DNA from: Thermanaeromonas sp.
GTDB taxonomy: Bacteria; Bacillota; DSM-521; Neomoorellales; Neomoorellaceae
Assembly (NCBI RefSeq): GCF_021890735.1
Contig: NZ_JAKKUR010000008.1
Span: 1 to 61,479 of the forward strand
Length of the DNA stretch: 61,479 nt
Direction: 5' to 3'
Shown here: piece by piece, positions 1-61,479 of the stretch
How positions within the stretch are numbered: position 1 is the first letter of the stretch
Layout of the letters: the number at the start of each line of letters is the position of its first letter
The notes under the pieces: generated by a model
What the model was told of the DNA's origin: nothing
The model's database searches: none
The model's input: only the letters and a program-made list of their open reading frames with translations
Translations under genes and position numbers: made by a program

Positions 1-206
1 CGGGGCAGATCCAGAACGTATGCCAACCCAATGCCATTCTAACTTTTAAAGAGTACCTCCTCGATTATGCTACTCCAGAGACACGTAAGGTAGGCGAGGA
101 AACTATAAGTAGGCATCTGGAGGAGATACCTAATGAAGCTGTTCGTAGTGAAACGCAGAGCAGGCTCAAGCGCCTGGAGGAGGGCGAGCGAGACCTCTAT
201 TTTTAA
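1..206 (+). CDS. hydG: [FeFe]-hydrogenase maturase HydG, C-terminal end (partial)
   Basis: The reading frame is open from the window edge and stops with TAA at 204-206, leaving 67 residues. It contains CQPNAILTFKEYLLDYA near its start and ends GERDLYF. Both are recognisable HydG features: the Cys (codon 21-23) fits the last ligand of the C-terminal CX2CX22C cluster motif, and the RDLYF end is typical. HydG is a radical-SAM enzyme that cleaves tyrosine to make the CO and CN- ligands of the H-cluster. The gene starts upstream of the window. Its position before a TM1266 regulator and hydE supports the call. Confidence 0.88.
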   Translation, partial: GQIQNVCQPNAILTFKEYLLDYATPETRKVGEETISRHLEEIPNEAVRSETQSRLKRLEEGERDLYF

Positions 207-264
207 GGGTTTAAATTCCCGGGCGGGAAAAACCTGAGGTTGGGCAAGGGGGAAGAACGAGCAG

Positions 265-513
265 ATGGAACGCAGGATCGGCGTTATAGGTATAGTTATA
301 GAAGACAGAGAGAAGGCGGCCTCCCGGGTCAATACCATCTTAAGCGAATATGGTGACTATATCGTCGGCCGTATGGGCATCCCTTATCGTGAGAGGGGAG
401 TCGCAGTTATCGCCCTGATCGTAGATGGAAGCACGGATGTTGTGGGGGCTCTTACGGGTAAGTTAGGAAGTTTACCGGGGGTTAAGGTCCGGGCGGCTCT
501 AACTGGGAAGTAA
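265..513 (+). CDS. TM1266-type iron-only hydrogenase system regulator
   Basis: An 82-residue protein with the pattern of the TM1266 family, small ACT/ferredoxin-fold proteins encoded among [FeFe]-hydrogenase maturation genes: an N-terminal beta strand (RIGVIGIVIED), a conserved ILSEYGDYIVGRMGIPYRERG segment (positions about 25-45), and a C-terminal LGSLPGVKVRAAL. The start is the ATG at 265, with a purine-rich site (AGGGGGAAG) about 10 nt upstream. The gene sits between hydG and hydE, probably in one transcript. The family is presumed to be regulatory from genomic context; no ligand or target is evident here. Confidence 0.85.
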   Translation: MERRIGVIGIVIEDREKAASRVNTILSEYGDYIVGRMGIPYRERGVAVIALIVDGSTDVVGALTGKLGSLPGVKVRAALTGK

Positions 514-560
514 GGGAAAAGCGAGGATATTCGTTTTTCTAAGGAACAGGAGGTGAAGTC

Positions 561-1625
561 TTGCGTAAAGAATTCGCCGATGCCCTATCGAGAATAGCCC
601 GCGGGGAGGAACCCGACAAAGCTTCCCTTGTAATCCTTCTTTCCGCTCAGCCTGGTGAAGAAGAGGAAGCCCTATACCGGGAAGCTGATACTTTACGAGC
701 TCAATATGTAGGTGACGAAGTACACCTGCGGGGGGTTATAGAATTCTCTAACCACTGCCGCCGGCTTTGCCATTATTGCGGGTTGCGCGCAGAGAACAAA
801 AACTTAAGGCGCTATCGCATGAAAAAAGAAGAGATCGTTGAGAGTGCCCGCCGGGCTTTGGAGCTGGGCTATGGCACGGTCGTGCTTCAGTCCGGAGAGG
901 ATACTTGGTATTCGGCGGAGATGCTAGCTGAAATAATAGCGGTCATTAAAGGTATGGGCCTTGCGGTTACCTTATGCGTAGGAGAGAGAGCACGAGAGGA
1001 ATATGCCCTCTGGCGGGAAGCTGGAGCCGACCGGTATCTCCTTAAGCATGAAACGGCGAACCCCCGGCTTTATCAGAAGCTTCATCCGGGTATGAGCTGG
1101 GAAGAACGGATAACTTGCCTGCAGTGGTTGCGGGAGCTAGGGTACCAGGTAGGCTCGGGCAATATTGTAGGCCTTCCAGGCCAAACCTTAGAAGATCTAG
1201 CCGAAGATCTCCTGCTTTTACGTAGCCTTGAGGTAGAGATGGCGGGCATAGGTCCCTTCATTCCTCATCCCAACACTCCCTTAGGAACCTATCCGGCGGG
1301 AAGCTTGGACTTAACTTACCGGGTATTGGCCGTGGCCCGGCTGGTTTTACCCTGGGCTCACCTGCCGGCTACAACAGCCGTGGGCACTTTGTCTCCTAAT
1401 GGCCGGCAGCTAGCCCTGCAGCGAGGAGCGAACGTAGTGATGCCCAACCTTACTCCCAGGCAATATCGTGCGGATTATCAGATTTATCCTGGCAAGATTT
1501 GTATTAATGAAGGGCCGGAAGACTGCCGCTATTGCCTGGAAGGGATGATACGGTCTTTGGGCCGGCGAGTTGGCAGGGGCCCTGGTCACAGTTTAAGGTA
1601 TTTGAGCCGGATAACAAAAAATTGA
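561..1625 (+). CDS. hydE: [FeFe]-hydrogenase maturase HydE (radical SAM)
   Basis: A 354-residue radical-SAM protein of normal HydE length. The SAM-cluster motif CX3CX2C is seen in CRRLCHYCG at about residues 68-76, followed by GYGTVVLQSGED and a C-terminal region with NEGPEDCRYCLEGM. HydE acts with HydF and HydG to build the di-iron subcluster of the [FeFe]-hydrogenase H-cluster; it processes the sulfur/cysteine-bound iron synthon made by HydG. The start is TTG at 561, placed by an AGGAGGTG ribosome site at 548-555. hydF is not in the window. Confidence 0.92.
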   Translation: MRKEFADALSRIARGEEPDKASLVILLSAQPGEEEEALYREADTLRAQYVGDEVHLRGVIEFSNHCRRLCHYCGLRAENKNLRRYRMKKEEIVESARRALELGYGTVVLQSGEDTWYSAEMLAEIIAVIKGMGLAVTLCVGERAREEYALWREAGADRYLLKHETANPRLYQKLHPGMSWEERITCLQWLRELGYQVGSGNIVGLPGQTLEDLAEDLLLLRSLEVEMAGIGPFIPHPNTPLGTYPAGSLDLTYRVLAVARLVLPWAHLPATTAVGTLSPNGRQLALQRGANVVMPNLTPRQYRADYQIYPGKICINEGPEDCRYCLEGMIRSLGRRVGRGPGHSLRYLSRITKN

Positions 1626-1629
1626 ATAT

Positions 1630-1651
1630 CAAAAAACCGAATAAAGTTGTC
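1630..1651 (+). promoter_or_regulatory. Candidate activator-binding element, copy 1 (22 nt)
   Basis: The pattern CAAAAAACCGAAT, four variable bases, then TTGTC occurs here and at 13362-13383 with identical spacing: 18 of 22 positions match. This copy follows directly on the hydE stop codon and lies about 60-80 bp upstream of a sigma-54-like promoter. Both position and repetition fit an upstream activating sequence for the sigma-54 activator at 11080-13359. The repeat is seen in the sequence; the binding role is inferred. Confidence 0.5.
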
Positions 1652-1707
1652 CGGAAAGTTGAATTACTAGTGGGATTTTTCTATTAAGAAGAAGGAGATT
1701 CCGAAAA

Positions 1708-1727
1708 GATGGCGAATATAGTGCAAT
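1708..1727 (+). promoter_or_regulatory. Candidate sigma-54 promoter of the hydrogenase operon
   Basis: A GG pair (1711-1712) and a GC pair (1723-1724) are separated by exactly 10 nt, as sigma-54 -24/-12 promoters require. The -24 box reads TGGCGA and the -12 box GTGCAA, so the match outside the invariant GG/GC pairs is moderate. Initiation would fall near 1735, about 55 nt before the first gene. Support comes from the 22-nt element upstream, the Rex-like palindrome over the start site, and a sigma-54 activator gene in the same locus. Confidence 0.4.
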
Positions 1728-1743
1728 GTGAATGAGTTCACAG
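1726..1743 (+). promoter_or_regulatory. Rex-type operator
   Basis: ATGTGAATGAGTTCACAG contains the perfect inverted repeat TGTGAA-N4-TTCACA. Compared with the Rex consensus TTGTGAA-N4-TTCACAA, 12 of the 14 half-site bases agree. Rex is the NADH/NAD+-responsive repressor that in many Clostridia controls hydrogenase and fermentation genes. The site lies over the predicted start of transcription, where a bound repressor would block initiation. No rex gene is in the window. Confidence 0.6.
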
Positions 1744-1790
1744 TCACCTAAACACAACGGTCCCGGGGGACCTGCGAGGTGTAAACATTT

Positions 1791-2228
1791 CTGGAGTTTA
1801 CTTTTAAGGTTCAGGGCCGTAATTTTCACGCTGCCGGTGATGGTGCAAGTAGGCTGAAACACATCCTGCAGCAGGTGGGTTTCCCGCCTGAGCTTGTGAG
1901 GAGAGTAACTATTGCAGCCTTCGAAGCGGAAATGAATATTATTATACACGCCTATAGAGGTGAACTGAAGGTCGATATTTTGCCTGAAAAAATCGTAGTG
2001 ATAGCCGAGGACGAAGGCCCGGGTATTCCAGATATTGAACTGGCCATGCAGGAAGGGTATTCTACAGCACCGCCCGAGGTAAGGGAGATGGGTTTCGGTG
2101 CGGGGATGGGCCTTCCCAATATAAAGAGGTGCTCTGACAGGTTAGAAATCAAATCTGAAGTAGGTAGGGGGACGTTTTTACAGGCGGAGTTTTATCCTCG
2201 GGTTATGGAAGGGAAGATTATGGGGTAG
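1791..2228 (+). CDS. Histidine-kinase-like ATPase (RsbW/anti-sigma-type), probable CTG start
   Basis: A GHKL-fold ATP-binding protein of about 145 residues with N-box EAEMNIIIHA, G1 box DEGPGIPD and G2 box FGAGMGLPNIKR. It has no dimerisation or phosphoacceptor domain, so it resembles serine kinases/anti-sigma factors more than sensor kinases. The first ATG (1875) would remove the conserved N-terminal strand-helix. The frame is open back to 1785 and offers no ATG, GTG or TTG there, but has CTG at 1791 preceded, at 9-nt spacing, by GAGGTG (1776-1781). CTG is therefore the most likely start. It is the first gene of the hydrogenase operon. Its partner is unknown; a role in transmitting the state of the neighbouring hydrogenase-like sensor is inferred. 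Confidence 0.75.
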   Translation: MEFTFKVQGRNFHAAGDGASRLKHILQQVGFPPELVRRVTIAAFEAEMNIIIHAYRGELKVDILPEKIVVIAEDEGPGIPDIELAMQEGYSTAPPEVREMGFGAGMGLPNIKRCSDRLEIKSEVGRGTFLQAEFYPRVMEGKIMG

Positions 2229-2250
2229 GGGAAGGTAAGGTGCCTTAAAA

Positions 2251-3570
2251 TTGAAGTATTTTCATTCTGTGCATTTAGAGCGGGATAAATGCAAGGGTTG
2301 TACTAATTGCATAAAGCGTTGCCCTACTGAGGCTATCCGGGTGAGGGAAGGTAAGGCCCGCATAATAGAAGAGAGATGTATAGATTGCGGTGAATGTATA
2401 AGGGTCTGTCCCAATCATGCTAAGGTGGCGGTGGGGGATAAGTTAGAGAGATTACAGGATTTCGAGTACACCATCGCCCTTCCGGCTCCTTCCTTTTACT
2501 CCCAGTTTGACCCGGCTAACGGCATACCGCGGCTACTAGGAGCTTTGCTCAAGTTAGGTTTTAACGCTGTATTTGAAGTGGCATTGGCTGCAGAGGCGGT
2601 ATCATGGGCTACGAGGCGCTTTCTAGAAGAGTATGATGGTCCGCGGCCCCTTATTTCTGCGGCCTGCCCGGCGGTAGTGAGTTTAATCGAGGTACGCTTT
2701 CCTTCTTTGATAAACCAGGTTATTCCCGTGGAACCGCCGGTTAATGTGGCTGCTAGAATAGCGCGGGAACAAGCTGTAAGGTCTACGGGGCTGCCTCCTT
2801 CCAAGATCGGCATCTTCTTTTTGTCGCCTTGCCCGGCCAAGATTACGGCCGTCCGCCAGGCTAAAGCCAGGGAAGAAAGTTTGGCTGATGGCAGTATCCC
2901 TATCATGGATATATACGGTGAATGTCTGGATGCTCTTAAAAGTGCTGACCAGGTCCTTCCTCTGGCGGGGAGCCAAGGTGTGGGGTGGGGGCGCACAGGC
3001 GGGGAGAACGAAGCACTGGGCTACGGGCGGCTGTTAGAAGTGGATGGTATTCACCATGTCATTAAAGTGCTAGAGGCCGTAGAGAAGGGAGAGCTGAAGC
3101 AGTTCGATTATATAGAAGCCCAAGCGTGCCCCGGAGGATGTGTAGGCGGGCCGTTGATGGTAAGGAATCCCTTTGAAGCGCGGAAGATACTAGATTTTCT
3201 GCGCCGGAGTTTAACAAGCCGCGACATAGAAAGTGAAGAAATAAGAAATTTGGCGGAAAGAGGTAGGTGGCGGAGCAGGTGGCGGCCTGAACCCCGTCCG
3301 GCCTTGCGCCTGGACGAAGATATAGCTTGTGCTCTTGTGAAAATGCAGCAATTGGAGGAGACGGCCAGGCTCCTTCCGGGGCTTGATTGTGGCGCCTGTG
3401 GATCTCCTAACTGCCGGGCGCTGGCAGAGGATATAGTGAGGGGGCAGGCTTCAGATACCGACTGCATCTTTCTGTTGAGGGAACGTGTCCGCGTGCTGGC
3501 GGAAGAAGTGGTGGAACTGGCCAGGAAACTGCCACCTCCTTTGGCCGAACCTGAAAGGAGCAGCAAGTAA
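2251..3570 (+). CDS. Sensory-type [FeFe]-hydrogenase homologue with C-terminal Fes domain
   Basis: A 439-residue iron-sulfur protein, TTG start with AAGGTG 8 nt upstream. Two [4Fe-4S] ferredoxin motifs lie at about residues 14-24 and 43-53. An H-cluster-like domain follows (about 70-320), then a Fes-type motif (DCGACGSPNC, about 375). The H-cluster signatures are altered: L1 reads SAACPAVV where catalytic enzymes have TSC(C/S)PGW, L2 is SPCPAKITA and lacks the usual Glu, and L3 is ACPGGCVGGP. The four cluster-binding cysteines remain, but the proton-transfer Cys is Ala. This pattern fits a sensor or low-activity enzyme rather than a turnover hydrogenase (inference). It lies between an ATPase and a DRTGG gene in the hydABC operon. 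Confidence 0.8.
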   Translation: MKYFHSVHLERDKCKGCTNCIKRCPTEAIRVREGKARIIEERCIDCGECIRVCPNHAKVAVGDKLERLQDFEYTIALPAPSFYSQFDPANGIPRLLGALLKLGFNAVFEVALAAEAVSWATRRFLEEYDGPRPLISAACPAVVSLIEVRFPSLINQVIPVEPPVNVAARIAREQAVRSTGLPPSKIGIFFLSPCPAKITAVRQAKAREESLADGSIPIMDIYGECLDALKSADQVLPLAGSQGVGWGRTGGENEALGYGRLLEVDGIHHVIKVLEAVEKGELKQFDYIEAQACPGGCVGGPLMVRNPFEARKILDFLRRSLTSRDIESEEIRNLAERGRWRSRWRPEPRPALRLDEDIACALVKMQQLEETARLLPGLDCGACGSPNCRALAEDIVRGQASDTDCIFLLRERVRVLAEEVVELARKLPPPLAEPERSSK

Positions 3571-3912
3571 ATGACCGTAGGCGAGATAGCCTCTAATCTG
3601 GGTTTAAAGGTGATAGCCGGGCATAAAGGCTTAGGGCGGGAAGTTACCACCGGGTACGCTGCTGACCTTTTAAGCGATGTCATCGCCCATGCACCCCAGG
3701 GCTGTCTGTGGTTTACTCTGCAGACGCACGAGAACGTGGTAGCCGTAGCCTTGCTTATCGATGCTGCAGGAATAGTTATTACGGGAGGGCGCAAGCCGGA
3801 AGAAGCTACGTGCAAGCGAGCAGAAAAGGAGGGCATCCCACTTCTTAGTAGCCCGGAGAACACCTTTGTTCTCGGGGGCAAGCTCTATGCGCTTCTTATG
3901 GGTCAGAGATGA
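3571..3912 (+). CDS. DRTGG-domain protein
   Basis: A 113-residue single-domain protein of the DRTGG family, the small domain also found linked to CBS domains and in BioD-like/Pta proteins. The fold is suggested by TVGEIASNLGLKVIAG at the N-terminus, GCLWFTLQTHENVVAVA in the middle and AAGIVITGGRKPEE near residue 70. Its ATG follows immediately on the preceding stop, and its stop overlaps the next ATG (ATGA), so translation is coupled. Such proteins recur beside HydABC genes and lone ATPases in Clostridia. Their ligand is unknown. Confidence 0.75.
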   Translation: MTVGEIASNLGLKVIAGHKGLGREVTTGYAADLLSDVIAHAPQGCLWFTLQTHENVVAVALLIDAAGIVITGGRKPEEATCKRAEKEGIPLLSSPENTFVLGGKLYALLMGQR

Positions 3913-4682
3913 GGGGGTTTATAGGAGACCTGCATATCCATACCGCTCTGTCGCCTTGTGCCGGGGAGCAAATGACGCCTCCTGCTATTGTGGCCCAAGC
4001 CCTTAAAGCCGGACTAGATTTTATCGCCGTTACCGATCACAACAGCGCCGGCAATGTAGAGGCAGTTATGGAGGCTGCACGGGGTACCATCTTAAAAGTA
4101 TGGCCCGGCTTAGAGGTCCAAACCAAAGAAGAAGTACATTTGGTTTGCCTTTTTGACAGCGTAGAAACGGCTTTGGCCTGGCAGGATGTGGTTTACAGGC
4201 ACCTGCCGCCGGGTGAAAACATAGAGAACATTTGGGGAACCCAGCTGTTGCTGGACGCCCGGGGAAAAGAAAGGGGTAGGGAAAAACGGCTTCTTCTGCA
4301 GAGCACCAGCCTTAGTATAGAAGAAGTGTTTCGGGGGGTGAGCCTTCTTGAGGGGATAGTAATACCTGCCCACGTGGATAGGCAAGCGTATAGTTTACTT
4401 AATGTGCTAGGTTTTATCCCCCCGGGTTTGCCTATAACAGCACTAGAGGTGAGCCGGGCGGAGAACCTGGAAAGGATAAGAAGCCGCACATCGTTGCCCC
4501 AAGGCTTTTCCTTGATAGCCTCTTCCGATGCTCATTATTTGGAGGATATAGGGCAGCTTGCTACCTGTTTCTGTATGCACGAGTTGACCTTCTCAGAGCT
4601 GCGTTTAGCCCTGGCCGGTGAAGGAGGACGAAAGGTGGTGATGGTTCAAGGGGCCGGTGGATATTTCAGAGTAGTAGAGTAA
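3909..4682 (+). CDS. PHP-domain metal-dependent phosphoesterase
   Basis: A 257-residue PHP-family hydrolase. Metal ligands are visible in order: GDLHIHTALSPC (His 8 and 10), VTDHNSAGN (about 42-50), the Glu in WPGLEVQT, PAHVDR (about 155) and SSDAHY (about 205). The family hydrolyses phosphoesters using two or three metal ions. The start overlaps the DRTGG stop by 4 nt. Its place among hydrogenase subunits and ATPases suggests it turns over a phosphorylated signal or nucleotide connected to hydrogenase control (inference). Confidence 0.82.
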   Translation: MRGFIGDLHIHTALSPCAGEQMTPPAIVAQALKAGLDFIAVTDHNSAGNVEAVMEAARGTILKVWPGLEVQTKEEVHLVCLFDSVETALAWQDVVYRHLPPGENIENIWGTQLLLDARGKERGREKRLLLQSTSLSIEEVFRGVSLLEGIVIPAHVDRQAYSLLNVLGFIPPGLPITALEVSRAENLERIRSRTSLPQGFSLIASSDAHYLEDIGQLATCFCMHELTFSELRLALAGEGGRKVVMVQGAGGYFRVVE

Positions 4683-4729
4683 CCCGTTCAATATTTGGTC
4701 CAAAGTCCGAGGAGGTGCAAGAAACCGAC

Positions 4730-5203
4730 ATGGAAGCTTGCAAATGCGAAGAAAAATGGGAACAGCTTAATGAAATTATCAAGGCTCACCGCGGCCAGCC
4801 TTCTAGCCTTATTGAGGTATTGCATAAGGCTCAGGAGCTTATCGGTTATCTCCCTAAACAGGTGCTTATAGCCATAGCTGAAGGGTTGGGCGTATCCTTA
4901 AGCGAGGTTTATAGTGTAGTATCCTTTTATGCCTACTTTACTACTAAACCCAAAGGCAAATATCAGATCTCCTTGTGCAAGGGTACGGCTTGTTATGTTA
5001 AGGGTGCTCCGGAGATCCTGGAACGCTTGGAAAAAGAGCTGGGTATTAAAGCTGGCGATAGCACCGATGATGGTAGGTTTTCCTTGGAAGTCGTTCGCTG
5101 TTTGGGAGCCTGCGGTCTGGCTCCGGTGATGATGGTGAACAAGAGGGCTTACGGTCTTTTGAGGCCGGATAAAGCCGTGGCCGTGCTCCAGACCTATCAA
5201 TGA
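4730..5203 (+). CDS. hydC: HydC: NuoE-like [2Fe-2S] subunit of the NAD-linked hydrogenase
   Basis: A 157-residue thioredoxin-like [2Fe-2S] protein of the NuoE/HydC family. The four ligands appear as CKGTAC and CLGAC, separated by about 36 residues, with the family sequence LGVSLSEVYSVVSFYAYF before them. With HydB and HydA it forms the cytoplasmic NAD-dependent, typically electron-bifurcating [FeFe]-hydrogenase. ATG 4730 is preferred over GTG 4715, because the latter lies inside the GGAGGTG ribosome site at 4711-4717; the spacing to ATG, 12 nt, is long. The stop overlaps the next ATG. Confidence 0.88.
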   Translation: MEACKCEEKWEQLNEIIKAHRGQPSSLIEVLHKAQELIGYLPKQVLIAIAEGLGVSLSEVYSVVSFYAYFTTKPKGKYQISLCKGTACYVKGAPEILERLEKELGIKAGDSTDDGRFSLEVVRCLGACGLAPVMMVNKRAYGLLRPDKAVAVLQTYQ

Positions 5204-5751
5204 TGGAAGAACTAGCCCTGCATATCTTAGATATAATGGAAAATTCCCTGGCCGCCGGTGCGAGTTTATTAGAATTGACGATTTTAGAAGATCCGGTGGC
5301 CAACCGGATGATTATTGAGTTAACAGACAACGGTAGGGGGATGAGTGAAAAGGAAAGGCAGGCAGCACTGGATCCGTTTTTTACAAGCCGTACTACCAGG
5401 CGGGTAGGATTAGGGTTATCCCTTCTTAGAGCAACAGCCGAGCAGTGTGGAGGAAGCTTAACTTTAGTTTCTCAACCAGGTAAGGGGACCCGGGTAGTGG
5501 TCACTCTGGAGTTAAATCATATAGACCGCCCACCCCTGGGCGATATGGGGGCCACCATAGCTTCAATCTTAAGCAGGGAGGATCCGCCCGAGGTTTACTA
5601 TTACCACCAGAGAGGCAAAGAAGCCTTTGAGTTTTCTACCTCCTGGCTAAAGGAACAGTTAGGGGATATACCTGTTAATCTAGCACCGGTCCTAAAGTGG
5701 GTTCAGAGTCACATAGATGAAGGGTTAAAGGCTTTATATGGGGGTGAATAG
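5200..5751 (+). CDS. Histidine-kinase-like ATPase, second copy in operon
   Basis: A 183-residue GHKL ATPase starting at ATG 5200, which overlaps the hydC stop (ATGA). The N-box is ILDIMENSLAAGA, the G1 box TDNGRGM and the G2 box RRVGLGLSLL, with GTRVVVTLEL closing the fold at about residue 105. The C-terminal 75 residues are not recognisable. There is no phosphoacceptor histidine domain. It differs from the first ATPase (1791-2228), so the two are not a recent duplication. Such lone ATPases commonly accompany Clostridia hydABC genes; the function is unknown, and kinase activity towards a partner in the operon is plausible. Confidence 0.75.
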   Translation: MMEELALHILDIMENSLAAGASLLELTILEDPVANRMIIELTDNGRGMSEKERQAALDPFFTSRTTRRVGLGLSLLRATAEQCGGSLTLVSQPGKGTRVVVTLELNHIDRPPLGDMGATIASILSREDPPEVYYYHQRGKEAFEFSTSWLKEQLGDIPVNLAPVLKWVQSHIDEGLKALYGGE

Positions 5752-5756
5752 GGTTT

Positions 5757-6116
5757 ATGAAGTCCGTGGAAGACCTGCTTAAACTAAAGAAAGAGATTCA
5801 AGAATCCATTGCCCTACGTGAAGGAGGAGACAAGATCAAAGTTGTTGTAGGTATGGGTACCTGCGGTATAGCGGCCGGAGCCCGGGAAGTTATGTCTGCC
5901 CTGCTGGATGAGCTGGCTAAACGCCGGCTGACGAATGTAGTGGTTACTCAGACAGGCTGTATAGGATTGTGCGCACAAGAACCGCTGGTAGATGTGTTTG
6001 TACCGGGCAAGCCGCGGGTCACCTATGGCAAGGTGGATGCACAAAAGGCCCGCCAGATTGTAGCCCAGCATATAGTTAATGGGATCGTAATAAACGAATG
6101 GGTAGTAAATAAGTAG
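5757..6116 (+). CDS. Thioredoxin-like [2Fe-2S] ferredoxin
   Basis: A 119-residue protein of the shethna/NuoE-like thioredoxin-fold ferredoxin family, with cysteines in VGMGTCGIAAGARE (about residue 39) and QTGCIGLCAQEPLVDV (about 73-77). Similar domains form the N-terminus of HydB proteins, and the following HydB carries its own copy. It lies directly between the second ATPase and hydB in the operon. A role as an electron carrier or extra subunit of the HydABC complex is inferred. Confidence 0.8.
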   Translation: MKSVEDLLKLKKEIQESIALREGGDKIKVVVGMGTCGIAAGAREVMSALLDELAKRRLTNVVVTQTGCIGLCAQEPLVDVFVPGKPRVTYGKVDAQKARQIVAQHIVNGIVINEWVVNK

Positions 6117-6143
6117 CCGTTGGCCATAGGGAGGGGGATGAAG

Positions 6144-9100
6144 ATGGAATTCTATCGCGCCCATGTTCTTATATGTGCTGGTACGGGATGCACGGCTTCC
6201 GAGAGCCAGGCGACCAGAGAAGCCCTGGTAAAGGAGTTAATGGCCCGGGGTTTGGATAAGGAGATAAAGGTAGTGGAGACGGGCTGCTTCGGTTTTTGCC
6301 GTTTTGGCCCCAATATGATGGTCTATCCCGAAGGGGTATTCTACTGTACCGTACGGCCCGAGGATGTGCCGGAACTTGTGGAAGAGCATTTTATAAAGGG
6401 CCGGATAGTGGAGCGCTTGCTTTACAAGCAGCCGGAAACCGAGGCTGCGGTCTCTTCCTTTGAAGAGATACCCTTCTTCAAACACCAGCTCCGTATTGCT
6501 TTACGCAACTGCGGGGTGATTAACCCGGAATCCATCGAAGAATACATCGCCCGCGATGGATATTTGGCTCTGGCTAAAGTATTGACCGAGATGAAACCGG
6601 AAGAGGTTATAGACATAATTAAAAAATCCGGCCTTAGGGGGCGAGGCGGCGGAGGGTTCCCAACGGGGCTAAAATGGGAATTCGCCTACCGTTCTCCGGG
6701 ACCTGTAAAGTACGTCGTATGTAACGCAGACGAAGGAGATCCGGGGGCTTTCATGGACCGGAGCATCTTGGAAGGCGATCCCCATGCTGTACTGGAAGGG
6801 ATGGCCATTGCCGGATATGCCATTGGCGCAAACCAAGGATATATTTACGTGCGGGCAGAATATCCCATCGCGGTGCACCGCCTTAAAATCGCCATCAGCC
6901 AAGCGCGAGAAAAGGGTCTCTTAGGCAAAAACCTGTTTAATTCGGGCTTTGATTTTGATATAGACATCAGGCTTGGAGCAGGCGCCTTCGTATGTGGAGA
7001 AGAGACAGCGCTTTTGGCCTCCATTGAGGGGCGCAGGGGTGAACCGCGACCGAGGCCTCCTTTCCCCGCCGTGTCGGGCTTGTGGGGCAAGCCCACAGTT
7101 ATCAATAATGTAGAGACCCTGGCTAATGTACCTACTATCATTCGCAACGGCTGGGAATGGTTTGCCTCTATCGGTACGGAAAAGAGCAAGGGCACCAAGG
7201 TTTTCGCCCTGGCTGGCAAGATAAACAATAACGGGCTGGTTGAGGTGCCCATGGGCACCACCTTGGGCGAGGTAATCTACGATATCGGTGGCGGTATACC
7301 CGGCGGTAAAAAGTTTAAGGCCGCCCAGACGGGAGGCCCTTCAGGCGGGTGCATCCCCGCTGAGCACCTTAATGTGCCCATCGATTACGAATCCCTTACT
7401 GCCTTGGGAACTATCATGGGTTCCGGCGGCCTCATCATAATGGATGAGGATACTTGCATGGTGGACTTGGCCAAATTCTTCCTGGAGTTTGTTAAGGATG
7501 AATCCTGCGGTAAGTGCACCCCTTGCCGTATCGGCACTACCCGGATGTTGGAGATACTGGACCGTATAACCAAGGGGCAGGGCCGGGAAGGAGATATTGA
7601 ACTTCTTATTGAACTGGGGCAGCAGATTAAGGATACCGCCCTCTGCGGCCTGGGCCAGACGGCTCCGAATCCAGTGCTCAGCACCATAAGGTATTTCCGG
7701 GACGAGTATGAAGCCCATATCAGGGATAAACGCTGCCCGGCCTCTGTGTGCGCGGCACTTTTCCATTCACCTTGCCAGAATACCTGCCCGGCCAATGTAG
7801 ATGTGCCCATTTATATCGACCTTATCCGCCAGGGCCGTTTTGCTGAAGCCTACGAGGTGATCCGGCGGGAGAACCCCTTCCCTGTAGTGTGTGGCCGTGT
7901 CTGCCATCATCCCTGTGAAGGCAAATGCAACCGGGCCAAGATGGATCAAGCCGTGGCTATAAGGGAGCTTAAGAGGTTTGCCGCGGACTACGCCTTGTCT
8001 TTAAATGGACAGCGGCCAAGACCCGTAGTTTCTCCTGCTAATGGGAAGAAGGTGGCCGTTGTCGGTGCGGGCCCGGCGGGGCTCACGGCAGCTTATTACC
8101 TGGCCTTAAAGGGTTACGCAGTTACTGTTTTTGAGGCTCTACCGGTGGCCGGAGGTATGATGGCCGTAGGTATTCCCGAATACCGGCTGCCCAAGAAGAC
8201 CTTGGCCCAGGAGATTGAGACCATTACGGAGCTGGGTGTAGAAATCCGGACCAATAAGGCTTTGGGCCGCGACTTTACCCTGGAGGACCTGAAGAAAGAG
8301 GGTTACCAGGCCGTCTTCCTTGCCGTCGGTGCCCATAAGGATCTTAAGCTCGGCATCCCGGGAGAGGAGCTTTCGGGAGTTTATTCCGGGGTAACCTTCC
8401 TGCGGGAGCTTAACTTAGGGCGTCCCGTGGATGTAAAGGATAAGGTGGTAGCGGTTATCGGTGGCGGAAATGTGGCTATGGATGCGGCCCGCTCGGCTAA
8501 ACGCCTGGGGGCTAGAGAAGTACACGTTATCTACCGGCGCACTAAAGAAGACATGCCCGCCATACGGGAAGAGATCCGTGAAGCAGAAAGGGAAGGGATT
8601 AAGATTACCTGCCTGGCGGCACCGGTAGCCATTCTGGGTGAAGCCGGGCGCGTGAAGGCTTTAAGGTGTGCCAAGATGCGTCCCGGGGATTTTGATAAGA
8701 GTGGCCGGCGCCGGCCTGTGCCTGTTGAAGGCGGGGAGTTTACTTTAGACGTGGATGTGGTTGTTGCGGCTATTGGCCAGACCGTGGAGAAGGAGGCCTT
8801 GCCCGGGGACCTCGAACTCAGCCCTGCGGGGACCATTGTAGCCGACGAAAAAACTTTGGCTACTAACCTACCCGGCGTCTTTGCGGGGGGAGATTGCGTG
8901 AGCGGCCCAGACACAGTAATCACGGCTATTGCTGCGGGCAAAAAAGCTGCAGCAGCCATCGATAAATACCTGGGCGGTGACGGTATAGTAATGCCGCAGG
9001 TCCAGGTGGAACGTAAGCGTACGGCACCGGTCATCGAGGAGAAAACCGAGCGAGTAAAGGTTCCCACCCTGCCAGTGGAAGAGCGGCTTAAAGGTTTTGC

Positions 9101-9179
9101 CGAGGTTGAACTGGGTTATAGTCCAGAACAGGCCATGGCTGAGGCGGCTCGGTGCTTGCGCTGCGACGTACGGGAATAG
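6144..9179 (+). CDS. hydB: HydB (NuoF-like) fused to a GltD/NfnB-like NAD(P)H oxidoreductase
   Basis: A 1011-residue fusion. Residues 1-95 are a thioredoxin-like [2Fe-2S] domain (CAGTGC, CFGFC). Residues about 110-540 are a NuoF module with [13 protein letters not shown] and [10 protein letters not shown] for FMN/NADH and the [4Fe-4S] ligands CGKCTPCR. HydB normally ends in a two-cluster ferredoxin domain. Here, after KRCPASVC, a complete GltD-like module of about 465 residues follows: cysteines in CQNTCPANV and [13 protein letters not shown], an FAD loop [12 protein letters not shown], an NAD(P) loop [12 protein letters not shown], and [11 protein letters not shown]. The enzyme may therefore connect H2 with two pyridine-nucleotide sites. 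ATG 6144 is chosen because GGGAGGGGG lies 6 nt upstream. The frame is uninterrupted across the junction. Confidence 0.87.
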
Positions 9180-9211
9180 CTTGTAAGCCAAAGGACGGGA
9201 GGCGAATAAGG

Positions 9212-10933
9212 ATGAGCATGGTTTCAGTGACTATTGATAATGTAAAGGTAGAGGTCGAAGCCGGCACTACTATTTTAAAAGCCGCAGAGAAGGCCGGTAT
9301 CCACATCCCTACCTTATGCTATCTGGAAGGTATTAACGAGATAGGTGCCTGCCGTGTATGTGTGGTAGAAGTAGAAGGGGCACGTAATTTGGCGGCTGCT
9401 TGTGTAACGCCAGTTTCCGACGGCATGGTAGTCCGCACCAATACCCCGCGGGTGCGGGCTGCCCGCCGCCTAAACGTGGAGCTTTTGCTTTCCAATCATA
9501 AGATGGAGTGCCCGACTTGCATCCGCAACCTGAATTGTGAGCTGCAAACGCTGGCGCAAACTTTAGGGATACGGGAGGTCCGCTTTGAGGGCAAAAGAAC
9601 AACGTACCAGGCTGATACGTCTACTCCAGCCCTTGTGCGCGATCCCGAAAAATGTATCCTCTGCCGCCGCTGTGTCGCAGTATGCGAAAAGGTGCAGACT
9701 GTTAAGGCCATCGCACCCCAAGAGAGGGGTTTCGAAACAGTCATCGCCCCGGCTTTTCACGAAAAACTTATTAACGTGGCCTGCGTAGAGTGCGGCCAGT
9801 GCATCCTGGTATGTCCGGTGGGAGCTTTGTATGAAAAGGATTATACCGAAGAAGTTTGGGAAGCACTGGCCGACCCGGAGAAATTCGTGGTAGTTCAGAC
9901 GGCTCCTGCTACCAGGGTGTCCATCGGGCAAGAGTTCGGCTATCCGCCCGGTGCCATCACCACGGGTAAAATGGTGGCGGCCTTAAGGCGTTTAGGGTTC
10001 GATCGTGTTTTCGATACCGACTTTTCAGCGGACCTTACCATTATGGAAGAAGGTAGCGAATTTATAGAGCGGTTTAAAAAAGGAGAGAGACTGCCCCTTC
10101 TCACCTCTTGTAGTCCGGGCTGGATCAAGTTTATCGAGCACTTTTACCCCGAGCTTTTGCCGCATTTATCCACCTGTAAATCCCCACAGCAAATGTTCGG
10201 CGCGGTAGCGAAAACCTATTATGCCCAAAAGGTAGGTATAGATCCGTCCCGGATGGTAGTGGTGTCTATAATGCCCTGCACGGCCAAAAAATTCGAAGCG
10301 CAGCGGCCTGAAATGAAGGACAGCGGATACCAAGATGTGGATTACGTTCTTACCACCCGGGAGCTTGCCCGGATGATCAAAGAGGCGGGTATCGATTTTC
10401 AGAGCCTGCCGGAAGAAGACTATGATGACCCATTGGGCGAGTCCACCGGTGCGGCTGTGCTTTTTGGAACCACCGGTGGTGTGATGGAAGCTGCCCTGCG
10501 TACGGCTTACGAGCTGATGACGGGGAAAGAGCTGCCGAGGTTGGAGTTCCATGAGGTGCGGGGTCTAAAGGGTATTAAGGAAGCCACCATTGATATTGAA
10601 GGTACCCCGGTACGGGTGGCGGTAGCCCATGGCCTGGGCCACGCCCGGGAACTCTTAGAACGGGTCAAAGCAGGGGAAAAATACCACTTTATCGAGATCA
10701 TGTGCTGCCCCGGTGGGTGTATTGGCGGCGGAGGGCAGCCTATTCCTACGAACGAGGAAATTAGGGCTCAGCGCATGGCAGGTATTTACAGCGCTGATGA
10801 GCGTATGGTAATACGTAAATCCCACGAGAATCCTTCTATTAAAGCCCTGTACCGGGAGTTTTTGGGTCATCCTTTAAGCGAGAGATCCCACCAACTGTTG
10901 CATACCCATTATACGCCGCGGGGTAAGTATTAA
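9212..10933 (+). CDS. hydA: HydA, catalytic [FeFe]-hydrogenase subunit
   Basis: A 573-residue catalytic subunit. In order it has a [2Fe-2S] domain (CYLEGINEIGACRVC), a His-ligated [4Fe-4S] motif (HKMECPTCIRNLNC), two [4Fe-4S] motifs (CILCRRCVAVC and CVECGQCILVC) and the H-cluster domain with L1 TSCSPGW, L2 MPCTAKKFE and L3 MCCPGGCIGG. TSCSPGW, with Ser in place of the second Cys of TSCCPGW-type enzymes, is usual in NAD-linked bifurcating hydrogenases. The start is ATG 9212, with GGGAGG about 9 nt upstream. Last gene of the operon, closed by a terminator at 10956. Confidence 0.93.
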   Translation: MSMVSVTIDNVKVEVEAGTTILKAAEKAGIHIPTLCYLEGINEIGACRVCVVEVEGARNLAAACVTPVSDGMVVRTNTPRVRAARRLNVELLLSNHKMECPTCIRNLNCELQTLAQTLGIREVRFEGKRTTYQADTSTPALVRDPEKCILCRRCVAVCEKVQTVKAIAPQERGFETVIAPAFHEKLINVACVECGQCILVCPVGALYEKDYTEEVWEALADPEKFVVVQTAPATRVSIGQEFGYPPGAITTGKMVAALRRLGFDRVFDTDFSADLTIMEEGSEFIERFKKGERLPLLTSCSPGWIKFIEHFYPELLPHLSTCKSPQQMFGAVAKTYYAQKVGIDPSRMVVVSIMPCTAKKFEAQRPEMKDSGYQDVDYVLTTRELARMIKEAGIDFQSLPEEDYDDPLGESTGAAVLFGTTGGVMEAALRTAYELMTGKELPRLEFHEVRGLKGIKEATIDIEGTPVRVAVAHGLGHARELLERVKAGEKYHFIEIMCCPGGCIGGGGQPIPTNEEIRAQRMAGIYSADERMVIRKSHENPSIKALYREFLGHPLSERSHQLLHTHYTPRGKY

Positions 10934-10955
10934 ACCCTTTGGGTTGGACAGTTTC

Positions 10956-10993
10956 AAGGGGAAGCGCTTTTTTAACGAAGCTTCCCCTTTTTT
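10956..10993 (+). terminator. Intrinsic terminator after hydA
   Basis: A perfect 10-bp stem, AAGGGGAAGC at 10956-10965 and GCTTCCCCTT at 10980-10989, is followed by a run of T. It ends the hydrogenase operon and separates it from the regulator gene at 11080. Confidence 0.9.
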
Positions 10994-11012
10994 GTTTTTA
11001 TGGTTCAAATTT

Positions 11013-11045
11013 TTGACTTCCCGGGAGCCGAACTTATGTTATAAT
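11013..11045 (+). promoter_or_regulatory. Sigma-A-type promoter of the sensor-activator gene
   Basis: TTGACT (11013-11018) is followed by overlapping -10 candidates TATGTT (11035-11040, 16-nt spacer) and TATAAT (11040-11045, 21-nt spacer). A palindromic CCCGGG lies in the spacer. The regulator therefore appears to have its own housekeeping promoter, independent of the operon upstream. Confidence 0.6.
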
Positions 11046-11079
11046 ACTTGAGGGAACAAAAAGGGGGGATATTTTACTG

Positions 11080-13359
11080 GTGAGTGGCATAGTGAGAACA
11101 ATCACAGGAAAATGCCGCATGTGCTATGCGTGTGTCCGTAACTGCCCGGTAAAGGCTATTAGGGTGGTGGACGGGCAAGCCCAGGTTGTGCCCGAGCGCT
11201 GCATCGCTTGCGGATATTGCGTACGTGTCTGCTCACAGCAGGCTAAGATGATAGAAAGTGAAATAGAGATAGTTAAAGAGTTTTTAGAACACGAAAAGAC
11301 GGTAGCTTGCCTTGCGCCCTCCTTTGTGGCCGAGTTTCACCCTGCCTGGCCCGGGCAGGTGGCCTGCGCTTTGCGTAAATTAGGTTTTTATGAGGTGCAT
11401 GAGGTGGCCTTCGGCGCCTATCTTGTAACCCAAGAATACCTCAGATTCTTAAAGGAGGTCGGCGAAAGCCAGGGGTTCATCAGCACCCCCTGTCCTGCCG
11501 TAGTTAATCTAGTCCAAAAATATTTCCCCCGCCTTATTCCCCGGCTTGTTCCCATTGTTTCTCCTGCCGTGGCCTTGGGGCGCTATCTAAAAAAGAAGCT
11601 GGGCCCCGGAATTAAAGTGGTATTTATAGGGCCCTGTGTGGCCAAGAAGGACGAAGCCAGGGCTGAAGAAGTAGCGGGAGCCATAGATGCCGTTTTGACC
11701 TACCCGGAACTAAAACAGATGCTTCAAGAGAAAGGAATAGAGGTAACCTCTGTAGAAGACGAAGGATTTGATAATCCTAAGCCCGAACTGGGACGCCTGT
11801 ATCCTATTGGCGGGGGACTTTTGCGCAGTGCGGGTATGATGGCGGATATACTAGAAAGCAGGTTGCTGGTCATTGAGGGCCGAGATGACTGCTTGGAATT
11901 CCTTAAAGCGGCTAATGAAGGTAAAATGGTACCACAGCTCGTAGATATGCTGTTCTGCAAAGGCTGTATTGAAGGCCCCATGATGCAAAATGAGTATTCT
12001 TCCTTCCGGCGAAGGCGTATAGTAGCCGAGTTTACCCGGGAGGGTCTGGCTTTAGGTGAACAGGGTAAAACCGGTGGCCGCGAGGATCTGGCTGTTTACC
12101 TCAACGGGGTTAACTTGCGACGTGAATTCCGGGATGAGAGGGTACATCTGCCGCAGCCCAGCGAAGCTGAAATTCGGGCTATCATGGCCGAGCTGGGTAA
12201 AATGGGGCCGGAAGATGAACTAAATTGCGGTGCCTGCGGGTATTCTTCCTGCCGGGAGAAGGCTATAGCTGTATATCAAGGGCTGGCTGAGAATGAGATG
12301 TGCCTGCCTTATTTAATCCTACAGTTACAGAAGAGCAATCTCCGGCTCAAGCAAGAGCTTAACACGGTACGCAAGCAGTTCGGCGATATTGTAGGCAAGA
12401 GCTTAGCCATGCAAGAAGTGTACAGGTTAATCGAGAAGGTGGCTCCGACCGATGCTACAGTCCTTATACGTGGCGAAAGCGGTACCGGAAAGGAGCTAGT
12501 AGCACGGGCCATCCATTACCGGAGCTTGCGTAGCGATGGCCCCTTTATAAGTATTAACTGTGCGGCCCTCCCCGAGACGCTGTTGGAAAGCGAACTTTTC
12601 GGGCACGCTAAGGGGGCCTTTACCGGTGCCGTTACCAGCAAGCGCGGCCTCTTTGAGGAAGCGCACCAGGGCACTTTGTTCCTAGATGAAATAGGAGATA
12701 TAAGCTTGGGGTTGCAGAGTAAACTTTTAAGAGTCTTGCAGGAAGGAGAGTTTATACGGGTAGGAGAGACCAGGCCGCGAAAGGTTGACGTGCGGGTAAT
12801 TGCAGCCACTAACCGGGATCTGGAGAAGGCCATCAAAGAGGGGTCCTTCCGGCCGGAGCTTTTCTATCGGCTGAATGTAGTCACTATTTGGTTACCTCCG
12901 TTGCGGGAGAGGCGGGATGACATTCCCTTGCTGGCCAGGCATTTCCTCCAGAGGGCTTGCCAGCGGCTCGGCAAGGAGATTAAAGGATTTACGGCCGAGG
13001 CTATGGACGCTTTAGTTCGGGCCGACTGGCCGGGGAATGTGAGGGAGCTGGAGAACGTCGTGGAACGGGCCGCCATCCTTTGTGAGGGGGATAAGATAGA
13101 GCTGGGAGACCTCCCCCGGGAAATCCGCAACCGCGCTGCCAATGCTACGGGCTGGGCCTACACCAAGGGTATGACCTTTAGAGAGGCCGTACAGGCCTAC
13201 GAGGTCCAATTGCTTCTTAAGGCTTTAGAAGAGAGTAAATGGGTTCAGGCGCGTGCGGCTGAAATTTTGGGACTAAAGCGGAGCACTTTGAATGAGATGC
13301 TCAAGCGGTACCGGATCTCTCCCAAAATGGTCAAGATGTATTCGGAAAACCGGATGTAA
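11080..13359 (+). CDS. [FeFe]-hydrogenase-like sensor fused to a sigma-54-dependent transcription activator
   Basis: A 759-residue protein. Residues 1-60 hold two [4Fe-4S] motifs ([22 protein letters not shown]). About 65-310 is an H-cluster-like domain with L1 [10 protein letters not shown]2 GPCVAKKDE and a shortened L3 FCKGCIEGP. About 375-415 is a Fes motif ([10 protein letters not shown]). After a short helical linker (about 418-440) comes the AAA+ domain: GESGTGKE (Walker A), GAFTGA (the sigma-54 contact loop) and GTLFLDEI (Walker B). A Fis-type helix-turn-helix ends the protein ([18 protein letters not shown]). The proton-transfer Cys of L1 is Pro, so sensing of H2 or redox state rather than catalysis is inferred. 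Starts at GTG 11080 with GGGGGG upstream. Probable targets are the promoters near 1708 and 13523. Confidence 0.88.
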
Positions 13360-13361
13360 TA

Positions 13362-13383
13362 CAAAAAACCGAATCCCATTGTC
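13362..13383 (+). promoter_or_regulatory. Candidate activator-binding element, copy 2 (22 nt)
   Basis: Second copy of CAAAAAACCGAAT-N4-TTGTC, as at 1630-1651. It starts just past the stop codon of the sigma-54 activator and about 140 bp upstream of the strong sigma-54 promoter match. ATTCGG at 13340-13345 and CCGAAT at 13369-13374 form an inverted repeat that would suit a dimeric Fis-type helix-turn-helix. Binding is inferred. Confidence 0.5.
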
Positions 13384-13455
13384 ACGTCCTACGTGGGAAC
13401 AACAAACGCCACCTTGGCTTGGTGGGGCGGTTTCAAAATATTGAACACCCCGTTT

Positions 13456-13494
13456 AGTGGGCCGGCTAGTTTAAGTGCAGCCGGCCCACTTTGT
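13456..13494 (+). terminator. Intrinsic terminator after the activator gene
   Basis: AGTGGGCCGGCT (13456-13467) and AGCCGGCCCACT (13479-13490) form a perfect 12-bp stem with an 11-nt loop, followed by TTTGTTT. ACCCC and GGGGT further out can extend the pairing. It should stop transcripts of the activator before the sigma-54 promoter at 13523. Confidence 0.88.
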
Positions 13495-13522
13495 TTGGGG
13501 TATCACAGACTTGGCGTCCGCT

Positions 13523-13540
13523 TTGGCATGATTCTTGCTA
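13523..13540 (+). promoter_or_regulatory. Sigma-54 promoter
   Basis: TTGGCATGATTCTTGCTA matches the sigma-54 consensus YTGGCACGRNNNTTGCW at every fixed position except one (C to T in the -24 box), with GG and GC exactly 10 nt apart. Transcription would begin near 13550. It lies downstream of a terminator and of the 22-nt element, so it appears to serve the short transcript that ends at about 14015. Confidence 0.72.
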
Positions 13541-13578
13541 ATAAAAAGGGTTGTAGAAACGTAAAGTACGAAGATGGC

Positions 13579-13596
13579 TAGAGAAAAGGTTCACAA
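13579..13596 (+). promoter_or_regulatory. Rex-like box downstream of the sigma-54 promoter
   Basis: TAGAGAA-N4-TTCACAA agrees with the Rex consensus at 12 of 14 half-site positions: the right half is perfect and the left half has two mismatches. It lies about 30 nt after the predicted start of transcription, a roadblock position. It is weaker as a palindrome than the site at 1726, but its presence after another 22-nt element and sigma-54 promoter adds weight. Confidence 0.35.
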
Positions 13597-13785
13597 TTCT
13601 GTTCGTCCTGCGTTTTCTACCTTTCGAAGTCAAAATATTGCATTTGGGCGATGGCAATTCTAAATGTAATAAAAAATATGCTAAAATAGAGATACCGAGC
13701 ACCTAGAGGGGAAGGGTTTGCTTTAGGGAGGGTACTTTAGAGGTTTGAGTAAAAGGACATTATATATTTTTGGAAAGGGGGCAGG

Positions 13786-13950
13786 ATGTTTATGGAGGAT
13801 TTGTTGCTCAAACTTACAGAGCTGAATGAGGCCTACGGGCGGCTCGACGAAGAGTATAACTTGTTTCGCTCAAACTGGGAGTGGTTTGTATCAGAAAACA
13901 GTTCGAAAAACCCAGTATATAATATATTGGAAAAGGTAGAGCAAAATTAG
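13786..13950 (+). CDS. Small hypothetical protein, 54 residues
   Basis: ATG at 13786 follows GGAAAGGGGG at suitable spacing and gives 54 residues beginning MFMEDLLLKLTELNEAYGRL and ending NILEKVEQN. The product is acidic and soluble, probably helical, with an aromatic patch (NWEWF, about 30-34). No family was recognised. It is the only ORF with a good ribosome site in the transcript between the sigma-54 promoter (13523) and the terminator (13993), so it may be a small effector controlled by the hydrogenase-like sensor. A non-coding role for the transcript cannot be excluded. Confidence 0.5.
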   Translation: MFMEDLLLKLTELNEAYGRLDEEYNLFRSNWEWFVSENSSKNPVYNILEKVEQN

Positions 13951-13992
13951 ATTAAGCGAAGATAAATCAGGCAAGATATACTAAGAAGTTTC

Positions 13993-14018
13993 AAAGCGCG
14001 GTTTTACGCGCTTTTTCG
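13993..14018 (+). terminator. Intrinsic terminator of the small transcript
   Basis: AAGCGCG, a short loop (GTTTTA) and CGCGCTT followed by TTTCGTTTTT form a compact terminator about 45 nt after the 54-codon ORF. Confidence 0.85.
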
Positions 14019-14139
14019 TTTTTGGGGAGGTATTTGATGAAAGTCTTGAAGGCAAAGTTTAAGCTGGCTAAAGAAATAATTTATGTGTGGTAAAATAAAA
14101 GACTAGATACTTTATTACGTACTAAGGAGAGATACCGTT

Positions 14140-16635
14140 TTGGTCGAACTTATGGCTCCTGCTGGGAATAAAGAAGCTTTAAGGGCTGCCATAGCTAACG
14201 GGGCGGATGCCGTATACCTAGGAGGTCAGGATTTTAACGCTCGGCAGCTGGCAGAAAATTTCAGCCGAGATGAAATAGTAGAAGCTATAGAGTACGCCCA
14301 TGAACGCGGGGTTAGAGTATATGTGACGGTAAATACGTTGATAAAGAATACGGAATTAGATGACGCTATAGATTACCTGTATTTCTTAGGGGAAAACCGT
14401 GCCGACGGGGTAATAGTACAAGACCTGGGTCTAGCGTGGGCGGCCAGAAAGGCCTTGCCGGAACTTAAACTTATGGCCAGCACGCAGATGACGGTCACTA
14501 ATGCTTTAGGAGCCGAGCTTTTGGGCGAACTAGGCTTTAAACGGGTAATATTAGCCCGTGAATTGTCCCTTGATGAGATAGCCGGTATAAAACGTAAGTG
14601 CCGCCTGGAGGTGGAAGTCTTCGTTCACGGGGCCCTTTGCTTTTGCTACTCAGGCCAGTGCCTTTTAAGCAGCTTAGTAGGCGGTAGGAGCGGAAACCGC
14701 GGCCGGTGCGCCCAACCGTGCCGGCTGACTTACACTTTAGTAGATGATAGGGGTAGGGAGTTAGAAGCTAAAGCGGAGCATCTTTTGAGTACCAGAGATC
14801 TGTGTACCTTGGAACTTGTACCCCGCCTTATACAAGCGGGAGTGGACGCCTTTAAAATAGAGGGCCGTATGCGCCGGCCGGAATATGTTGCTGTAGTTAC
14901 GCGGGCCTACCGCAGGGCTATAGACCGTTATCTGGAGAATCCGGAAAAGTTTAATGTAGATCCGGAGGAGATCCGGGAAGTGGCCCAGGTTTTTAACCGG
15001 GATTTTACTCCCGGTTATCTGTTGGGTGACCCCGGCGCCGAATTGATGAGTTACGGCCGTCCCAGCAACCGGGGTATTTACATAGGCAGAGTTGCAGGCA
15101 AGGAGGCTGGACGGTACCTAGTTAGACTGGAGGGGCCTTTACGGAGAGGGGACGGGATAGAAGTCTGGATTCGTGAAGGGCACGCTGGGCTTATGGTGGA
15201 GGATATAAGGGTCGGAGGTAAGAAAGTGGAGGAAGCGCCAGCAGGAACCATGGTTTCCTTAGAGTTACCTCCGAAGGCTCGTCCGGGAGACCGGATATTT
15301 AAAACTAGCGATGCCTCCCTCTTATCCTGGGCTAGAAGTACTTATGCTTTCGGGCGAGAGGGCCGGAAAATCCCGGTTCATATGGAAGTTTGGTCTTCTC
15401 CGGGGCAACCCTTTAAAATTAAAGTCAGTGACGAGGAAGGACATACCGGGGAGGCGGCCTCTACTAAACCCGCGGAGGTAGCCATAAAACACCCTTTAAC
15501 GGAGGAAGTTCTAAAGGAGCAGCTGGACCGCCTGGGCAATACTCCTTATGAGTTAAAAAGCTTAAAAATCAACCTTCAAGATAGGCCTATGGTACCTTTA
15601 AGCATAATCAACCAGGTAAGGCGTGGGGCCCTGGCTGACCTGAGTGTGAAACGCCGGGAGGCCTTCCCCCGCTCTGTACCACCGCGGCAGGAATTTAGAG
15701 CTACTGTAGCGAGCTTACGAAGGGAGGAGGAAAAGCGGATCTCACGCATACCTTCCCTTTCGGTGGCCGTAGGGAGCTCTGAAGCTGCTTGGGTTGCTCT
15801 GGAGGCCGGAGCCGAAAGGGTTTATTTAGGAGGGGAGGTATGGCGTGGGCGGGAAAATCCTTCCCTACCGGAGCTGCAGAGCCTTTGCGAGGAGGCTCGG
15901 CGGCAGGAGCGGGAGTTTTTTGTAGCGTTTCCTAGGGTATGGCAGGAAAGAGAGGACCACTATATCCGGCGAGAGCTAGACAAATGGCTTGGGGCGGGAG
16001 TACGTAGATTCTTAGTGGGAAATTTAGGGAGTTTAAAGTTGCTTGCGGAGTACGGCTTGACGGGATGGGCGGATTATACCTTTAATGTATTTAACGACTT
16101 AACACTCCAGGCCCTTAAGGCTTGGGGTGTTGAGGGTGCAACCCTTTCTCCGGAATTGAATCTGGAGGAGATAAGAAAGTTGCGGCCCATCCTGCCTTTA
16201 GAGGCGATTGTGCACGGCCGCTTCCCTTTGATGATATCCGCCCATTGCGTCCTAGGGGCCAGGTTGGGCGGGAAGGCCGGGAGGGTAGTGTGTTCTAGAC
16301 CTTGCGAGAAAACAAGCTTTGGTTTAAGGGACCGCTTGGGGTTTGTCTTTCCTGTGACCACAGATACTCGCTGCCGTTTCTACCTGTATAATTCCAAAAC
16401 ACTTGACGTTATCTCCGCCCTGGATCTTTTTAAAGGTACGGGGGTGGCCATGGTAAGGCTCGAATTAAGGGAAAAGGAGAGTTCTTACATACGGCGGATA
16501 ACAAGACTCTACCGGGAAGCCTTGCTATGCTTGAAAGAAGGAGAAGTGGGGGCGTTATCGGCACTGGCCGAGGAGGTTGAAAGGCTTGTAGGTCGGGAGG
16601 TGACCCGGGGACATTACTTCCGGGGAGTGTTATAA
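14140..16635 (+). CDS. U32 peptidase-family protein with DUF3656 region
   Basis: An 831-residue protein starting at TTG 14140 with AAGGAG upstream. The N-terminal half opens MVELMAPAGNKEALRAAIAN, has GADAVYLGG and the family cysteine region (CFCYSGQC, then GNRGRCAQPCR at about residues 185-195). A central part of about residues 390-510 fits DUF3656, and a second half-barrel follows with VAVGSSEAAWVALEAGAERVYLGG. Proteins of this family (RlhA/TrhP relatives) take part in hydroxylation of RNA bases, although the name comes from collagenase-type peptidases. The exact substrate here is open. Confidence 0.85.
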   Translation: MVELMAPAGNKEALRAAIANGADAVYLGGQDFNARQLAENFSRDEIVEAIEYAHERGVRVYVTVNTLIKNTELDDAIDYLYFLGENRADGVIVQDLGLAWAARKALPELKLMASTQMTVTNALGAELLGELGFKRVILARELSLDEIAGIKRKCRLEVEVFVHGALCFCYSGQCLLSSLVGGRSGNRGRCAQPCRLTYTLVDDRGRELEAKAEHLLSTRDLCTLELVPRLIQAGVDAFKIEGRMRRPEYVAVVTRAYRRAIDRYLENPEKFNVDPEEIREVAQVFNRDFTPGYLLGDPGAELMSYGRPSNRGIYIGRVAGKEAGRYLVRLEGPLRRGDGIEVWIREGHAGLMVEDIRVGGKKVEEAPAGTMVSLELPPKARPGDRIFKTSDASLLSWARSTYAFGREGRKIPVHMEVWSSPGQPFKIKVSDEEGHTGEAASTKPAEVAIKHPLTEEVLKEQLDRLGNTPYELKSLKINLQDRPMVPLSIINQVRRGALADLSVKRREAFPRSVPPRQEFRATVASLRREEEKRISRIPSLSVAVGSSEAAWVALEAGAERVYLGGEVWRGRENPSLPELQSLCEEARRQEREFFVAFPRVWQEREDHYIRRELDKWLGAGVRRFLVGNLGSLKLLAEYGLTGWADYTFNVFNDLTLQALKAWGVEGATLSPELNLEEIRKLRPILPLEAIVHGRFPLMISAHCVLGARLGGKAGRVVCSRPCEKTSFGLRDRLGFVFPVTTDTRCRFYLYNSKTLDVISALDLFKGTGVAMVRLELREKESSYIRRITRLYREALLCLKEGEVGALSALAEEVERLVGREVTRGHYFRGVL

Positions 16636-16682
16636 AAAATCATAGAAGTGATTTGAGGGAAAGAGCATGGAGGAATAGCAGC

Positions 16683-19055
16683 GTGGAAGAGAAAGATTTG
16701 TTCTTTAAAACCATGGAAAAATTGGAGTTGGGTAAAATCCTGGACCAGCTCAAAGAATGTTGTAGTTCGCCTTTGGGGCAAGAGTTGGTAGAAGAACTTG
16801 AGCCTACAACAGACGTAGAGGAGGTCAAATTACGGCAGGCGGAGACGGGAGAAGCCTGTTTGCTGTGGCGCCTTGTTCCTGATTTTAACCGGGCAGGCGT
16901 TAGGGATATACGGCCTTTAGTGGAACGGGCCGGCCGAGGAGGGCTTCTTACCGGGGAAGAGCTGGTACAGGTGGCCGGTACCCTGGCTGCAGGAAGGCGT
17001 ATAAAAAAAGCGCTGTTAAAAGTAGGAGAGGACCTTCCCATACTTAAGTCCTGGGCCGGTCGAGTAAGGGAATTTTTGCAGCTTGAGGAGAGGATAGGTA
17101 AGGCCTTGCGGGAAGACGGTGAAATAAGAGACGAAGCGACACCTAGGCTATGGTCCCTGAGGCAGCGTATAAGCGCCTTACAGGAAAAAATAAAGCAAAA
17201 GCTGGAGGAGTATTTGAGGTCTCCCGAGATACAAAAGTATCTTCAGGATAGTCTATATACCATACGTGCGGGACGGTATTGTCTTCCCGTTAAGCAAGAA
17301 TATCGCCACCATGTGCCCGGTCTGGTTCACGACCAGTCGGCTAGCGGTGCCACCCTTTTCATAGAACCATTAGCTTTAGTTGAGTTAAATAACGAACTTA
17401 AACGCTTGGGCGCTGAAGAGCAGCGGGAGATAGAGGCCATTCTTTACGATTTGAGCCAGCTTGTAGGAAGGGCAAAGGAAGAGATTTTCCGGACCCTCAG
17501 GGCTTTGGCTAAAATAGACTTTATCTTGGCTAAAGGGCTCTTAAGCCAGAGGATGGATGCCGTCGCTCCCTCGTTAAATACTGGCGGTCGCTGGAAGATC
17601 GTTGGAGGGAGGCACCCCCTCCTTAAAGGGAAAGTCGTGCCCGTTACGCTATGGCTGGGTGAAGATTTTGATATTTTGATAATCACCGGGCCCAATACAG
17701 GAGGGAAAACAGTTACTTTAAAAACTTTAGGGCTTTTTACTTTAATGGCCCAGTGCGGCCTGCACCTTCCGGCCCAGGAAGCTTCTATATCGGTGGGAGG
17801 TCCTGTTTTTGCCGATATCGGAGATGAGCAAAGCATCGAACAGTCTCTCAGCACCTTTTCGGCTCACATGAGCCACATAGTGTCCATCTTGTCTTATGTG
17901 AATCCAGGAACCTTGGTTCTTTTGGATGAGCTAGGGGCAGGGACGGACCCTACGGAAGGCGCCGCTTTAGGGATGGCCATCTTGGATTACCTTGCCTCTC
18001 ACGGTGCTAAAGTGGTGGCCACTACCCACTATAGCGAATTAAAGGCCTATGCCTATACTACTCCGCGAGTAGAAAATGCCGCTGTAGAATTTGATAGCGA
18101 AACGTTGAAGCCCACCTTCCGGCTGCTTATAGGTACCCCGGGGGAAAGCAATGCATTCATTATCTCCCAGCGGCTGGGCCTACCCGAAGAGGTCCTTGAG
18201 CGGGCGAGGACCTACCTTTCCGAGGAGCGGGTACAAGTAAGCCAGATGATCCGGGAGCTGGCCCAAGACAAGCAGGCTAGCCGGGAGGCACTCCTGGAGG
18301 CGGAGTCATTACGCCGGCAAGCAGAGGAGATAAGGAAGAAAGCAGAAAAGGAATGGCAGGAAGCGCGGAAGAAAGCCGGCGAAGTGTTAGAAAGGGCCCG
18401 GCGTGAAGCCCATGATCTAGTACGGCGTACCAAACTAGAGGTACGGGAGATGATGAAGCAGGTAGAGAAGGCTTTAGCAGAGGAGGATTATAAGAATAAA
18501 GTAAAGGTACTGGATCAAGCCAGAACGCAGCTAGGTGTTTGGGATAGGGAGATAGCTGATAAGGCTGCAGAATACAGGCCCCAGGCAGATGGTGAGCCGC
18601 CGGCCACAGTTTCCCCCGGTGAAAGGGTTTGGATTGTGAGTTTAAACCAGGAGGGCCAGGTCTTGTCCCATCCTAATTCACAGGGCGATGTGCTAGTCCA
18701 GGTAGGGCCCTTGAAGGCAAACGTTAAGCTGGGCGAACTCAGGCTACTTCCAGCGAAAAAAGTAGAACCCCAACAACAGGGTGGTTGGTCAGTGCGGGTA
18801 GATGTCCGTTCTTTGAAGCCGGAACTTGACCTGAGGGGTTTAACTGTAGAGGAAGCTTGCCACCAGGCCGACAAATATTTAGATGATGCCTACCTTGCCG
18901 GCCTTAAGGTTGTAAGCCTTATCCACGGGAAAGGCACCGGCGCGTTGGGCGCAGCCCTGCACCGCTATCTTAGCTTTCATCCCTTAGTAAAAAGTTTTCG
19001 CTTTGGTCATGCAGGGGAGGGAGGTACCGGGGTCACTATAGTAGAATTGAAATAA
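16683..19055 (+). CDS. mutS2: MutS2 endonuclease/ATPase
   Basis: A MutS2 protein of about 790 residues: N-terminal lever/clamp region, ATPase with GPNTGGKTVTLKT (Walker A), LLDELGAGTDPTEGA (Walker B) and TTHYSELKAYA, a charged coiled coil (about 525-625), and a C-terminal Smr nuclease domain (LDLRGLTVEEA, HGKGTGALG). MutS2 suppresses homologous recombination and acts on branched DNA and collided ribosomes rather than in mismatch repair. GTG 16683 is chosen because GGAGGA (16669-16674) lies 8 nt before it; a TTG at 16653 has no ribosome site. It converges with the penicillin-binding protein gene, with 9 bp between stops. Confidence 0.93.
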   Translation: MEEKDLFFKTMEKLELGKILDQLKECCSSPLGQELVEELEPTTDVEEVKLRQAETGEACLLWRLVPDFNRAGVRDIRPLVERAGRGGLLTGEELVQVAGTLAAGRRIKKALLKVGEDLPILKSWAGRVREFLQLEERIGKALREDGEIRDEATPRLWSLRQRISALQEKIKQKLEEYLRSPEIQKYLQDSLYTIRAGRYCLPVKQEYRHHVPGLVHDQSASGATLFIEPLALVELNNELKRLGAEEQREIEAILYDLSQLVGRAKEEIFRTLRALAKIDFILAKGLLSQRMDAVAPSLNTGGRWKIVGGRHPLLKGKVVPVTLWLGEDFDILIITGPNTGGKTVTLKTLGLFTLMAQCGLHLPAQEASISVGGPVFADIGDEQSIEQSLSTFSAHMSHIVSILSYVNPGTLVLLDELGAGTDPTEGAALGMAILDYLASHGAKVVATTHYSELKAYAYTTPRVENAAVEFDSETLKPTFRLLIGTPGESNAFIISQRLGLPEEVLERARTYLSEERVQVSQMIRELAQDKQASREALLEAESLRRQAEEIRKKAEKEWQEARKKAGEVLERARREAHDLVRRTKLEVREMMKQVEKALAEEDYKNKVKVLDQARTQLGVWDREIADKAAEYRPQADGEPPATVSPGERVWIVSLNQEGQVLSHPNSQGDVLVQVGPLKANVKLGELRLLPAKKVEPQQQGGWSVRVDVRSLKPELDLRGLTVEEACHQADKYLDDAYLAGLKVVSLIHGKGTGALGAALHRYLSFHPLVKSFRFGHAGEGGTGVTIVELK

Positions 19056-19064
19056 GTTTAGGCT

Positions 19065-21791
19065 TTACGGCGGTTTGGTTTCCGACCTGTTGTTGGGCGG
19101 TATATTAACTGTAACCTCATTGGAAGCGCTGCTAAGCTGGGTATGGGGATCGATGGCTATAACACGGTAGATATATGTTCTTCCTGCCCTGACAGAGCTA
19201 TCTATATAGGAAGTGTCCCGGGTTATAGTGAGATTCTTCCGGCCGTTTTCTTCGCGGCGTTCGACAGAGTAGAGGTATTCCATGTCCCCGCTGATGGACC
19301 AGGAAAGCTTTACCCGGGCCCGGTTCTGCCCTGGGCCCACATCTACTTGAGCCTCAAGTTCGGGCGGCGGAGGTGGTTTGATACTGCCGGCCTGTTTCTT
19401 CAGTTGATGGTCGGGAAGACTACAATGCTCTGAGGGGGTAGCACCCGGGGGAAACTCTTTTTCTTGAACGTACTCGGGCGGGCACCCTCCCTCCTGGCCC
19501 GGTTCCGGTACATTAGCAAGAACGGGTTTACCTTTATGGCGCGGGTCTGTACATATTTTAACCTTAGTGGTCTGGCCGGAACCGTGTAGAGTGCAAACTT
19601 CCTTGGGTGCCTCTAGGTACGCGTCTTCCGGTTGTACAGAGCCACTGTAGGGCACAGGCCGTTTCAGGAAAACGCCTGTAGTTAGTTGAGGACAATAAGG
19701 AGAAGGAAGCTGCCCTGTAGTGGCACACACATCCAGCTTAACCCATACATCGGACACCTTTTTGGGTACCATCTCTGTTGTAAAGATCTCTTTAACTATG
19801 AATTGCTTAGGGGTTAGATCGCTGGGTAAAAGGCCCGACTTGGCGTCTACATCTGCATAGACAATTCCGGGTGGCCGCGGGAAATCCTTGACCGGCACGC
19901 CTTTCAACGCTTCCTGCATTACCTGCTTCCAAATGAGGGCAGGATAGCTTCCGCCGGCTACCCCTTTTAGATAATGTTGGGGGTCTGTCTCGTCATATCC
20001 CATCCAAACAGCAGCCACTAGCTCGGGAGTATAACCCACAAACCAGGCATCCTTCTCTCCTGACAAACCTTTGAAAGCCGGTAGATCGGGAAGGGAAGTG
20101 GTGCCGGTTTTTCCTGCTGCCGGCCGGCCTATTTGAGCACGCTGGCCTGTACCCGACTTTATAACCGTCTGCAGCATGTCGGTCATGAGATAGGCCAGTT
20201 GTTCGCTTAAGACTACCTTCTTCTCAGGCGTATTTACAATGAGGTCCCGGCCGAACCTGTCCGTAATACGGGTTACGGCGTGAGGTGGAATATAAAGGCC
20301 ACCGTTAGCGAACACAGCGTAGGCTGCCGCCATTTGTAAAGGAGTTACACCGGAAGTAATGCCGCCCAGCGCCAGGGATAAATTACGATCGCTCTCTTTC
20401 AAAGGCAGGCCCACCCGACGTCCAAATTCGAAACCGGTGTCTATTCCGATAGTATCAAGCATTTTAACCGCAGCTACATTAACTGACCAACGCAGGGCTT
20501 CGCGCATACTGATTAGTCCCCGGTATCGGCCGTCATAGTTTACGGGAGTAAACGGTTTGGGCGAGCTAGGAAACGTAGTAGGAACGTCGTCTATCACCGT
20601 AGCCGGGGGGAACCCTTTTTCCAGCGCAGGTGCATAAACGACCAGGGGTTTTATGGTTGAGCCCGGTTGTCTTTCGGCCTGGGTAGCCCTGTTTAGTCCC
20701 CGGCGGGTAGTATACTTCCTTCCTCCGATGAGCCCCCTTATTTCTCCAGTATGGGGATCTAAGACTACCATGGCACTTTCAATCAGGCGGTCCGGCGCAC
20801 TCTTGGGGAAATTAGCCGGGTTGTTGTAAACTTCCTCTATTTTCTCCTGAATCTTAGGATCCAGGGTAGTATATACATGCAAGCCGCCGCGGAAGAGTTC
20901 TCCTGCGTCTATGCCGTTTTCCTCCAAGAGACGGCTAGCTTCTTCTATCACAGTATCTACAAAATAGGGGTATTTCGGCGTTGTCTGAGGCGGTTTGGAA
21001 TTGAAAACGAGCTTTTCTTTGAGGGCTTGGTCGGCCTCTTCCTGGGTGATGAAGCCGTACTTGACCATGTTGGCCAAAACTACGGCCTGGCGCTCTTTCG
21101 CTGCTTCTTCGTTACCTTTTATTAAAGGTGAATAACGGGCAGGGCTCTGGATTATTCCGGCTAAAAGCGCACTTTCGGCTAAAGTAAGGTCTTTGACATC
21201 CTTTCCAAAATAGACTTCAGCAGCCGCCCGGACCCCGTAGGCTCCAGGCCCGAAATAGACTATATTGAGATATTGCTCCAGGATCTCATCTTTAGTATAC
21301 AGGCGCTCTAATTGAAGGGCCAGGATGGCTTCCTGTATTTTTCTTTTAAAGGTTTTTTCAGGATTTTCTATAAAAGCGTTTTTAGCCAGCTGCTGGGTGA
21401 TGGTGCTACCGCCTTCCCTTATTTGGCGGTGTAACAGGTTGGTGACTGCTGCCCGGGCGATGGCCCTCAAATCTATGCCGTGGTGTTGGTAAAACCGTAC
21501 ATCCTCGATGGCTATTACTGCTTTCTCTAGGTGATCCGGTATCTCTTCAAGGGATGCAGGAAGGCGGTTTTCTCCTCCGTGAAGGGTGGCGAAAGGGCGG
21601 TTATCCTTATCATATAAGGTAGTAGTCAGGTCCATCCTTATGTTGGCCGGATCCCATTGCGGAAGGCTCCTTAGGACCCCTATAGCAAAGCCCGTTCCTG
21701 CGCCGAGCAATAGTAGGGAAAAGAGAGCTATAATCAATAGAAGAAGCCTGGCTATATTTAAACGCCGCACCCTTTTCTTTTCTCGGACCAT
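19065..21791 (-). CDS. Class A penicillin-binding protein (PBP1A family) with C-terminal FN3-like domain
   Basis: A 908-residue bifunctional peptidoglycan synthase anchored by one N-terminal membrane segment (about 13-35). The glycosyltransferase module shows EDVRFYQHHGID and GGSTITQQLAKN. The transpeptidase module carries the catalytic STIKP, the SVN box and KTGTT. After about residue 660 comes a Cys-containing, Pro-rich linker, then a fibronectin-III-like domain (about 810-900; WSISGDMEYLYSVERRE, YIYRVIAID). FN3 domains occur in some Gram-positive PBPs and may bind the wall. The gene is divergent from tyrS. Confidence 0.9.
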   Translation of the reverse strand: MVREKKRVRRLNIARLLLLIIALFSLLLLGAGTGFAIGVLRSLPQWDPANIRMDLTTTLYDKDNRPFATLHGGENRLPASLEEIPDHLEKAVIAIEDVRFYQHHGIDLRAIARAAVTNLLHRQIREGGSTITQQLAKNAFIENPEKTFKRKIQEAILALQLERLYTKDEILEQYLNIVYFGPGAYGVRAAAEVYFGKDVKDLTLAESALLAGIIQSPARYSPLIKGNEEAAKERQAVVLANMVKYGFITQEEADQALKEKLVFNSKPPQTTPKYPYFVDTVIEEASRLLEENGIDAGELFRGGLHVYTTLDPKIQEKIEEVYNNPANFPKSAPDRLIESAMVVLDPHTGEIRGLIGGRKYTTRRGLNRATQAERQPGSTIKPLVVYAPALEKGFPPATVIDDVPTTFPSSPKPFTPVNYDGRYRGLISMREALRWSVNVAAVKMLDTIGIDTGFEFGRRVGLPLKESDRNLSLALGGITSGVTPLQMAAAYAVFANGGLYIPPHAVTRITDRFGRDLIVNTPEKKVVLSEQLAYLMTDMLQTVIKSGTGQRAQIGRPAAGKTGTTSLPDLPAFKGLSGEKDAWFVGYTPELVAAVWMGYDETDPQHYLKGVAGGSYPALIWKQVMQEALKGVPVKDFPRPPGIVYADVDAKSGLLPSDLTPKQFIVKEIFTTEMVPKKVSDVWVKLDVCATTGQLPSPYCPQLTTGVFLKRPVPYSGSVQPEDAYLEAPKEVCTLHGSGQTTKVKICTDPRHKGKPVLANVPEPGQEGGCPPEYVQEKEFPPGATPSEHCSLPDHQLKKQAGSIKPPPPPELEAQVDVGPGQNRARVKLSWSISGDMEYLYSVERREENGRKNLTITRDTSYIDSSVRAGRTYIYRVIAIDPHTQLSSASNEVTVNIPPNNRSETKPP

Positions 21792-21822
21792 GACTTTGTT
21801 CTGACCCCCTTAATACTCTTTC

Positions 21823-21852
21823 ATTATAGCACAGTCAGAAGATAGCTTGAAC
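21823..21852 (-). promoter_or_regulatory. Promoter of the penicillin-binding protein gene
   Basis: On the minus strand, TATAAT (plus coordinates 21823-21828) preceded by TGC gives a perfect extended -10. A weak -35 (TTCAAG) lies 17 nt upstream. It overlaps the tyrS promoter region on the other strand. Confidence 0.6.
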
Positions 21853-21875
21853 CCGGTTATGCCTTATGTTAAACT
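21847..21875 (+). promoter_or_regulatory. Promoter of tyrS
   Basis: TTGAAC (21847-21852) and TAAACT (21870-21875) are separated by 17 nt. The leader before the TTG start at 21914 is under 40 nt, so no T-box can be present. Confidence 0.55.
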
Positions 21876-21913
21876 TTGAAAGACAGATGGGCAGAAAGGA
21901 AGGCTGATCCCCC

Positions 21914-23128
21914 TTGGAGAAAGAAGTTGCTAGGCAACTGTCGATTATCCGCCGGGGAGCCGCAGAGATAATTCCGGAAGAAGACCTGGAAAAGAAGATC
22001 CGCCATTCCTTGCGGACCGGACGTCCCCTCAAGGTCAAGCTGGGGCTCGATCCGACGGCTCCCGACATCCACCTCGGGCATACGGTCGTGTTGCATAAGC
22101 TGAGGCAGTTCCAGGAGCTAGGGCACCAGGTCGTTATTATAATAGGAGATTTTACGGGCCGTATAGGAGATCCCACGGGAAGGTCTGAGACGCGGCGCCA
22201 GCTTAGTGAGGAAGAAGTAAAAGCAAATGCCGAAACCTATAAAGAACAGATTTTTAAAATTTTAGATCCTGGTCGTACTGAAGTTGTTTTCAATAGTAGC
22301 TGGCTGGGAAAACTTACCTTTAGCGAAGTTATTGAGCTTGCGGCTAAGGTTACCGTGGCTCGAATGCTGGAAAGGGAGGATTTTTCAAAACGCTTTGAGG
22401 AAGGGCGGCCCATCGGTATACACGAATTCTTTTACCCTTTAATGCAGGGATATGATTCGGTCGTGTTAAGGGCGGACGTGGAGCTCGGGGGTACAGACCA
22501 GAAGTTTAACTTGCTTATGGGACGGACGCTTCAAAGGGAGTACGGCCAGGAACCCCAGGTGGCCCTTATGATGCCCATCCTTCCCGGGTTAGATGGGGTT
22601 CAGAAGATGAGCAAAAGCCTAGGCAACTATATCGGCGTAAATGAGCCGCCACAAGAAATGTACGGGAAAACCATGTCTTTGCCCGATGAATTAATGCTCC
22701 TGTACTTTGAGCTGGTTACCACCATTTCCTTGGAAGAACTGGAGGATTTGCGCCGGAGGTTGGCCGCAGGCACCCTTCATCCGAGGGATGCGAAAATGTA
22801 CTTGGCCAGGGAGATCGTTAAGCTTTACCACGGCGAGGCTGCTGCTCTGCAGGCCGAAGCCGGTTTCAGGCGTGTCTTCCAAGAAAGGGAATTACCGGAG
22901 GAGATGCCGGAGGTGGAGATCCACGAGGCCCGCATGTGGGTACCCCGGCTTCTGGTACGCTGTGGGCTTGCACCCAGTACCAGCGAAGCACGGAGGCTCA
23001 TTCTTCAAGGAGCAGTAAAACTCAACGGGGTGAAAATAGGGGATCCGGAAGCCGATATAGAGATTTCACCCGGGGATGTCCTTCAAGTAGGCAGGCGAAA
23101 ATTTGTGCGTCTGGTGCCGAAGGTATAA
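21914..23128 (+). CDS. tyrS: Tyrosyl-tRNA synthetase
   Basis: A 404-residue class I aminoacyl-tRNA synthetase. The HIGH-type motif is DIHLGHT (51-57) and the signature loop is KMSKSLGN (about 233). The C-terminal S4 RNA-binding domain reads [14 protein letters not shown]. It charges tRNA-Tyr in the cytoplasm. The start is TTG 21914, with AGGAAGG upstream, because no ATG gives the full N-terminus. Confidence 0.95.
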
Positions 23129-23176
23129 CAACGCAACGGCCGGCTGCTGCGTATACTTTCTATGGAGGTGGAAAGT

Positions 23177-23845
23177 ATGCGGCGGCGCCGGCCAGGGCGG
23201 GTATCGCGGGTAGCTTGGGTGCTCTTAAGTGTCATAGGTTTTTTTCTTTTTTCCCTATTAATATTGGAGTGGAGGCTTAAACCTGCCCTGGCCAGGGTGG
23301 CGGCTATGCAGGCCCAATGGGTGGCTACAGAAGCCATCCAGAGGGCGGTCTTGGAGAAGGTGACGGAAGGGATAAGATACCAGGATCTTATCCAGCCTAC
23401 GGCTGACGGCACACAGCAGGTGGTCTTTATGCAAGCCGACGTAGCCCGCCTGAGCCGACTCCAGGCTGAAGCCCAGCTAGCTATTCAGGAAAGGTTGGCC
23501 GAGCTTAGAGGCAGGACTTATGCTTTACCTTTAGGGGAGATCCTGGGTTTAAAGATTCTGGCCGCGTACGGACCGCGGATCCCTTTAAGTTTCATTCCCG
23601 CAGGAACGGTAAACATTACGTTAGGAGATACCTTTGAGGCTGCCGGCATAAACCAGACGCGTCACCGAATTTACTTGCAGGTAGAAGGCCAGGTCCAGGT
23701 AGTGGCCCCCATGCTGGCAGAAAAGGTGAAGGTTGAATCTCAGGTACCGGTAGCAGAGGCTATAATTGTAGGTCCGGTTCCTCAAGCCTACCTTTCCTTC
23801 GGGCTGGACGGGGGAAAGGGTATTTTGCGTTCGCCCAGGTTTTAA
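23177..23845 (+). CDS. yunB: Sporulation protein YunB
   Basis: About 222 residues with one N-terminal membrane segment (about 10-32) and a long extracytoplasmic domain carrying YunB features: an early EAIQRAVLEKV, YALPLGEILGLKILAAYGPRIPL in the middle, and QTRHRIYLQVEGQVQVV. YunB is expressed in the mother cell and needed for normal spore formation in Bacillus. ATG 23177 is chosen over ATG 23162 because GGAGGTG ends 6 nt before it. No clear sigma-E promoter was found. Confidence 0.85.
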   Translation: MRRRRPGRVSRVAWVLLSVIGFFLFSLLILEWRLKPALARVAAMQAQWVATEAIQRAVLEKVTEGIRYQDLIQPTADGTQQVVFMQADVARLSRLQAEAQLAIQERLAELRGRTYALPLGEILGLKILAAYGPRIPLSFIPAGTVNITLGDTFEAAGINQTRHRIYLQVEGQVQVVAPMLAEKVKVESQVPVAEAIIVGPVPQAYLSFGLDGGKGILRSPRF

Positions 23846-23897
23846 ACTTTTTGCCGCTTTAAAGAAGGATTTTGGTTTCTTAAGGCGAACTATAAAA

Positions 23898-23990
23898 TAT
23901 AGAAAGGCGGTCAGCGGAGGCCGCGCTGGATGTCTGGCCACGGAGGTTGCCAGCCGGAGGGAAACCGGCGGGAGTCCTGTGGCCTTTTTG
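23898..23990 (+). ncRNA. Structured leader with terminator-like hairpin before the Ni/Co operon
   Basis: GGCCACGGA (23936-23944) pairs with TCCTGTGGCC (23975-23984, one bulged T), enclosing an inner hairpin GCCGG/CCGGC (23953-23969) and followed by five T. Upstream, CAGCG/CGCTG (about 23912-23928) forms another stem, and an AT-rich -10-like TATAAA lies near 23891. The piece lies between yunB and DUF3842. It may simply terminate yunB, or be an attenuator/riboswitch for metal uptake. No cobalamin-riboswitch B12 box is present. A related hairpin occurs at 24726. Confidence 0.45.
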
Positions 23991-24008
23991 TGTAGGGGGA
24001 GATACTTT

Positions 24009-24488
24009 TTGCTTCGTGTAGCCGTAATCGACGGTCAAGGAGGCGGTATCGGTAAGCATATCACGGCAAAGATTCGCAAGGAGCTACCCCTTGAAGAAGT
24101 AGAAATTTTGGCCCTGGGAACAAACGCCATGGCCACGGCGGCCATGCTTAAAGCGGGCGCCAATGAAGGCGCTACGGGAGAAAATGCTATTGTACGCAAT
24201 GCTGGTCTAGTGGATGTCATCGTCGGCTCTTTGGGCATTGTTTTGGCGGAAGGGATGCTGGGTGAGGTTACGCCTCGCATGGCGGCCAGTATAGCCGCAA
24301 GCCCGGCCTTGAAACTGCTCCTTCCCCTTAACAGGTCAGGGGTGGAGGTTATCGGGGTAACGGGTGAACCGTTGCCGCATTTGATAGATAAACTGGTGGC
24401 CCGGCTGAAGGAGTGGGCTGAAGCTACAGGAAAATTAAAGGGCGGGCCCCGGGAGGAAAAAGCCGAGGAGGGGAAAACAAGTGTGTGA
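24009..24488 (+). CDS. DUF3842 family protein
   Basis: About 159 residues starting at TTG 24009, with GGGGGA 7 nt upstream. The protein opens with a Rossmann-like strand and glycine-rich loop (RVAVIDGQGGGIGKHI), then LALGTNAMATAAMLKAGAN and VDVIVGSLGIVLAEGMLGE, all typical of DUF3842. Members commonly sit beside cooT-like and nickel/cobalt transport genes, as here; the function is unknown. The gene overlaps cooT by 8 nt, so the two are probably translationally coupled. The glycine-rich loop suggests nucleotide binding. Confidence 0.8.
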   Translation: MLRVAVIDGQGGGIGKHITAKIRKELPLEEVEILALGTNAMATAAMLKAGANEGATGENAIVRNAGLVDVIVGSLGIVLAEGMLGEVTPRMAASIAASPALKLLLPLNRSGVEVIGVTGEPLPHLIDKLVARLKEWAEATGKLKGGPREEKAEEGKTSV

Positions 24489-24672
24489 AGCCAATGCCTA
24501 TATCTTAAGAGGAGACAAAGAAGAGCTAGTTTTGGAGAGTGTAGACAGGATAGTGCCGCAAGAAGACGGCCTCTTGCTAGAAGACATTTTCGGTAAGAAA
24601 AAGATTTTGCGGGCAAGGATCAAGGAGATGGCGCTGGTAGATCATAAAATATTGCTGGAAGAGATGGAATAA
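24481..24672 (+). CDS. cooT: CooT-family nickel-binding protein
   Basis: A 63-residue protein starting MCEANAYILRGDKEELVLE. CooT family members bind nickel through Cys2 and serve Ni delivery to carbon monoxide dehydrogenase. Here Cys2 and the conserved EA-AY pattern are kept, with hydrophobic strands LLLEDIFGKKKIL and MALVDHKILLEE. The start is GTG 24481 inside the end of the DUF3842 gene. No CODH gene is in the window, but the following CbiM-type transporter fits a nickel/cobalt supply role. Confidence 0.82.
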   Translation: MCEANAYILRGDKEELVLESVDRIVPQEDGLLLEDIFGKKKILRARIKEMALVDHKILLEEME

Positions 24673-24725
24673 ACTTTTCCGGAGAAGATAAGAGTGCGAT
24701 GGAAGTTGCCAAGGAGGCCTTTCTA

Positions 24726-24762
24726 AGCCACGGAGGCTAAAAAGTCTTACGTGGCTATTTTG
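24726..24762 (+). promoter_or_regulatory. Hairpin before cbiM (attenuator-like)
   Basis: AGCCACG (24726-24732) pairs with CGTGGCT (24750-24756). Inside, AGGCT pairs with AGTCT around an AAAA loop. ATTTTGTTAATTTT follows, a weak terminator-like tract. The sequence GCCACGGAGG at its start is also found in the hairpin at 23937. It lies between cooT and the cbiM ribosome site and could reduce read-through into the transporter genes. Confidence 0.5.
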
Positions 24763-24786
24763 TTAATTTTAAGGAGGGATCGCTCA

Positions 24787-25419
24787 ATGCATATTCCAGA
24801 CGGTTTCCTCGATGCCAAAACGTGGCTGGGAGCGACCGCCTTAAGCGGGGCCGCCCTATATTATGCTTTAAAGAAAACCCAAGAAAGATGGGAGGACCGC
24901 CAGTTACCCGCCCTGGGGACCATGGCTGCCTTTATTTTTGCTGCCCAGATGGTTAATTTTCCTGTAGGTGGGGGAACTTCGGGGCATCTTTTGGGCGCTG
25001 CTCTGGCTACATTTTTTCTTGGACCGTGGGGAGCTAACGTGGTGTTAACCACTGTGCTTATCATCCAAGCCCTCCTTTTCGCTGATGGAGGTATAACTGC
25101 TTTAGGCGCCAATGTTTTGAATATGGCTGTGATAGGGCCCTGGGTGGCCCAAGGAGTATACAGTCTGGTGGGATACAGAAATTTAGGTGGTACTTTTCTG
25201 GCGGCCTGGTTGTCTATTGTGGCAGCAGCCTTAGCCTGTTCCTTGGAACTGGCCTTTTCTGGAATTGTACCTTTACGTTTAGTCGTACCGGCTATGTTAG
25301 GCTGGCATTCCCTGATCGGCATAGGCGAGGGCTTAATCACTTGTGGAGTAGTGATCTTCCTTAAAAGGATAGGAATGGTACCTTTTGAAACCTTGAGCTT
25401 GGAGGTGCAAAAGAGATGA
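24787..25419 (+). CDS. cbiM: CbiM-type substrate-binding component of a cobalt/nickel ECF transporter
   Basis: About 210 residues with six or seven predicted membrane segments. The mature start MHIPDGFL is the family hallmark: the N-terminal amino group and His2 coordinate Co2+ or Ni2+. ATG 24787 follows AAGGAGG and gives this start, whereas longer frames would bury it. Further family sequence includes MVNFPVGGGTSGHLLGAALATFFLGPW. With the next three genes it forms an energy-coupling-factor importer. Confidence 0.93.
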   Translation: MHIPDGFLDAKTWLGATALSGAALYYALKKTQERWEDRQLPALGTMAAFIFAAQMVNFPVGGGTSGHLLGAALATFFLGPWGANVVLTTVLIIQALLFADGGITALGANVLNMAVIGPWVAQGVYSLVGYRNLGGTFLAAWLSIVAAALACSLELAFSGIVPLRLVVPAMLGWHSLIGIGEGLITCGVVIFLKRIGMVPFETLSLEVQKR

Positions 25420-25754
25420 GGCGGGTGGCAAAAAGAGGCAACTGGATCTTCCTTTTCACAGCTTTGGCCGTAGCCGCCCTCCTTTCACCTTGGGCTTCTT
25501 CTTACCCCGACGGGTTGGAGAGAGTGGCTGAGGATCAAGGTTTTCTTGAGCGGGGTGAGGGTAAAGAAGTGATGAAAGGCCTTATTCCAGACTACGCTTT
25601 TCCCGGAGTAAAGAATGAAAAGCTGGCCACCGCCCTGGCCGGGATAGTAGGTACCTCCCTCACCTTTGGCGCTGTCTGGGGCTTGCGGCTTCTGAGGGTA
25701 GGTTATGGCCGGAGCCGGCAGAAGGGAATTAGTGAGAAGAGTGGAGGTAAATAG
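25416..25754 (+). CDS. PDGLE-domain protein (CbiN-like transporter component)
   Basis: A 112-residue protein with two membrane segments (about 9-27 and 70-90) around a short loop containing PDGLERVAEDQGF, which gives the PDGLE domain its name. It takes the place of CbiN in Co/Ni ECF systems and is thought to help load or open CbiM. It overlaps cbiM by 4 nt (ATGA). A TAG stop ends it 1 nt before the cbiQ start. Confidence 0.85.
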   Translation: MRRVAKRGNWIFLFTALAVAALLSPWASSYPDGLERVAEDQGFLERGEGKEVMKGLIPDYAFPGVKNEKLATALAGIVGTSLTFGAVWGLRLLRVGYGRSRQKGISEKSGGK

Positions 25755-25755
25755 G

Positions 25756-26574
25756 GTGTGTAAACCAGCAGCCGAGATAGAATTCTGGCAGAGGAAGGAA
25801 GGTTCTTGTCTTCATCGGCTTGACCCCCGGGTGAAGGTTGTAGCCTTAATAGGGTTTGTTGCCCTTGTTACTACTTTAACTTCTCTTTTCTCACTTTTCT
25901 TAGGGATATCCTTTCTAATTTTCCTTATAAGTATAGCCCGGTTGGATACGCGTAAGGTAATAAAGAGGCTTTCCTGGACGGTGGCCGTGAGTGGACCCCT
26001 CGTTGTTCTTTTATCTTTAGTAACTCCCGGGACGCCCTGGTATAAACTCCAAGTAGGTCCCTTGGTCTTTACTTTTACTTTAGAAGGAGTAAGGTTGGCG
26101 GTGGTACTACTCCTTCGTTTACTAAATGCTCTTCTCGCACTTTGTCTGCTGACGGGAACCACCTCCTTTAGTGAACTTATGCTAGCTTTTAGAAGGTTAT
26201 ATGTTCCTTCTTTGGTGGTAGTATTGGTGGAATTTACCATAAGATACGCGGCAGTATTTGTGCAAGAATTAAGACGAATGTTTCTGGCCCGTAGGGCCCG
26301 GGGATTTAGGGTTGGACGAAGCCTTCTGGATAGGGCTACTTTTCTTACTTTGAGCCAGCTAGTAGGTGCGCTTCTCTTGCGCTCCTTAACACGGAGCGAG
26401 AGGATTTATTTTGCCATGCTGGCTCGGGGTTTTAACGGAAGCCCTGTTCGGCCGGAGGTGTATCCAGTAGCACGGCTCAATAAAGAGGATCTGCTTTGGG
26501 GAGGGCTCATTTTAGCCTGGGCTTTAATCCTACACTTATTGGAAATGGGGGTTTGGGAGTGGAACAAGTTATAG
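25756..26574 (+). CDS. cbiQ: CbiQ, transmembrane coupling component of the Co/Ni ECF transporter
   Basis: About 272 residues with several membrane segments. ECF T-component features are LHRLDPRVKV near the N-terminus and the arginine-rich coupling motifs RRMFLARRARGF and FAMLARGFNG, which contact the ATPase. The start is taken as GTG 25756 because GGAGG lies 8 nt upstream; longer starts lie within the preceding gene and have no ribosome site. Confidence 0.9.
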   Translation: MCKPAAEIEFWQRKEGSCLHRLDPRVKVVALIGFVALVTTLTSLFSLFLGISFLIFLISIARLDTRKVIKRLSWTVAVSGPLVVLLSLVTPGTPWYKLQVGPLVFTFTLEGVRLAVVLLLRLLNALLALCLLTGTTSFSELMLAFRRLYVPSLVVVLVEFTIRYAAVFVQELRRMFLARRARGFRVGRSLLDRATFLTLSQLVGALLLRSLTRSERIYFAMLARGFNGSPVRPEVYPVARLNKEDLLWGGLILAWALILHLLEMGVWEWNKL

Positions 26575-27374
26575 TTGTAGACGATCTCCACTTTAAATAT
26601 CCTGACGGCACTTGGGCCCTGCGGGGCCTTTCTTTTACCGTTACCCGAGGGAAAAAGGTAGCCCTTATGGGTCATAACGGAGCAGGGAAATCCACCTTAT
26701 TATGGCACTTAAACGGCTTATTCTTACCCCAACAAGGAGAAGTACGGATTGAGGGTCGACTGATAACGTCTTCTACTGAGAAGTGGGTGCGCACCCGCGT
26801 GGGTCTAGTATTCCAGGATCCTGATGACCAGGTGTTTTCTGCTACCGTTAAGGAGGATGTAGCCTTTGGACCGCGAAATCTGGGTCTACCTCCGGGTGAA
26901 GTAGAAAAACGGGTCCGGTCTGCCTTGGCCGCGGTGGGGATGTTGGGGTACCAAAATCACCCTCCTCAGAGCTTAAGCTACGGGCAGAAAAAAAGGATAG
27001 CCATTGCTGGCGTTCTGGCCATGGAGCCTGAAATTATCTTGTTAGATGAGCCTCTAGCCTTCTTAGACCCGGCTGCCCAAGAAAATTTATGTTTACTTCT
27101 GGAGGAGCTTCACAGGCAGGGTAAAAGCTTGCTTGTAGCTACTCATGATGTCGATTTTGCTGCCTCTTGGGCGGAGGAGGTACTGATTTTAAAAGAAGGG
27201 AAGCTTTTGGCCCACGGGGATCCCGAACTGCTCCTGAACGAGGATATGGTAAGAGAAGCAGGGCTCCGCCTGCCTATCGTCGCCCAGATCTTCCGCGGGT
27301 TATTGCCAGAAGGTTTTACTTTACCCAGGGATGTACAGGGTGCCCGAAGGATACTACAGGCCTTTCTTAAGTAA
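26559..27374 (+). CDS. cbiO: CbiO, ATPase of the Co/Ni ECF transporter
   Basis: An ABC ATPase of about 271 residues with Walker A GHNGAGKST, a Q-loop VFQDPDDQVFS typical of ECF ATPases, signature LSYGQKKRIAIAG, Walker B IILLDEPLAFLDP and the H-loop ATHDVDFA. The start is GTG 26559, overlapping cbiQ by 16 nt. A single CbiO here would form a homodimer with CbiQ. Last gene of the operon; the cysK promoter follows directly. Confidence 0.93.
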   Translation: MEQVIVVDDLHFKYPDGTWALRGLSFTVTRGKKVALMGHNGAGKSTLLWHLNGLFLPQQGEVRIEGRLITSSTEKWVRTRVGLVFQDPDDQVFSATVKEDVAFGPRNLGLPPGEVEKRVRSALAAVGMLGYQNHPPQSLSYGQKKRIAIAGVLAMEPEIILLDEPLAFLDPAAQENLCLLLEELHRQGKSLLVATHDVDFAASWAEEVLILKEGKLLAHGDPELLLNEDMVREAGLRLPIVAQIFRGLLPEGFTLPRDVQGARRILQAFLK

Positions 27375-27403
27375 TTGACAAGAAAGTTTTACCGGGGTAG
27401 CAT
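27375..27403 (+). promoter_or_regulatory. Promoter of cysK
   Basis: A perfect -35 TTGACA (27375-27380) overlaps the cbiO end region and is followed after 17 nt by TAGCAT (27398-27403). It suggests cysK is transcribed separately from the transporter operon. Confidence 0.55.
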
Positions 27404-27436
27404 GTACCCAGGAGAAGTAAGACAAGGAGGATGTCT

Positions 27437-28357
27437 ATGCGTGTGGCAGAAAATATAGCAGAGCTCATCGGCCGGACGCCTATGGTTCGTTTAAACCGGG
27501 TGGTGGGCGACGGCGCGGAAGTCTGGGTTAAGCTAGAATTCTTTAATCCAGGAGCGAGCGTAAAGGATCGCACGGCTTTAAGTATGGTAGTAGCGGCAGA
27601 AAAAGAAGGCCGCTTAAAACCGGGGGATACCATCGTTGAACCCACCAGCGGTAACACCGGAGTGGGGTTGGCCATGTTGGCGGCTTGTAGAGGTTATCGG
27701 TTGATTTTGGTAATGCCGGAAACGATGAGCATAGAAAGGCGCAAGCTTTTCAAAGCTTTTGGCGCCGAATTAATACTTACACCCGGTGCTGAAGGTATGC
27801 AGGGAGCGGTAGAAAAAGCCAAAGAGTTAGTCCGGGAAAACCCCCATTTTTTTATGCCCCAGCAGTTTGAAAACCCGGCTAATCCGGCCATCCACCGTGA
27901 AACTACTGCCCGGGAGATTCTCATACAGACGGGTGGAGAGCTGGACGCCTTTGTGGCCGGAGTGGGTACAGGGGGGACTATAACCGGCGTAGGAGAGGTG
28001 CTTAAGAAGGAACTCCCTCATGTGAGGGTGGTGGCCGTGGAGCCCGCTACTTCTGCGGTGCTCTCTGGAGGTGAGCCCGGCCCCCATAAAATCCAAGGCA
28101 TAGGAGCGGGCTTTGTTCCGAAGGTGTTTAATCGTGAGGTAGTAGATGAAATCGTTACCGTGGGTAACGAAGAAGCCATGGAAACGGCCCGGCGTTTGGC
28201 CAGGGAAGAAGGGATTTTGGTGGGGATCTCTTCGGGCGCTGCGGTCTATGCTGCCCTTCAGGTAGCCAAAAGGTTAGGTAAAGGTAAGCGAGTAGTTACC
28301 ATCGCTCCAGATACAGGGGAAAGATACTTAAGTACAGAGCTGTTTAAGTTTAGTTAA
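27437..28357 (+). CDS. cysK: Cysteine synthase A (O-acetylserine sulfhydrylase)
   Basis: A PLP enzyme of about 306 residues. The Schiff-base lysine is K43 in GASVKDRTA, the phosphate loop is [11 protein letters not shown] and the substrate loop EPTSGN. It makes L-cysteine from O-acetylserine and sulfide. ATG 27437 is preferred over ATG 27431, since AAGGAGG directly touches the latter and lies 6 nt from the former. Confidence 0.93.
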
Positions 28358-28386
28358 GAATGAGTTTAGTTGAAAAGGCCCTCTCC

Positions 28387-28416
28387 TTGCGCCTTTAGCG
28401 TGGCTTGTGCTAGAAT
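28387..28416 (+). promoter_or_regulatory. Promoter of the yebC-family gene
   Basis: TTGCGC (28387-28392), an 18-nt spacer and TAGAAT (28411-28416), with a TGC extension before the -10. The leader to the ATG at 28457 is about 35 nt. Confidence 0.5.
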
Positions 28417-28456
28417 GGTCCACGGCGAATACAGAAGGAGGGGAGGGACAAGTCTT

Positions 28457-29215
28457 ATGGCTGGGCATTCTAAGTGGGCCAATATTAAACATCGTAAGGC
28501 CAAAGTTGATGAAAAAAGGGGTAAGCTATTCACCAAGATCGGCCGTGAACTCATTATAGCAGCTAGGCTAGGGGGCGGTGATCCGGAGGCCAATCCCCGC
28601 CTCAAGGCGGCGATTCAAAAAGCCAAGGCCGCCAACATGCCCAGTGAAAATATTCAGCGGGCTATTATGCGGGGCACAGGCGAGCTAGAGGGTGGGGCCG
28701 AATATGAAGAAGTTGTCTATGAGGGCTATGGTCCGGGGGGCGTGGCCCTACTTTTAAATATTGCAACGGATAACCGGAATCGTACGGCGTCGGAAATAAG
28801 GTATATTTTTTCTCGCCATGGGGGAAACTTGGGTGAGAGCGGGTGTGTTTCTTGGATGTTCCAGCCCAAGGGCGTCATCACTGTTGTCGTACCGCCCGGG
28901 GAAAAACGGGATGAACTTACGCTTAAGGCTATTGAGGCGGGAGCGGAAGATGTAAACGATGATGACCAGGAGGTAGTAGAAATTTATACGGCACCCGGCG
29001 ATTTGGAGGCCGTCCGGCGCGCCTTGGAAGAAGCCGGAGCCGAGATTAGAGAGGCAGAAGTGCGTATGGTTCCCAATACCACGGTCACCATTGAAGACCC
29101 CGAAACGGCGGCCAAAGTTTTAAAACTAGTAGACTTGCTGGAGGACCACGAAGATGTGCAGGCTGTGTATACTAACTTTGATATTCCGGACGAAATAATG
29201 GAGCGCCTGAGCTGA
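28457..29215 (+). CDS. yebC: YebC/PmpR family protein
   Basis: A 252-residue protein that starts at ATG 28457 with the universal [14 protein letters not shown]. It carries [30 protein letters not shown] and the acidic strand [19 protein letters not shown]. The family was annotated as transcription regulators; recent work shows that some members (including Bacillus YebC2) act as translation factors at proline-rich stretches. It is followed by bofC and, after the island, by ruvCAB. yebC-bofC-ruvC is a common Clostridia order. Confidence 0.93.
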
Positions 29216-29230
29216 GCCTGAAATTTTGAC

Positions 29231-29260
29231 GCATACTTTTCTTTGATGCCGGTAATGCTA
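29231..29260 (+). promoter_or_regulatory. Candidate forespore (sigma-G/F) promoter of bofC
   Basis: GCATA (29231-29235), an 18-nt spacer and AATGCTA (29254-29260) fit the sigma-G pattern GHATR-N18-CATNHTA with one mismatch in the -10. BofC is a forespore product in Bacillus, which supports the reading. Confidence 0.4.
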
Positions 29261-29289
29261 GATTATGGCAAACAAGGGAGGTTTGCCTG

Positions 29290-29871
29290 ATGAAATCTAG
29301 CTACCGGCGTTTTTTATTGGTGCTTGCAGGCTTGATAATTGTAGGAGTGTTTACGTTATGGGGGCCAGCCGGTCTGCGAATAGCAAAAGAAACTTTACAG
29401 GATACCCCTTGGCAGGTGCCGGTCTGGGCTTTACCCCAGTTCTTACGGCCTGAGCCGCGTATTGAAAAGCTTTATCAGGCTTGCGGCCACCGGGAAGAAA
29501 TACCTTTACCAGAAGAAGTAAACTTAAGGTGGATAGGTAAAAAGGAGCTGGAGATCCTTTTCCCCCCTCAAGAGGGATGGGAGATTTACCCAGAACAAAA
29601 CGGTCGCTTAGTCATTACGCAGAAGGTTCCGGGATTATGCCCGCAGGATGCTCCTAAGCGACATCTGGCCGAATTGGACGGAAGGGTGGCCGTATACCGG
29701 GGGCCTACAGGAAGTATGGGAGACCTGGAAAGGGTTTTAGATATAAGGATGGAGACTTTGCCCCGGGAATGGCAGGAGCGTATCCGCCAGGGCCGGGCTG
29801 AATTCCGGTCCGAGGAAGAACTGTTGAAGGCGCTGGACAGTCTAGAAGAATATTCAGCAGATGCGTGGTAA
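29290..29871 (+). CDS. bofC: BofC-like forespore signalling protein
   Basis: A 193-residue protein with an N-terminal signal/anchor (about 8-28), a conserved ACGHREE segment (about 64-70) and the BofC C-terminal domain: HLAELDGRVAVYRGP, then FRSEEELLKALDSLEEYSAD. In Bacillus, BofC lies in the intermembrane space and restrains SpoIVB signalling that activates pro-sigma-K. The neighbours support the call (yebC upstream; ruvCAB would normally follow). Its 3' end overlaps the convergent hypE remnant by 18 nt. Confidence 0.8.
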   Translation: MKSSYRRFLLVLAGLIIVGVFTLWGPAGLRIAKETLQDTPWQVPVWALPQFLRPEPRIEKLYQACGHREEIPLPEEVNLRWIGKKELEILFPPQEGWEIYPEQNGRLVITQKVPGLCPQDAPKRHLAELDGRVAVYRGPTGSMGDLERVLDIRMETLPREWQERIRQGRAEFRSEEELLKALDSLEEYSADAW

Positions 29872-30609
29872 TTGAAGACCACTTAAGTAATAAAGCTCGC
29901 GAGTTGCTCCCAGTGAAGTATGGAGGTAGACCCGGCCCAAACCTGCGCGTACTTCACCTATGAGGGCCGCTTCTTTGCTCAAAGGGTGTTGACGTAAAAA
30001 GAAGAGGGCACGTTCGGCCGCAGTTTTGTCCACTACAGCACAAAATTTGCCTTCGTTAGCAAGGTATAGGGGATCCAGTCCTAAGATTTCTGCCGCGCCC
30101 CGTACTTCTTCCCTGACGGGGATATCTTCTTCGTTTACATAAATATCCACCTGGGCGCTGGCAGCTAACTCCTTCAAAGTGGTGGCAAGGCCACCTCTGG
30201 TAGGATCCCTGAGCCACTTTACGGCGGTACCTAGGGTTTCAAGAAAAGGTAGAATTACTTTGTGCAGGGCCGCACAGTCGCTCTTTAGTCCTTGGAGGCC
30301 AAATTTTTCCCGGGCGGCCAGGACGGTAAGACCGTGGTCTCCTACCGGGCCGCTTATGATAACGACGTCCCCGGGTTTTACATTATGGGGGCCCAGGTCA
30401 ATATTATCTGCTATTACTCCTATTCCTGTAGTGTTGATATAGATTTGGTCTCCGTGGCCGCGTTCCACCACTTTGGTATCCCCGGCGACTATATTTACTC
30501 CAGCTTCGTCTGCAGCCGAGGCCACGGAGGAGATGACTTTTTCCAAAATATTATAATCCAAACCTTCTTCCAAGATAAGCCCTAAGGTGAGGTATAAAGG
30601 TTCGGGTAC
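29854..30609 (-). pseudogene. hypE: hypE remnant (C-terminal two thirds)
   Basis: About 250 residues of HypE, the ATP-dependent enzyme that makes the CN ligand of [NiFe]-hydrogenases. It begins VPEPLYLTLGLILEEG, has VNIVAGDTKVVERG and ends with the genuine HypE C-terminus PRIC, whose Cys carries the cyano group. The first 90 or so residues are missing. The frame opens just after a stop (complement of 30610-30612) and has no plausible start. The hypF remnant runs into it in a different frame, showing that a deletion fused the two genes. The enzyme cannot be made whole. Confidence 0.8.
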
Positions 30610-31168
30610 TTAAACCGGGAGCCACCTGCGGCGCGAGGTTTGTGTCCGGCCTTTGGTGCAGAAGCACTATGGGAGCCGCAGGGGAGGATAGAAGAGCTTC
30701 TTCTTGTTCGGTCACGAAGCAATATTGTTTCACTGTGTCTAGGTCCCGGGCCATAACGGCAAAGGGTTTACTCGAACGCCTTTTGCGCAGGCGGAGGAGA
30801 CTGACAGCATGAGCATTTGTCGCATCGCAAGCCAAGTGGAACCCGCTCAAATCTTTTATGGCTAAAATATAACCTTCTCTTAAAAGTTGTGAGGATTTTT
30901 CGAGCCAGTCGCCGGTTACCGGCTGGCCTTTGTTGTCTAGGAGCTCTACATGTGGTCCGCAAGAAGGACAGGCTACGGGTTGGGCGTGAAAGCGCCGGTT
31001 GGTAGGGTCATCATATTCAGTGGCACACTTCGGACATAGGGCAAAAGGAGCCATGGCCGTACGGAAACCTACGCCCTGCACTACACCCCAGATGTTTACA
31101 CGGAAGCGGCGGCGGGGACGGCACTTGTCTTCTTGAAGGATACCTGCTGTTTCAGCCATGCACACCAC
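30602..31168 (-). pseudogene. hypF: hypF remnant with internal and terminal deletions
   Basis: HypF makes the thiocarboxamide used for CN ligands. This fragment starts like HypF (RRRFRVNIWGVVQGVGFR, acylphosphatase domain) but jumps in frame to the second zinc finger (CPKCATEYDDPTNRRFHAQP, CPSCGP), losing roughly 90-100 residues. It then has part of the YrdC domain (LREGYILAIKDLSGFHLACD, RKRRSSKPFAVMARD) and breaks off after LAPQVAPGLST, where hypE sequence begins in another frame. More than half of the usual 750 residues is gone. Confidence 0.8.
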
Positions 31169-31446
31169 TTCCTCAGGCCCTCACCAGTTCGGGCTGAGAC
31201 AGGGAATATGGTAAGGTCGGGGTTTAAGTTAGTTATATCTTGGCGGAAGGCGTCCATATTAAAATCGGTGTACGGCAAAAGATCTATCTTATTCAACAGG
31301 AGAACCTGAGCTTCCCTAAAGATAAGAGGATATTTTAGAGGCTTGTCGCTGCCTTCGGTTACGCTTAGGATACATACCTTAATGTCTTCCCCCAGGTCGA
31401 ATTCAGCCGGACATACAAGATTTCCTACATTTTCTATGTGACTATT
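31096..31446 (-). pseudogene. hypB: hypB remnant (C-terminal part)
   Basis: The minus strand encodes NSHIENVGNLVCPAEFDLGE, then KVCILSVTEGSDKPLKYP, the G4 motif LLNKIDLLPYTDF and FPVSARTGEGL, all from HypB, the GTPase that inserts nickel into [NiFe]-hydrogenases. The N-terminal half, including the P-loop, is absent. The 5' end is joined within AATAGTCAC to the response-regulator fragment at 31447-31550, suggesting a deletion at a short homology. The C-terminus overlaps the start of the hypF remnant, as in intact hyp operons. Confidence 0.8.
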
Positions 31447-31550
31447 TTGCTTTCGGGAAGCTGGGCTTTAAGGCGGCGAATGACTTCTAGGCCGTCAAGG
31501 CGGGGCAGGCATATATCCATGAGGATAATGTCGGGGTAGCCGCTCATGAG
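31447..31550 (-). pseudogene. Response-regulator receiver domain, central fragment
   Basis: The minus strand encodes MSGYPDIILMDICLPRLDGL, then EVIRRLKAQLPESKIV: the phosphoacceptor Asp region (LMDICLPRLDG) of a NarL/LuxR-type receiver. It continues the N-terminal fragment at 33225-33368 in frame once the IS110 element is removed. Its other end is joined to hypB sequence, so the C-terminal receiver strands and DNA-binding domain are lost. Confidence 0.78.
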
Positions 31551-31620
31551 GGCTGGCGCCCTCTCCACGAACCATGAAATAGGTAATAAGATAGACTAAA
31601 GCTACGGCCATGAAGGGGGT

Positions 31621-31755
31621 CGGTCATGTCTTGGTGACCGCAAAGGAGCCCGGGGGGTAGTCTGATCCAGACACCTTTAGGGACCACGGACTGTAAAGCA
31701 GGCTTAAAAAGCCGAGCACGAGGAGGAGATTCTTGAGCGGACGAGGTGTCTCGTG
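31621..31755 (+). ncRNA. Candidate bridge RNA in the IS110 left end
   Basis: The non-coding region before the transposase can fold into a 6-bp hairpin CGGTCA/TGACCG (31621-31640), a stem AAAGG/CCTTT (31642-31678) and a stem CACGAG/CTCGTG (31717-31755). The latter two stems each enclose about 27 nt. A short hairpin GGCTT/AAGCC (31701-31713) lies between them. IS110-group elements encode a bridge RNA here, whose two loops pair with target and donor DNA. The second loop contains GGAGGAGA, also found at the right end of the element (33216-33223), and TGAGCGG, complementary to the target flank at 31540-31546. Which guides are real is unresolved. Confidence 0.5.
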
Positions 31756-31807
31756 GCCGTAAGTTTAAAGAATAAAAGTTAATGAAGGGAGCTAACAAGA
31801 AAGCGAG

Positions 31808-33166
31808 ATGGAAGTAGTATATGAGCGCTGTTGCGGGCTGGATGTGCACAAGAAGATGGTTGTGGCGTGTCTGATCATACCGGGGGAACAAAAACCGAAA
31901 CAAGAAATAAGAACCTTTGGCACTATGACGGAAGACTTAGTAGCTTTGCGGGAATGGCTTTTAGAGAATGGGGTTACAGCGGTAGCCATGGAAAGCACTG
32001 GGGTATACTGGAAGCCGGTCTACAACATTCTGGAAGGCCATATACCAGTATTGTTACTGATCAACCCGGAGAGGTTTAAAGCCTTAAGGAGCAAGAAAAC
32101 CGAGCGCAAGGATGCAGCCTGGCTTGCGGACCTTTTAAGGCACGGGCTTTTAGAAGGGAGCTTTATACCGCCTAAAGAAGTGAGGGAATTGAGGGAGCTA
32201 ACCAGGTACCGGGAAGCTCTCCAAGGGGAATACCGGCGAGAGGTCCAAAGGGTCCAAAAGCAGTTGGAAAACAGCAATATAAAACTGAGTTCGGTTGCCA
32301 CCGATATCATGGGCGTATCCGGACGGCAAATCATAAAGGCGATAATTAACGGGACGGAAGACCCGGCAGAACTAGCCCAGATGGCTCAAGGGAAATTGCG
32401 GAAAAAGATACCGGAATTAGAGAAAGCCTTACAAGGAGAGATAAGCGAACCCACACGGCTTATATTAAAACAACAAATGGAGCACCTGGAGTTTTTGGAG
32501 AAGCAGATAGAGGCTCTAAACAAAGAAATAAAGAAGAGGATGGAGCCTTTTTTCGAGGAAGCGAAGAGACTAGCTGAAGTAGCGGGGATAAAAGAAGAAG
32601 CCGCCCAGGACATCATAGCCGAAATAGGGGTGGACATGACCCCCTTTCCGGATGCCGACCATTTGGCCTCATGGGTGGGGGTATGTCCTGGCAACAACGA
32701 AAGTGCGGGAAAACGCAAAAGCGGGACCATCCGAAAAGGTAACCAATATTTGCGCTCTGTCCTAGTAGAATGTGCCTGGGCAGCGGTACGAACCAAGGGT
32801 AGCTATCTCTCCGCTAAATATCACCGACTGGTTCCCCGTATCGGCAAGAAAAAAGCCATAATAGCCATAGCCCATAGCCTAATAAAAATTATTTACCACA
32901 TATTGAAGGACAAAGTTCGATATAAGGACCTGGGACCCGATTATCTCAGTAAAGCGGAGCGCGAACGCAAAGCAAGGCGGTTAGTCAAGCAATTAGAAGC
33001 CTGGGGTTTACACAGTAATCCTGCAAGAGAAGCCTTCCGTTGCGTAAGTTTTAAAAAAGCCAAAGGAAAGAGAATGAATAGATGCGCACCTTGTAAGGAA
33101 ATAAGCGCCATTTATGGTGACAATTTCAATCTTAGTAAACTCTATACATTACCCACTAACCGGTAG
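31808..33166 (+). CDS. IS110-family transposase (DEDD type)
   Basis: A 452-residue recombinase. The N-terminal RuvC-like DEDD domain shows GLDVHKKMVVA, AMESTGVYWKP and KTERKDAAWLADLLRHG. A coiled-coil region (about 195-255) follows, then the C-terminal Tnp_20 domain with IIAEIGVDMTPFPDADHLAS, WVGVCPGNNESAGKRKSG (probable catalytic Ser) and RKGNQYLRSVLVECAW. The start is ATG 31808. The frame is intact, so the element could still be active. Confidence 0.93.
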   Translation: MEVVYERCCGLDVHKKMVVACLIIPGEQKPKQEIRTFGTMTEDLVALREWLLENGVTAVAMESTGVYWKPVYNILEGHIPVLLLINPERFKALRSKKTERKDAAWLADLLRHGLLEGSFIPPKEVRELRELTRYREALQGEYRREVQRVQKQLENSNIKLSSVATDIMGVSGRQIIKAIINGTEDPAELAQMAQGKLRKKIPELEKALQGEISEPTRLILKQQMEHLEFLEKQIEALNKEIKKRMEPFFEEAKRLAEVAGIKEEAAQDIIAEIGVDMTPFPDADHLASWVGVCPGNNESAGKRKSGTIRKGNQYLRSVLVECAWAAVRTKGSYLSAKYHRLVPRIGKKKAIIAIAHSLIKIIYHILKDKVRYKDLGPDYLSKAERERKARRLVKQLEAWGLHSNPAREAFRCVSFKKAKGKRMNRCAPCKEISAIYGDNFNLSKLYTLPTNR

Positions 33167-33224
33167 TTTACACCATCTTGGGTTAAATGGCATAAATACA
33201 TACCTTTAACATTTCGGAGGAGAG

Positions 33225-33368
33225 TTTTAGCGCGAGCTCCAAGGCCTCCTCTCCATCCTTGGCCTCGCCTATAACTTCAAAGCCGTGCCATTCGGCCATA
33301 AGGGCTCGCAACCCCTTGCGGATCAGGGTGTGACTGTCCACCAAGAGGACGCGCAGGTTGCAGGACAT
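33225..33368 (-). pseudogene. Response-regulator receiver domain, N-terminal fragment
   Basis: From ATG at 33368 the minus strand encodes MSCNLRVLLVDSHTLIRKGL, then FEVIGEAKDGEEALELALKL, the start of a NarL/LuxR-family response regulator. The reading runs into IS110 sequence and stops at 33183. The next part of the domain is at 31447-31550, on the other side of the element. Together the fragments give about 85 residues of receiver domain, without output domain. Confidence 0.8.
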
Positions 33369-33478
33369 AGCCTTTCCCCTTTACAATAATGCTTTATGGA
33401 CATTAAGGCGGTACCACAAGGAAAGGAGGAGGGATTAAGTTTATTATGGCGAATACGTAAAACGGGAGGAAGATTTGT

Positions 33479-33976
33479 ATGCGTATTTTGGGGATCGACC
33501 CGGGGACAGCTACCACTGGATATGGCATAATAGAGGCAGAAGGTTCATTGGTCAAGGCAGGTGAATACGGCTCGATTTCTACTTCACCCGCCTACCCCTT
33601 GCCTCTACGCTTGGCTAATCTTTACGAACAGGTTTTAAGCCTGATCCGCAGGGAAAAACCTTCTTGCTTGGCGGTGGAGGAGATATTTTTTAGCCGGAAT
33701 ACCCGTACCGCCATGGCCGTGGGTCAGGCACGGGGTGTGGTTATTCTCGCCGCTACTCATGCGGGGTTGGAGGTGGCCGAGTATACTCCTTTGGAGGTCA
33801 AACAAGCTGTTACCGGCTACGGCCGTGCTCCTAAATACCAGGTCCAAAGGATGGTACAAGCTATTTTAAACCTCCCCCAGCTACCCCAGCCTGACGATGC
33901 TGCTGATGCCTTAGCTGTGGCCCTTTGTCATGTTGCTCACCAAACTCTAAGGAATTTAGGGCTGAACGCGCTATGA
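33479..33976 (+). CDS. ruvC: Holliday-junction resolvase RuvC
   Basis: A 165-residue nuclease starting at ATG 33479 with GGGAGG upstream. Catalytic acidic residues appear in [13 protein letters not shown] (Asp7), [10 protein letters not shown] (about 67-68) and the C-terminal [15 protein letters not shown]. It cuts Holliday junctions brought by RuvAB. The stop overlaps the ruvA start (ATGA). Confidence 0.95.
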
Positions 33977-34563
33977 TAACCTTTTTACGGGGAATTTTAA
34001 GGCACGTTATTTCCGGGGGTGTGGTTTTAGAAGTAAACGGCATAGGTTTTTTCGTTCACACCTGGGGTATACAGGACTGGCCGCCCTTAGGTAGCGAGGT
34101 AATGCTTTATACTCATATGGTGATAAAAGGGGAGGCTGTAGAACTCTACGGTTTTAGGTCGGTTGAAGAGCTTAATGTGTTCCGCCTCCTTTTAGGTGTA
34201 ACAGGGATGGGGCCTAAGGGAGCTCAAATATTGGCCGGGTCCGTGCCACCGTCACGCCTCATGCAGGCCATTGCTGAAGAAGATACGGGGTTTCTTACTG
34301 CGCTGCCGGGGATAGGGCCCAAAAAGGCCAAGCGGCTGGTACTGGAACTTAAGGATAAGTTGCTTAAGCTCGATCTTCCATCTTTACAGGAGGGAAGCTG
34401 CCCAAGGGCGGAGGATGAAGTTTTAGGTGCTTTGCTTAACTTGGGCTATACTGCTTCCGAGGTACAGGAACCTTTGCGTAAAGCTCGTGAAGAGTTAGGC
34501 CCAGTAGCTGACAGTGCTGAGTTATTACAAGCGGTACTGAAGATTTTGGGCTCCGGAAAGTAA
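33973..34563 (+). CDS. ruvA: Holliday-junction branch-migration protein RuvA
   Basis: A 196-residue protein with [20 protein letters not shown], the OB-fold segment ([11 protein letters not shown]), a helix-hairpin-helix ([20 protein letters not shown]) and the C-terminal RuvB-binding domain ([15 protein letters not shown]). The start at ATG 33973 overlaps the ruvC stop by 4 nt. It forms tetramers that hold the junction. Confidence 0.95.
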
Positions 34564-34588
34564 TAAGGGCTTAGGAAGGGAAAAAATT

Positions 34589-35626
34589 ATGGAGCGACTT
34601 GTGGCTTCTGGCCTTCATCCGGGAGAGCAGGAGATGGAAGCCAGTTTACGCCCCCAGTCCCTGGCTGAATATATAGGCCAGGATCACATTAAAAATACTC
34701 TTAGCATTTTTATTGCCGCGGCTAAGGCTCGCGGAGAAGCCTTAGATCATGTTTTGTTATGCGGGCCGCCCGGTCTAGGGAAGACTACTTTAGCTGGTAT
34801 TATCGCTCGTGAGCTGGGGGTACCCTTCCGCATAACTTCAGGACCCGCCATCGAGCGTCCTGGTGATATGGCCGCCATCCTTACCAGCCTACAGCCTCGT
34901 GAAGTACTGTTCATCGATGAGATTCACCGCCTTCCCCGGAGTGTAGAAGAGATACTTTACCCGGCTATGGAGGATTTCGGCCTGGACGTAGTCCTTGGCA
35001 AAGGACCGGGCGCACGGTCCTTACGCCTGGCCCTACCCAAGTTTACTTTGGTGGGAGCTACTACCAGGACGGGTCTTTTGACTTCCCCTTTAAGGGAGCG
35101 CTTCGGTATTACAGCCCGTTTAGATTTTTACAAGCACGAAGAATTAGCGGCCATTATCCAGCGTTCGGCTGCTATTTTAAAGGTTGAAGTGGAACCCGAG
35201 GCAGCCTGGGAGATCGCCCGGCGGGCCCGGGGTACTCCTAGAGTCGCCAATCGCCTTTTAAGAAGGGTGCGGGATTACGCCCAAGTTAAGGCTAAAGGGA
35301 TAGTTACCCTAGATGTGGCCAAGGAAGCCCTGGAATTGCTGGAAGTTGATGAAGCAGGCTTGGATACCCTGGACCGGAGGCTGCTTTTAACTATTATTGA
35401 ACGTTTTGGAGGAGGTCCTGTGGGTCTGGACGCTTTGGCCGCAGCCTTAAGCGAGGATCCCGGTACCTTGGAGGATGTGTACGAACCTTACTTGTTACAA
35501 ATGGGTTACCTCAGGCGTACTCCTAGAGGCAGATTGGCTACCGAGCTGGCTTACAGGCACTTGGGGAAAGAGCGTCCGGGGGAAAATAATGTCCAACTGA
35601 GCTTGTTCCGCAGCGCTTCTACATGA
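34589..35626 (+). CDS. ruvB: Holliday-junction ATPase RuvB
   Basis: A 345-residue AAA+ motor with Walker [12 protein letters not shown], Walker B FIDEIHRL, sensor-1 [11 protein letters not shown] and the arginine-finger region LRERFGI. The C-terminal winged helix has [17 protein letters not shown]. It drives branch migration with RuvA. Only 25 bp separate it from ruvA. Confidence 0.96.
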
Positions 35627-35677
35627 GGAGCAAAGTTCGTGTTCCGGGGATAATATTGCCTGAAAGGGGCGAAAGGG

Positions 35678-35902
35678 ATGGGCGACTTTAGCTTCCTAGC
35701 CAAAATGCTTATAGGAATGGGAGTTTTTATAGCCTTTATGGGTCTTATGCTCTTAGGCCTGGGTAAGTTACTTTCCCTGGGAAGGCTACCAGGTGATATA
35801 TATATCCAGAGGGGTAATTTCACCTTTTATTTCCCCCTTGTCACCTCTCTTATCTTAAGCCTTATACTTACCCTCGTATTAAATCTTTTCTTCCGGCGGT
35901 AA
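35678..35902 (+). CDS. DUF2905 small membrane protein
   Basis: A 74-residue protein with two membrane segments (about 10-31 and 50-71) around the loop KLLSLGRLPGDIYIQRGNFT, the family core of DUF2905. The function is unknown. It commonly follows ruvB in Firmicutes, as here. Confidence 0.85.
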   Translation: MGDFSFLAKMLIGMGVFIAFMGLMLLGLGKLLSLGRLPGDIYIQRGNFTFYFPLVTSLILSLILTLVLNLFFRR

Positions 35903-35912
35903 ATTTTTAAAT

Positions 35913-35941
35913 ACCCCCCTTAAATTTACGCTTCAGACGAA
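35913..35941 (+). promoter_or_regulatory. Candidate sigma-I promoter of sigI-rsgI
   Basis: ACCCCCC (35913-35919), an 18-nt spacer and CGAA (35938-35941) resemble the C-rich -35 and CGAA -10 elements described for sigma-I promoters. Autoregulation of sigI from such a promoter is known in Bacillus and Clostridia. It lies 25 nt before the sigI start. Confidence 0.45.
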
Positions 35942-35965
35942 ATCTCTATTATGGGGTGAAGCAGA

Positions 35966-36670
35966 TTGTCACCGGGAGGCGATCCTAACCACCTCCTTTC
36001 CCTAGCCCAACAGGGGAACAACCTGGCCCGGGAAGAGCTCATCCGCAAGTTCACCCCTTTTATCTTAACCATAGTTTCCCGGTTAAGCGGTCGTTTCGTA
36101 CGCCTGGGAGAGGACGATGAAGCTAGCATCGGGCTTATGGCCTTTAACGAGGCCATAGATTCCTACGATCCCCGCAAGGGAATATCTTTTTTAACTCTAG
36201 CAGAAACAGTTATCCGGCGGCGGATAATCGACTATTTTCGGCAGGAAGAAAGGTACAGGCATCATTTTACCGGACAAGACGCGGAAGTGTCGCAAACCAT
36301 GGAAGATGGCCTGCGGGCTTGGGAGCTTGTAGACCGCCGGGAAGAGATAGCTCGCTACCAGAAGGAGCTGGCTTCTTACGGTATTTCGTTTGCAGACCTG
36401 GTACGGAATTGCCCGCGGCACCAGGATGCCCGGCAGCGTGCTTTGAGCTGTGCGAGGATGATTGCCGATACCCCTTCTCTACGGCAGCATTTAGAGGAGA
36501 AGAAAGAGTTACCTATTAAACTTTTGACTGAAAGCCTTAAAGTTAGCCGTAAAACTTTGGAACGTCACCGCAAATACATAATTGCGCTGGCCGTCATAAT
36601 CATGGGAGACTATGAATACCTTAAGGCATACATAAGTCAGGCCGAAAGGGGGCAAGGCCATGGGAGATGA
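35966..36670 (+). CDS. sigI: RNA polymerase sigma factor SigI
   Basis: A 234-residue alternative sigma factor with a region-2-like part (NLAREELIRKFTPFILTI, IGLMAFNEAIDSYDPRKG, FLTLAETVIRRRIIDYFRQE) and a C-terminal SigI domain with KVSRKTLERHRKYIIALAVI. The start is TTG 35966, with GGGGTG upstream. SigI responds to heat or, in cellulolytic Clostridia, extracellular polysaccharides; the following anti-sigma gene overlaps it by 11 nt. Confidence 0.9.
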   Translation: MSPGGDPNHLLSLAQQGNNLAREELIRKFTPFILTIVSRLSGRFVRLGEDDEASIGLMAFNEAIDSYDPRKGISFLTLAETVIRRRIIDYFRQEERYRHHFTGQDAEVSQTMEDGLRAWELVDRREEIARYQKELASYGISFADLVRNCPRHQDARQRALSCARMIADTPSLRQHLEEKKELPIKLLTESLKVSRKTLERHRKYIIALAVIIMGDYEYLKAYISQAERGQGHGR

Positions 36671-37784
36671 TGAAAGGGGGCTCGTTTTGGATATCCAAGG
36701 TAAAGAAGTGATAGTCCTTACTCCCCAAGGCGAGTTTAGGCGGGTCAAGGCTCCCCATTCTCTCCCGGGAATAGGCGAAGAGATAACGTTGCCATCTGCA
36801 TCTCCCCGGATGTGGGTCGGGGTGAGGCTAGCTTTAGCGGTGGCAGCTTTGATTTTCCTGGCCTTCGGTCTTGCCCGTGTCCTTGAGCCTGGGGGGGTTG
36901 CCTTAGCTCAGCCTTCCTTCTATGTGGCCGTGGATATTAACCCTAGTATTGAGTTGGCTGTTGATAAAGAGGAGAAGGTGATAGAAGCCAGCCCACTTAA
37001 TGCCGATGGAAAAGATTTACTGGAAGGATTGAAGTTGAAGGGTCAGAAGGTGCAGGATGCTATAAGGACGGTGACCAGGGCGGCCTTAGAGAAAGGATAC
37101 CTGAAGCCTGGTGAGGACGGATTTCTAATGATCAGTGTAATTTCCGGGCAGGAAATGGAAGCAGAGGAAGAGATAAAGGCTTTAGACAAATTGGCAGGTA
37201 ATTTGGCCAGAGCGGCTGAGGAAATAGTAAAGGCCGGCCACGTAGAAGCTAAAGTTAAAGCCGGCGCCTTTAATATGGAATTACGGGAAGAGGCAGCCAA
37301 GCTGGGACTTTCTACAGGAAAATATGCGTTATATTTAAAGACTTTGGAGACCGGTGTACCTATTACGGTGGAAGAACTGAAAGAAAAAGGAATGTTGAAG
37401 ACACTCCGTAGCAGAGGAGCGGATCCTGGAGAGTTATTGGATTCTGTCCTATCCGATTTTGTAGGGAAAGGCAAGGAAAATTTGGAGCCCGGTAGCTCGC
37501 AGGCAGGAAACCGTGGGGTAAAGGGAGAAGATAAAGGTAATAAGGAAGGGCTTGCTAAGGAGAAGCTCCAGCCGCAAGAAAGGGGAACGGGCGGAAAGGG
37601 AATAGGTTCCGGGGAAGTGCCGAAAGCCGGGGGACCCTCCAAGGAGCAGGAAGGCTTGCACAATTTTAGAGGCAAGGGTAGTACCGGCTACTCTAGTAAA
37701 GATGTTACCGGTCCAGGAAGATCGGAAGAAAGTAAAGGGGGAGAAAAAAGAAAGGGAGAAACCGGTAATAAAGTTTTACCATGA
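36660..37784 (+). CDS. rsgI: Anti-sigma-I factor RsgI family protein
   Basis: A 374-residue membrane protein. The N-terminal cytoplasmic RsgI domain (about 1-45, GLVLDIQGKEVIVLTPQGEF) holds SigI. One membrane segment (about 56-75) follows, then an extracellular domain beginning FYVAVDINPSIELAVDKEEK with alpha-beta structure to about residue 270. The last 110 residues are low-complexity, rich in Gly, Lys, Glu and Pro. There is no recognisable carbohydrate-binding module, unlike the RsgI proteins of cellulolytic Clostridia, so the signal sensed is unclear. Overlap with sigI ensures coupled synthesis. Confidence 0.87.
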   Translation: MGDDERGLVLDIQGKEVIVLTPQGEFRRVKAPHSLPGIGEEITLPSASPRMWVGVRLALAVAALIFLAFGLARVLEPGGVALAQPSFYVAVDINPSIELAVDKEEKVIEASPLNADGKDLLEGLKLKGQKVQDAIRTVTRAALEKGYLKPGEDGFLMISVISGQEMEAEEEIKALDKLAGNLARAAEEIVKAGHVEAKVKAGAFNMELREEAAKLGLSTGKYALYLKTLETGVPITVEELKEKGMLKTLRSRGADPGELLDSVLSDFVGKGKENLEPGSSQAGNRGVKGEDKGNKEGLAKEKLQPQERGTGGKGIGSGEVPKAGGPSKEQEGLHNFRGKGSTGYSSKDVTGPGRSEESKGGEKRKGETGNKVLP

Positions 37785-37853
37785 AGGATATAGTACCGAA
37801 GAAAAATTTATTGAAGAAGAAAGTATGGCGAAATAAGTGAGGAGGAAGGGCTG

Positions 37854-39287
37854 TTGAGGGAGAGGCTTAAACGCTGGTGTTGGATAATGGTACTCGCCGT
37901 GGGGCTTGCTACTTTACCTCGAGGAGCGAGGGCAGATGCATTGCAGTCCCCTTCTATCCGGGTCCTTTTAGACCGGGGCTTGTCCCAGATAAGTTTTCAA
38001 GTGGTGCAAGGTGAATATTTGTTACTCGATGAAGCGGGCAGGGAGATCGCCAGGCCTGTGGCAGGTGAGGCCTGGGAGGCACGGCTTGCGGATGGCAAGC
38101 TGTTAGTTGTACGGCAGGGCCAGGCTTTGCCCCGGGCCTTTAACGGGGTAGTAGAGTTGCGCCCTGTGGACGGGAAAAGACTAAACCTCTTTCTTTACAA
38201 CGGGAATAGGTACCGGGGTAGCCTGCAGATTTTCCTTAAAGCAGGGGGCCTGGATGCCGTAAATATTTTGGATATAGAGCAATACCTCTATGGAGTAGTA
38301 GGAGCTGAGATGGCGGTGAGTACGGGAACCGGGGAGCCCGGGCTTGAAGAAGCCCTTAAAGCGCAGGCGGTAGTGTCCCGGTCTTATGCCCTGAGCCGCT
38401 TGGGTTCTGGAGGATACTATGATGTAACCGATGGTACAGACACTCAAGTATATCGGGGGTACGAAGCCGAGATTGTGCCGGGAGCCGACAAGGTTAAGAA
38501 GGCAGTAGATGCTACCCGGGGACAAGTTATCTATTATCAAGGTAAATTGGTAAAGGCTTATTTTCACTCTAACGCCGGAGGTTATACGGAAGACAGCGAA
38601 AATGTATGGTCGGAGGCCCTCCCTTACCTTCGCGGGGTGCCTTCGCCGGAGGATGAATACGCTTTACGCTTTGGAGGTTGGGTAGCCAGTACCTTTAGCT
38701 GGACCAAAACCTTGACCCGGGAAGAAGTACAGGGTATGATTAAGGCGTGGCTTGAGCGCACGGGGCAGGCTGTTGAGTTAGGTGATATAATAGACCTCGT
38801 GGCTGTACGGGAAAAGCGGGATGGGACCGGTCCTACGGTGTCCGGACGGGTGACGTGTCTTGAGATGGTGGGGACCAAGGGAAAGGCTATAGCCTACCGT
38901 GACGGGATACGCTCCGTCTTGGGACTCCGCAGCACTCTCTTTACTTTAGAGATGGATTCCACGGTTTCTATCCTCGACGGCCGGGGGAGCAAGAATCTCG
39001 TAAATTATGGTGGAGAACTGCAGGCCCTGGGAGCGGCAGGACAGCCTTTAGTTTTAAACGGTCCTGCAAATGAGTATGTAGTCATGGGTGCAGGGGGAAC
39101 CCGCAAGGTGCCCAAGGTCTTCCAGAAAGTTTTCATCCAGGGCCGGGGCAACGGGCACGGAGTCGGTTTAAGCCAGTGGGGAGCCCGGGGCATGGCAGCT
39201 AAAGGGTTTAATTACCGGGATATTATAGAACACTATTATAACCAAGGAAGGTATGACGGGAAGCTGACCGTTGGCCCCTATAGATGA
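37854..39287 (+). CDS. SpoIID/LytB domain protein
   Basis: A 477-residue secreted protein with a signal peptide (about 1-27, ending ARA-DA). The SpoIID domain shows [15 protein letters not shown] (about 142-156), [16 protein letters not shown], the [16 protein letters not shown] segment and the C-terminal [19 protein letters not shown]. SpoIID is a lytic transglycosylase acting in engulfment; relatives outside the spoIID locus may work in wall turnover. The start is TTG 37854 with GAGGAGG upstream. It follows sigI-rsgI, so control by sigma-I is possible. Confidence 0.88.
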
Positions 39288-39297
39288 GGAGACAGGA

Positions 39298-40323
39298 ATG
39301 AGGGTAGAAGATTTCGATTACCAGTTGCCCCCTGAATTAATAGCTCAGCGCCCTGTGGAGCCGCGGGACACCTCGCGGCTCCTTGTGCTACACCGCGAGT
39401 CTGGCAAACTGGAGCACCGGCGGTTTTATGAGCTGCCCTTATACCTAAGACCCGGCGATGTCCTGGTTTTAAATGATACCAAGGTGATTCCGGCCAGGCT
39501 CTTAGGGAAAAAAGCCAAGACAGGAGGGCAGGTAGAGGTTTTTCTCCTCAAGCCCTTGGGAGGGGATTGTTGGGAAGTATTGGTGCGTCCGGGTCGCCGG
39601 ATACCCCCGGGCACAGAGATCTTTTTTGGAGAAGGCGAACTGCGGGCCCGAGTTTTGGACCGTACTCCACAGGGAGGCCGCGTGGTAGAATTTCAATATC
39701 AGGGGGAGTGGGAGGAGGTACTGGGCAGGTTGGGGGAAGTTCCCTTACCCCCTTATATTAAGGAGAAACTTTCCGATCCAGAACGCTACCAGACGGTTTA
39801 CGCTTCCAAGCCCGGATCTGTAGCCGCTCCTACAGCCGGCCTTCACTTTACCCCCCGGTTGCTTAAACAACTTGAAGAGAAAGGAGTAAGGATTGTTTAC
39901 ATTTTACTCCATGTCGGGCTAGGCACCTTCCGGCCGGTAAGGGAGGATGTTGTAGAAAAGCACCAAATGCACGCAGAATACTTTCGCGTGGATGAGGACG
40001 CGGCCAGGACCATAAACGAGGCCCGGAAAAAAGGCGGGCGCGTGATAGCTGTGGGCACTACAGTTGTACGCACCCTGGAGACGGTGGCTACACCGGAAGG
40101 AGAGATCAAGCCCCGAGAAGGTTTCACGGAACTTTTTATTTATCCGGGCTATCGTTTTAAGGCGGTTGAGGGACTTATCACTAATTTCCACCTGCCCCGT
40201 TCTACCTTGCTCATGCTCGTGTGTGCCTTTGCAGGGCGGGAAAAAATATTGGAGGCCTACCAGGTAGCTATAAAGGAGCGTTACCGCTTTTACAGCTTTG
40301 GCGATGCCATGTTGATTTTATAA
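39298..40323 (+). CDS. queA: tRNA preQ1(34) S-adenosylmethionine ribosyltransferase-isomerase QueA
   Basis: A 341-residue enzyme starting [20 protein letters not shown], with [52 protein letters not shown] and [14 protein letters not shown], all typical of QueA. It adds the epoxycyclopentane ring to preQ1 in tRNA on the way to queuosine. ATG 39298 follows GAGGAGACAGG. It is paired with tgt. Confidence 0.95.
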
Positions 40324-41481
<1,158 letters not shown>

Positions 41482-41543
41482 AGGGAAAAGAGGTTTTATC
41501 CTCCCCTTGTAGAAAGGAAATTAACAGGGGGGTGTTAAGCAAC

Positions 41544-41825
41544 ATGCAGCAGACACAGGCCTGGGGATGGACTATTTTTTACCTGATCTTTTTCTTCGCC
41601 ATTTTTTACCTCTTGGTGATACGTCCGCAACAAAGGCAACAGAAAAAGCGTCAGGAGATGCTAAGCAAGTTAAAAGTCGATGACCGGGTCGTCACTATAG
41701 GGGGCATCCACGGCCGGATTACCAAGATCAAGGATAAGACGGTGATGATCCGGATAGCGGACAAGGTGGAGATAGAGCTGGATAAAAATGCAATATCTTA
41801 TGTCCCCGGGCAGGAGGCGAAATAA
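41544..41825 (+). CDS. yajC: Preprotein translocase subunit YajC
   Basis: A 93-residue protein with one membrane segment (about 10-28), then IRPQQRQQKKRQEMLSKLKV, DRVVTIGGIHGRITKI and VMIRIADKVEIELDKNAI. ATG 41544 is taken as the start with AGGGGGG 11 nt upstream. YajC associates with SecDF, encoded just downstream. Confidence 0.92.
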   Translation: MQQTQAWGWTIFYLIFFFAIFYLLVIRPQQRQQKKRQEMLSKLKVDDRVVTIGGIHGRITKIKDKTVMIRIADKVEIELDKNAISYVPGQEAK

Positions 41826-41828
41826 TAT

Positions 41829-42494
41829 TTGGCGCAGGTTACCCTAGAGGATGTTAAAAAGGATCCCGAAGTAGAGGCTTTCATATACCAAGGCAACGAA
41901 CACCTGGGAGCCTTAGGTTATACCGAACATGGCCACCGGCATTTGGGGCTGGTGGCCAGTATCAGTCACAATGTCCTGGCGAGGCTGGGCTATCCAGAAA
42001 GATTAGCCCGATTGGCATCTATAGCGGGTTATCTTCATGACATAGGTAATGTCATAAGCCGCCAAAATCACGGCCAGGTAGGCGCCCTTTTGTCTTACAA
42101 TATTTTGCGAAGGCTCGGGATGGACGCCGGGGAAATGGCCCTGGTACTGGGTGCTATTGGAAACCATGAAGAGGAATACGGCCAGGCGGTGAATCCCGTA
42201 GCTGCTGCCTTAATTTTAGCTGATAAATCTGATGTGCACCGTTCGCGGGTGAGGAACCGGGAGCCGGCTACCTTTGACCTCCACGATAGAGTAAATTACG
42301 CGGTAAAACACTCTTTTCTCAGGGTGGAGGAAAGATATAAGACCATTACCTTAGAATTAGAGATCGACCTGGAGATAAGCAAGCCCGCCGAGTATTTTGA
42401 GATTTTCCTTCCCCGCATGATGATGTGCCGGCGGGCGGCAAGTTTTTTGGGTTGCCAGTTTGGTTTGATTATAAACCAAACCAGGCTTCTTTAG
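41829..42494 (+). CDS. HD-domain hydrolase
   Basis: A 221-residue metal-dependent phosphohydrolase of the HDIG type. Ligands are seen in EHGHRHLGLV (about 34-40), YLHDIGN (His70, Asp71), NHGQVGALLSYNIL and IGNHEE (about 116). The last 70 residues include a family-specific alpha-beta part (KTITLELEIDLEISKPAEYF). The start is TTG 41829 with AGGAGG upstream. It lies between yajC and secD, an arrangement seen in related Clostridia. The substrate is unknown. Confidence 0.82.
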   Translation: MAQVTLEDVKKDPEVEAFIYQGNEHLGALGYTEHGHRHLGLVASISHNVLARLGYPERLARLASIAGYLHDIGNVISRQNHGQVGALLSYNILRRLGMDAGEMALVLGAIGNHEEEYGQAVNPVAAALILADKSDVHRSRVRNREPATFDLHDRVNYAVKHSFLRVEERYKTITLELEIDLEISKPAEYFEIFLPRMMMCRRAASFLGCQFGLIINQTRLL

Positions 42495-42526
42495 GCTTTC
42501 TTATTGTTACAGTTAAGGGGGAAGCT

Positions 42527-43822
42527 ATGTTGGCAAGGAGAGCCGGAAAAGGATGGAACACTTTAAAGCTTATAGTTGCTGTTTTGGCTATCCTGGCCCT
42601 AGGCATAGGGGCCTTGCCACCGCTTCTTAAAGGTATGAAACTGGGTTTGGACTTACAGGGCGGCGTTCATGTGGTGGTCGAAGCTAAGGATACCCCGGAT
42701 CATAGAGTGACGGGCGAAGATATGGACGCCCTGGAGCGTGTTATGCGTAACCGGGTGGACGAGCTGGGCTTGGCCGAGCCTCTCATCCAGAGGGAGGGAA
42801 GCCGCAGGCTTATTATTGAACTGGCAGGCGCCAGGGATCCGGAAGAAGCCGTTAGGATAATCGGTAAAACGGCCTTGCTGGAATTTAAAACCAGCGATGG
42901 TCAAGTAGTGGTAAGCGGGAAAGATCTCAAAGATGCAAAAGCCATCATCGACCAGCGTAACCAAGAACCTCAGGTAGCCTTAAGATTTAATGAGGAAGGA
43001 ACTAAAAGATTCGCGGAAGTTACCACAGAGTTAACTCAAAAGTACGCCAAAGGAGATCCCCGCAGGCGGATCGGCATATATTTGGATAACGAGCTTCTCA
43101 CCAACCCGGAAGTGGAAGAACCCATCCCGAGCGGGGAAGCTGTTATCCGCGGCGGGTTCGCCGATTTTAAGGAAGCAGCAAATCTCGCTGCTCTCTTGCG
43201 CGGTGGAGCCCTACCCGTACCTGTAGAAATAGTGGAGCGCAGGGCCGTAGGACCCACCTTGGGGTTAGATTCTCTAATTAAAAGCGAGAAGGCAGCTATT
43301 GTCGCGCTGGCAACCATTGCTTTATTTATGCTTATAGTTTACCGTTTACCCGGCCTGGTGGCCAACCTTTCTCTGGTAGTTTACGCGGTCCTCGTTTTAG
43401 CCGCTTTATGGGCCTTAAAAGCCACCCTGACCTTACCCGGGATCGCCGGTTTGCTGTTGTCGGTAGCCATGGCTTTAGACGCCAATATTCTGATCTACGA
43501 GCGCCTAAAGGAAGAATTGCGAAACGGCAAGACTTTGCGGTCCGCAGTAGATGCCGGTTTTAAGCGAGCTTTTGTTACTATCTTTGACTCTAACGCTACA
43601 ACTGTCTTGGTAGCCATAGTCCTTTATTTCCTAGGCAGCGGGACTGTGCGCGGGTTTGCCATAACCCTTTCTTTAGGTATAGCCATCAGCATGTTTACGG
43701 CCATAACCTTAACCAGAACCCTGCTTCACTTAGTTATAAGCGTACCCGCTCTTAGCCGGAATTTGTGGCTTTATGGCTTTCATGTGAAAGCTAGGCCGGC
43801 AGAAGTAGAAGGGGTGAAGTAG
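42527..43822 (+). CDS. secD: Protein translocase subunit SecD
   Basis: A 431-residue membrane protein with an N-terminal membrane segment, KLGLDLQGGVHVVVEA, the periplasmic-type P1 domain (VMRNRVDELGLAEPLIQREG) and five C-terminal membrane segments including LLLSVAMALDANILIYERLKEE and FDSNATTVLVAIVLYFLGSG. It uses the proton-motive force to help complete secretion with SecF. ATG 42527 with AAGGGGGAAG upstream. Confidence 0.95.
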   Translation: MLARRAGKGWNTLKLIVAVLAILALGIGALPPLLKGMKLGLDLQGGVHVVVEAKDTPDHRVTGEDMDALERVMRNRVDELGLAEPLIQREGSRRLIIELAGARDPEEAVRIIGKTALLEFKTSDGQVVVSGKDLKDAKAIIDQRNQEPQVALRFNEEGTKRFAEVTTELTQKYAKGDPRRRIGIYLDNELLTNPEVEEPIPSGEAVIRGGFADFKEAANLAALLRGGALPVPVEIVERRAVGPTLGLDSLIKSEKAAIVALATIALFMLIVYRLPGLVANLSLVVYAVLVLAALWALKATLTLPGIAGLLLSVAMALDANILIYERLKEELRNGKTLRSAVDAGFKRAFVTIFDSNATTVLVAIVLYFLGSGTVRGFAITLSLGIAISMFTAITLTRTLLHLVISVPALSRNLWLYGFHVKARPAEVEGVK

Positions 43823-43824
43823 AC

Positions 43825-44724
43825 ATGAATTTTGTAGGCAGGCGGAAGTTATGGTACGCAATTTCGCTGCTGGTAATCATACCGGGGCTTATAGCTATGC
43901 TGGTTAATCGGCCGGCCCTTAATTTTAGCATCGACTTTACCGGTGGGAATCTATTACAACTCAAATTTGAGCGCCCCGTAGAAAGCAGCCAAGTGAGGGA
44001 GGTACTGAAAGAATTTAATCTAGAAAAGAGCTCCTTACAGACAGCGGGAGAAAACGAATTCCTTCTACGGACCCCTGTCCTAGGAGAGGAAGAGACGGGC
44101 AAGCTTTTTTCTGCTTTAAAAGAGAAACTGGGAAACTTCGAGATAAAGCGTAACGAAAAAGTGGGGGCTACAATAGGGCGGGAGATAACCCGTAACGCCC
44201 TTTATGCCTTGATTATAGCTTCAGGTTTGATGCTCATCTATATAGGCTTCCGGTTTGAATTTCTTTTCGGTGTATCGGCGGTAGTAGCTTTGCTCCATGA
44301 TGTCTTGGTAACCGTAGGTCTTTTTGCCCTTTTCCGCTGGGAAGTGGACAGCTCCTTCGTGGCGGCTATTTTAACTATTATCGGGTATTCTATTAACGAT
44401 ACCATAGTAATATTCGACCGCATCCGCGAAAACCTACGCATGCGCAAGAAAGAGAGCCTGGAGGAACTGGTGAACAGGAGCATTAAGCAGAGCCTGACGC
44501 GCACTATTAGTACCGTAACTACTGTAATTATTGCCCTAGTGGCCCTGCTTACCTTAGGTGGAGAAACTACAAAAGGTTTTGCCCTGGCCATGCTTATAGG
44601 AACTGTAAGCGGAACCTATTCCTCTATCTTTACGGCCAGCCCCCTTTGGATCGATTTACGACGCCTAGCAGAGGGGCGCAAGAAGGCCTTCCAAGGAAGG
44701 GAACGCCGGGTCACTTCTCCTTAA
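43825..44724 (+). CDS. secF: Protein translocase subunit SecF
   Basis: A 299-residue partner of SecD with NFSIDFTGGNLLQLKF near the N-terminus, IGREITRNALYALIIAS, six membrane segments and TIIGYSINDTIVIFDRIREN, followed by TRTISTVTTVIIALVALL. It starts 3 nt after the secD stop. Confidence 0.95.
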   Translation: MNFVGRRKLWYAISLLVIIPGLIAMLVNRPALNFSIDFTGGNLLQLKFERPVESSQVREVLKEFNLEKSSLQTAGENEFLLRTPVLGEEETGKLFSALKEKLGNFEIKRNEKVGATIGREITRNALYALIIASGLMLIYIGFRFEFLFGVSAVVALLHDVLVTVGLFALFRWEVDSSFVAAILTIIGYSINDTIVIFDRIRENLRMRKKESLEELVNRSIKQSLTRTISTVTTVIIALVALLTLGGETTKGFALAMLIGTVSGTYSSIFTASPLWIDLRRLAEGRKKAFQGRERRVTSP

Positions 44725-44787
44725 AAGGCTGCACCTATATGGGGGCTCTTTTTAAACAAAGGTAGCAATTAAAGGGGGTTAAAAACC

Positions 44788-45255
44788 CTGGAAATTCTCT
44801 GGGGAGTACTGTTGGCCGGGCTACTTCTAGCAGGTCTGCTTCATCCTAGGGCGGGCCTGCTTTTCGTTATGCTGCTTCTTTTTTGTATCCTATACTATGC
44901 ACCCCCCAGGAGCTTGCCATCTATACTATTACTGGTAACAGTAGTCATAACGGCTCTGGCCTTGGCCATAATAGGATGGCTTAAGGCGACGAAGGAGGTT
45001 TTCAACCTAAGTAAGCCCTTAGTTTTAAGTATGACCGTTTTGCTTGTAACTAGCGTCCTCCTGGGTAGCCGGATCGGCTTAAGCATTTCCGGCATAGCAG
45101 GGGCAGGGGAGCTAGAGGAGTTAAAAAAGCAAATGGGGGTCCACAGGTTTTGGAAATACCTGGCCAGTATCCTTCTTCCCCGGTTGTCTTTCTTTTTACT
45201 TTGGCTTCTTTTGCTAGGGTATGCCGTTAAATATCTTGCCGACCTTCAACTCTAG
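44788..45255 (+). CDS. Hypothetical membrane protein, probable CTG start
   Basis: About 155 residues with four or five hydrophobic segments (residues about 1-42, 50-70, 85-100, 130-150). No family was recognised. TTG 44812 has no ribosome site, whereas CTG 44788 in the same frame has AAAGGGGG (44771-44778) exactly 9 nt upstream, the same spacing as at the other CTG start (1791). The longer form begins LEILWGVLLAGLLLAGLLHP, a complete first membrane segment. It lies between secF and a cation exporter gene. Confidence 0.6.
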   Translation: MEILWGVLLAGLLLAGLLHPRAGLLFVMLLLFCILYYAPPRSLPSILLLVTVVITALALAIIGWLKATKEVFNLSKPLVLSMTVLLVTSVLLGSRIGLSISGIAGAGELEELKKQMGVHRFWKYLASILLPRLSFFLLWLLLLGYAVKYLADLQL

Positions 45256-45341
45256 TGTTACAATGGGAGCAAAGCACCGCCACGGACTTCATCCAGGGAA
45301 GATGAAGTCTAATTTTTTGAGAGTGGGAGGAGAGGGTGGCC

Positions 45342-46247
45342 ATGGATGAGCGCCAGCGAGCCGCCCGGTTGTCGGTTTTCTCTAATATTTCTTTGGTTGT
45401 TTTGAAGCTTTTAACGGGGATATTCACGGGCTCCATAAGTATAATATCGGAGGCCATCCATTCCGGACTGGACTTAATGGCCTCAGCCCTTGCCTATTTT
45501 TCTCTAAAGGAAGCCAGTAAACCGGCTGATTATGAGCACCGTTACGGCCACGGCAAAATAGAAAACGTAGCTGGAACCTTTGAAGCTTTGCTTGTGTTTG
45601 TGGCGGCCCTGATCATCATTATAGAAGCTTTAAAGAAACTTAAGTCAGGAGTAGAGGTTTCGCAACCCGTGGCCGGTATAGTAGTGATGGGACTATCGGC
45701 TGGGGTAAATTACCAGGTGTCCCGCCACCTTTTTAAAGTGGCTAAAGCTACCCAGTCGGTGGCTTTGGAGGCCGATGCCTGGCACCTTTTGACGGATGTT
45801 TACACTTCAATAGGTGTTATGTTAGGTCTCGGGATCCTCAAGCTCACAGGGTTTAGCTTTATAGATCCTTTAGCGGCGCTTTTTGTAGCAGGCCTTATCT
45901 TACGGGCTGCTTATAGACTTATGCGTGAGGCTTTTTTACCCCTCGTGGATGTTTGCCTTCCGGCAGAGGAGGAACGCCTGGTAAAGGACATTATCGCCGC
46001 TCACGCCGGAGAATATATCGAATTCCATAAACTGCGCACCAGAAAGTCCGGCCGGGAGCGCCAGATAGATTTACACCTGGTTGTACCCGCCTGCCAGCCG
46101 GTAGCTGAAGCGCACAGCTTGTGCGACCGCATTACCTCGGAAATTAAGGCAGCACTTCCGTACAGTGAGGTGCTAATCCATATAGAGCCCTGCCGTGAAG
46201 ATAAAGATTGTCACCGGTGCCCCGGCTGCCAGGAGGCTGTAAAATGA
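45342..46247 (+). CDS. Cation diffusion facilitator transporter
   Basis: A 301-residue CDF-family exporter with six membrane segments. Metal-site motifs are ISEAIHSGLDLMAS in segment 2, EHRYGHGKIENVAG after segment 3 and ALEADAWHLLTDVYTS in segment 5. The C-terminal cytoplasmic domain ends with a Cys/His-rich tail (CREDKDCHRCPGCQE), a possible extra metal site. ATG 45342 is preferred to GTG 45336 by the position of GGAGGAG. Substrate (Zn, Mn, Fe or Co) cannot be told. Overlaps recJ by 4 nt. Confidence 0.88.
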   Translation: MDERQRAARLSVFSNISLVVLKLLTGIFTGSISIISEAIHSGLDLMASALAYFSLKEASKPADYEHRYGHGKIENVAGTFEALLVFVAALIIIIEALKKLKSGVEVSQPVAGIVVMGLSAGVNYQVSRHLFKVAKATQSVALEADAWHLLTDVYTSIGVMLGLGILKLTGFSFIDPLAALFVAGLILRAAYRLMREAFLPLVDVCLPAEEERLVKDIIAAHAGEYIEFHKLRTRKSGRERQIDLHLVVPACQPVAEAHSLCDRITSEIKAALPYSEVLIHIEPCREDKDCHRCPGCQEAVK

Positions 46248-49075
46248 CGGAGGCAATATGGGAAGTCTGTCCTCGCAATTATGAATTGCAGGAGAAGCTT
46301 TCCAGGGGCCTAAATATATCGCCTTTGACTTCCCAGGTATTGATAAACCGGGGGATAAGAAGCGTAGAAGAAGGAAGGCTGTTCCTACAGGGAGGGCTAA
46401 AGGACTTAAGCTCGCCCTACGAGCTTCCCGGTGTAGATGAAGCTTTAGCCAGGGTGGAAAAAGCGTTACGTAATAAGGAGAAGGTGTTAATTTATGGAGA
46501 TTATGATGTAGACGGCCTTACGGCCTCTGCCCTTTTAGGGGAGGTATTAGCAGACTTAGGGTTAGATGTGGAGTATTACCTCCCCCACCGTTTGGAAGAA
46601 GGCTACGGGGTAAGTATTAAGGGGCTTGAAGCGGCCCTTTCTTCAGGATGCCGTCTGGTGATTACCGTAGATTGCGGGATAACGGCTGTAGAGGAAGCTT
46701 TATGGGCCAGGGAAAAAGGATTAGACCTTATAATTACTGATCATCACCGGCCGGGACCGGAGCTCCCTCCGGCCCTAAGTTTGATCAATCCCTGGCTTTT
46801 GGAAGAAAGTAAAGCTATCCTTGCGGGGGTAGGGGTAGCCTTTAAGCTAGCCCAGGCTTTAGGAGAATTTTTCTCCTTGCCTTGCGGGGAGAAGGCTGGT
46901 GCGGGAGCTTTAGATTTAGTGGCTTTGGGCACTCTGGCGGATTCCATGCCCCTTTTAGGGGAAAACAGGGCCCTTGTACGGCTAGGTTTAGAGGAACTTA
47001 AGAAAGCCGAACGCCCCGGCTTAAGGGCTTTAATGGAGGTAACAGGTTTAAAATGGGAAAGCCTTGATGCAGAAAAAATAGTTTGGGTGCTGGCACCGCG
47101 CCTTAACGCCGCCGGGCGCCTGGGGTCTGCCCGGCCAGCCCTGGAACTTCTGCTTACCTCTTCCTTCCAGAGGGCTTGGGAGCTGGCCCAGACCCTCAAC
47201 TTGCAGAATCAGACCCGTCAGCTTTTGGAGGAACAGATATGGACGGAAGCGCTTGTACAAGCTGAGGAAGCTGTGGCACGGGGCGAACCGGGTCTGGTTC
47301 TTGCGGGTAAAGGGTGGCACCCCGGCGTGTTAGGAATAGTGGCGGCAAGACTGGTAGAACGTTTTAGGCGGCCTACTATCCTTATAAGCTTAGAACCCTC
47401 GGGGAAAGGACGGGGCTCAGGACGGGCTCAAGAAGGAGTGGACCTTTTTAAAATCCTTAAAAGCTGTGCGTTTTACCTACTAGATTATGGAGGTCACGGA
47501 CAAGCCGTAGGTTTAGAGATAGAAGCCGAAAAGATACCTGCTTTCCGGGAGGCATTTTTTTACGCTTTAGAGGCGGCTTCCGCAATAGAAACCTTTAAGC
47601 CCAGGCTTAAATTAGATGCCGAAGCCCGGCTAAGCCAAATGGATTTAAATTTGGTAGAAGAAATTAAGGCTCTTGCTCCCTTCGGACCGTCTAACCCCCG
47701 TCCCCTGTTCCTCTATCAAGGGGCCAGGTTAATTTCCATACGCCAGGTAGGCACGGAGGGAGCTCACCTCAAGCTTAAACTGGAAGCCGAGGGCCGGGAA
47801 GTTTCGGCCATAGGCTTCCGGATGGCCCTCCCCCCTGAGATAACTCCCGGCAGCCACGTGGACTTGGCCTTCCGGCCGGAGGAAAATACCTTCAACGGTG
47901 AAACAGAACTACAATTAATAGTGGAAGCATTACGCCCGGCAGTTATGGAAGCGATCAGTGTCAGTGTCGATAACCCCAAGGTAGATAACCTTGTCAGGTC
48001 CGGCATGGATTTGGAGTATGTGCAAGGTGAGGACGGGATCGTACCTCGAGAAACAGATGAAGGGTGGACGATTACCTGGGCCAAAGCCATTATTGAGGAG
48101 CTAAAAAGGAGCTGGGGTGAAAAAAACCGGCCGGTGACCATTATCCTCTCCTCCGGGTTGGGGGTGTTAAGTTGCTACCACGGATTAAAGAACATTTTGT
48201 CCCCTGAGGTAGGGCCGCTGGCGGTACGGGGACCGTGGTTACCGGAAGAGAAGTTAGCCTTTCCGCCTTCTGCGCGTATTCTTCTTGAACCGTTCGAGCT
48301 TTGGAGAAGGGAGGGCAGGAAGAAGGGGCAGGAGATTTGGTCCCCGGTAGCAAAAGATGGCGGGCGACAACTTTCCCCAGGTGCTTTTGATTATGAGCTT
48401 GCGCCTGATCTAGTAAAGCTTGCCTGGGAGCTGGCATCGCGGGGTGAGAGGGTTCTTATATATACTGAACATCCCGCACAGGCCCGGAAGATGGTCCAAT
48501 TGCTATGGCAGCGGGGTAAGTTTAAGGTAGGTTTGGATGAAGGTTTGACTTTTGAAGAGAAGTTTTCCCTCCGGCGGCAAGCCTTGGCCGGCGATCTAAG
48601 GCTTCTGGTAGGTGTAGGGTGGTGTCCTGCCTGGTTTTATCCGGCAGAAGCGGTTCTTTTTACCTATCTTCCCCGGGGAAGGGAGGAAGTGGAGCTTTCC
48701 CTTCCCTTACAGACTAAAAGACCCAGGGTGTACATATCGGCCCGTGCTTTAAGCAAAGGGCCTCCCTTGCCTCCGGATTTAAGAGGTTTTCTGGGCCGCC
48801 TGTATAAGCGCCTGCACGACATAAGCTTGCGTAAAAAGGCTTTATATTTACATAATAATGTTGCCAGCAATTATTTATTCCGGTGTGGTTTAAACATTCT
48901 AGAGGAGTTGGGTCTAATACATATATCCTACCGTAACGAAGGGATAAAGGCTTGGGTTAAGAGTACGACCCGAGATAAACGGGATTTAAACCGCTCCTGG
49001 CGGTACCGCCAGATATGCCGGGATTACGAGGAGGTTTTTGCACTTTGGCGGGAGCTCACCCGGCGAAGGGGGTGA
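46244..49075 (+). CDS. recJ: Single-stranded-DNA exonuclease RecJ
   Basis: A 943-residue RecJ. The DHH core shows YGDYDVDGLTASALL, ITVDCGITAVEEA, ITDHHRPG and ALGTLADSMPLL. The DHHA1 part has GWHPGVLGIVAARLVERF and YGGHGQAVGLE. An OB-fold follows (about 460-560). The last 350 residues form an extension absent from E. coli RecJ (577 residues), resembling the long RecJ of other Firmicutes; no intact helicase motif was seen in it. It removes single strands 5' to 3' in recombination and repair. Confidence 0.93.
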   Translation: MTEAIWEVCPRNYELQEKLSRGLNISPLTSQVLINRGIRSVEEGRLFLQGGLKDLSSPYELPGVDEALARVEKALRNKEKVLIYGDYDVDGLTASALLGEVLADLGLDVEYYLPHRLEEGYGVSIKGLEAALSSGCRLVITVDCGITAVEEALWAREKGLDLIITDHHRPGPELPPALSLINPWLLEESKAILAGVGVAFKLAQALGEFFSLPCGEKAGAGALDLVALGTLADSMPLLGENRALVRLGLEELKKAERPGLRALMEVTGLKWESLDAEKIVWVLAPRLNAAGRLGSARPALELLLTSSFQRAWELAQTLNLQNQTRQLLEEQIWTEALVQAEEAVARGEPGLVLAGKGWHPGVLGIVAARLVERFRRPTILISLEPSGKGRGSGRAQEGVDLFKILKSCAFYLLDYGGHGQAVGLEIEAEKIPAFREAFFYALEAASAIETFKPRLKLDAEARLSQMDLNLVEEIKALAPFGPSNPRPLFLYQGARLISIRQVGTEGAHLKLKLEAEGREVSAIGFRMALPPEITPGSHVDLAFRPEENTFNGETELQLIVEALRPAVMEAISVSVDNPKVDNLVRSGMDLEYVQGEDGIVPRETDEGWTITWAKAIIEELKRSWGEKNRPVTIILSSGLGVLSCYHGLKNILSPEVGPLAVRGPWLPEEKLAFPPSARILLEPFELWRREGRKKGQEIWSPVAKDGGRQLSPGAFDYELAPDLVKLAWELASRGERVLIYTEHPAQARKMVQLLWQRGKFKVGLDEGLTFEEKFSLRRQALAGDLRLLVGVGWCPAWFYPAEAVLFTYLPRGREEVELSLPLQTKRPRVYISARALSKGPPLPPDLRGFLGRLYKRLHDISLRKKALYLHNNVASNYLFRCGLNILEELGLIHISYRNEGIKAWVKSTTRDKRDLNRSWRYRQICRDYEEVFALWRELTRRRG

Positions 49076-49081
49076 GGGTTA

Positions 49082-51253
49082 ATGGATCTCCAGAGTTTGG
49101 AAAGGCAGATATTACTCTACTATCCCAATGCCGACCTAAAACTCATCCGGGACGCCTATGATTTTGCCAGCGTTGCCCACAAGGAACAGAGGCGGCATTC
49201 CGGCGAACCTTTCATTACCCACCCGCTGGCCGTGGCCGAAATACTGGCCGAGTTGGAGCTGGATTTGGTTACCATCGCTGCGGGCTTGTTGCATGATGTG
49301 GTTGAGGACACTCCTATAAGTTTAGATACGGTTAGGGAGATTTTCGGCGAAGAAATAGCCTTACTTGTGGACGGGGTAACTAAACTAAGCCGCCTCGAAT
49401 ATAAGACAAAAGAAGAGCAGCAGGCGGAGACCTTACGGAAGATGTTTTTGGCCATGGCCAAAGACATCCGGGTGATCCTTATTAAGCTGGCCGACCGCCT
49501 GCATAACATGCGCACCCTAAAACATTGCCCGGTGGATAAGCAGAAAGACATTGCCCGGGAGACCCTGGAGATCTACGCCCCCTTGGCTCACCGCCTGGGG
49601 ATCTTCCGCTTGAAATGGGAACTGGAGGACTTGGCTTTACGTTATCAGGAACCCGAGGTATACTATGAGCTAGTCAAGAGTATTTCCAAGAAACGGCAAG
49701 AAAGGGAAGAGTATATCCAGAAGGTAGCTGCTATTTTAAGAGAGAAATTACAAGAAAACGGTATTGAAGCTGATATTCAGGGCCGGCCGAAGCATTTCTA
49801 CAGCATTTACAATAAGATGAAAAAGCAGCAAAAGGAGCTAAGCGAAATATACGACCTGATCGCCTTAAGGGTTATTGTGGATACCGTTAAGGATTGCTAC
49901 GCGGTTTTGGGGATAATCCATGCTTTGTGGAGGCCCATCCCGGGCCGCTTTAAGGATTATATTGCCATGCCCAAGCCGAATATGTACCAGTCCCTGCATA
50001 CCACCGTATTGGGACCCGAGGGTGAACCCTTTGAAGTACAGATCCGTACCTGGGAGATGCACCGCACGGCCGAGTACGGTATCGCCGCCCATTGGCGTTA
50101 TAAGGAAGGCTATACCAGTTCCGATAAGGAGTTTGAGCAGAAGCTTACTTGGCTCCGCCAGATTTTGGACTGGCAGCGGGAACTAAAGGATCCCCGCGAA
50201 TTTATGGAATCCCTTAAGATAGACCTCTTTTCCGACCGCGTATACGTATTTACTCCCAAAGGGGATGTAGTAGAACTACCGGCCGGCTCCGTACCCATAG
50301 ACTTTGCCTACCGTGTTCACACGGATATAGGCCACCAATGCGTGGGAGCTAAGGTGAACGGCCGCATAGTCCCTCTGGACTACCAGCTAAAAACTGGTGA
50401 CATAGTGGAAATCTTAACCCAGAAGGGTAGCGGACCCAGCCGGGACTGGTTAAAAATAGTTAAAACATCCCAGGCTAAAAACCGTATCCGCCAGTGGTTC
50501 CGACGGGTGGAGCGGGAAAAGAATTTAGCTAAGGGGAGGGAACTGTTAGAAAAGGAGTGCCGGAAGCAGGGCTTAGAGCCGGAAGAGGTCTTAAAGGGTA
50601 ATTTCCTCCAAGAGGCAGCCCGCAAGTTTAACTTCTCTTCTTTTGAGGATCTGCTGGTGGCCATAGGAGACGGGGTGGTAACCCCGGCACAAGCATTGGG
50701 AGACCTCATTAAGGAGAAAGAAGCGGAGAAAAAAGAGGAAGAAAAGCCTGCGGCGGACTCCTTCCCTCAGGCCAAATCCTGGACCGGCTTTAGCCGTCCT
50801 TCCCAGGGAGTGAGGGTTAAAGGCGTGGATAACGTGGTAGTCCGCCTGGCCCATTGTTGCAACCCTCTACCTGGGGATGCCATTATCGGGTACATTACCC
50901 GGGGTCGCGGTGTTTCCGTACACCGCAGTGATTGTCCCAATATCCTCCACCATTTAAAGCAGGAACCCGAGCGCATAATCGAAGTGGCCTGGGATCAGGA
51001 TGCCGAAGCCACTTACCAGGTGCAGATAGAAGCCCTGGCTTGGGACCGGCCGCGCTTGGCCATGGATATTATGACTGCGGTGGCGGATACCAAGACCATT
51101 ATAAATGCCGTACACGCTCGCGCCACCCGTAACAACATGGCTACCGTGGACTTAAAGTTGGAGATACGGAGCCTGGAGCACCTGCAGTATATAATGGACA
51201 AAATCAAGCGCATTAAAGACGTTATGGAGGTTAAGAGGGTGACACCGAGCTAA
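49082..51253 (+). CDS. relA: Bifunctional (p)ppGpp synthetase/hydrolase
   Basis: A 723-residue Rel protein. The HD hydrolase domain shows HPLAVAEILAELELD, GLLHDVVEDT and KLADRLHNMRTL; both catalytic halves look intact. The synthetase region has RPKHFYSIYNKMKKQ, YDLIALRVIVD and KPNMYQSLHTTVLGP. A TGS domain (YVFTPKGDVVELPAGSVPID), a zinc-finger-like HCCNPLPGD region and a C-terminal ACT domain follow. It sets the stringent response. Starts at ATG 49082, a few bases after recJ. Confidence 0.95.
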   Translation: MDLQSLERQILLYYPNADLKLIRDAYDFASVAHKEQRRHSGEPFITHPLAVAEILAELELDLVTIAAGLLHDVVEDTPISLDTVREIFGEEIALLVDGVTKLSRLEYKTKEEQQAETLRKMFLAMAKDIRVILIKLADRLHNMRTLKHCPVDKQKDIARETLEIYAPLAHRLGIFRLKWELEDLALRYQEPEVYYELVKSISKKRQEREEYIQKVAAILREKLQENGIEADIQGRPKHFYSIYNKMKKQQKELSEIYDLIALRVIVDTVKDCYAVLGIIHALWRPIPGRFKDYIAMPKPNMYQSLHTTVLGPEGEPFEVQIRTWEMHRTAEYGIAAHWRYKEGYTSSDKEFEQKLTWLRQILDWQRELKDPREFMESLKIDLFSDRVYVFTPKGDVVELPAGSVPIDFAYRVHTDIGHQCVGAKVNGRIVPLDYQLKTGDIVEILTQKGSGPSRDWLKIVKTSQAKNRIRQWFRRVEREKNLAKGRELLEKECRKQGLEPEEVLKGNFLQEAARKFNFSSFEDLLVAIGDGVVTPAQALGDLIKEKEAEKKEEEKPAADSFPQAKSWTGFSRPSQGVRVKGVDNVVVRLAHCCNPLPGDAIIGYITRGRGVSVHRSDCPNILHHLKQEPERIIEVAWDQDAEATYQVQIEALAWDRPRLAMDIMTAVADTKTIINAVHARATRNNMATVDLKLEIRSLEHLQYIMDKIKRIKDVMEVKRVTPS

Positions 51254-51268
51254 TAGGGGTGGTGTTTT

Positions 51269-51718
51269 TTGCGTGCAGTTGTCCAGCGGGTGTCGTCCGC
51301 AAAGGTTAAAGTAGAGGGCCGGGAGATCAGCGCCATAGGTCCAGGACTGTTGGTGTTTTTAGGGGTTAGGTCCGGTGACACAGAGGAAGACGCGCGTTAC
51401 CTGGCAGAAAAAATTGCCGGTTTGCGCGTGTTTCCCGACGGGGAGGGAAAAATGAATCTTTCCGTCCGGGATACTGGTGGTAACGTGCTGGTGGTTTCCC
51501 AGTTTACCCTTTACGGAGATTGCCGTAAAGGGAAACGGCCCAGCTTCAGCGAGGCTGCCCCAGCTAAAGAGGCGGAAAAGCTGTACGAAACCTTTATAGG
51601 GGCTCTGAAGGAACAGGGATTAGATGTGGCCTGCGGCCAATTTCAGGCTCATATGCAGGTTGAGCTGGTGAATGACGGCCCGGTTACGCTCCTTCTAGAC
51701 AGCGATAAACTTTTTTAA
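51269..51718 (+). CDS. dtd: D-aminoacyl-tRNA deacylase
   Basis: A 149-residue enzyme with [61 protein letters not shown] (catalytic core) and the GPVTLLLDS end containing the cross-subunit Gly-Pro motif (NDGPVT). It removes D-amino acids and glycine from mischarged tRNA. The start is TTG 51269. Confidence 0.94.
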
Positions 51719-51849
51719 GCATTTCCCCCTCCCTCACCTATTGTCAAACTTTCGGTCCAGGCGGGCGGTAAGCGTGTGTTTTTCTTCGAGCCCCGGTAGC
51801 TTAACGCTTTTAGGTATACTTCTAAACAAAACAGGAGGGATATTCAAAC

Positions 51850-52467
51850 ATGATTTTGGAAACTCTGGTGGTCGGTCCCTTGGCCACTAACTGTTATCTC
51901 ATCGCTTGTCCCCAGACCAAAGAAGGGGCTGTGATTGACCCCGGCGCTGAAGGCCAGAGGATACTGGCCCTGGCCGCACAAGTAGGAGTAAAAATACGTT
52001 ATATCATTAACACCCACGGCCATATAGACCATTGCGGTGCCAACGGTGAAATAAAAGAGGCTACAGGTGCGGAAATATTGATCCACAGGGCAGATGCGCC
52101 CTATCTTACCGACGCCAGCAAGAACCTGCTCATCTTTACGGGAGGGCAAGGAGGTAGCCCCCCGGCAGACCGGACCCTGGAAGAAGGAGACATCGTACAC
52201 GTGGGTAAGATATCTTTAGAAGTGATCCATACTCCCGGGCATACACCAGGAGGTATCTGCCTTAAGGGAGAGGGAGTGGTCTTTACCGGAGATACTCTTT
52301 TTGCCGGTTCCATCGGGCGCACGGACTTTCCTGGGGGGTCCTTTAAGCAGCTTATAGATTCGGTAAAGGAAAAACTTTTCTGCCTCCCCGAAGACCTGGT
52401 CATTTACCCCGGTCACGGGCCTTCCTCCACCATCGGTGCTGAGAAGACGGATAATCCTTTTTTCTAG
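51850..52467 (+). CDS. MBL-fold metallo-hydrolase (glyoxalase II-like)
   Basis: A 205-residue metallo-beta-lactamase-fold protein with NTHGHIDHCGAN (zinc ligands), HTPGHTPGGICL, FTGDTLFAGSIGRTDFPGG and YPGHGPSSTIG. YcbL/GloB-like relatives hydrolyse thioesters. ATG 51850 with AGGAGGG upstream. It follows dtd and precedes hisS; this dtd-MBL-hisS-aspS order is widespread in Clostridia. Confidence 0.9.
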   Translation: MILETLVVGPLATNCYLIACPQTKEGAVIDPGAEGQRILALAAQVGVKIRYIINTHGHIDHCGANGEIKEATGAEILIHRADAPYLTDASKNLLIFTGGQGGSPPADRTLEEGDIVHVGKISLEVIHTPGHTPGGICLKGEGVVFTGDTLFAGSIGRTDFPGGSFKQLIDSVKEKLFCLPEDLVIYPGHGPSSTIGAEKTDNPFF

Positions 52468-52490
52468 AGAGTTAAGGAGAGGAGAGCGTT

Positions 52491-53762
52491 ATGCTGACCC
52501 AGAGACCCCGGGGCACAGAGGACATTCTCCCCGGCAACAGCGAAAAGTGGCAGCACGTAGAAGAGGTAGCCCGTTCCCTTTGCCGCCTTTACGGTTATCG
52601 GGAGATCCGCACCCCTATATTTGAGCATACCGAGCTTTTCCAGCGCGGTGTAGGGGATACCACAGATATAGTGGAGAAGGAAATGTATACCTTCTTGGAC
52701 CGCAGCGAAAGGAGCCTTACCTTAAGGCCGGAAGGCACAGCGCCGGTGGTCAGGGCCTTCCTCGAACACCGGCTTTACAGCGGGATGCTTCCTGTAAAAC
52801 TTTTTTACATAGGGCCCATGTTCAGATACGGCCGACCCCAAGCAGGCCGCTTGCGGCAGTTCCACCAGTTCGGCGTGGAGGTTTTTGGAAGCCGCGAACC
52901 TTCTTTAGATGCAGAAGTTATCGCCCTGGCCATGGATTACTACCGTCGATTAGGGCTGGAAGGTCTTGAACTCCATATAAATAGTGTGGGATGCCCTTCC
53001 TGCCGTCCCATCCACCGGGAAAAGCTTAAAAGCTACCTAAAGGACAAACTTGAAGCCTTTTGCCCTACCTGCCAGGGCCGTTTTGAACGAAACCCTTTAC
53101 GTATCTTCGATTGTAAAAACCCTAAATGCCAGGAGCTATTAAAGGGCGCTCCTACCATAACTTCGTCTTTATGCCCAGATTGCAGCCAGCACTTCCAGGA
53201 AGTATTGCGCTACCTGGAAGAATTGAACATAACCTACCTCCTTGACGAGTGTCTGGTGAGGGGACTGGATTATTATACCAACACTGCCTTTGAGATAATA
53301 GCACCCGGCTTAGGTGCCCAGAGTTCCATCGGTGGCGGAGGGCGGTATGACGGCTTAGTAGAAGCTTGCGGCGGCCCTTCTATGCCGGGCATAGGTTTCG
53401 GGCTGGGGTTGGAGAGGACTTTATTGGCCCTAGAAGCTCAAAATAAAAAAATTAAAGTGGAAGACGGGGTTGAAGTGCTGGTAGCTACCGTAGGAGAGGG
53501 GATGGAAACAAAAGCTTTAAGACTTTTAAGCTTGCTCAGGGAGCATAACATCCCGGCAGATAAGGATTATTTGGGGCGCAGTCTTAAGGCTCAAATGAAA
53601 TATGCCCACCGGTATCCAGCCCGGTTAGTAATTATTTTAGGCGAGGAGGAGCTGGAACGCGGCAGGGTTACGGTAAAAAACCTTAAGACAGGTGACCAGG
53701 AAGAGGTATCCTGGGACGATGTGGTGGATTTTTGTTTGCGAGCAAAGGAGTGTGAGGGATAA
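52491..53762 (+). CDS. hisS: Histidyl-tRNA synthetase
   Basis: A 423-residue class II synthetase with RPRGTEDILPGNSEKW, motif 2 region FYIGPMFRYGRPQAGRLRQF, HisA motif VRGLDYYTNTAFEI and motif 3 GIGFGLGLERTLL. The insertion domain carries CxxC pairs (CPSC, CPTC, CKNPKC, CPDC), suggesting a bound zinc. The leader is too short for a T-box. Confidence 0.95.
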   Translation: MLTQRPRGTEDILPGNSEKWQHVEEVARSLCRLYGYREIRTPIFEHTELFQRGVGDTTDIVEKEMYTFLDRSERSLTLRPEGTAPVVRAFLEHRLYSGMLPVKLFYIGPMFRYGRPQAGRLRQFHQFGVEVFGSREPSLDAEVIALAMDYYRRLGLEGLELHINSVGCPSCRPIHREKLKSYLKDKLEAFCPTCQGRFERNPLRIFDCKNPKCQELLKGAPTITSSLCPDCSQHFQEVLRYLEELNITYLLDECLVRGLDYYTNTAFEIIAPGLGAQSSIGGGGRYDGLVEACGGPSMPGIGFGLGLERTLLALEAQNKKIKVEDGVEVLVATVGEGMETKALRLLSLLREHNIPADKDYLGRSLKAQMKYAHRYPARLVIILGEEELERGRVTVKNLKTGDQEEVSWDDVVDFCLRAKECEG

Positions 53763-55589
53763 ATGCAAGAGGGTATGGGTACTTGGCGCCGTACCCACGG
53801 GTGTGGTGAACTTACGAAAGAAGAAGCCGGGGCACGAGTGGTCCTTATGGGTTGGGTACACCGTACACGCGATCACGGGGGGCTCATATTCGTCGATCTG
53901 CGGGATCGTTCGGGAATAGTACAGGTTGTATTTAGCCCCCAGGTTTCAGAAGAGGCTTTTAAGGTGGCCGAAAGCCTGCGTAACGAATACGTGGTTGCGG
54001 TGGCCGGTGAAGTGCGGTTGCGGCCGGAGGGAACCGTTAATCCCAACCTTCCTACAGGAGAAATCGAGGTCTATGCCGAAGAAGCTAAAGTACTTAACCG
54101 GGCCAAAGCTTCTCCCTTCTATATAACCGATAACGTAGAGGTGGACGAGGCTTTAAGGCTCCGGTATCGGTATCTTGATCTACGCAGGCCGGAGATGCAG
54201 CGCCTTTTAAAAATGCGCCACCAGACCGCTAAGGCTATCAGGGATTTCCTCGACAGCCGGGGTTTCTGGGAGATTGAGACCCCCATGCTCACCAAGAGCA
54301 CTCCCGAAGGAGCTCGGGATTTCTTGGTACCCAGCCGCTTAAATCCGGGGGATTTTTATGCTTTACCTCAGTCACCCCAGCTTTTTAAACAGGTGCTTAT
54401 GGTGGCCGGCGTGGAGCGGTATTTCCAGATCGTTCGCTGTTTCCGTGATGAAGACTTGCGGGCCGACCGCCAGCCGGAGTTCACTCAACTCGATGTGGAG
54501 ATGTCGTTCGTTAGCCGGGAAGAAGTAATGGGGGTCACCGAAGAGCTTCTGGCCCATGTTTTCCGTACTGTTTTGGGAGTGGAAATTAGAGTGCCTTTTC
54601 CCCGGTTAAGCTACAAAGAGGCCATCGAACGCTACGGTTCGGATAAACCGGACCTGCGCTTTGGCTTGGAGATCAGGGATATCTCGGATGTGGTCGGCAA
54701 AAGCCAGTTTAAAGTCTTTGCCGAAGCTGTAAAGAAGGGTGGGGTGGTCAGGGGTATAAACGCTACAGGGTGTGGTAACTATTCCCGCCGTGAGCTAGAT
54801 GATTTGACCAGGCTGGCCGGTGCCTGGGGCGCCAAAGGCCTGGCCTGGATGGTAGTCGAAGCTACAGGTATCCGTTCACCTATTGCTAAATTTTTTAGCC
54901 CTGAGGAGCTAGAAAACATTAAAGAGCGCATGGGAGCCCGACCTGGTGACTTGCTATTGTTCGTTGCCGATGCCGAGGAAACGGTAGCCCAAGTTCTAGG
55001 GAACTTGCGCCTGGAGCTGGCTACAAGGTTAAATCTTTTGGATCCAGAAAAATTTGCCTTTGTTTGGATCGTAGATTTTCCCTTGCTGGAATACAGTGAA
55101 GAAGAGGGCCGCTACAAGGCCGTGCACCATCCCTTTACTTCTCCCCGGGAAGAAGACCTCTTTTTGTTAGAAAGTGAACCTCTTAGGGTGCGTGCTCTGG
55201 CTTACGATGTGGTATTGAACGGTGTGGAGTTAGGCGGCGGTAGCATCCGTATCCACCGTAGGGACCTTCAAGAGAAGATATTTAGGCTCTTGGGTTTAAG
55301 TAACGAGGAGGCCCAGGAGAAATTTGGATTTTTATTGGAAGCCTTTGAATATGGAGCCCCTCCCCACGGCGGTATTGCCTTGGGTTTGGACAGGCTGGTA
55401 ATGCTTATGGGGAAGCGGGATACCATCCGCGACGTTATTGCCTTTCCCAAAACCCAGAGCGGTACTTGCCTTTTGACCGGAGCACCGGGACCGGTAAAGC
55501 CCGAGCAGCTCAAGGAACTGCATATCATCACAGCCCCTAGAAAAAAGAGCCAGCCCCCCTCACTTCAGAACACTCTTGAAACGGCTTGA
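53763..55589 (+). CDS. aspS: Aspartyl-tRNA synthetase
   Basis: A 608-residue bacterial-type enzyme: N-terminal OB anticodon-binding domain ([20 protein letters not shown]), class II motif 2 ([20 protein letters not shown]), a GAD insertion and motif 3 ([13 protein letters not shown]). ATG 53763 follows the hisS stop directly, so the pair is co-transcribed. 6S RNA lies just downstream. Confidence 0.95.
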
Positions 55590-55604
55590 ACTTTGTGTTA
55601 ATAT
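55576..55604 (+). promoter_or_regulatory. Sigma-A promoter of 6S RNA
   Basis: TTGAAA (55576-55581) and TAATAT (55599-55604) with an ideal 17-nt spacer, overlapping the 3' end of aspS. Transcription should start near 55610. Confidence 0.75.
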
Positions 55605-55608
55605 AAAA

Positions 55609-55795
55609 GTGCCCTGCGATGCACGTGAAAGGCCGCAAGTTCTGAGCCAACACCAATACAAAGGGAGCCCGGTCTCTGGGCGTGGCTTGTAGGCCCCCTT
55701 GAGGGGAAACAAAAAGCGCCCAGGAGGGCACCCACCTGTAGAGAGAGGGTTCATGGAAACTGCGGCGCTTCACGGCATATGTGGGGTTTTAATTT
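55609..55795 (+). ncRNA. ssrS: 6S RNA
   Basis: The region after aspS has 6S RNA features. The closing stem pairs ATGC and CGTGAA (55619-55629) with TTCACG and GCAT (near 55770-55780). The 5' side carries GCCGCAAGTTCTGAGCCAAC, the middle has GGAGCCCGG with CCCCTTGAGGGG, and the 3' side ACTGCGGCGC; these resemble conserved strands of E. coli 6S. A T-rich tract ends it near 55795. The place between aspS and the csoR/rarA genes matches 6S synteny in Firmicutes. 6S RNA binds sigma-A RNA polymerase in stationary phase. Confidence 0.85.
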
Positions 55796-55825
55796 TTTAT
55801 CTGTTCTTCGAGAGGGGTCCGTCCG

Positions 55826-56098
55826 ATGAGTTCGTATGCTCCTGTAAAAGACGAACTTTTAGTTCGTTTAAGGCGGATAGAAGGTCAAGTTAAGGGCTTA
55901 CAACGTATGGTTGAAGAAGGCAAGTACTGTGTTGATGTTCTTACCCAGATTGCAGCCGTGCGGGCAGCTTTAAAAACGGTCGGTACGATTATATTCGAAC
56001 ACCATGTCCGGGGTTGCGTACGGAACGCCATTATGATGAAACAAGGGGACGAGATAATAAGAGAACTCATCGATATTTTAAACAAATTTATGGACTAA
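55826..56098 (+). CDS. csoR: CsoR-family metal-sensing repressor
   Basis: A 90-residue all-helical repressor. Cys35, His60 and Cys64 (YCVDVLTQ, EHHVRGC) reproduce the Cu(I) ligand spacing of CsoR exactly (25 and 4 residues). The N-terminal RLRRIEGQVKGLQRMVEE is the DNA-binding signature. No copper ATPase or chaperone gene is adjacent, so its target lies elsewhere, and a sensor of another thiophilic signal is possible. It lies after 6S RNA and converges on rarA. Confidence 0.86.
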   Translation: MSSYAPVKDELLVRLRRIEGQVKGLQRMVEEGKYCVDVLTQIAAVRAALKTVGTIIFEHHVRGCVRNAIMMKQGDEIIRELIDILNKFMD

Positions 56099-56111
56099 GC
56101 CCCATCAGGCC

Positions 56112-57446
56112 TTAGGGCTTAGAAGGCTTTTTGCTGCACCGCTCCTTGAAGGCCTGAACCAGATCTTTTTCTTTGCCGTATGGTGAAGGATTATAAAACA
56201 CTTTACCTTCTAAAGAGGGTGGAAGGTAGCGCTGTTCTACCCAGCCACCGGGGAAATCGTGGGGATACTTATATCCCTTCCCATGGCCCAGGGCGCGGGC
56301 GCCGGAGTAACTCGCATCACGCAGGTGCAGGGGGACGGATACGTTTCCTCCCTTCTTTACTTCCTCTAGGGCGCTATCGATGGCCTTGTATACAGAATTA
56401 CTTTTCGGGGCCAGGGCGAGGTATAAGGTAGCTTCGGCAAGTATCAACCTGCCTTCGGGTAACCCTACTCGTTCTACGGCCTGGGCTGCGGCGGTAGCTA
56501 CTACTAAAGCCTGGGGATCGGCCAGGCCTATATCTTCGGCCGCGTGTATCATGAGCCTGCGGGCTAAGAAGAGGGGATCCTCTCCCGCATAAATCATGCG
56601 AGCAAGCCAGTATATGGCTGCGTCGGGATCGGAGCCGCGAATGCTTTTTATCCAGGCCGAGACTATATCGTAATGTTGGTCACCATCGCGGTCATACAGT
56701 ACGGATTTCGTCTGTACGGCTTCTTCCACCGCGGCCAAAGATACATACCTTTTTCCGTCTGGCGAAGGAGGAGTAGTAAGGGCAGCAAACTCCAAGGCGT
56801 TCAAGGCTATGCGCGCATCGCCCTCGGCGATCCGGGCAAGGTGCTTCAGCGCTTGCTCCTCGACTTCTACGTTGAGTTCACCCAGCCCTCTTTCCCTATC
56901 CTCCAAGGCCCTCCGTAAAAGCTTCAAAATGTCTTCTTCCCGTAAGGGTTCCAGGCGGACTATCCGGGAGCGCGAGCGTAAAGCCGGGTTAACGGTAAAC
57001 ATAGGGTTTTCAACTGTAGCTCCGATCAATATAACTATCCCTTCTTCCACCCACGGCAAAAGAGCATCCTGTACATTTTTTGCCCACCGGTGAATTTCAT
57101 CTACAAAGACAACTGTTTTCTGCCTCAAATAAACACGCCTTTCCTTGGCCTTTTCCACCACCTGGCGGATTTCGGTTATGCCGTCTAAAGCTGCATGTAG
57201 CGATTCGAAATGGGCCTTGGTCGTGTTGGCTATCACGTGGGCCAGGGTGGTTTTCCCGCTGCCCGGCGGCCCCCAGAGGATAAGAGAAGTTATAGTATCA
57301 TTTTCAATGGCCCGCCGGAGGAGGGTACCTGGGCCGAGAACTTTTTCCTGCCCCACAAATTCTTCTAAGCTGCGGGGCCGCATGCGTACTGCTAAAGGAG
57401 CTTGCTTTTTCAATTCTTCCTGAGCCGCCTGTTCGAATAGATTCAT
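56112..57446 (-). CDS. rarA: Replication-associated recombination protein RarA (AAA+ ATPase)
   Basis: About 444 residues with RMRPRSLEEFVGQEKVLGPG, Walker A GPPGSGKTTLAHV, Walker B FVDEIHRW, sensor GATVENPMFTVNPAL and C-terminal FPGGWVEQRYLPPSLEGKVF. RarA acts at stalled replication forks. ATG 57446 (MNLFEQAAQ) is the preferred start; a TTG 21 nt earlier is possible. Its promoter region faces that of iscR. Confidence 0.93.
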   Translation of the reverse strand: MNLFEQAAQEELKKQAPLAVRMRPRSLEEFVGQEKVLGPGTLLRRAIENDTITSLILWGPPGSGKTTLAHVIANTTKAHFESLHAALDGITEIRQVVEKAKERRVYLRQKTVVFVDEIHRWAKNVQDALLPWVEEGIVILIGATVENPMFTVNPALRSRSRIVRLEPLREEDILKLLRRALEDRERGLGELNVEVEEQALKHLARIAEGDARIALNALEFAALTTPPSPDGKRYVSLAAVEEAVQTKSVLYDRDGDQHYDIVSAWIKSIRGSDPDAAIYWLARMIYAGEDPLFLARRLMIHAAEDIGLADPQALVVATAAAQAVERVGLPEGRLILAEATLYLALAPKSNSVYKAIDSALEEVKKGGNVSVPLHLRDASYSGARALGHGKGYKYPHDFPGGWVEQRYLPPSLEGKVFYNPSPYGKEKDLVQAFKERCSKKPSKP

Positions 57447-57574
57447 AATTAAATGTGGTCCCTTCAAGGAGCGAAGTTAGAATTAGTTTTAGCTTTATTA
57501 TATAAGACACGGTATAAAAGCGCCAGCCTCCGGGAAAAACATAATAAAAGCAGAGTATTTCGCTCGGATTTTTC

Positions 57575-57603
57575 TTGACAATACCCGAGTGAATTGCTAA
57601 GAT
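57575..57603 (+). promoter_or_regulatory. Promoter of the iscR-nifS-nifU-mnmA operon with operator-like repeat
   Basis: TTGACA (57575-57580), a 17-nt spacer and TAAGAT (57598-57603). CTCGG (about 57563) and CCGAG (57585-57589) form an inverted repeat flanking the -35, a likely site for autoregulation by the Rrf2-type protein encoded downstream. Confidence 0.65.
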
Positions 57604-57646
57604 ATAATCGCCACCAGGGAAAAGGTAGAGATTGGGGTGATTGGCA

Positions 57647-58102
57647 TTGAAGCTCTCTACCCGGGGAGAATATGGCCTGCGTGCCATGTTCGACCTCGCC
57701 CAGCGCTATGGCGAAGGCCCGATCTCTTTGAAGAGCGTGGCCGAACGCCAGGATATTTCCGAGCATTATCTTGAACAGCTCTTTGCCTCCCTTAGGAAGG
57801 CAGGGCTGGTGCGCAGCGTTAGGGGAGCGCAGGGCGGCTATACCTTGGCCCGGGAGCCACGGGAGATTAAGGTGGGTGAGATCATCCGGGTCCTGGAGGG
57901 GCCCATAGCTCCCATGGATTGCGTAAGTGAAGAGGAAGGGGAAGGCACTTGTTGCGCACGGGCGGAAACTTGTGTTGCCCGTACTATATGGGAGAAGGTA
58001 AGGGATAGCATAGCCGGCGTCCTCGATTCCATAACCTTGGAGGATATGGTCGAGGAGGCCCATAAACTACAGTCCAAGGATAAATATATGTATTACATTT
58101 AA
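57647..58102 (+). CDS. iscR: Rrf2-family regulator, IscR-like
   Basis: A 151-residue winged-helix protein starting MKLSTRGEYGLRAMFDLAQR, with SEHYLEQLFASLRKAGLV, a wing RGAQGGYTLAR and three clustered cysteines (CCARAETC, about 103-110) that can bind a [2Fe-2S] cluster, as in IscR. TTG 57647 is chosen since GGGGTGA lies 6 nt upstream. It heads the iron-sulfur assembly genes and probably represses them when cluster supply is sufficient. Confidence 0.9.
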   Translation: MKLSTRGEYGLRAMFDLAQRYGEGPISLKSVAERQDISEHYLEQLFASLRKAGLVRSVRGAQGGYTLAREPREIKVGEIIRVLEGPIAPMDCVSEEEGEGTCCARAETCVARTIWEKVRDSIAGVLDSITLEDMVEEAHKLQSKDKYMYYI

Positions 58103-58129
58103 ACTCCTTTTTAAGAAGGTGAGCTATGC

Positions 58130-59299
58130 GTGCGTAAGGTATACCTAGACCACAGCGCTACCACTCCGGTGCGCCCCGAGGTCTTAGAAGAGATGCTCCC
58201 TTATCTTAAGGAGGAATTTGGCAATCCTTCCAGCCTTTACAGCTGGGGGCGGCAGGCTAAGAAGGCTATTGAAGAGGCTCGTGCTCGAGTGGCGGGCCTG
58301 ATCGGAGCCCAGCCGGAGGAAATCGTATTTACCAGCGGCGGTACCGAAGCTGACAATATGGCCCTTATAGGCGTGGCCTATGCTAATCAAAAAAAGGGCA
58401 AACATATCATTACATCCAGCATAGAGCACCACGCTGTGTTGGATACCGCCCAGTACCTTCAGCGCCAGGGGTTTAAGGTGACGTTCCTTCCAGTAACTCC
58501 TGAAGGACTGGTACGGGTAGAAGATGTAGAAGAGGCTATTACGGACGAGACCATCCTCATAAGTATAATGCACGTCAATAATGAAGTGGGTACCATCCAG
58601 CCTATCCAGGAGATCGGTAAGCTTGCCCGTGAACGAGGTATTATTTTCCACACCGATGCTGTCCAGAGCGTAGGTAAAATCCCGGTAAATGTAGATGAAC
58701 TCAACGTAGACTTGCTTTCAGCCTCTGCCCACAAGATCTATGGCCCTAAAGGTGTGGGCTGTTTATATATCCGCAAGGGTACGCGTATACAGCCTTTGCT
58801 TCACGGGGGTGGCCAAGAACGCAAAAGGAGGGCAGGGACAGAAAATGTACCGGGAATAGTAGGATTCGGTAAAGCCGCGGAGCTGGCCGGGCAAGAATTG
58901 GAAAGCGAGGGCAAGAGACTTAAGGCCCTGCGAGACAAGCTCATCGATGGTGTTCTGGAGCGGATCGATCACGTGCAATTAAATGGTGACCGGGAACGGA
59001 GATCCCCCATTAACGCCAACTTTAGCTTTAAGTATGTGGAAGGGGAGTCCATCCTTTTAAGCCTAGATATGAAAGGCATAGCTGCCTCCAGCGGTTCTGC
59101 CTGCACCTCGGGCTCCCTGGATCCCTCCCATGTGCTCTTGGCCATGGGTATTCCCCATGAAGTGGCCCACGGCTCAGTGCGCATGACCCTAGGGCGGGAT
59201 AACACGGAAGAGGATATTGATTATGTACTAGAGGTACTACCGGAGATAATCGAACGGTTGCGGGCCATGTCGCCATTATATAAAAAGGCGGGTGATTAA
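58130..59299 (+). CDS. nifS: Cysteine desulfurase (NifS/IscS type)
   Basis: A 389-residue PLP enzyme with VYLDHSATTPVRPEVLEEML, the PLP lysine in SAHKIYGPKGVG (about 203) and the persulfide Cys in SGSACTSGS (about 325). It supplies sulfur for Fe-S clusters and tRNA thiolation. GTG 58130 with AAGGTG upstream. In line with iscU-like nifU and mnmA. Confidence 0.94.
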   Translation: MRKVYLDHSATTPVRPEVLEEMLPYLKEEFGNPSSLYSWGRQAKKAIEEARARVAGLIGAQPEEIVFTSGGTEADNMALIGVAYANQKKGKHIITSSIEHHAVLDTAQYLQRQGFKVTFLPVTPEGLVRVEDVEEAITDETILISIMHVNNEVGTIQPIQEIGKLARERGIIFHTDAVQSVGKIPVNVDELNVDLLSASAHKIYGPKGVGCLYIRKGTRIQPLLHGGGQERKRRAGTENVPGIVGFGKAAELAGQELESEGKRLKALRDKLIDGVLERIDHVQLNGDRERRSPINANFSFKYVEGESILLSLDMKGIAASSGSACTSGSLDPSHVLLAMGIPHEVAHGSVRMTLGRDNTEEDIDYVLEVLPEIIERLRAMSPLYKKAGD

Positions 59300-59301
59300 G
59301 A

Positions 59302-59706
59302 ATGTATAGCGCCAAGGTTATGGATCATTTTACCAATCCTAGAAACGTTGGAGAAATACCAGATGCCGACGGCGTGGGAGAAGTGGGGAACCCTGTTTGT
59401 GGTGATATAATGAAACTGTATATCAAAGTGGAAAACGGTGTAATTAAGGATGTGAAATTTAAAACCTTCGGCTGTGGAGCGGCTATTGCTACCAGCAGCA
59501 TGGTGACGGAAATGGTAAAGGGAAAAACTATTGAAGAAGCCTTAAAGATCACCAATAAGGCCGTGGCGGAAGCTTTGGACGGATTGCCGCCCCAGAAGAT
59601 GCATTGCTCTAACCTGGCTGCAGATGCTCTGCATAAAGCCATCGAAGACTTCAAAAGAAAGAATGCGGGTAGCTCACAGGGTAAGGACGGTGAGTTAGCT
59701 GGGTAA
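59302..59706 (+). CDS. nifU: NifU/IscU-like iron-sulfur scaffold protein
   Basis: A 134-residue scaffold: MYSAKVMDHFTNPRNVGEI, then the three ligands in GNPVCGDIMKL (about 36), FKTFGCGAAIATSS (about 60) and MHCSNLAADAL (about 101). It starts 3 nt after nifS. It has only the IscU domain, not the longer NifU architecture. Confidence 0.93.
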   Translation: MYSAKVMDHFTNPRNVGEIPDADGVGEVGNPVCGDIMKLYIKVENGVIKDVKFKTFGCGAAIATSSMVTEMVKGKTIEEALKITNKAVAEALDGLPPQKMHCSNLAADALHKAIEDFKRKNAGSSQGKDGELAG

Positions 59707-59719
59707 GCCCAAGGGCAAG

Positions 59720-60799
59720 GTGATGGTAGCTATGAGCGGCGGGGTGGATAGTTCCACTGCCGCCGCTTTGCTAAAGGAGCAAGGATATGAAGTCATCGGG
59801 GTAACCTTGGAAATCTGGCCTCTAGATGTACCTCCTCCTCCAGGAGAGATCGGCTGCTGCTCTTTAAGTGCAGTGGAAGATGCCCGTCGGGTGGCAAACT
59901 TACTGGGCATCCCTCACTATGTCCTCAATTTCCGTTCCGTGTTTCAAGAAAAGGTAATAGATTACTTTATCAGTGATTACCTAAGCGGCCGCACCCCCAA
60001 TCCCTGTATAGCCTGTAATCGCTTCATTAAGTTCGAGGCCCTTTTACGTAAAGCCCTGGCCTTAGGTATGGATTATATAGCTACCGGACATTATGCCCGG
60101 ATATTTTATGATAAAGAGCGCAGGCGTTACCTTTTAGCTAAAGGTAGGGACCCCAACAAGGATCAAAGTTATGTTTTGTACACCTTTACCCAGGAACAGC
60201 TTGCCCGTACTCTTTTGCCCCTGGGAGAATATACCAAAGATGAAGTGCGAAAGATGGCCCAAGAATACGGCCTTCCGGTGGCTTGGAAATCCGAGTCCCA
60301 AGAAATATGTTTTGTGACGGTTGGCGACTACCGGGAGTTCATCCGCGAAAGAGCCCGTGTACCCATCCGGCCGGGCCCGATACTGGATGTTAAGGGTAGA
60401 GTTTTGGGACAGCACCGGGGGCTGCCCTATTACACTGTGGGTCAGCGGCGGGGTTTAGGAGTGGCTTTGGGCCGTCCCGTTTTTGTGGTGGCGTTAGACC
60501 CCCGGCGGAACGCGGTTATCGTGGGAAATGAAGAAGATCTCCTGCAGTCTAAGCTTCGCTCACGGGATAACAACTATATTCTCTGGGATGAACCCCCGCT
60601 TGAGGTTGAGGTTAAAGCTAAAATCCGCTACCGCTCACCTGAAGCCGCTGCCCTCCTTCGACCCCAGCCTCATAGAGTGGCCGAAGTCGAATTTAAGGAA
60701 TCCCAGAGGGCTGTAACACCCGGTCAAGCGGTGGTCTACTACCAGGGGGACCTGGTGGTAGGGGGGGGCACCATAATGGCTCCTTGGGAGACTGTATAA
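59720..60799 (+). CDS. mnmA: tRNA 2-thiouridylase MnmA
   Basis: A 359-residue ATP pyrophosphatase-type enzyme with AMSGGVDSSTAAALL, ligand cysteines in NPCIACNRFIKF and SQEICFV, and C-terminal YTVGQRRGLGVALG. It makes s2U34 in tRNA-Lys, Glu and Gln using sulfur from the desulfurase. The start is uncertain. GTG 59720 or ATG 59723 leave almost nothing before the first strand, while CTG 59699 in the same frame would add GKPKGK and overlap nifU by 8 nt. Confidence 0.93.
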   Translation: MMVAMSGGVDSSTAAALLKEQGYEVIGVTLEIWPLDVPPPPGEIGCCSLSAVEDARRVANLLGIPHYVLNFRSVFQEKVIDYFISDYLSGRTPNPCIACNRFIKFEALLRKALALGMDYIATGHYARIFYDKERRRYLLAKGRDPNKDQSYVLYTFTQEQLARTLLPLGEYTKDEVRKMAQEYGLPVAWKSESQEICFVTVGDYREFIRERARVPIRPGPILDVKGRVLGQHRGLPYYTVGQRRGLGVALGRPVFVVALDPRRNAVIVGNEEDLLQSKLRSRDNNYILWDEPPLEVEVKAKIRYRSPEAAALLRPQPHRVAEVEFKESQRAVTPGQAVVYYQGDLVVGGGTIMAPWETV

Positions 60800-60913
60800 C
60801 CCAACACTACGTGGAGGAGGCGGTCCTGCTGATTTTTGAGGGAAGGAGCACGGGCGTATTTTTTCTGCTGCTACAGGTAATAATATGGCCTGGGTAGGGG
60901 GAGATGCACGATT

Positions 60914-61384
60914 GTGGTTAAAGGGCGCAAGCTTTTAGGTTTACCAGTAATTAATTTGGCTGGTGAAGAGCTAGGCCGGATTGAAGATTTGATCTGGGAG
61001 GGGGGAAATTTGCAGTTAAAGGGGGTATTAGTCTCCCCCGCAAGATTATTTACAGGGCCACGGTTCTTAGAGCTTAGGGAGATCCAAACTTGCGGCCCGG
61101 ATGCCCTCACCGTAAATAAAGATCAAGCCTTATCTACAGGCCTACCAGAAGGTAGTTTGAGCTGGGCAGATTTTAGAGGAAAAAGGGTTTTAGATACTAC
61201 AGGTAGAGAGCTGGGGATCTTAGAGGATGTCGAAATAGAATGGCCTTCTGGACGCGTAGTAAAGCTCGAGGTTTCTCAAGGACTGGTAGAAGATATCCTT
61301 AACGGACGGAAGTTGCTGGATATAAGCGGATCTACGGTAACGTGGGGATCCGATGTTGTATTGCTACCTGCCGGGGTTATGTAA
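60914..61384 (+). CDS. Protein with two PRC-barrel domains
   Basis: A 156-residue protein with two PRC-barrel repeats: residues about 1-75 (KGRKLLGLPVINLAGEELGR) and about 82-150 (FRGKRVLDTTGRELGILEDV). PRC barrels bind protein partners in RNA maturation, photosynthesis and sporulation (YlmC/YmxH). GTG 60914 with GGGGGAG 10 nt upstream. It follows mnmA, as in many Clostridia before alaS. Confidence 0.8.
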   Translation: MVKGRKLLGLPVINLAGEELGRIEDLIWEGGNLQLKGVLVSPARLFTGPRFLELREIQTCGPDALTVNKDQALSTGLPEGSLSWADFRGKRVLDTTGRELGILEDVEIEWPSGRVVKLEVSQGLVEDILNGRKLLDISGSTVTWGSDVVLLPAGVM

Positions 61385-61401
61385 AGGAGGTGCTTATTCC
61401 T

Positions 61402-61479
61402 TTGAGAACCTGTCCTATCTGCGGCGGAAAAGCTGTAGGCCGTATCGGGGTGGACCAGTATTACTGCTGGGATTGTCTT
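61402..61479 (+). CDS. Zinc-ribbon protein, N-terminus (cut by the window end)
   Basis: TTG 61402 follows a strong AAAGGAGGTG (61383-61392), and 26 codons are visible. The product begins MRTCPICGGKAVGRIGVDQY and continues YCWDC, giving the two CxxC pairs of a zinc ribbon. The rest lies outside the window, so the full family cannot be given. Confidence 0.7.
   Translation, partial: MRTCPICGGKAVGRIGVDQYYCWDCL

Follow-up and report, generated by a model that had tools for sequence, protein, structure and literature searches.

A predicted sigma-H promoter with a Rex operator and an upstream dyad array before an NAD-linked [FeFe]-hydrogenase operon in the Moorella family

The hydrogenase operon and its Rex operator

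The DNA analysed here, a stretch of 61,479 nucleotides (hereafter the window), makes up contig C44 in a draft genome of the Moorella family; that genome measures 2.13 Mb in 142 contigs. A gene encoding HydE (561–1625) lies directly before a hydrogenase operon on the forward strand (1791–10933), the open reading frames (ORFs) of which we assigned using Pfam and NCBIfam. Genes 1–4 encode a HATPase, an Fe-S/hydrogenase-like protein, a DRTGG protein and a PHP protein; genes 5–9 encode a NuoE-like protein, a second HATPase, a 2Fe-2S ferredoxin, a NuoF–GltD-like fusion and the group A6 [FeFe] hydrogenase HydA. Against NF040763, which NCBIfam assigns to NADH-dependent [FeFe] hydrogenases of group A6, HydA scored 954 bits (cut-off 765). 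In the fusion protein (6120–9179, 1,019 amino acids), the NuoF-like hydrogenase subunit is joined to a GltD-type NAD(P)-binding domain. The operon of the window's genus is without the first DRTGG gene. Rfam gave no matches in window positions 1–20000. Further along, a HypE-like ORF and a much shortened HypF-like ORF of about 205 amino acids (29854–31168) adjoin a transposase-like ORF (31808–33166), and the NiFe-hydrogenase maturation genes may be degraded there.

The relatives available for comparison are few and share common ancestry: one genome of the same genus (G016), the genus G003 and several Moorella. G016 is the nearest relative with the operon, and its HydA is 88% identical. We compared 11 loci for the promoter and the dyad array described below, namely the window's own, G016, G003 and eight of Moorella type, and used a wider set of 80 loci from named genomes for the regions upstream of the operon.

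A Rex palindrome had been noticed before the operon in an earlier reading made from the sequence alone (the sequence-only reading), and this held up well. The candidate operator, ATGTGAATGAGTTCACAG, occupies 1726–1743 on the forward strand, just 3' of, or over, the predicted transcription start, with the 16-mer TGTGAATGAGTTCACA at 1727–1742. Compared with TTGTGAAN4TTCACAA, it has two mismatches, both at the outermost bases, and the 12 inner palindrome bases are perfect; the site is also a palindrome of the TTGTGA-N6-TCACAA type. The 25 bases around it, AATGTGAATGAGTTCACAGTCACCT, are identical ahead of the G016 operon, where the neighbouring spacer has diverged. The operator is likewise conserved ahead of the orthologous operon in the Moorella loci examined, as TTGTGAA-N4-TTCACCA directly 5' of the first gene, and G003 has a TGTGA-N6-TCACA variant, TGTGAGCTTAATCACA, at the matching place. 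Outside the family, a box within two mismatches was found at 10 of 75 loci.

The genome encodes a single Rex, identified by a match to PF06971 and by 321 bits against NF003993 (cut-off 217). A genome-wide scan for the Rex pattern with up to three mismatches showed no enrichment. In Caldicellulosiruptor bescii, a gel shift supports Rex control of the Hyd hydrogenase system (PMC6391272). Comparison with the relatives confirms the predicted Rex box as genuine, the ordinary and sound part of our finding. The sequence-only reading had called Rex the strongest part of the region and placed it over the start site; our results support both points, with the box lying over or beside the predicted start in the window. 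We discarded a second Rex-like site at 13579, of which G016 keeps a half-site alone and which is absent from Moorella.

The promoter of the operon

Aligning the relatives brought out two blocks at constant spacing, AGGARA and GGCGAAT. In the window they belong to a predicted sigma-H promoter, GAAGGAGAT-N11-GGCGAAT, at 1691–1717 on the forward strand, in which AGGA (1693–1696) and GAAT (1714–1717) are both exact and stand 17 nt apart. We took RnAGGAwWW-N11-RnnGAAT as the SigH promoter consensus. The window's site departs from it by one mismatch, in the W positions of the −35 element, and a site with zero or one mismatch lies at the same place in all 11 Moorella-family loci. A SigH-type promoter precedes the operon at 8 of 8 family loci, compared with 2 of 75 outside the family. 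The start predicted from this promoter, at about 1724–1726, would touch the Rex box at its left edge. In Moorella (L051–L057), the Rex box directly precedes the first gene, approximately 120–150 nt 3' of the SigH start predicted there; unlike in Moorella, the box abuts the start site in the window's genus.

A gene for SigH, recognized by TIGR02859 above its cut-off, is present in all 18 family genomes searched. Across the window's genome, AGGAWWW-N11/12-RNNGAAT occurs at 79 sites, compared with 24 for a reversed control. Reading the translations behind these matches to name the genes, we found promoters of a D-Ala-D-Ala carboxypeptidase gene, dnaG, rex and rpoN among them. The first of these we take, by resemblance, to be dacF-spoIIA, a known sigma-H target; dnaG-sigA is another known target, and dnaG stands ahead of sigA in related bacteria. 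The SigH-type promoters of rex (L197, G000:C37:8035-8059) and rpoN (L201, G000:C41:49864-49888) are perfect, so SigH may sit above both genes.

According to passages of a transcript-start study in the acetogen Sporomusa, 16% of sigma-factor motifs were assigned to SigH, the SigH promoters mapped there have AGGA and GAAT 17–18 nt apart, and such sites are predicted in M. thermoacetica (PMC12456013). Taken together, the alignment and the consensus match fit a sigma-H promoter for the operon, not a sigma-54 promoter.

A sigma-54 promoter is what the sequence-only reading had assigned to the operon, at a GG-N10-GC pair (1711–1724, forward strand). One form of this idea, in which an activator bound to the upstream repeat would drive a sigma-54 promoter at 1710–1725 under Rex gating, can draw on several observations: GG (1711–1712) and GC (1723–1724) are literally present, RpoN is encoded in the genome, and both an activator gene and activator-type dyads exist. 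However, the pair has mismatches to TGGCACGN4TTGCW at 4 of the 12 specified positions, equally good matches number 105 in the window, G016 reads AG and GA at these places, and no GG-N10-GC pair with up to three mismatches was found in this region in any relative. The sigma-54 consensus is matched perfectly at nine sites elsewhere in the genome, and the pair overlaps the −10 element of the sigma-H promoter, of which its GG forms part. Because the box is no better than chance, is unconserved and shares its bases with a sigma-H promoter that is itself kept at all 11 loci, we reject it and consider a Rex-gated sigma-54 promoter at this position very improbable. Conservation of both boxes in relatives had been set beforehand as a test of the proposal: the Rex box is conserved and the sigma-54 box is not. 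A sigma-70 pair picked out by eye 5' of the sigma-H promoter, TTGAAT-N17-TATTAA, is not retained in G016 and was also dropped. In the literature, we found no paper that combines Moorella, hydrogenase and sigma-54.

Operator dyads at the operon and at the activator locus

The sequence-only reading also assumed a sigma-54 activator in this locus. Such a gene lies downstream of the operon on the forward strand (11080–13359) and encodes, according to Pfam, ferredoxin, Fe_hyd_lg_C, FeS, sigma-54 AAA+ and Fis-type helix-turn-helix (HTH) domains, the second giving the protein a hydrogenase-like part. The sigma-54 interaction domain carries GAFTGA, which is conserved in the orthologues together with the HTH; the gene is found in 13 of 18 family genomes. 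The hydrogenase-like domain retains cysteines in TPCPAV, GPCVAK and FCKGC. The last of these is a CxxC motif, one residue shorter than the CxxxC of catalytic [FeFe] hydrogenases, so the domain is only a candidate for holding an H-cluster.

Beyond the activator gene lies an array of 14-bp dyads of the form TNCRR-N4-YYGNA (13341–13445, forward strand; dyads at 13341, 13360 and 13432), which we refer to as upstream activating sequences (UASs). It is followed by a true sigma-54 promoter, TGGCATGATTCTTGCT (13524–13539, forward strand), with zero mismatches to TGGCAYRN4TTGCW. The dyads begin 183, 164 and 92 bp before this promoter in the window and approximately 170, 151 and 95 bp before it in Moorella. 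At the 13 loci with activator orthologues, tandem dyads follow the stop codon, usually with a third further on, and the 13 downstream regions contain 37 dyads with no more than one mismatch, compared with 10 expected from shuffled sequence. A perfect sigma-54 site occupies the corresponding place in 12 of these 13 loci. None of the genome's other eight perfect sigma-54 sites has a comparable dyad array. A further dyad, TTCAAATTTTTGAC (11004–11017, forward strand), lies 5' of the activator's own TATAAT promoter; it has the same sequence and place in G016, and dyad-like sites precede this promoter in several orthologous Moorella loci.

A small ORF of 54 amino acids 3' of the sigma-54 promoter (13786–13950, forward strand) aligns with conserved counterparts in the family and has no match in Pfam or NCBIfam. 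The whole layout from 13341 to 13950, with three dyads, the sigma-54 promoter and the small ORF, is retained in 12 of 13 orthologous loci. A conserved second promoter resembling TGnTAAAAT lies before the small ORF. In Moorella (L138–L147), a conserved, dyad-like stretch beginning GTACAAAAAACCGTTC lies about 30 nt 3' of the sigma-54 promoter.

The same dyad motif recurs ahead of the hydrogenase operon. The sequence-only reading had pointed there to a 22-nt repeat as an activator-type element, with copies at 1630–1651 and 13362–13383 that have an exact 13-mer in common. As a bare two-copy repeat this is near chance, since we estimate that a 14-kb stretch should contain about 1.5 exact 13-mer pairs, and we do not retain the exact 22-nt sequence as a unit: it combines a single dyad with a shared TTGTC and is lost in G016. 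The idea of an activator-type element nonetheless survives in another form, in that each copy contains one dyad of a conserved array common to the operon and the activator locus.

The dyad motif was first spotted with the hydrogenase sites in view; the weight matrix that we then scanned over the hydrogenase upstream regions left those sites out and was trained on activator-linked dyads alone. Three dyads on the forward strand make up the array. UAS2, TCCGGAAAGTTGAA (1650–1663), is a full match to TNCRRN4YYGNA, for which 0.017 occurrences are expected in shuffles of the region, and its matrix score ranks 9 among 61,466 window positions. From its start to the start of the sigma-H promoter the distance is exactly 41 bp in 11 of 11 loci, and it is the best-scoring site of the region in 10 of them; between the window and G016, the stretch separating the two has largely diverged and the spacing is retained. 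UAS1, ATCAAAAAACCGAA (1628–1641), forms the core of the 22-nt repeat and lies 22 bp from UAS2 in the window, G016 and Moorella, and 21 bp in G003. Its score in the window is low (5.8), in contrast to the strong UAS2, and is higher in Moorella and G003. The outermost dyad, UAS0 or AACAAAAAATTGAA (1613–1626), overlaps the hydE stop codon and has a matrix score of 9.5; G016 and several relatives have a dyad-like site 15–16 bp 5' of UAS1, and of the three dyads this one is the least conserved.

We tested 20 further SigH promoters of this genome and found no dyad at the −41 offset at any of them. G001 has the operon and is without the activator gene, the dyad array and the SigH promoter; it is the one negative genome for the co-occurrence of activator and dyads. 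A genome-wide search with the tandem UAS pattern gave 7 sites compared with 6 in the control, the pattern being too degenerate for this purpose. Spo0A boxes, with the half-site TGTCGAA, do not account for the dyads, the half-sites of which mismatch it.

The activator HTH is invariant among the orthologues, and two paralogues have a different HTH and no dyads. The dyads precede a sigma-54 promoter at 13341–13445 but not at the hydrogenase operon. On the simplest reading of these comparisons, the activator would bind the dyads at all three places. A different regulator, such as a class I activator of the Crp/Fnr family that also acts at the activator locus, would spare us a sigma-54 activator working with SigH. 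The form and rigid spacing of the dyads also suit such a protein: with 14 bp, a 4-bp spacer and centres near −68 and −90, they resemble what we take to be Crp/Fnr class I positions. Yet next to the activator gene the dyads form clusters 5' of a sigma-54 promoter at 13 loci, they also occur at the activator's own promoter, and the HTH does not vary among orthologues, which makes another regulator unlikely in our view.

A model of the control region and related systems

The compact, multi-input control region anticipated by the sequence-only reading is supported by the Rex box, the conserved promoter and the spaced dyads. Comparison of the loci demonstrates the candidate Rex site, the sigma-H-type promoter and the dyad array with their spacing, whereas the identity of the protein on the dyads, along with the direction of its effect and the way it acts, is our inference. 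In our preferred model, which we consider fairly probable, Rex represses a sigma-H promoter and the activator encoded at 11080–13359 binds an array 5' of it, with an effect that is likely to be positive.

SigH polymerase would use the promoter at 1691–1717 to start the NAD-linked [FeFe]-hydrogenase operon near 1724–1726. Rex on 1726–1743 would block initiation or early elongation at low NADH/NAD+ and depart as NADH rises; repression at a low ratio and release at a high one is the well-known mechanism of Rex, which we carry over to this site. The activator would bind the three dyads centred at approximately −105, −90 and −68, and would also bind beside its own gene and 5' of the 13524–13539 sigma-54 promoter. 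Its effect on the hydrogenase promoter would most likely be positive, exerted through contact at a set distance and not by remodelling a sigma-54 polymerase; direct contact and activation are favoured because the upstream spacing is fixed. The signal detected by its hydrogenase-like domain may be H2 or the redox state. An AND gate is possible, in which SigH is present, Rex is released by NADH and the upstream regulator adds its input.

From established biology, an activator of the sigma-54 type is not expected to help sigma-H polymerase. As this class normally acts only on sigma-54 polymerase, the activator's effect at the hydrogenase promoter is the weak point of the model, which could be mistaken about the protein on the dyads or about how it acts. 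The activator might instead bind the array and repress, holding the promoter inactive or looped together with Rex until released by a signal. Regulators of the sigma-54 type can act negatively at promoters that do not use sigma-54, and the dyad-like sites near the −35 region of the activator gene suggest autorepression. At the operon, however, the array lies 5' of the sigma-H core promoter, not over it, and at a fixed offset, an arrangement commoner for activation; we regard repression as rather unlikely, although it and a different dyad-binding protein are both serious rivals to the model. Returning to the Rex-repressed sigma-H promoter with a bound array, we suggest tentatively, with the balance leaning against it, that a AAA+ regulator of the sigma-54 type, equipped with a sensor domain of the H-cluster type, might from a fixed place upstream directly control the sigma-H promoter of a hydrogenase operon that Rex also governs.

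If that is true, a protein that remodels sigma-54 polymerase would also regulate the promoter of another sigma factor according to H2 or redox state. The locus provides a concrete test case for a sigma-54-type activator at a promoter without sigma-54. A single NAD-linked hydrogenase promoter would take inputs from SigH, from NADH/NAD+ through Rex and from a probable H2 or redox regulator, in a family that includes the model acetogen Moorella. Control by SigH, which was recently put forward for the energy genes of acetogens, would thereby extend to a bifurcating-type hydrogenase.

One of the genome's other Rex sites with two mismatches, TTGTGACGAATTTCACTA, is found on contig C16 (L007, G000:C16:2714-2731), where it overlaps AGGAGAATCGGATGTTGTGACGAAT, a promoter of the SigH type. 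Next comes an ORF that we read from its translation as presumably CooC-like, followed by one that is presumably CO-dehydrogenase-like. Since the site precedes these ORFs, the Wood-Ljungdahl operon is probably a target of Rex as well, and as this apparent cooC-acs operon also shows the overlap, the pairing of SigH and Rex may recur as a circuit.

The hydrogenase-type domain of HydS in Thermotoga maritima is probably sensory (PMC10055695), as we presume for the activator, although the domain is fused here to sigma-54 AAA+ and HTH domains and not to PAS, and H2 sensing is putative. The array beside the activator gene resembles a sigma-54 activator UAS in its several dyads approximately 90–185 bp 5' of a perfect sigma-54 promoter, whereas the second array precedes a sigma-H promoter without a sigma-54 box. 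Passages on the Sporomusa sphaeroides KIAC SigH regulon describe AGGA-17 nt-GAAT on energy and Wood-Ljungdahl genes, as in the window, and those passages mention neither the Moorella bifurcating hydrogenase operon nor, in combination with SigH, Rex or an activator array upstream (PMC12456013). As in Rex-controlled clostridial [FeFe] hydrogenases such as C. bescii hyd (PMC6391272), a Rex palindrome lies just 5' of an NAD-linked operon in a genome with one Rex gene; by contrast with hyd, the window's box lies at the start of a predicted sigma-H promoter and is joined by an extra upstream operator array. A Rex box alone is ordinary; the combination of Rex, sigma-H and an operator array is a new variation on known themes.
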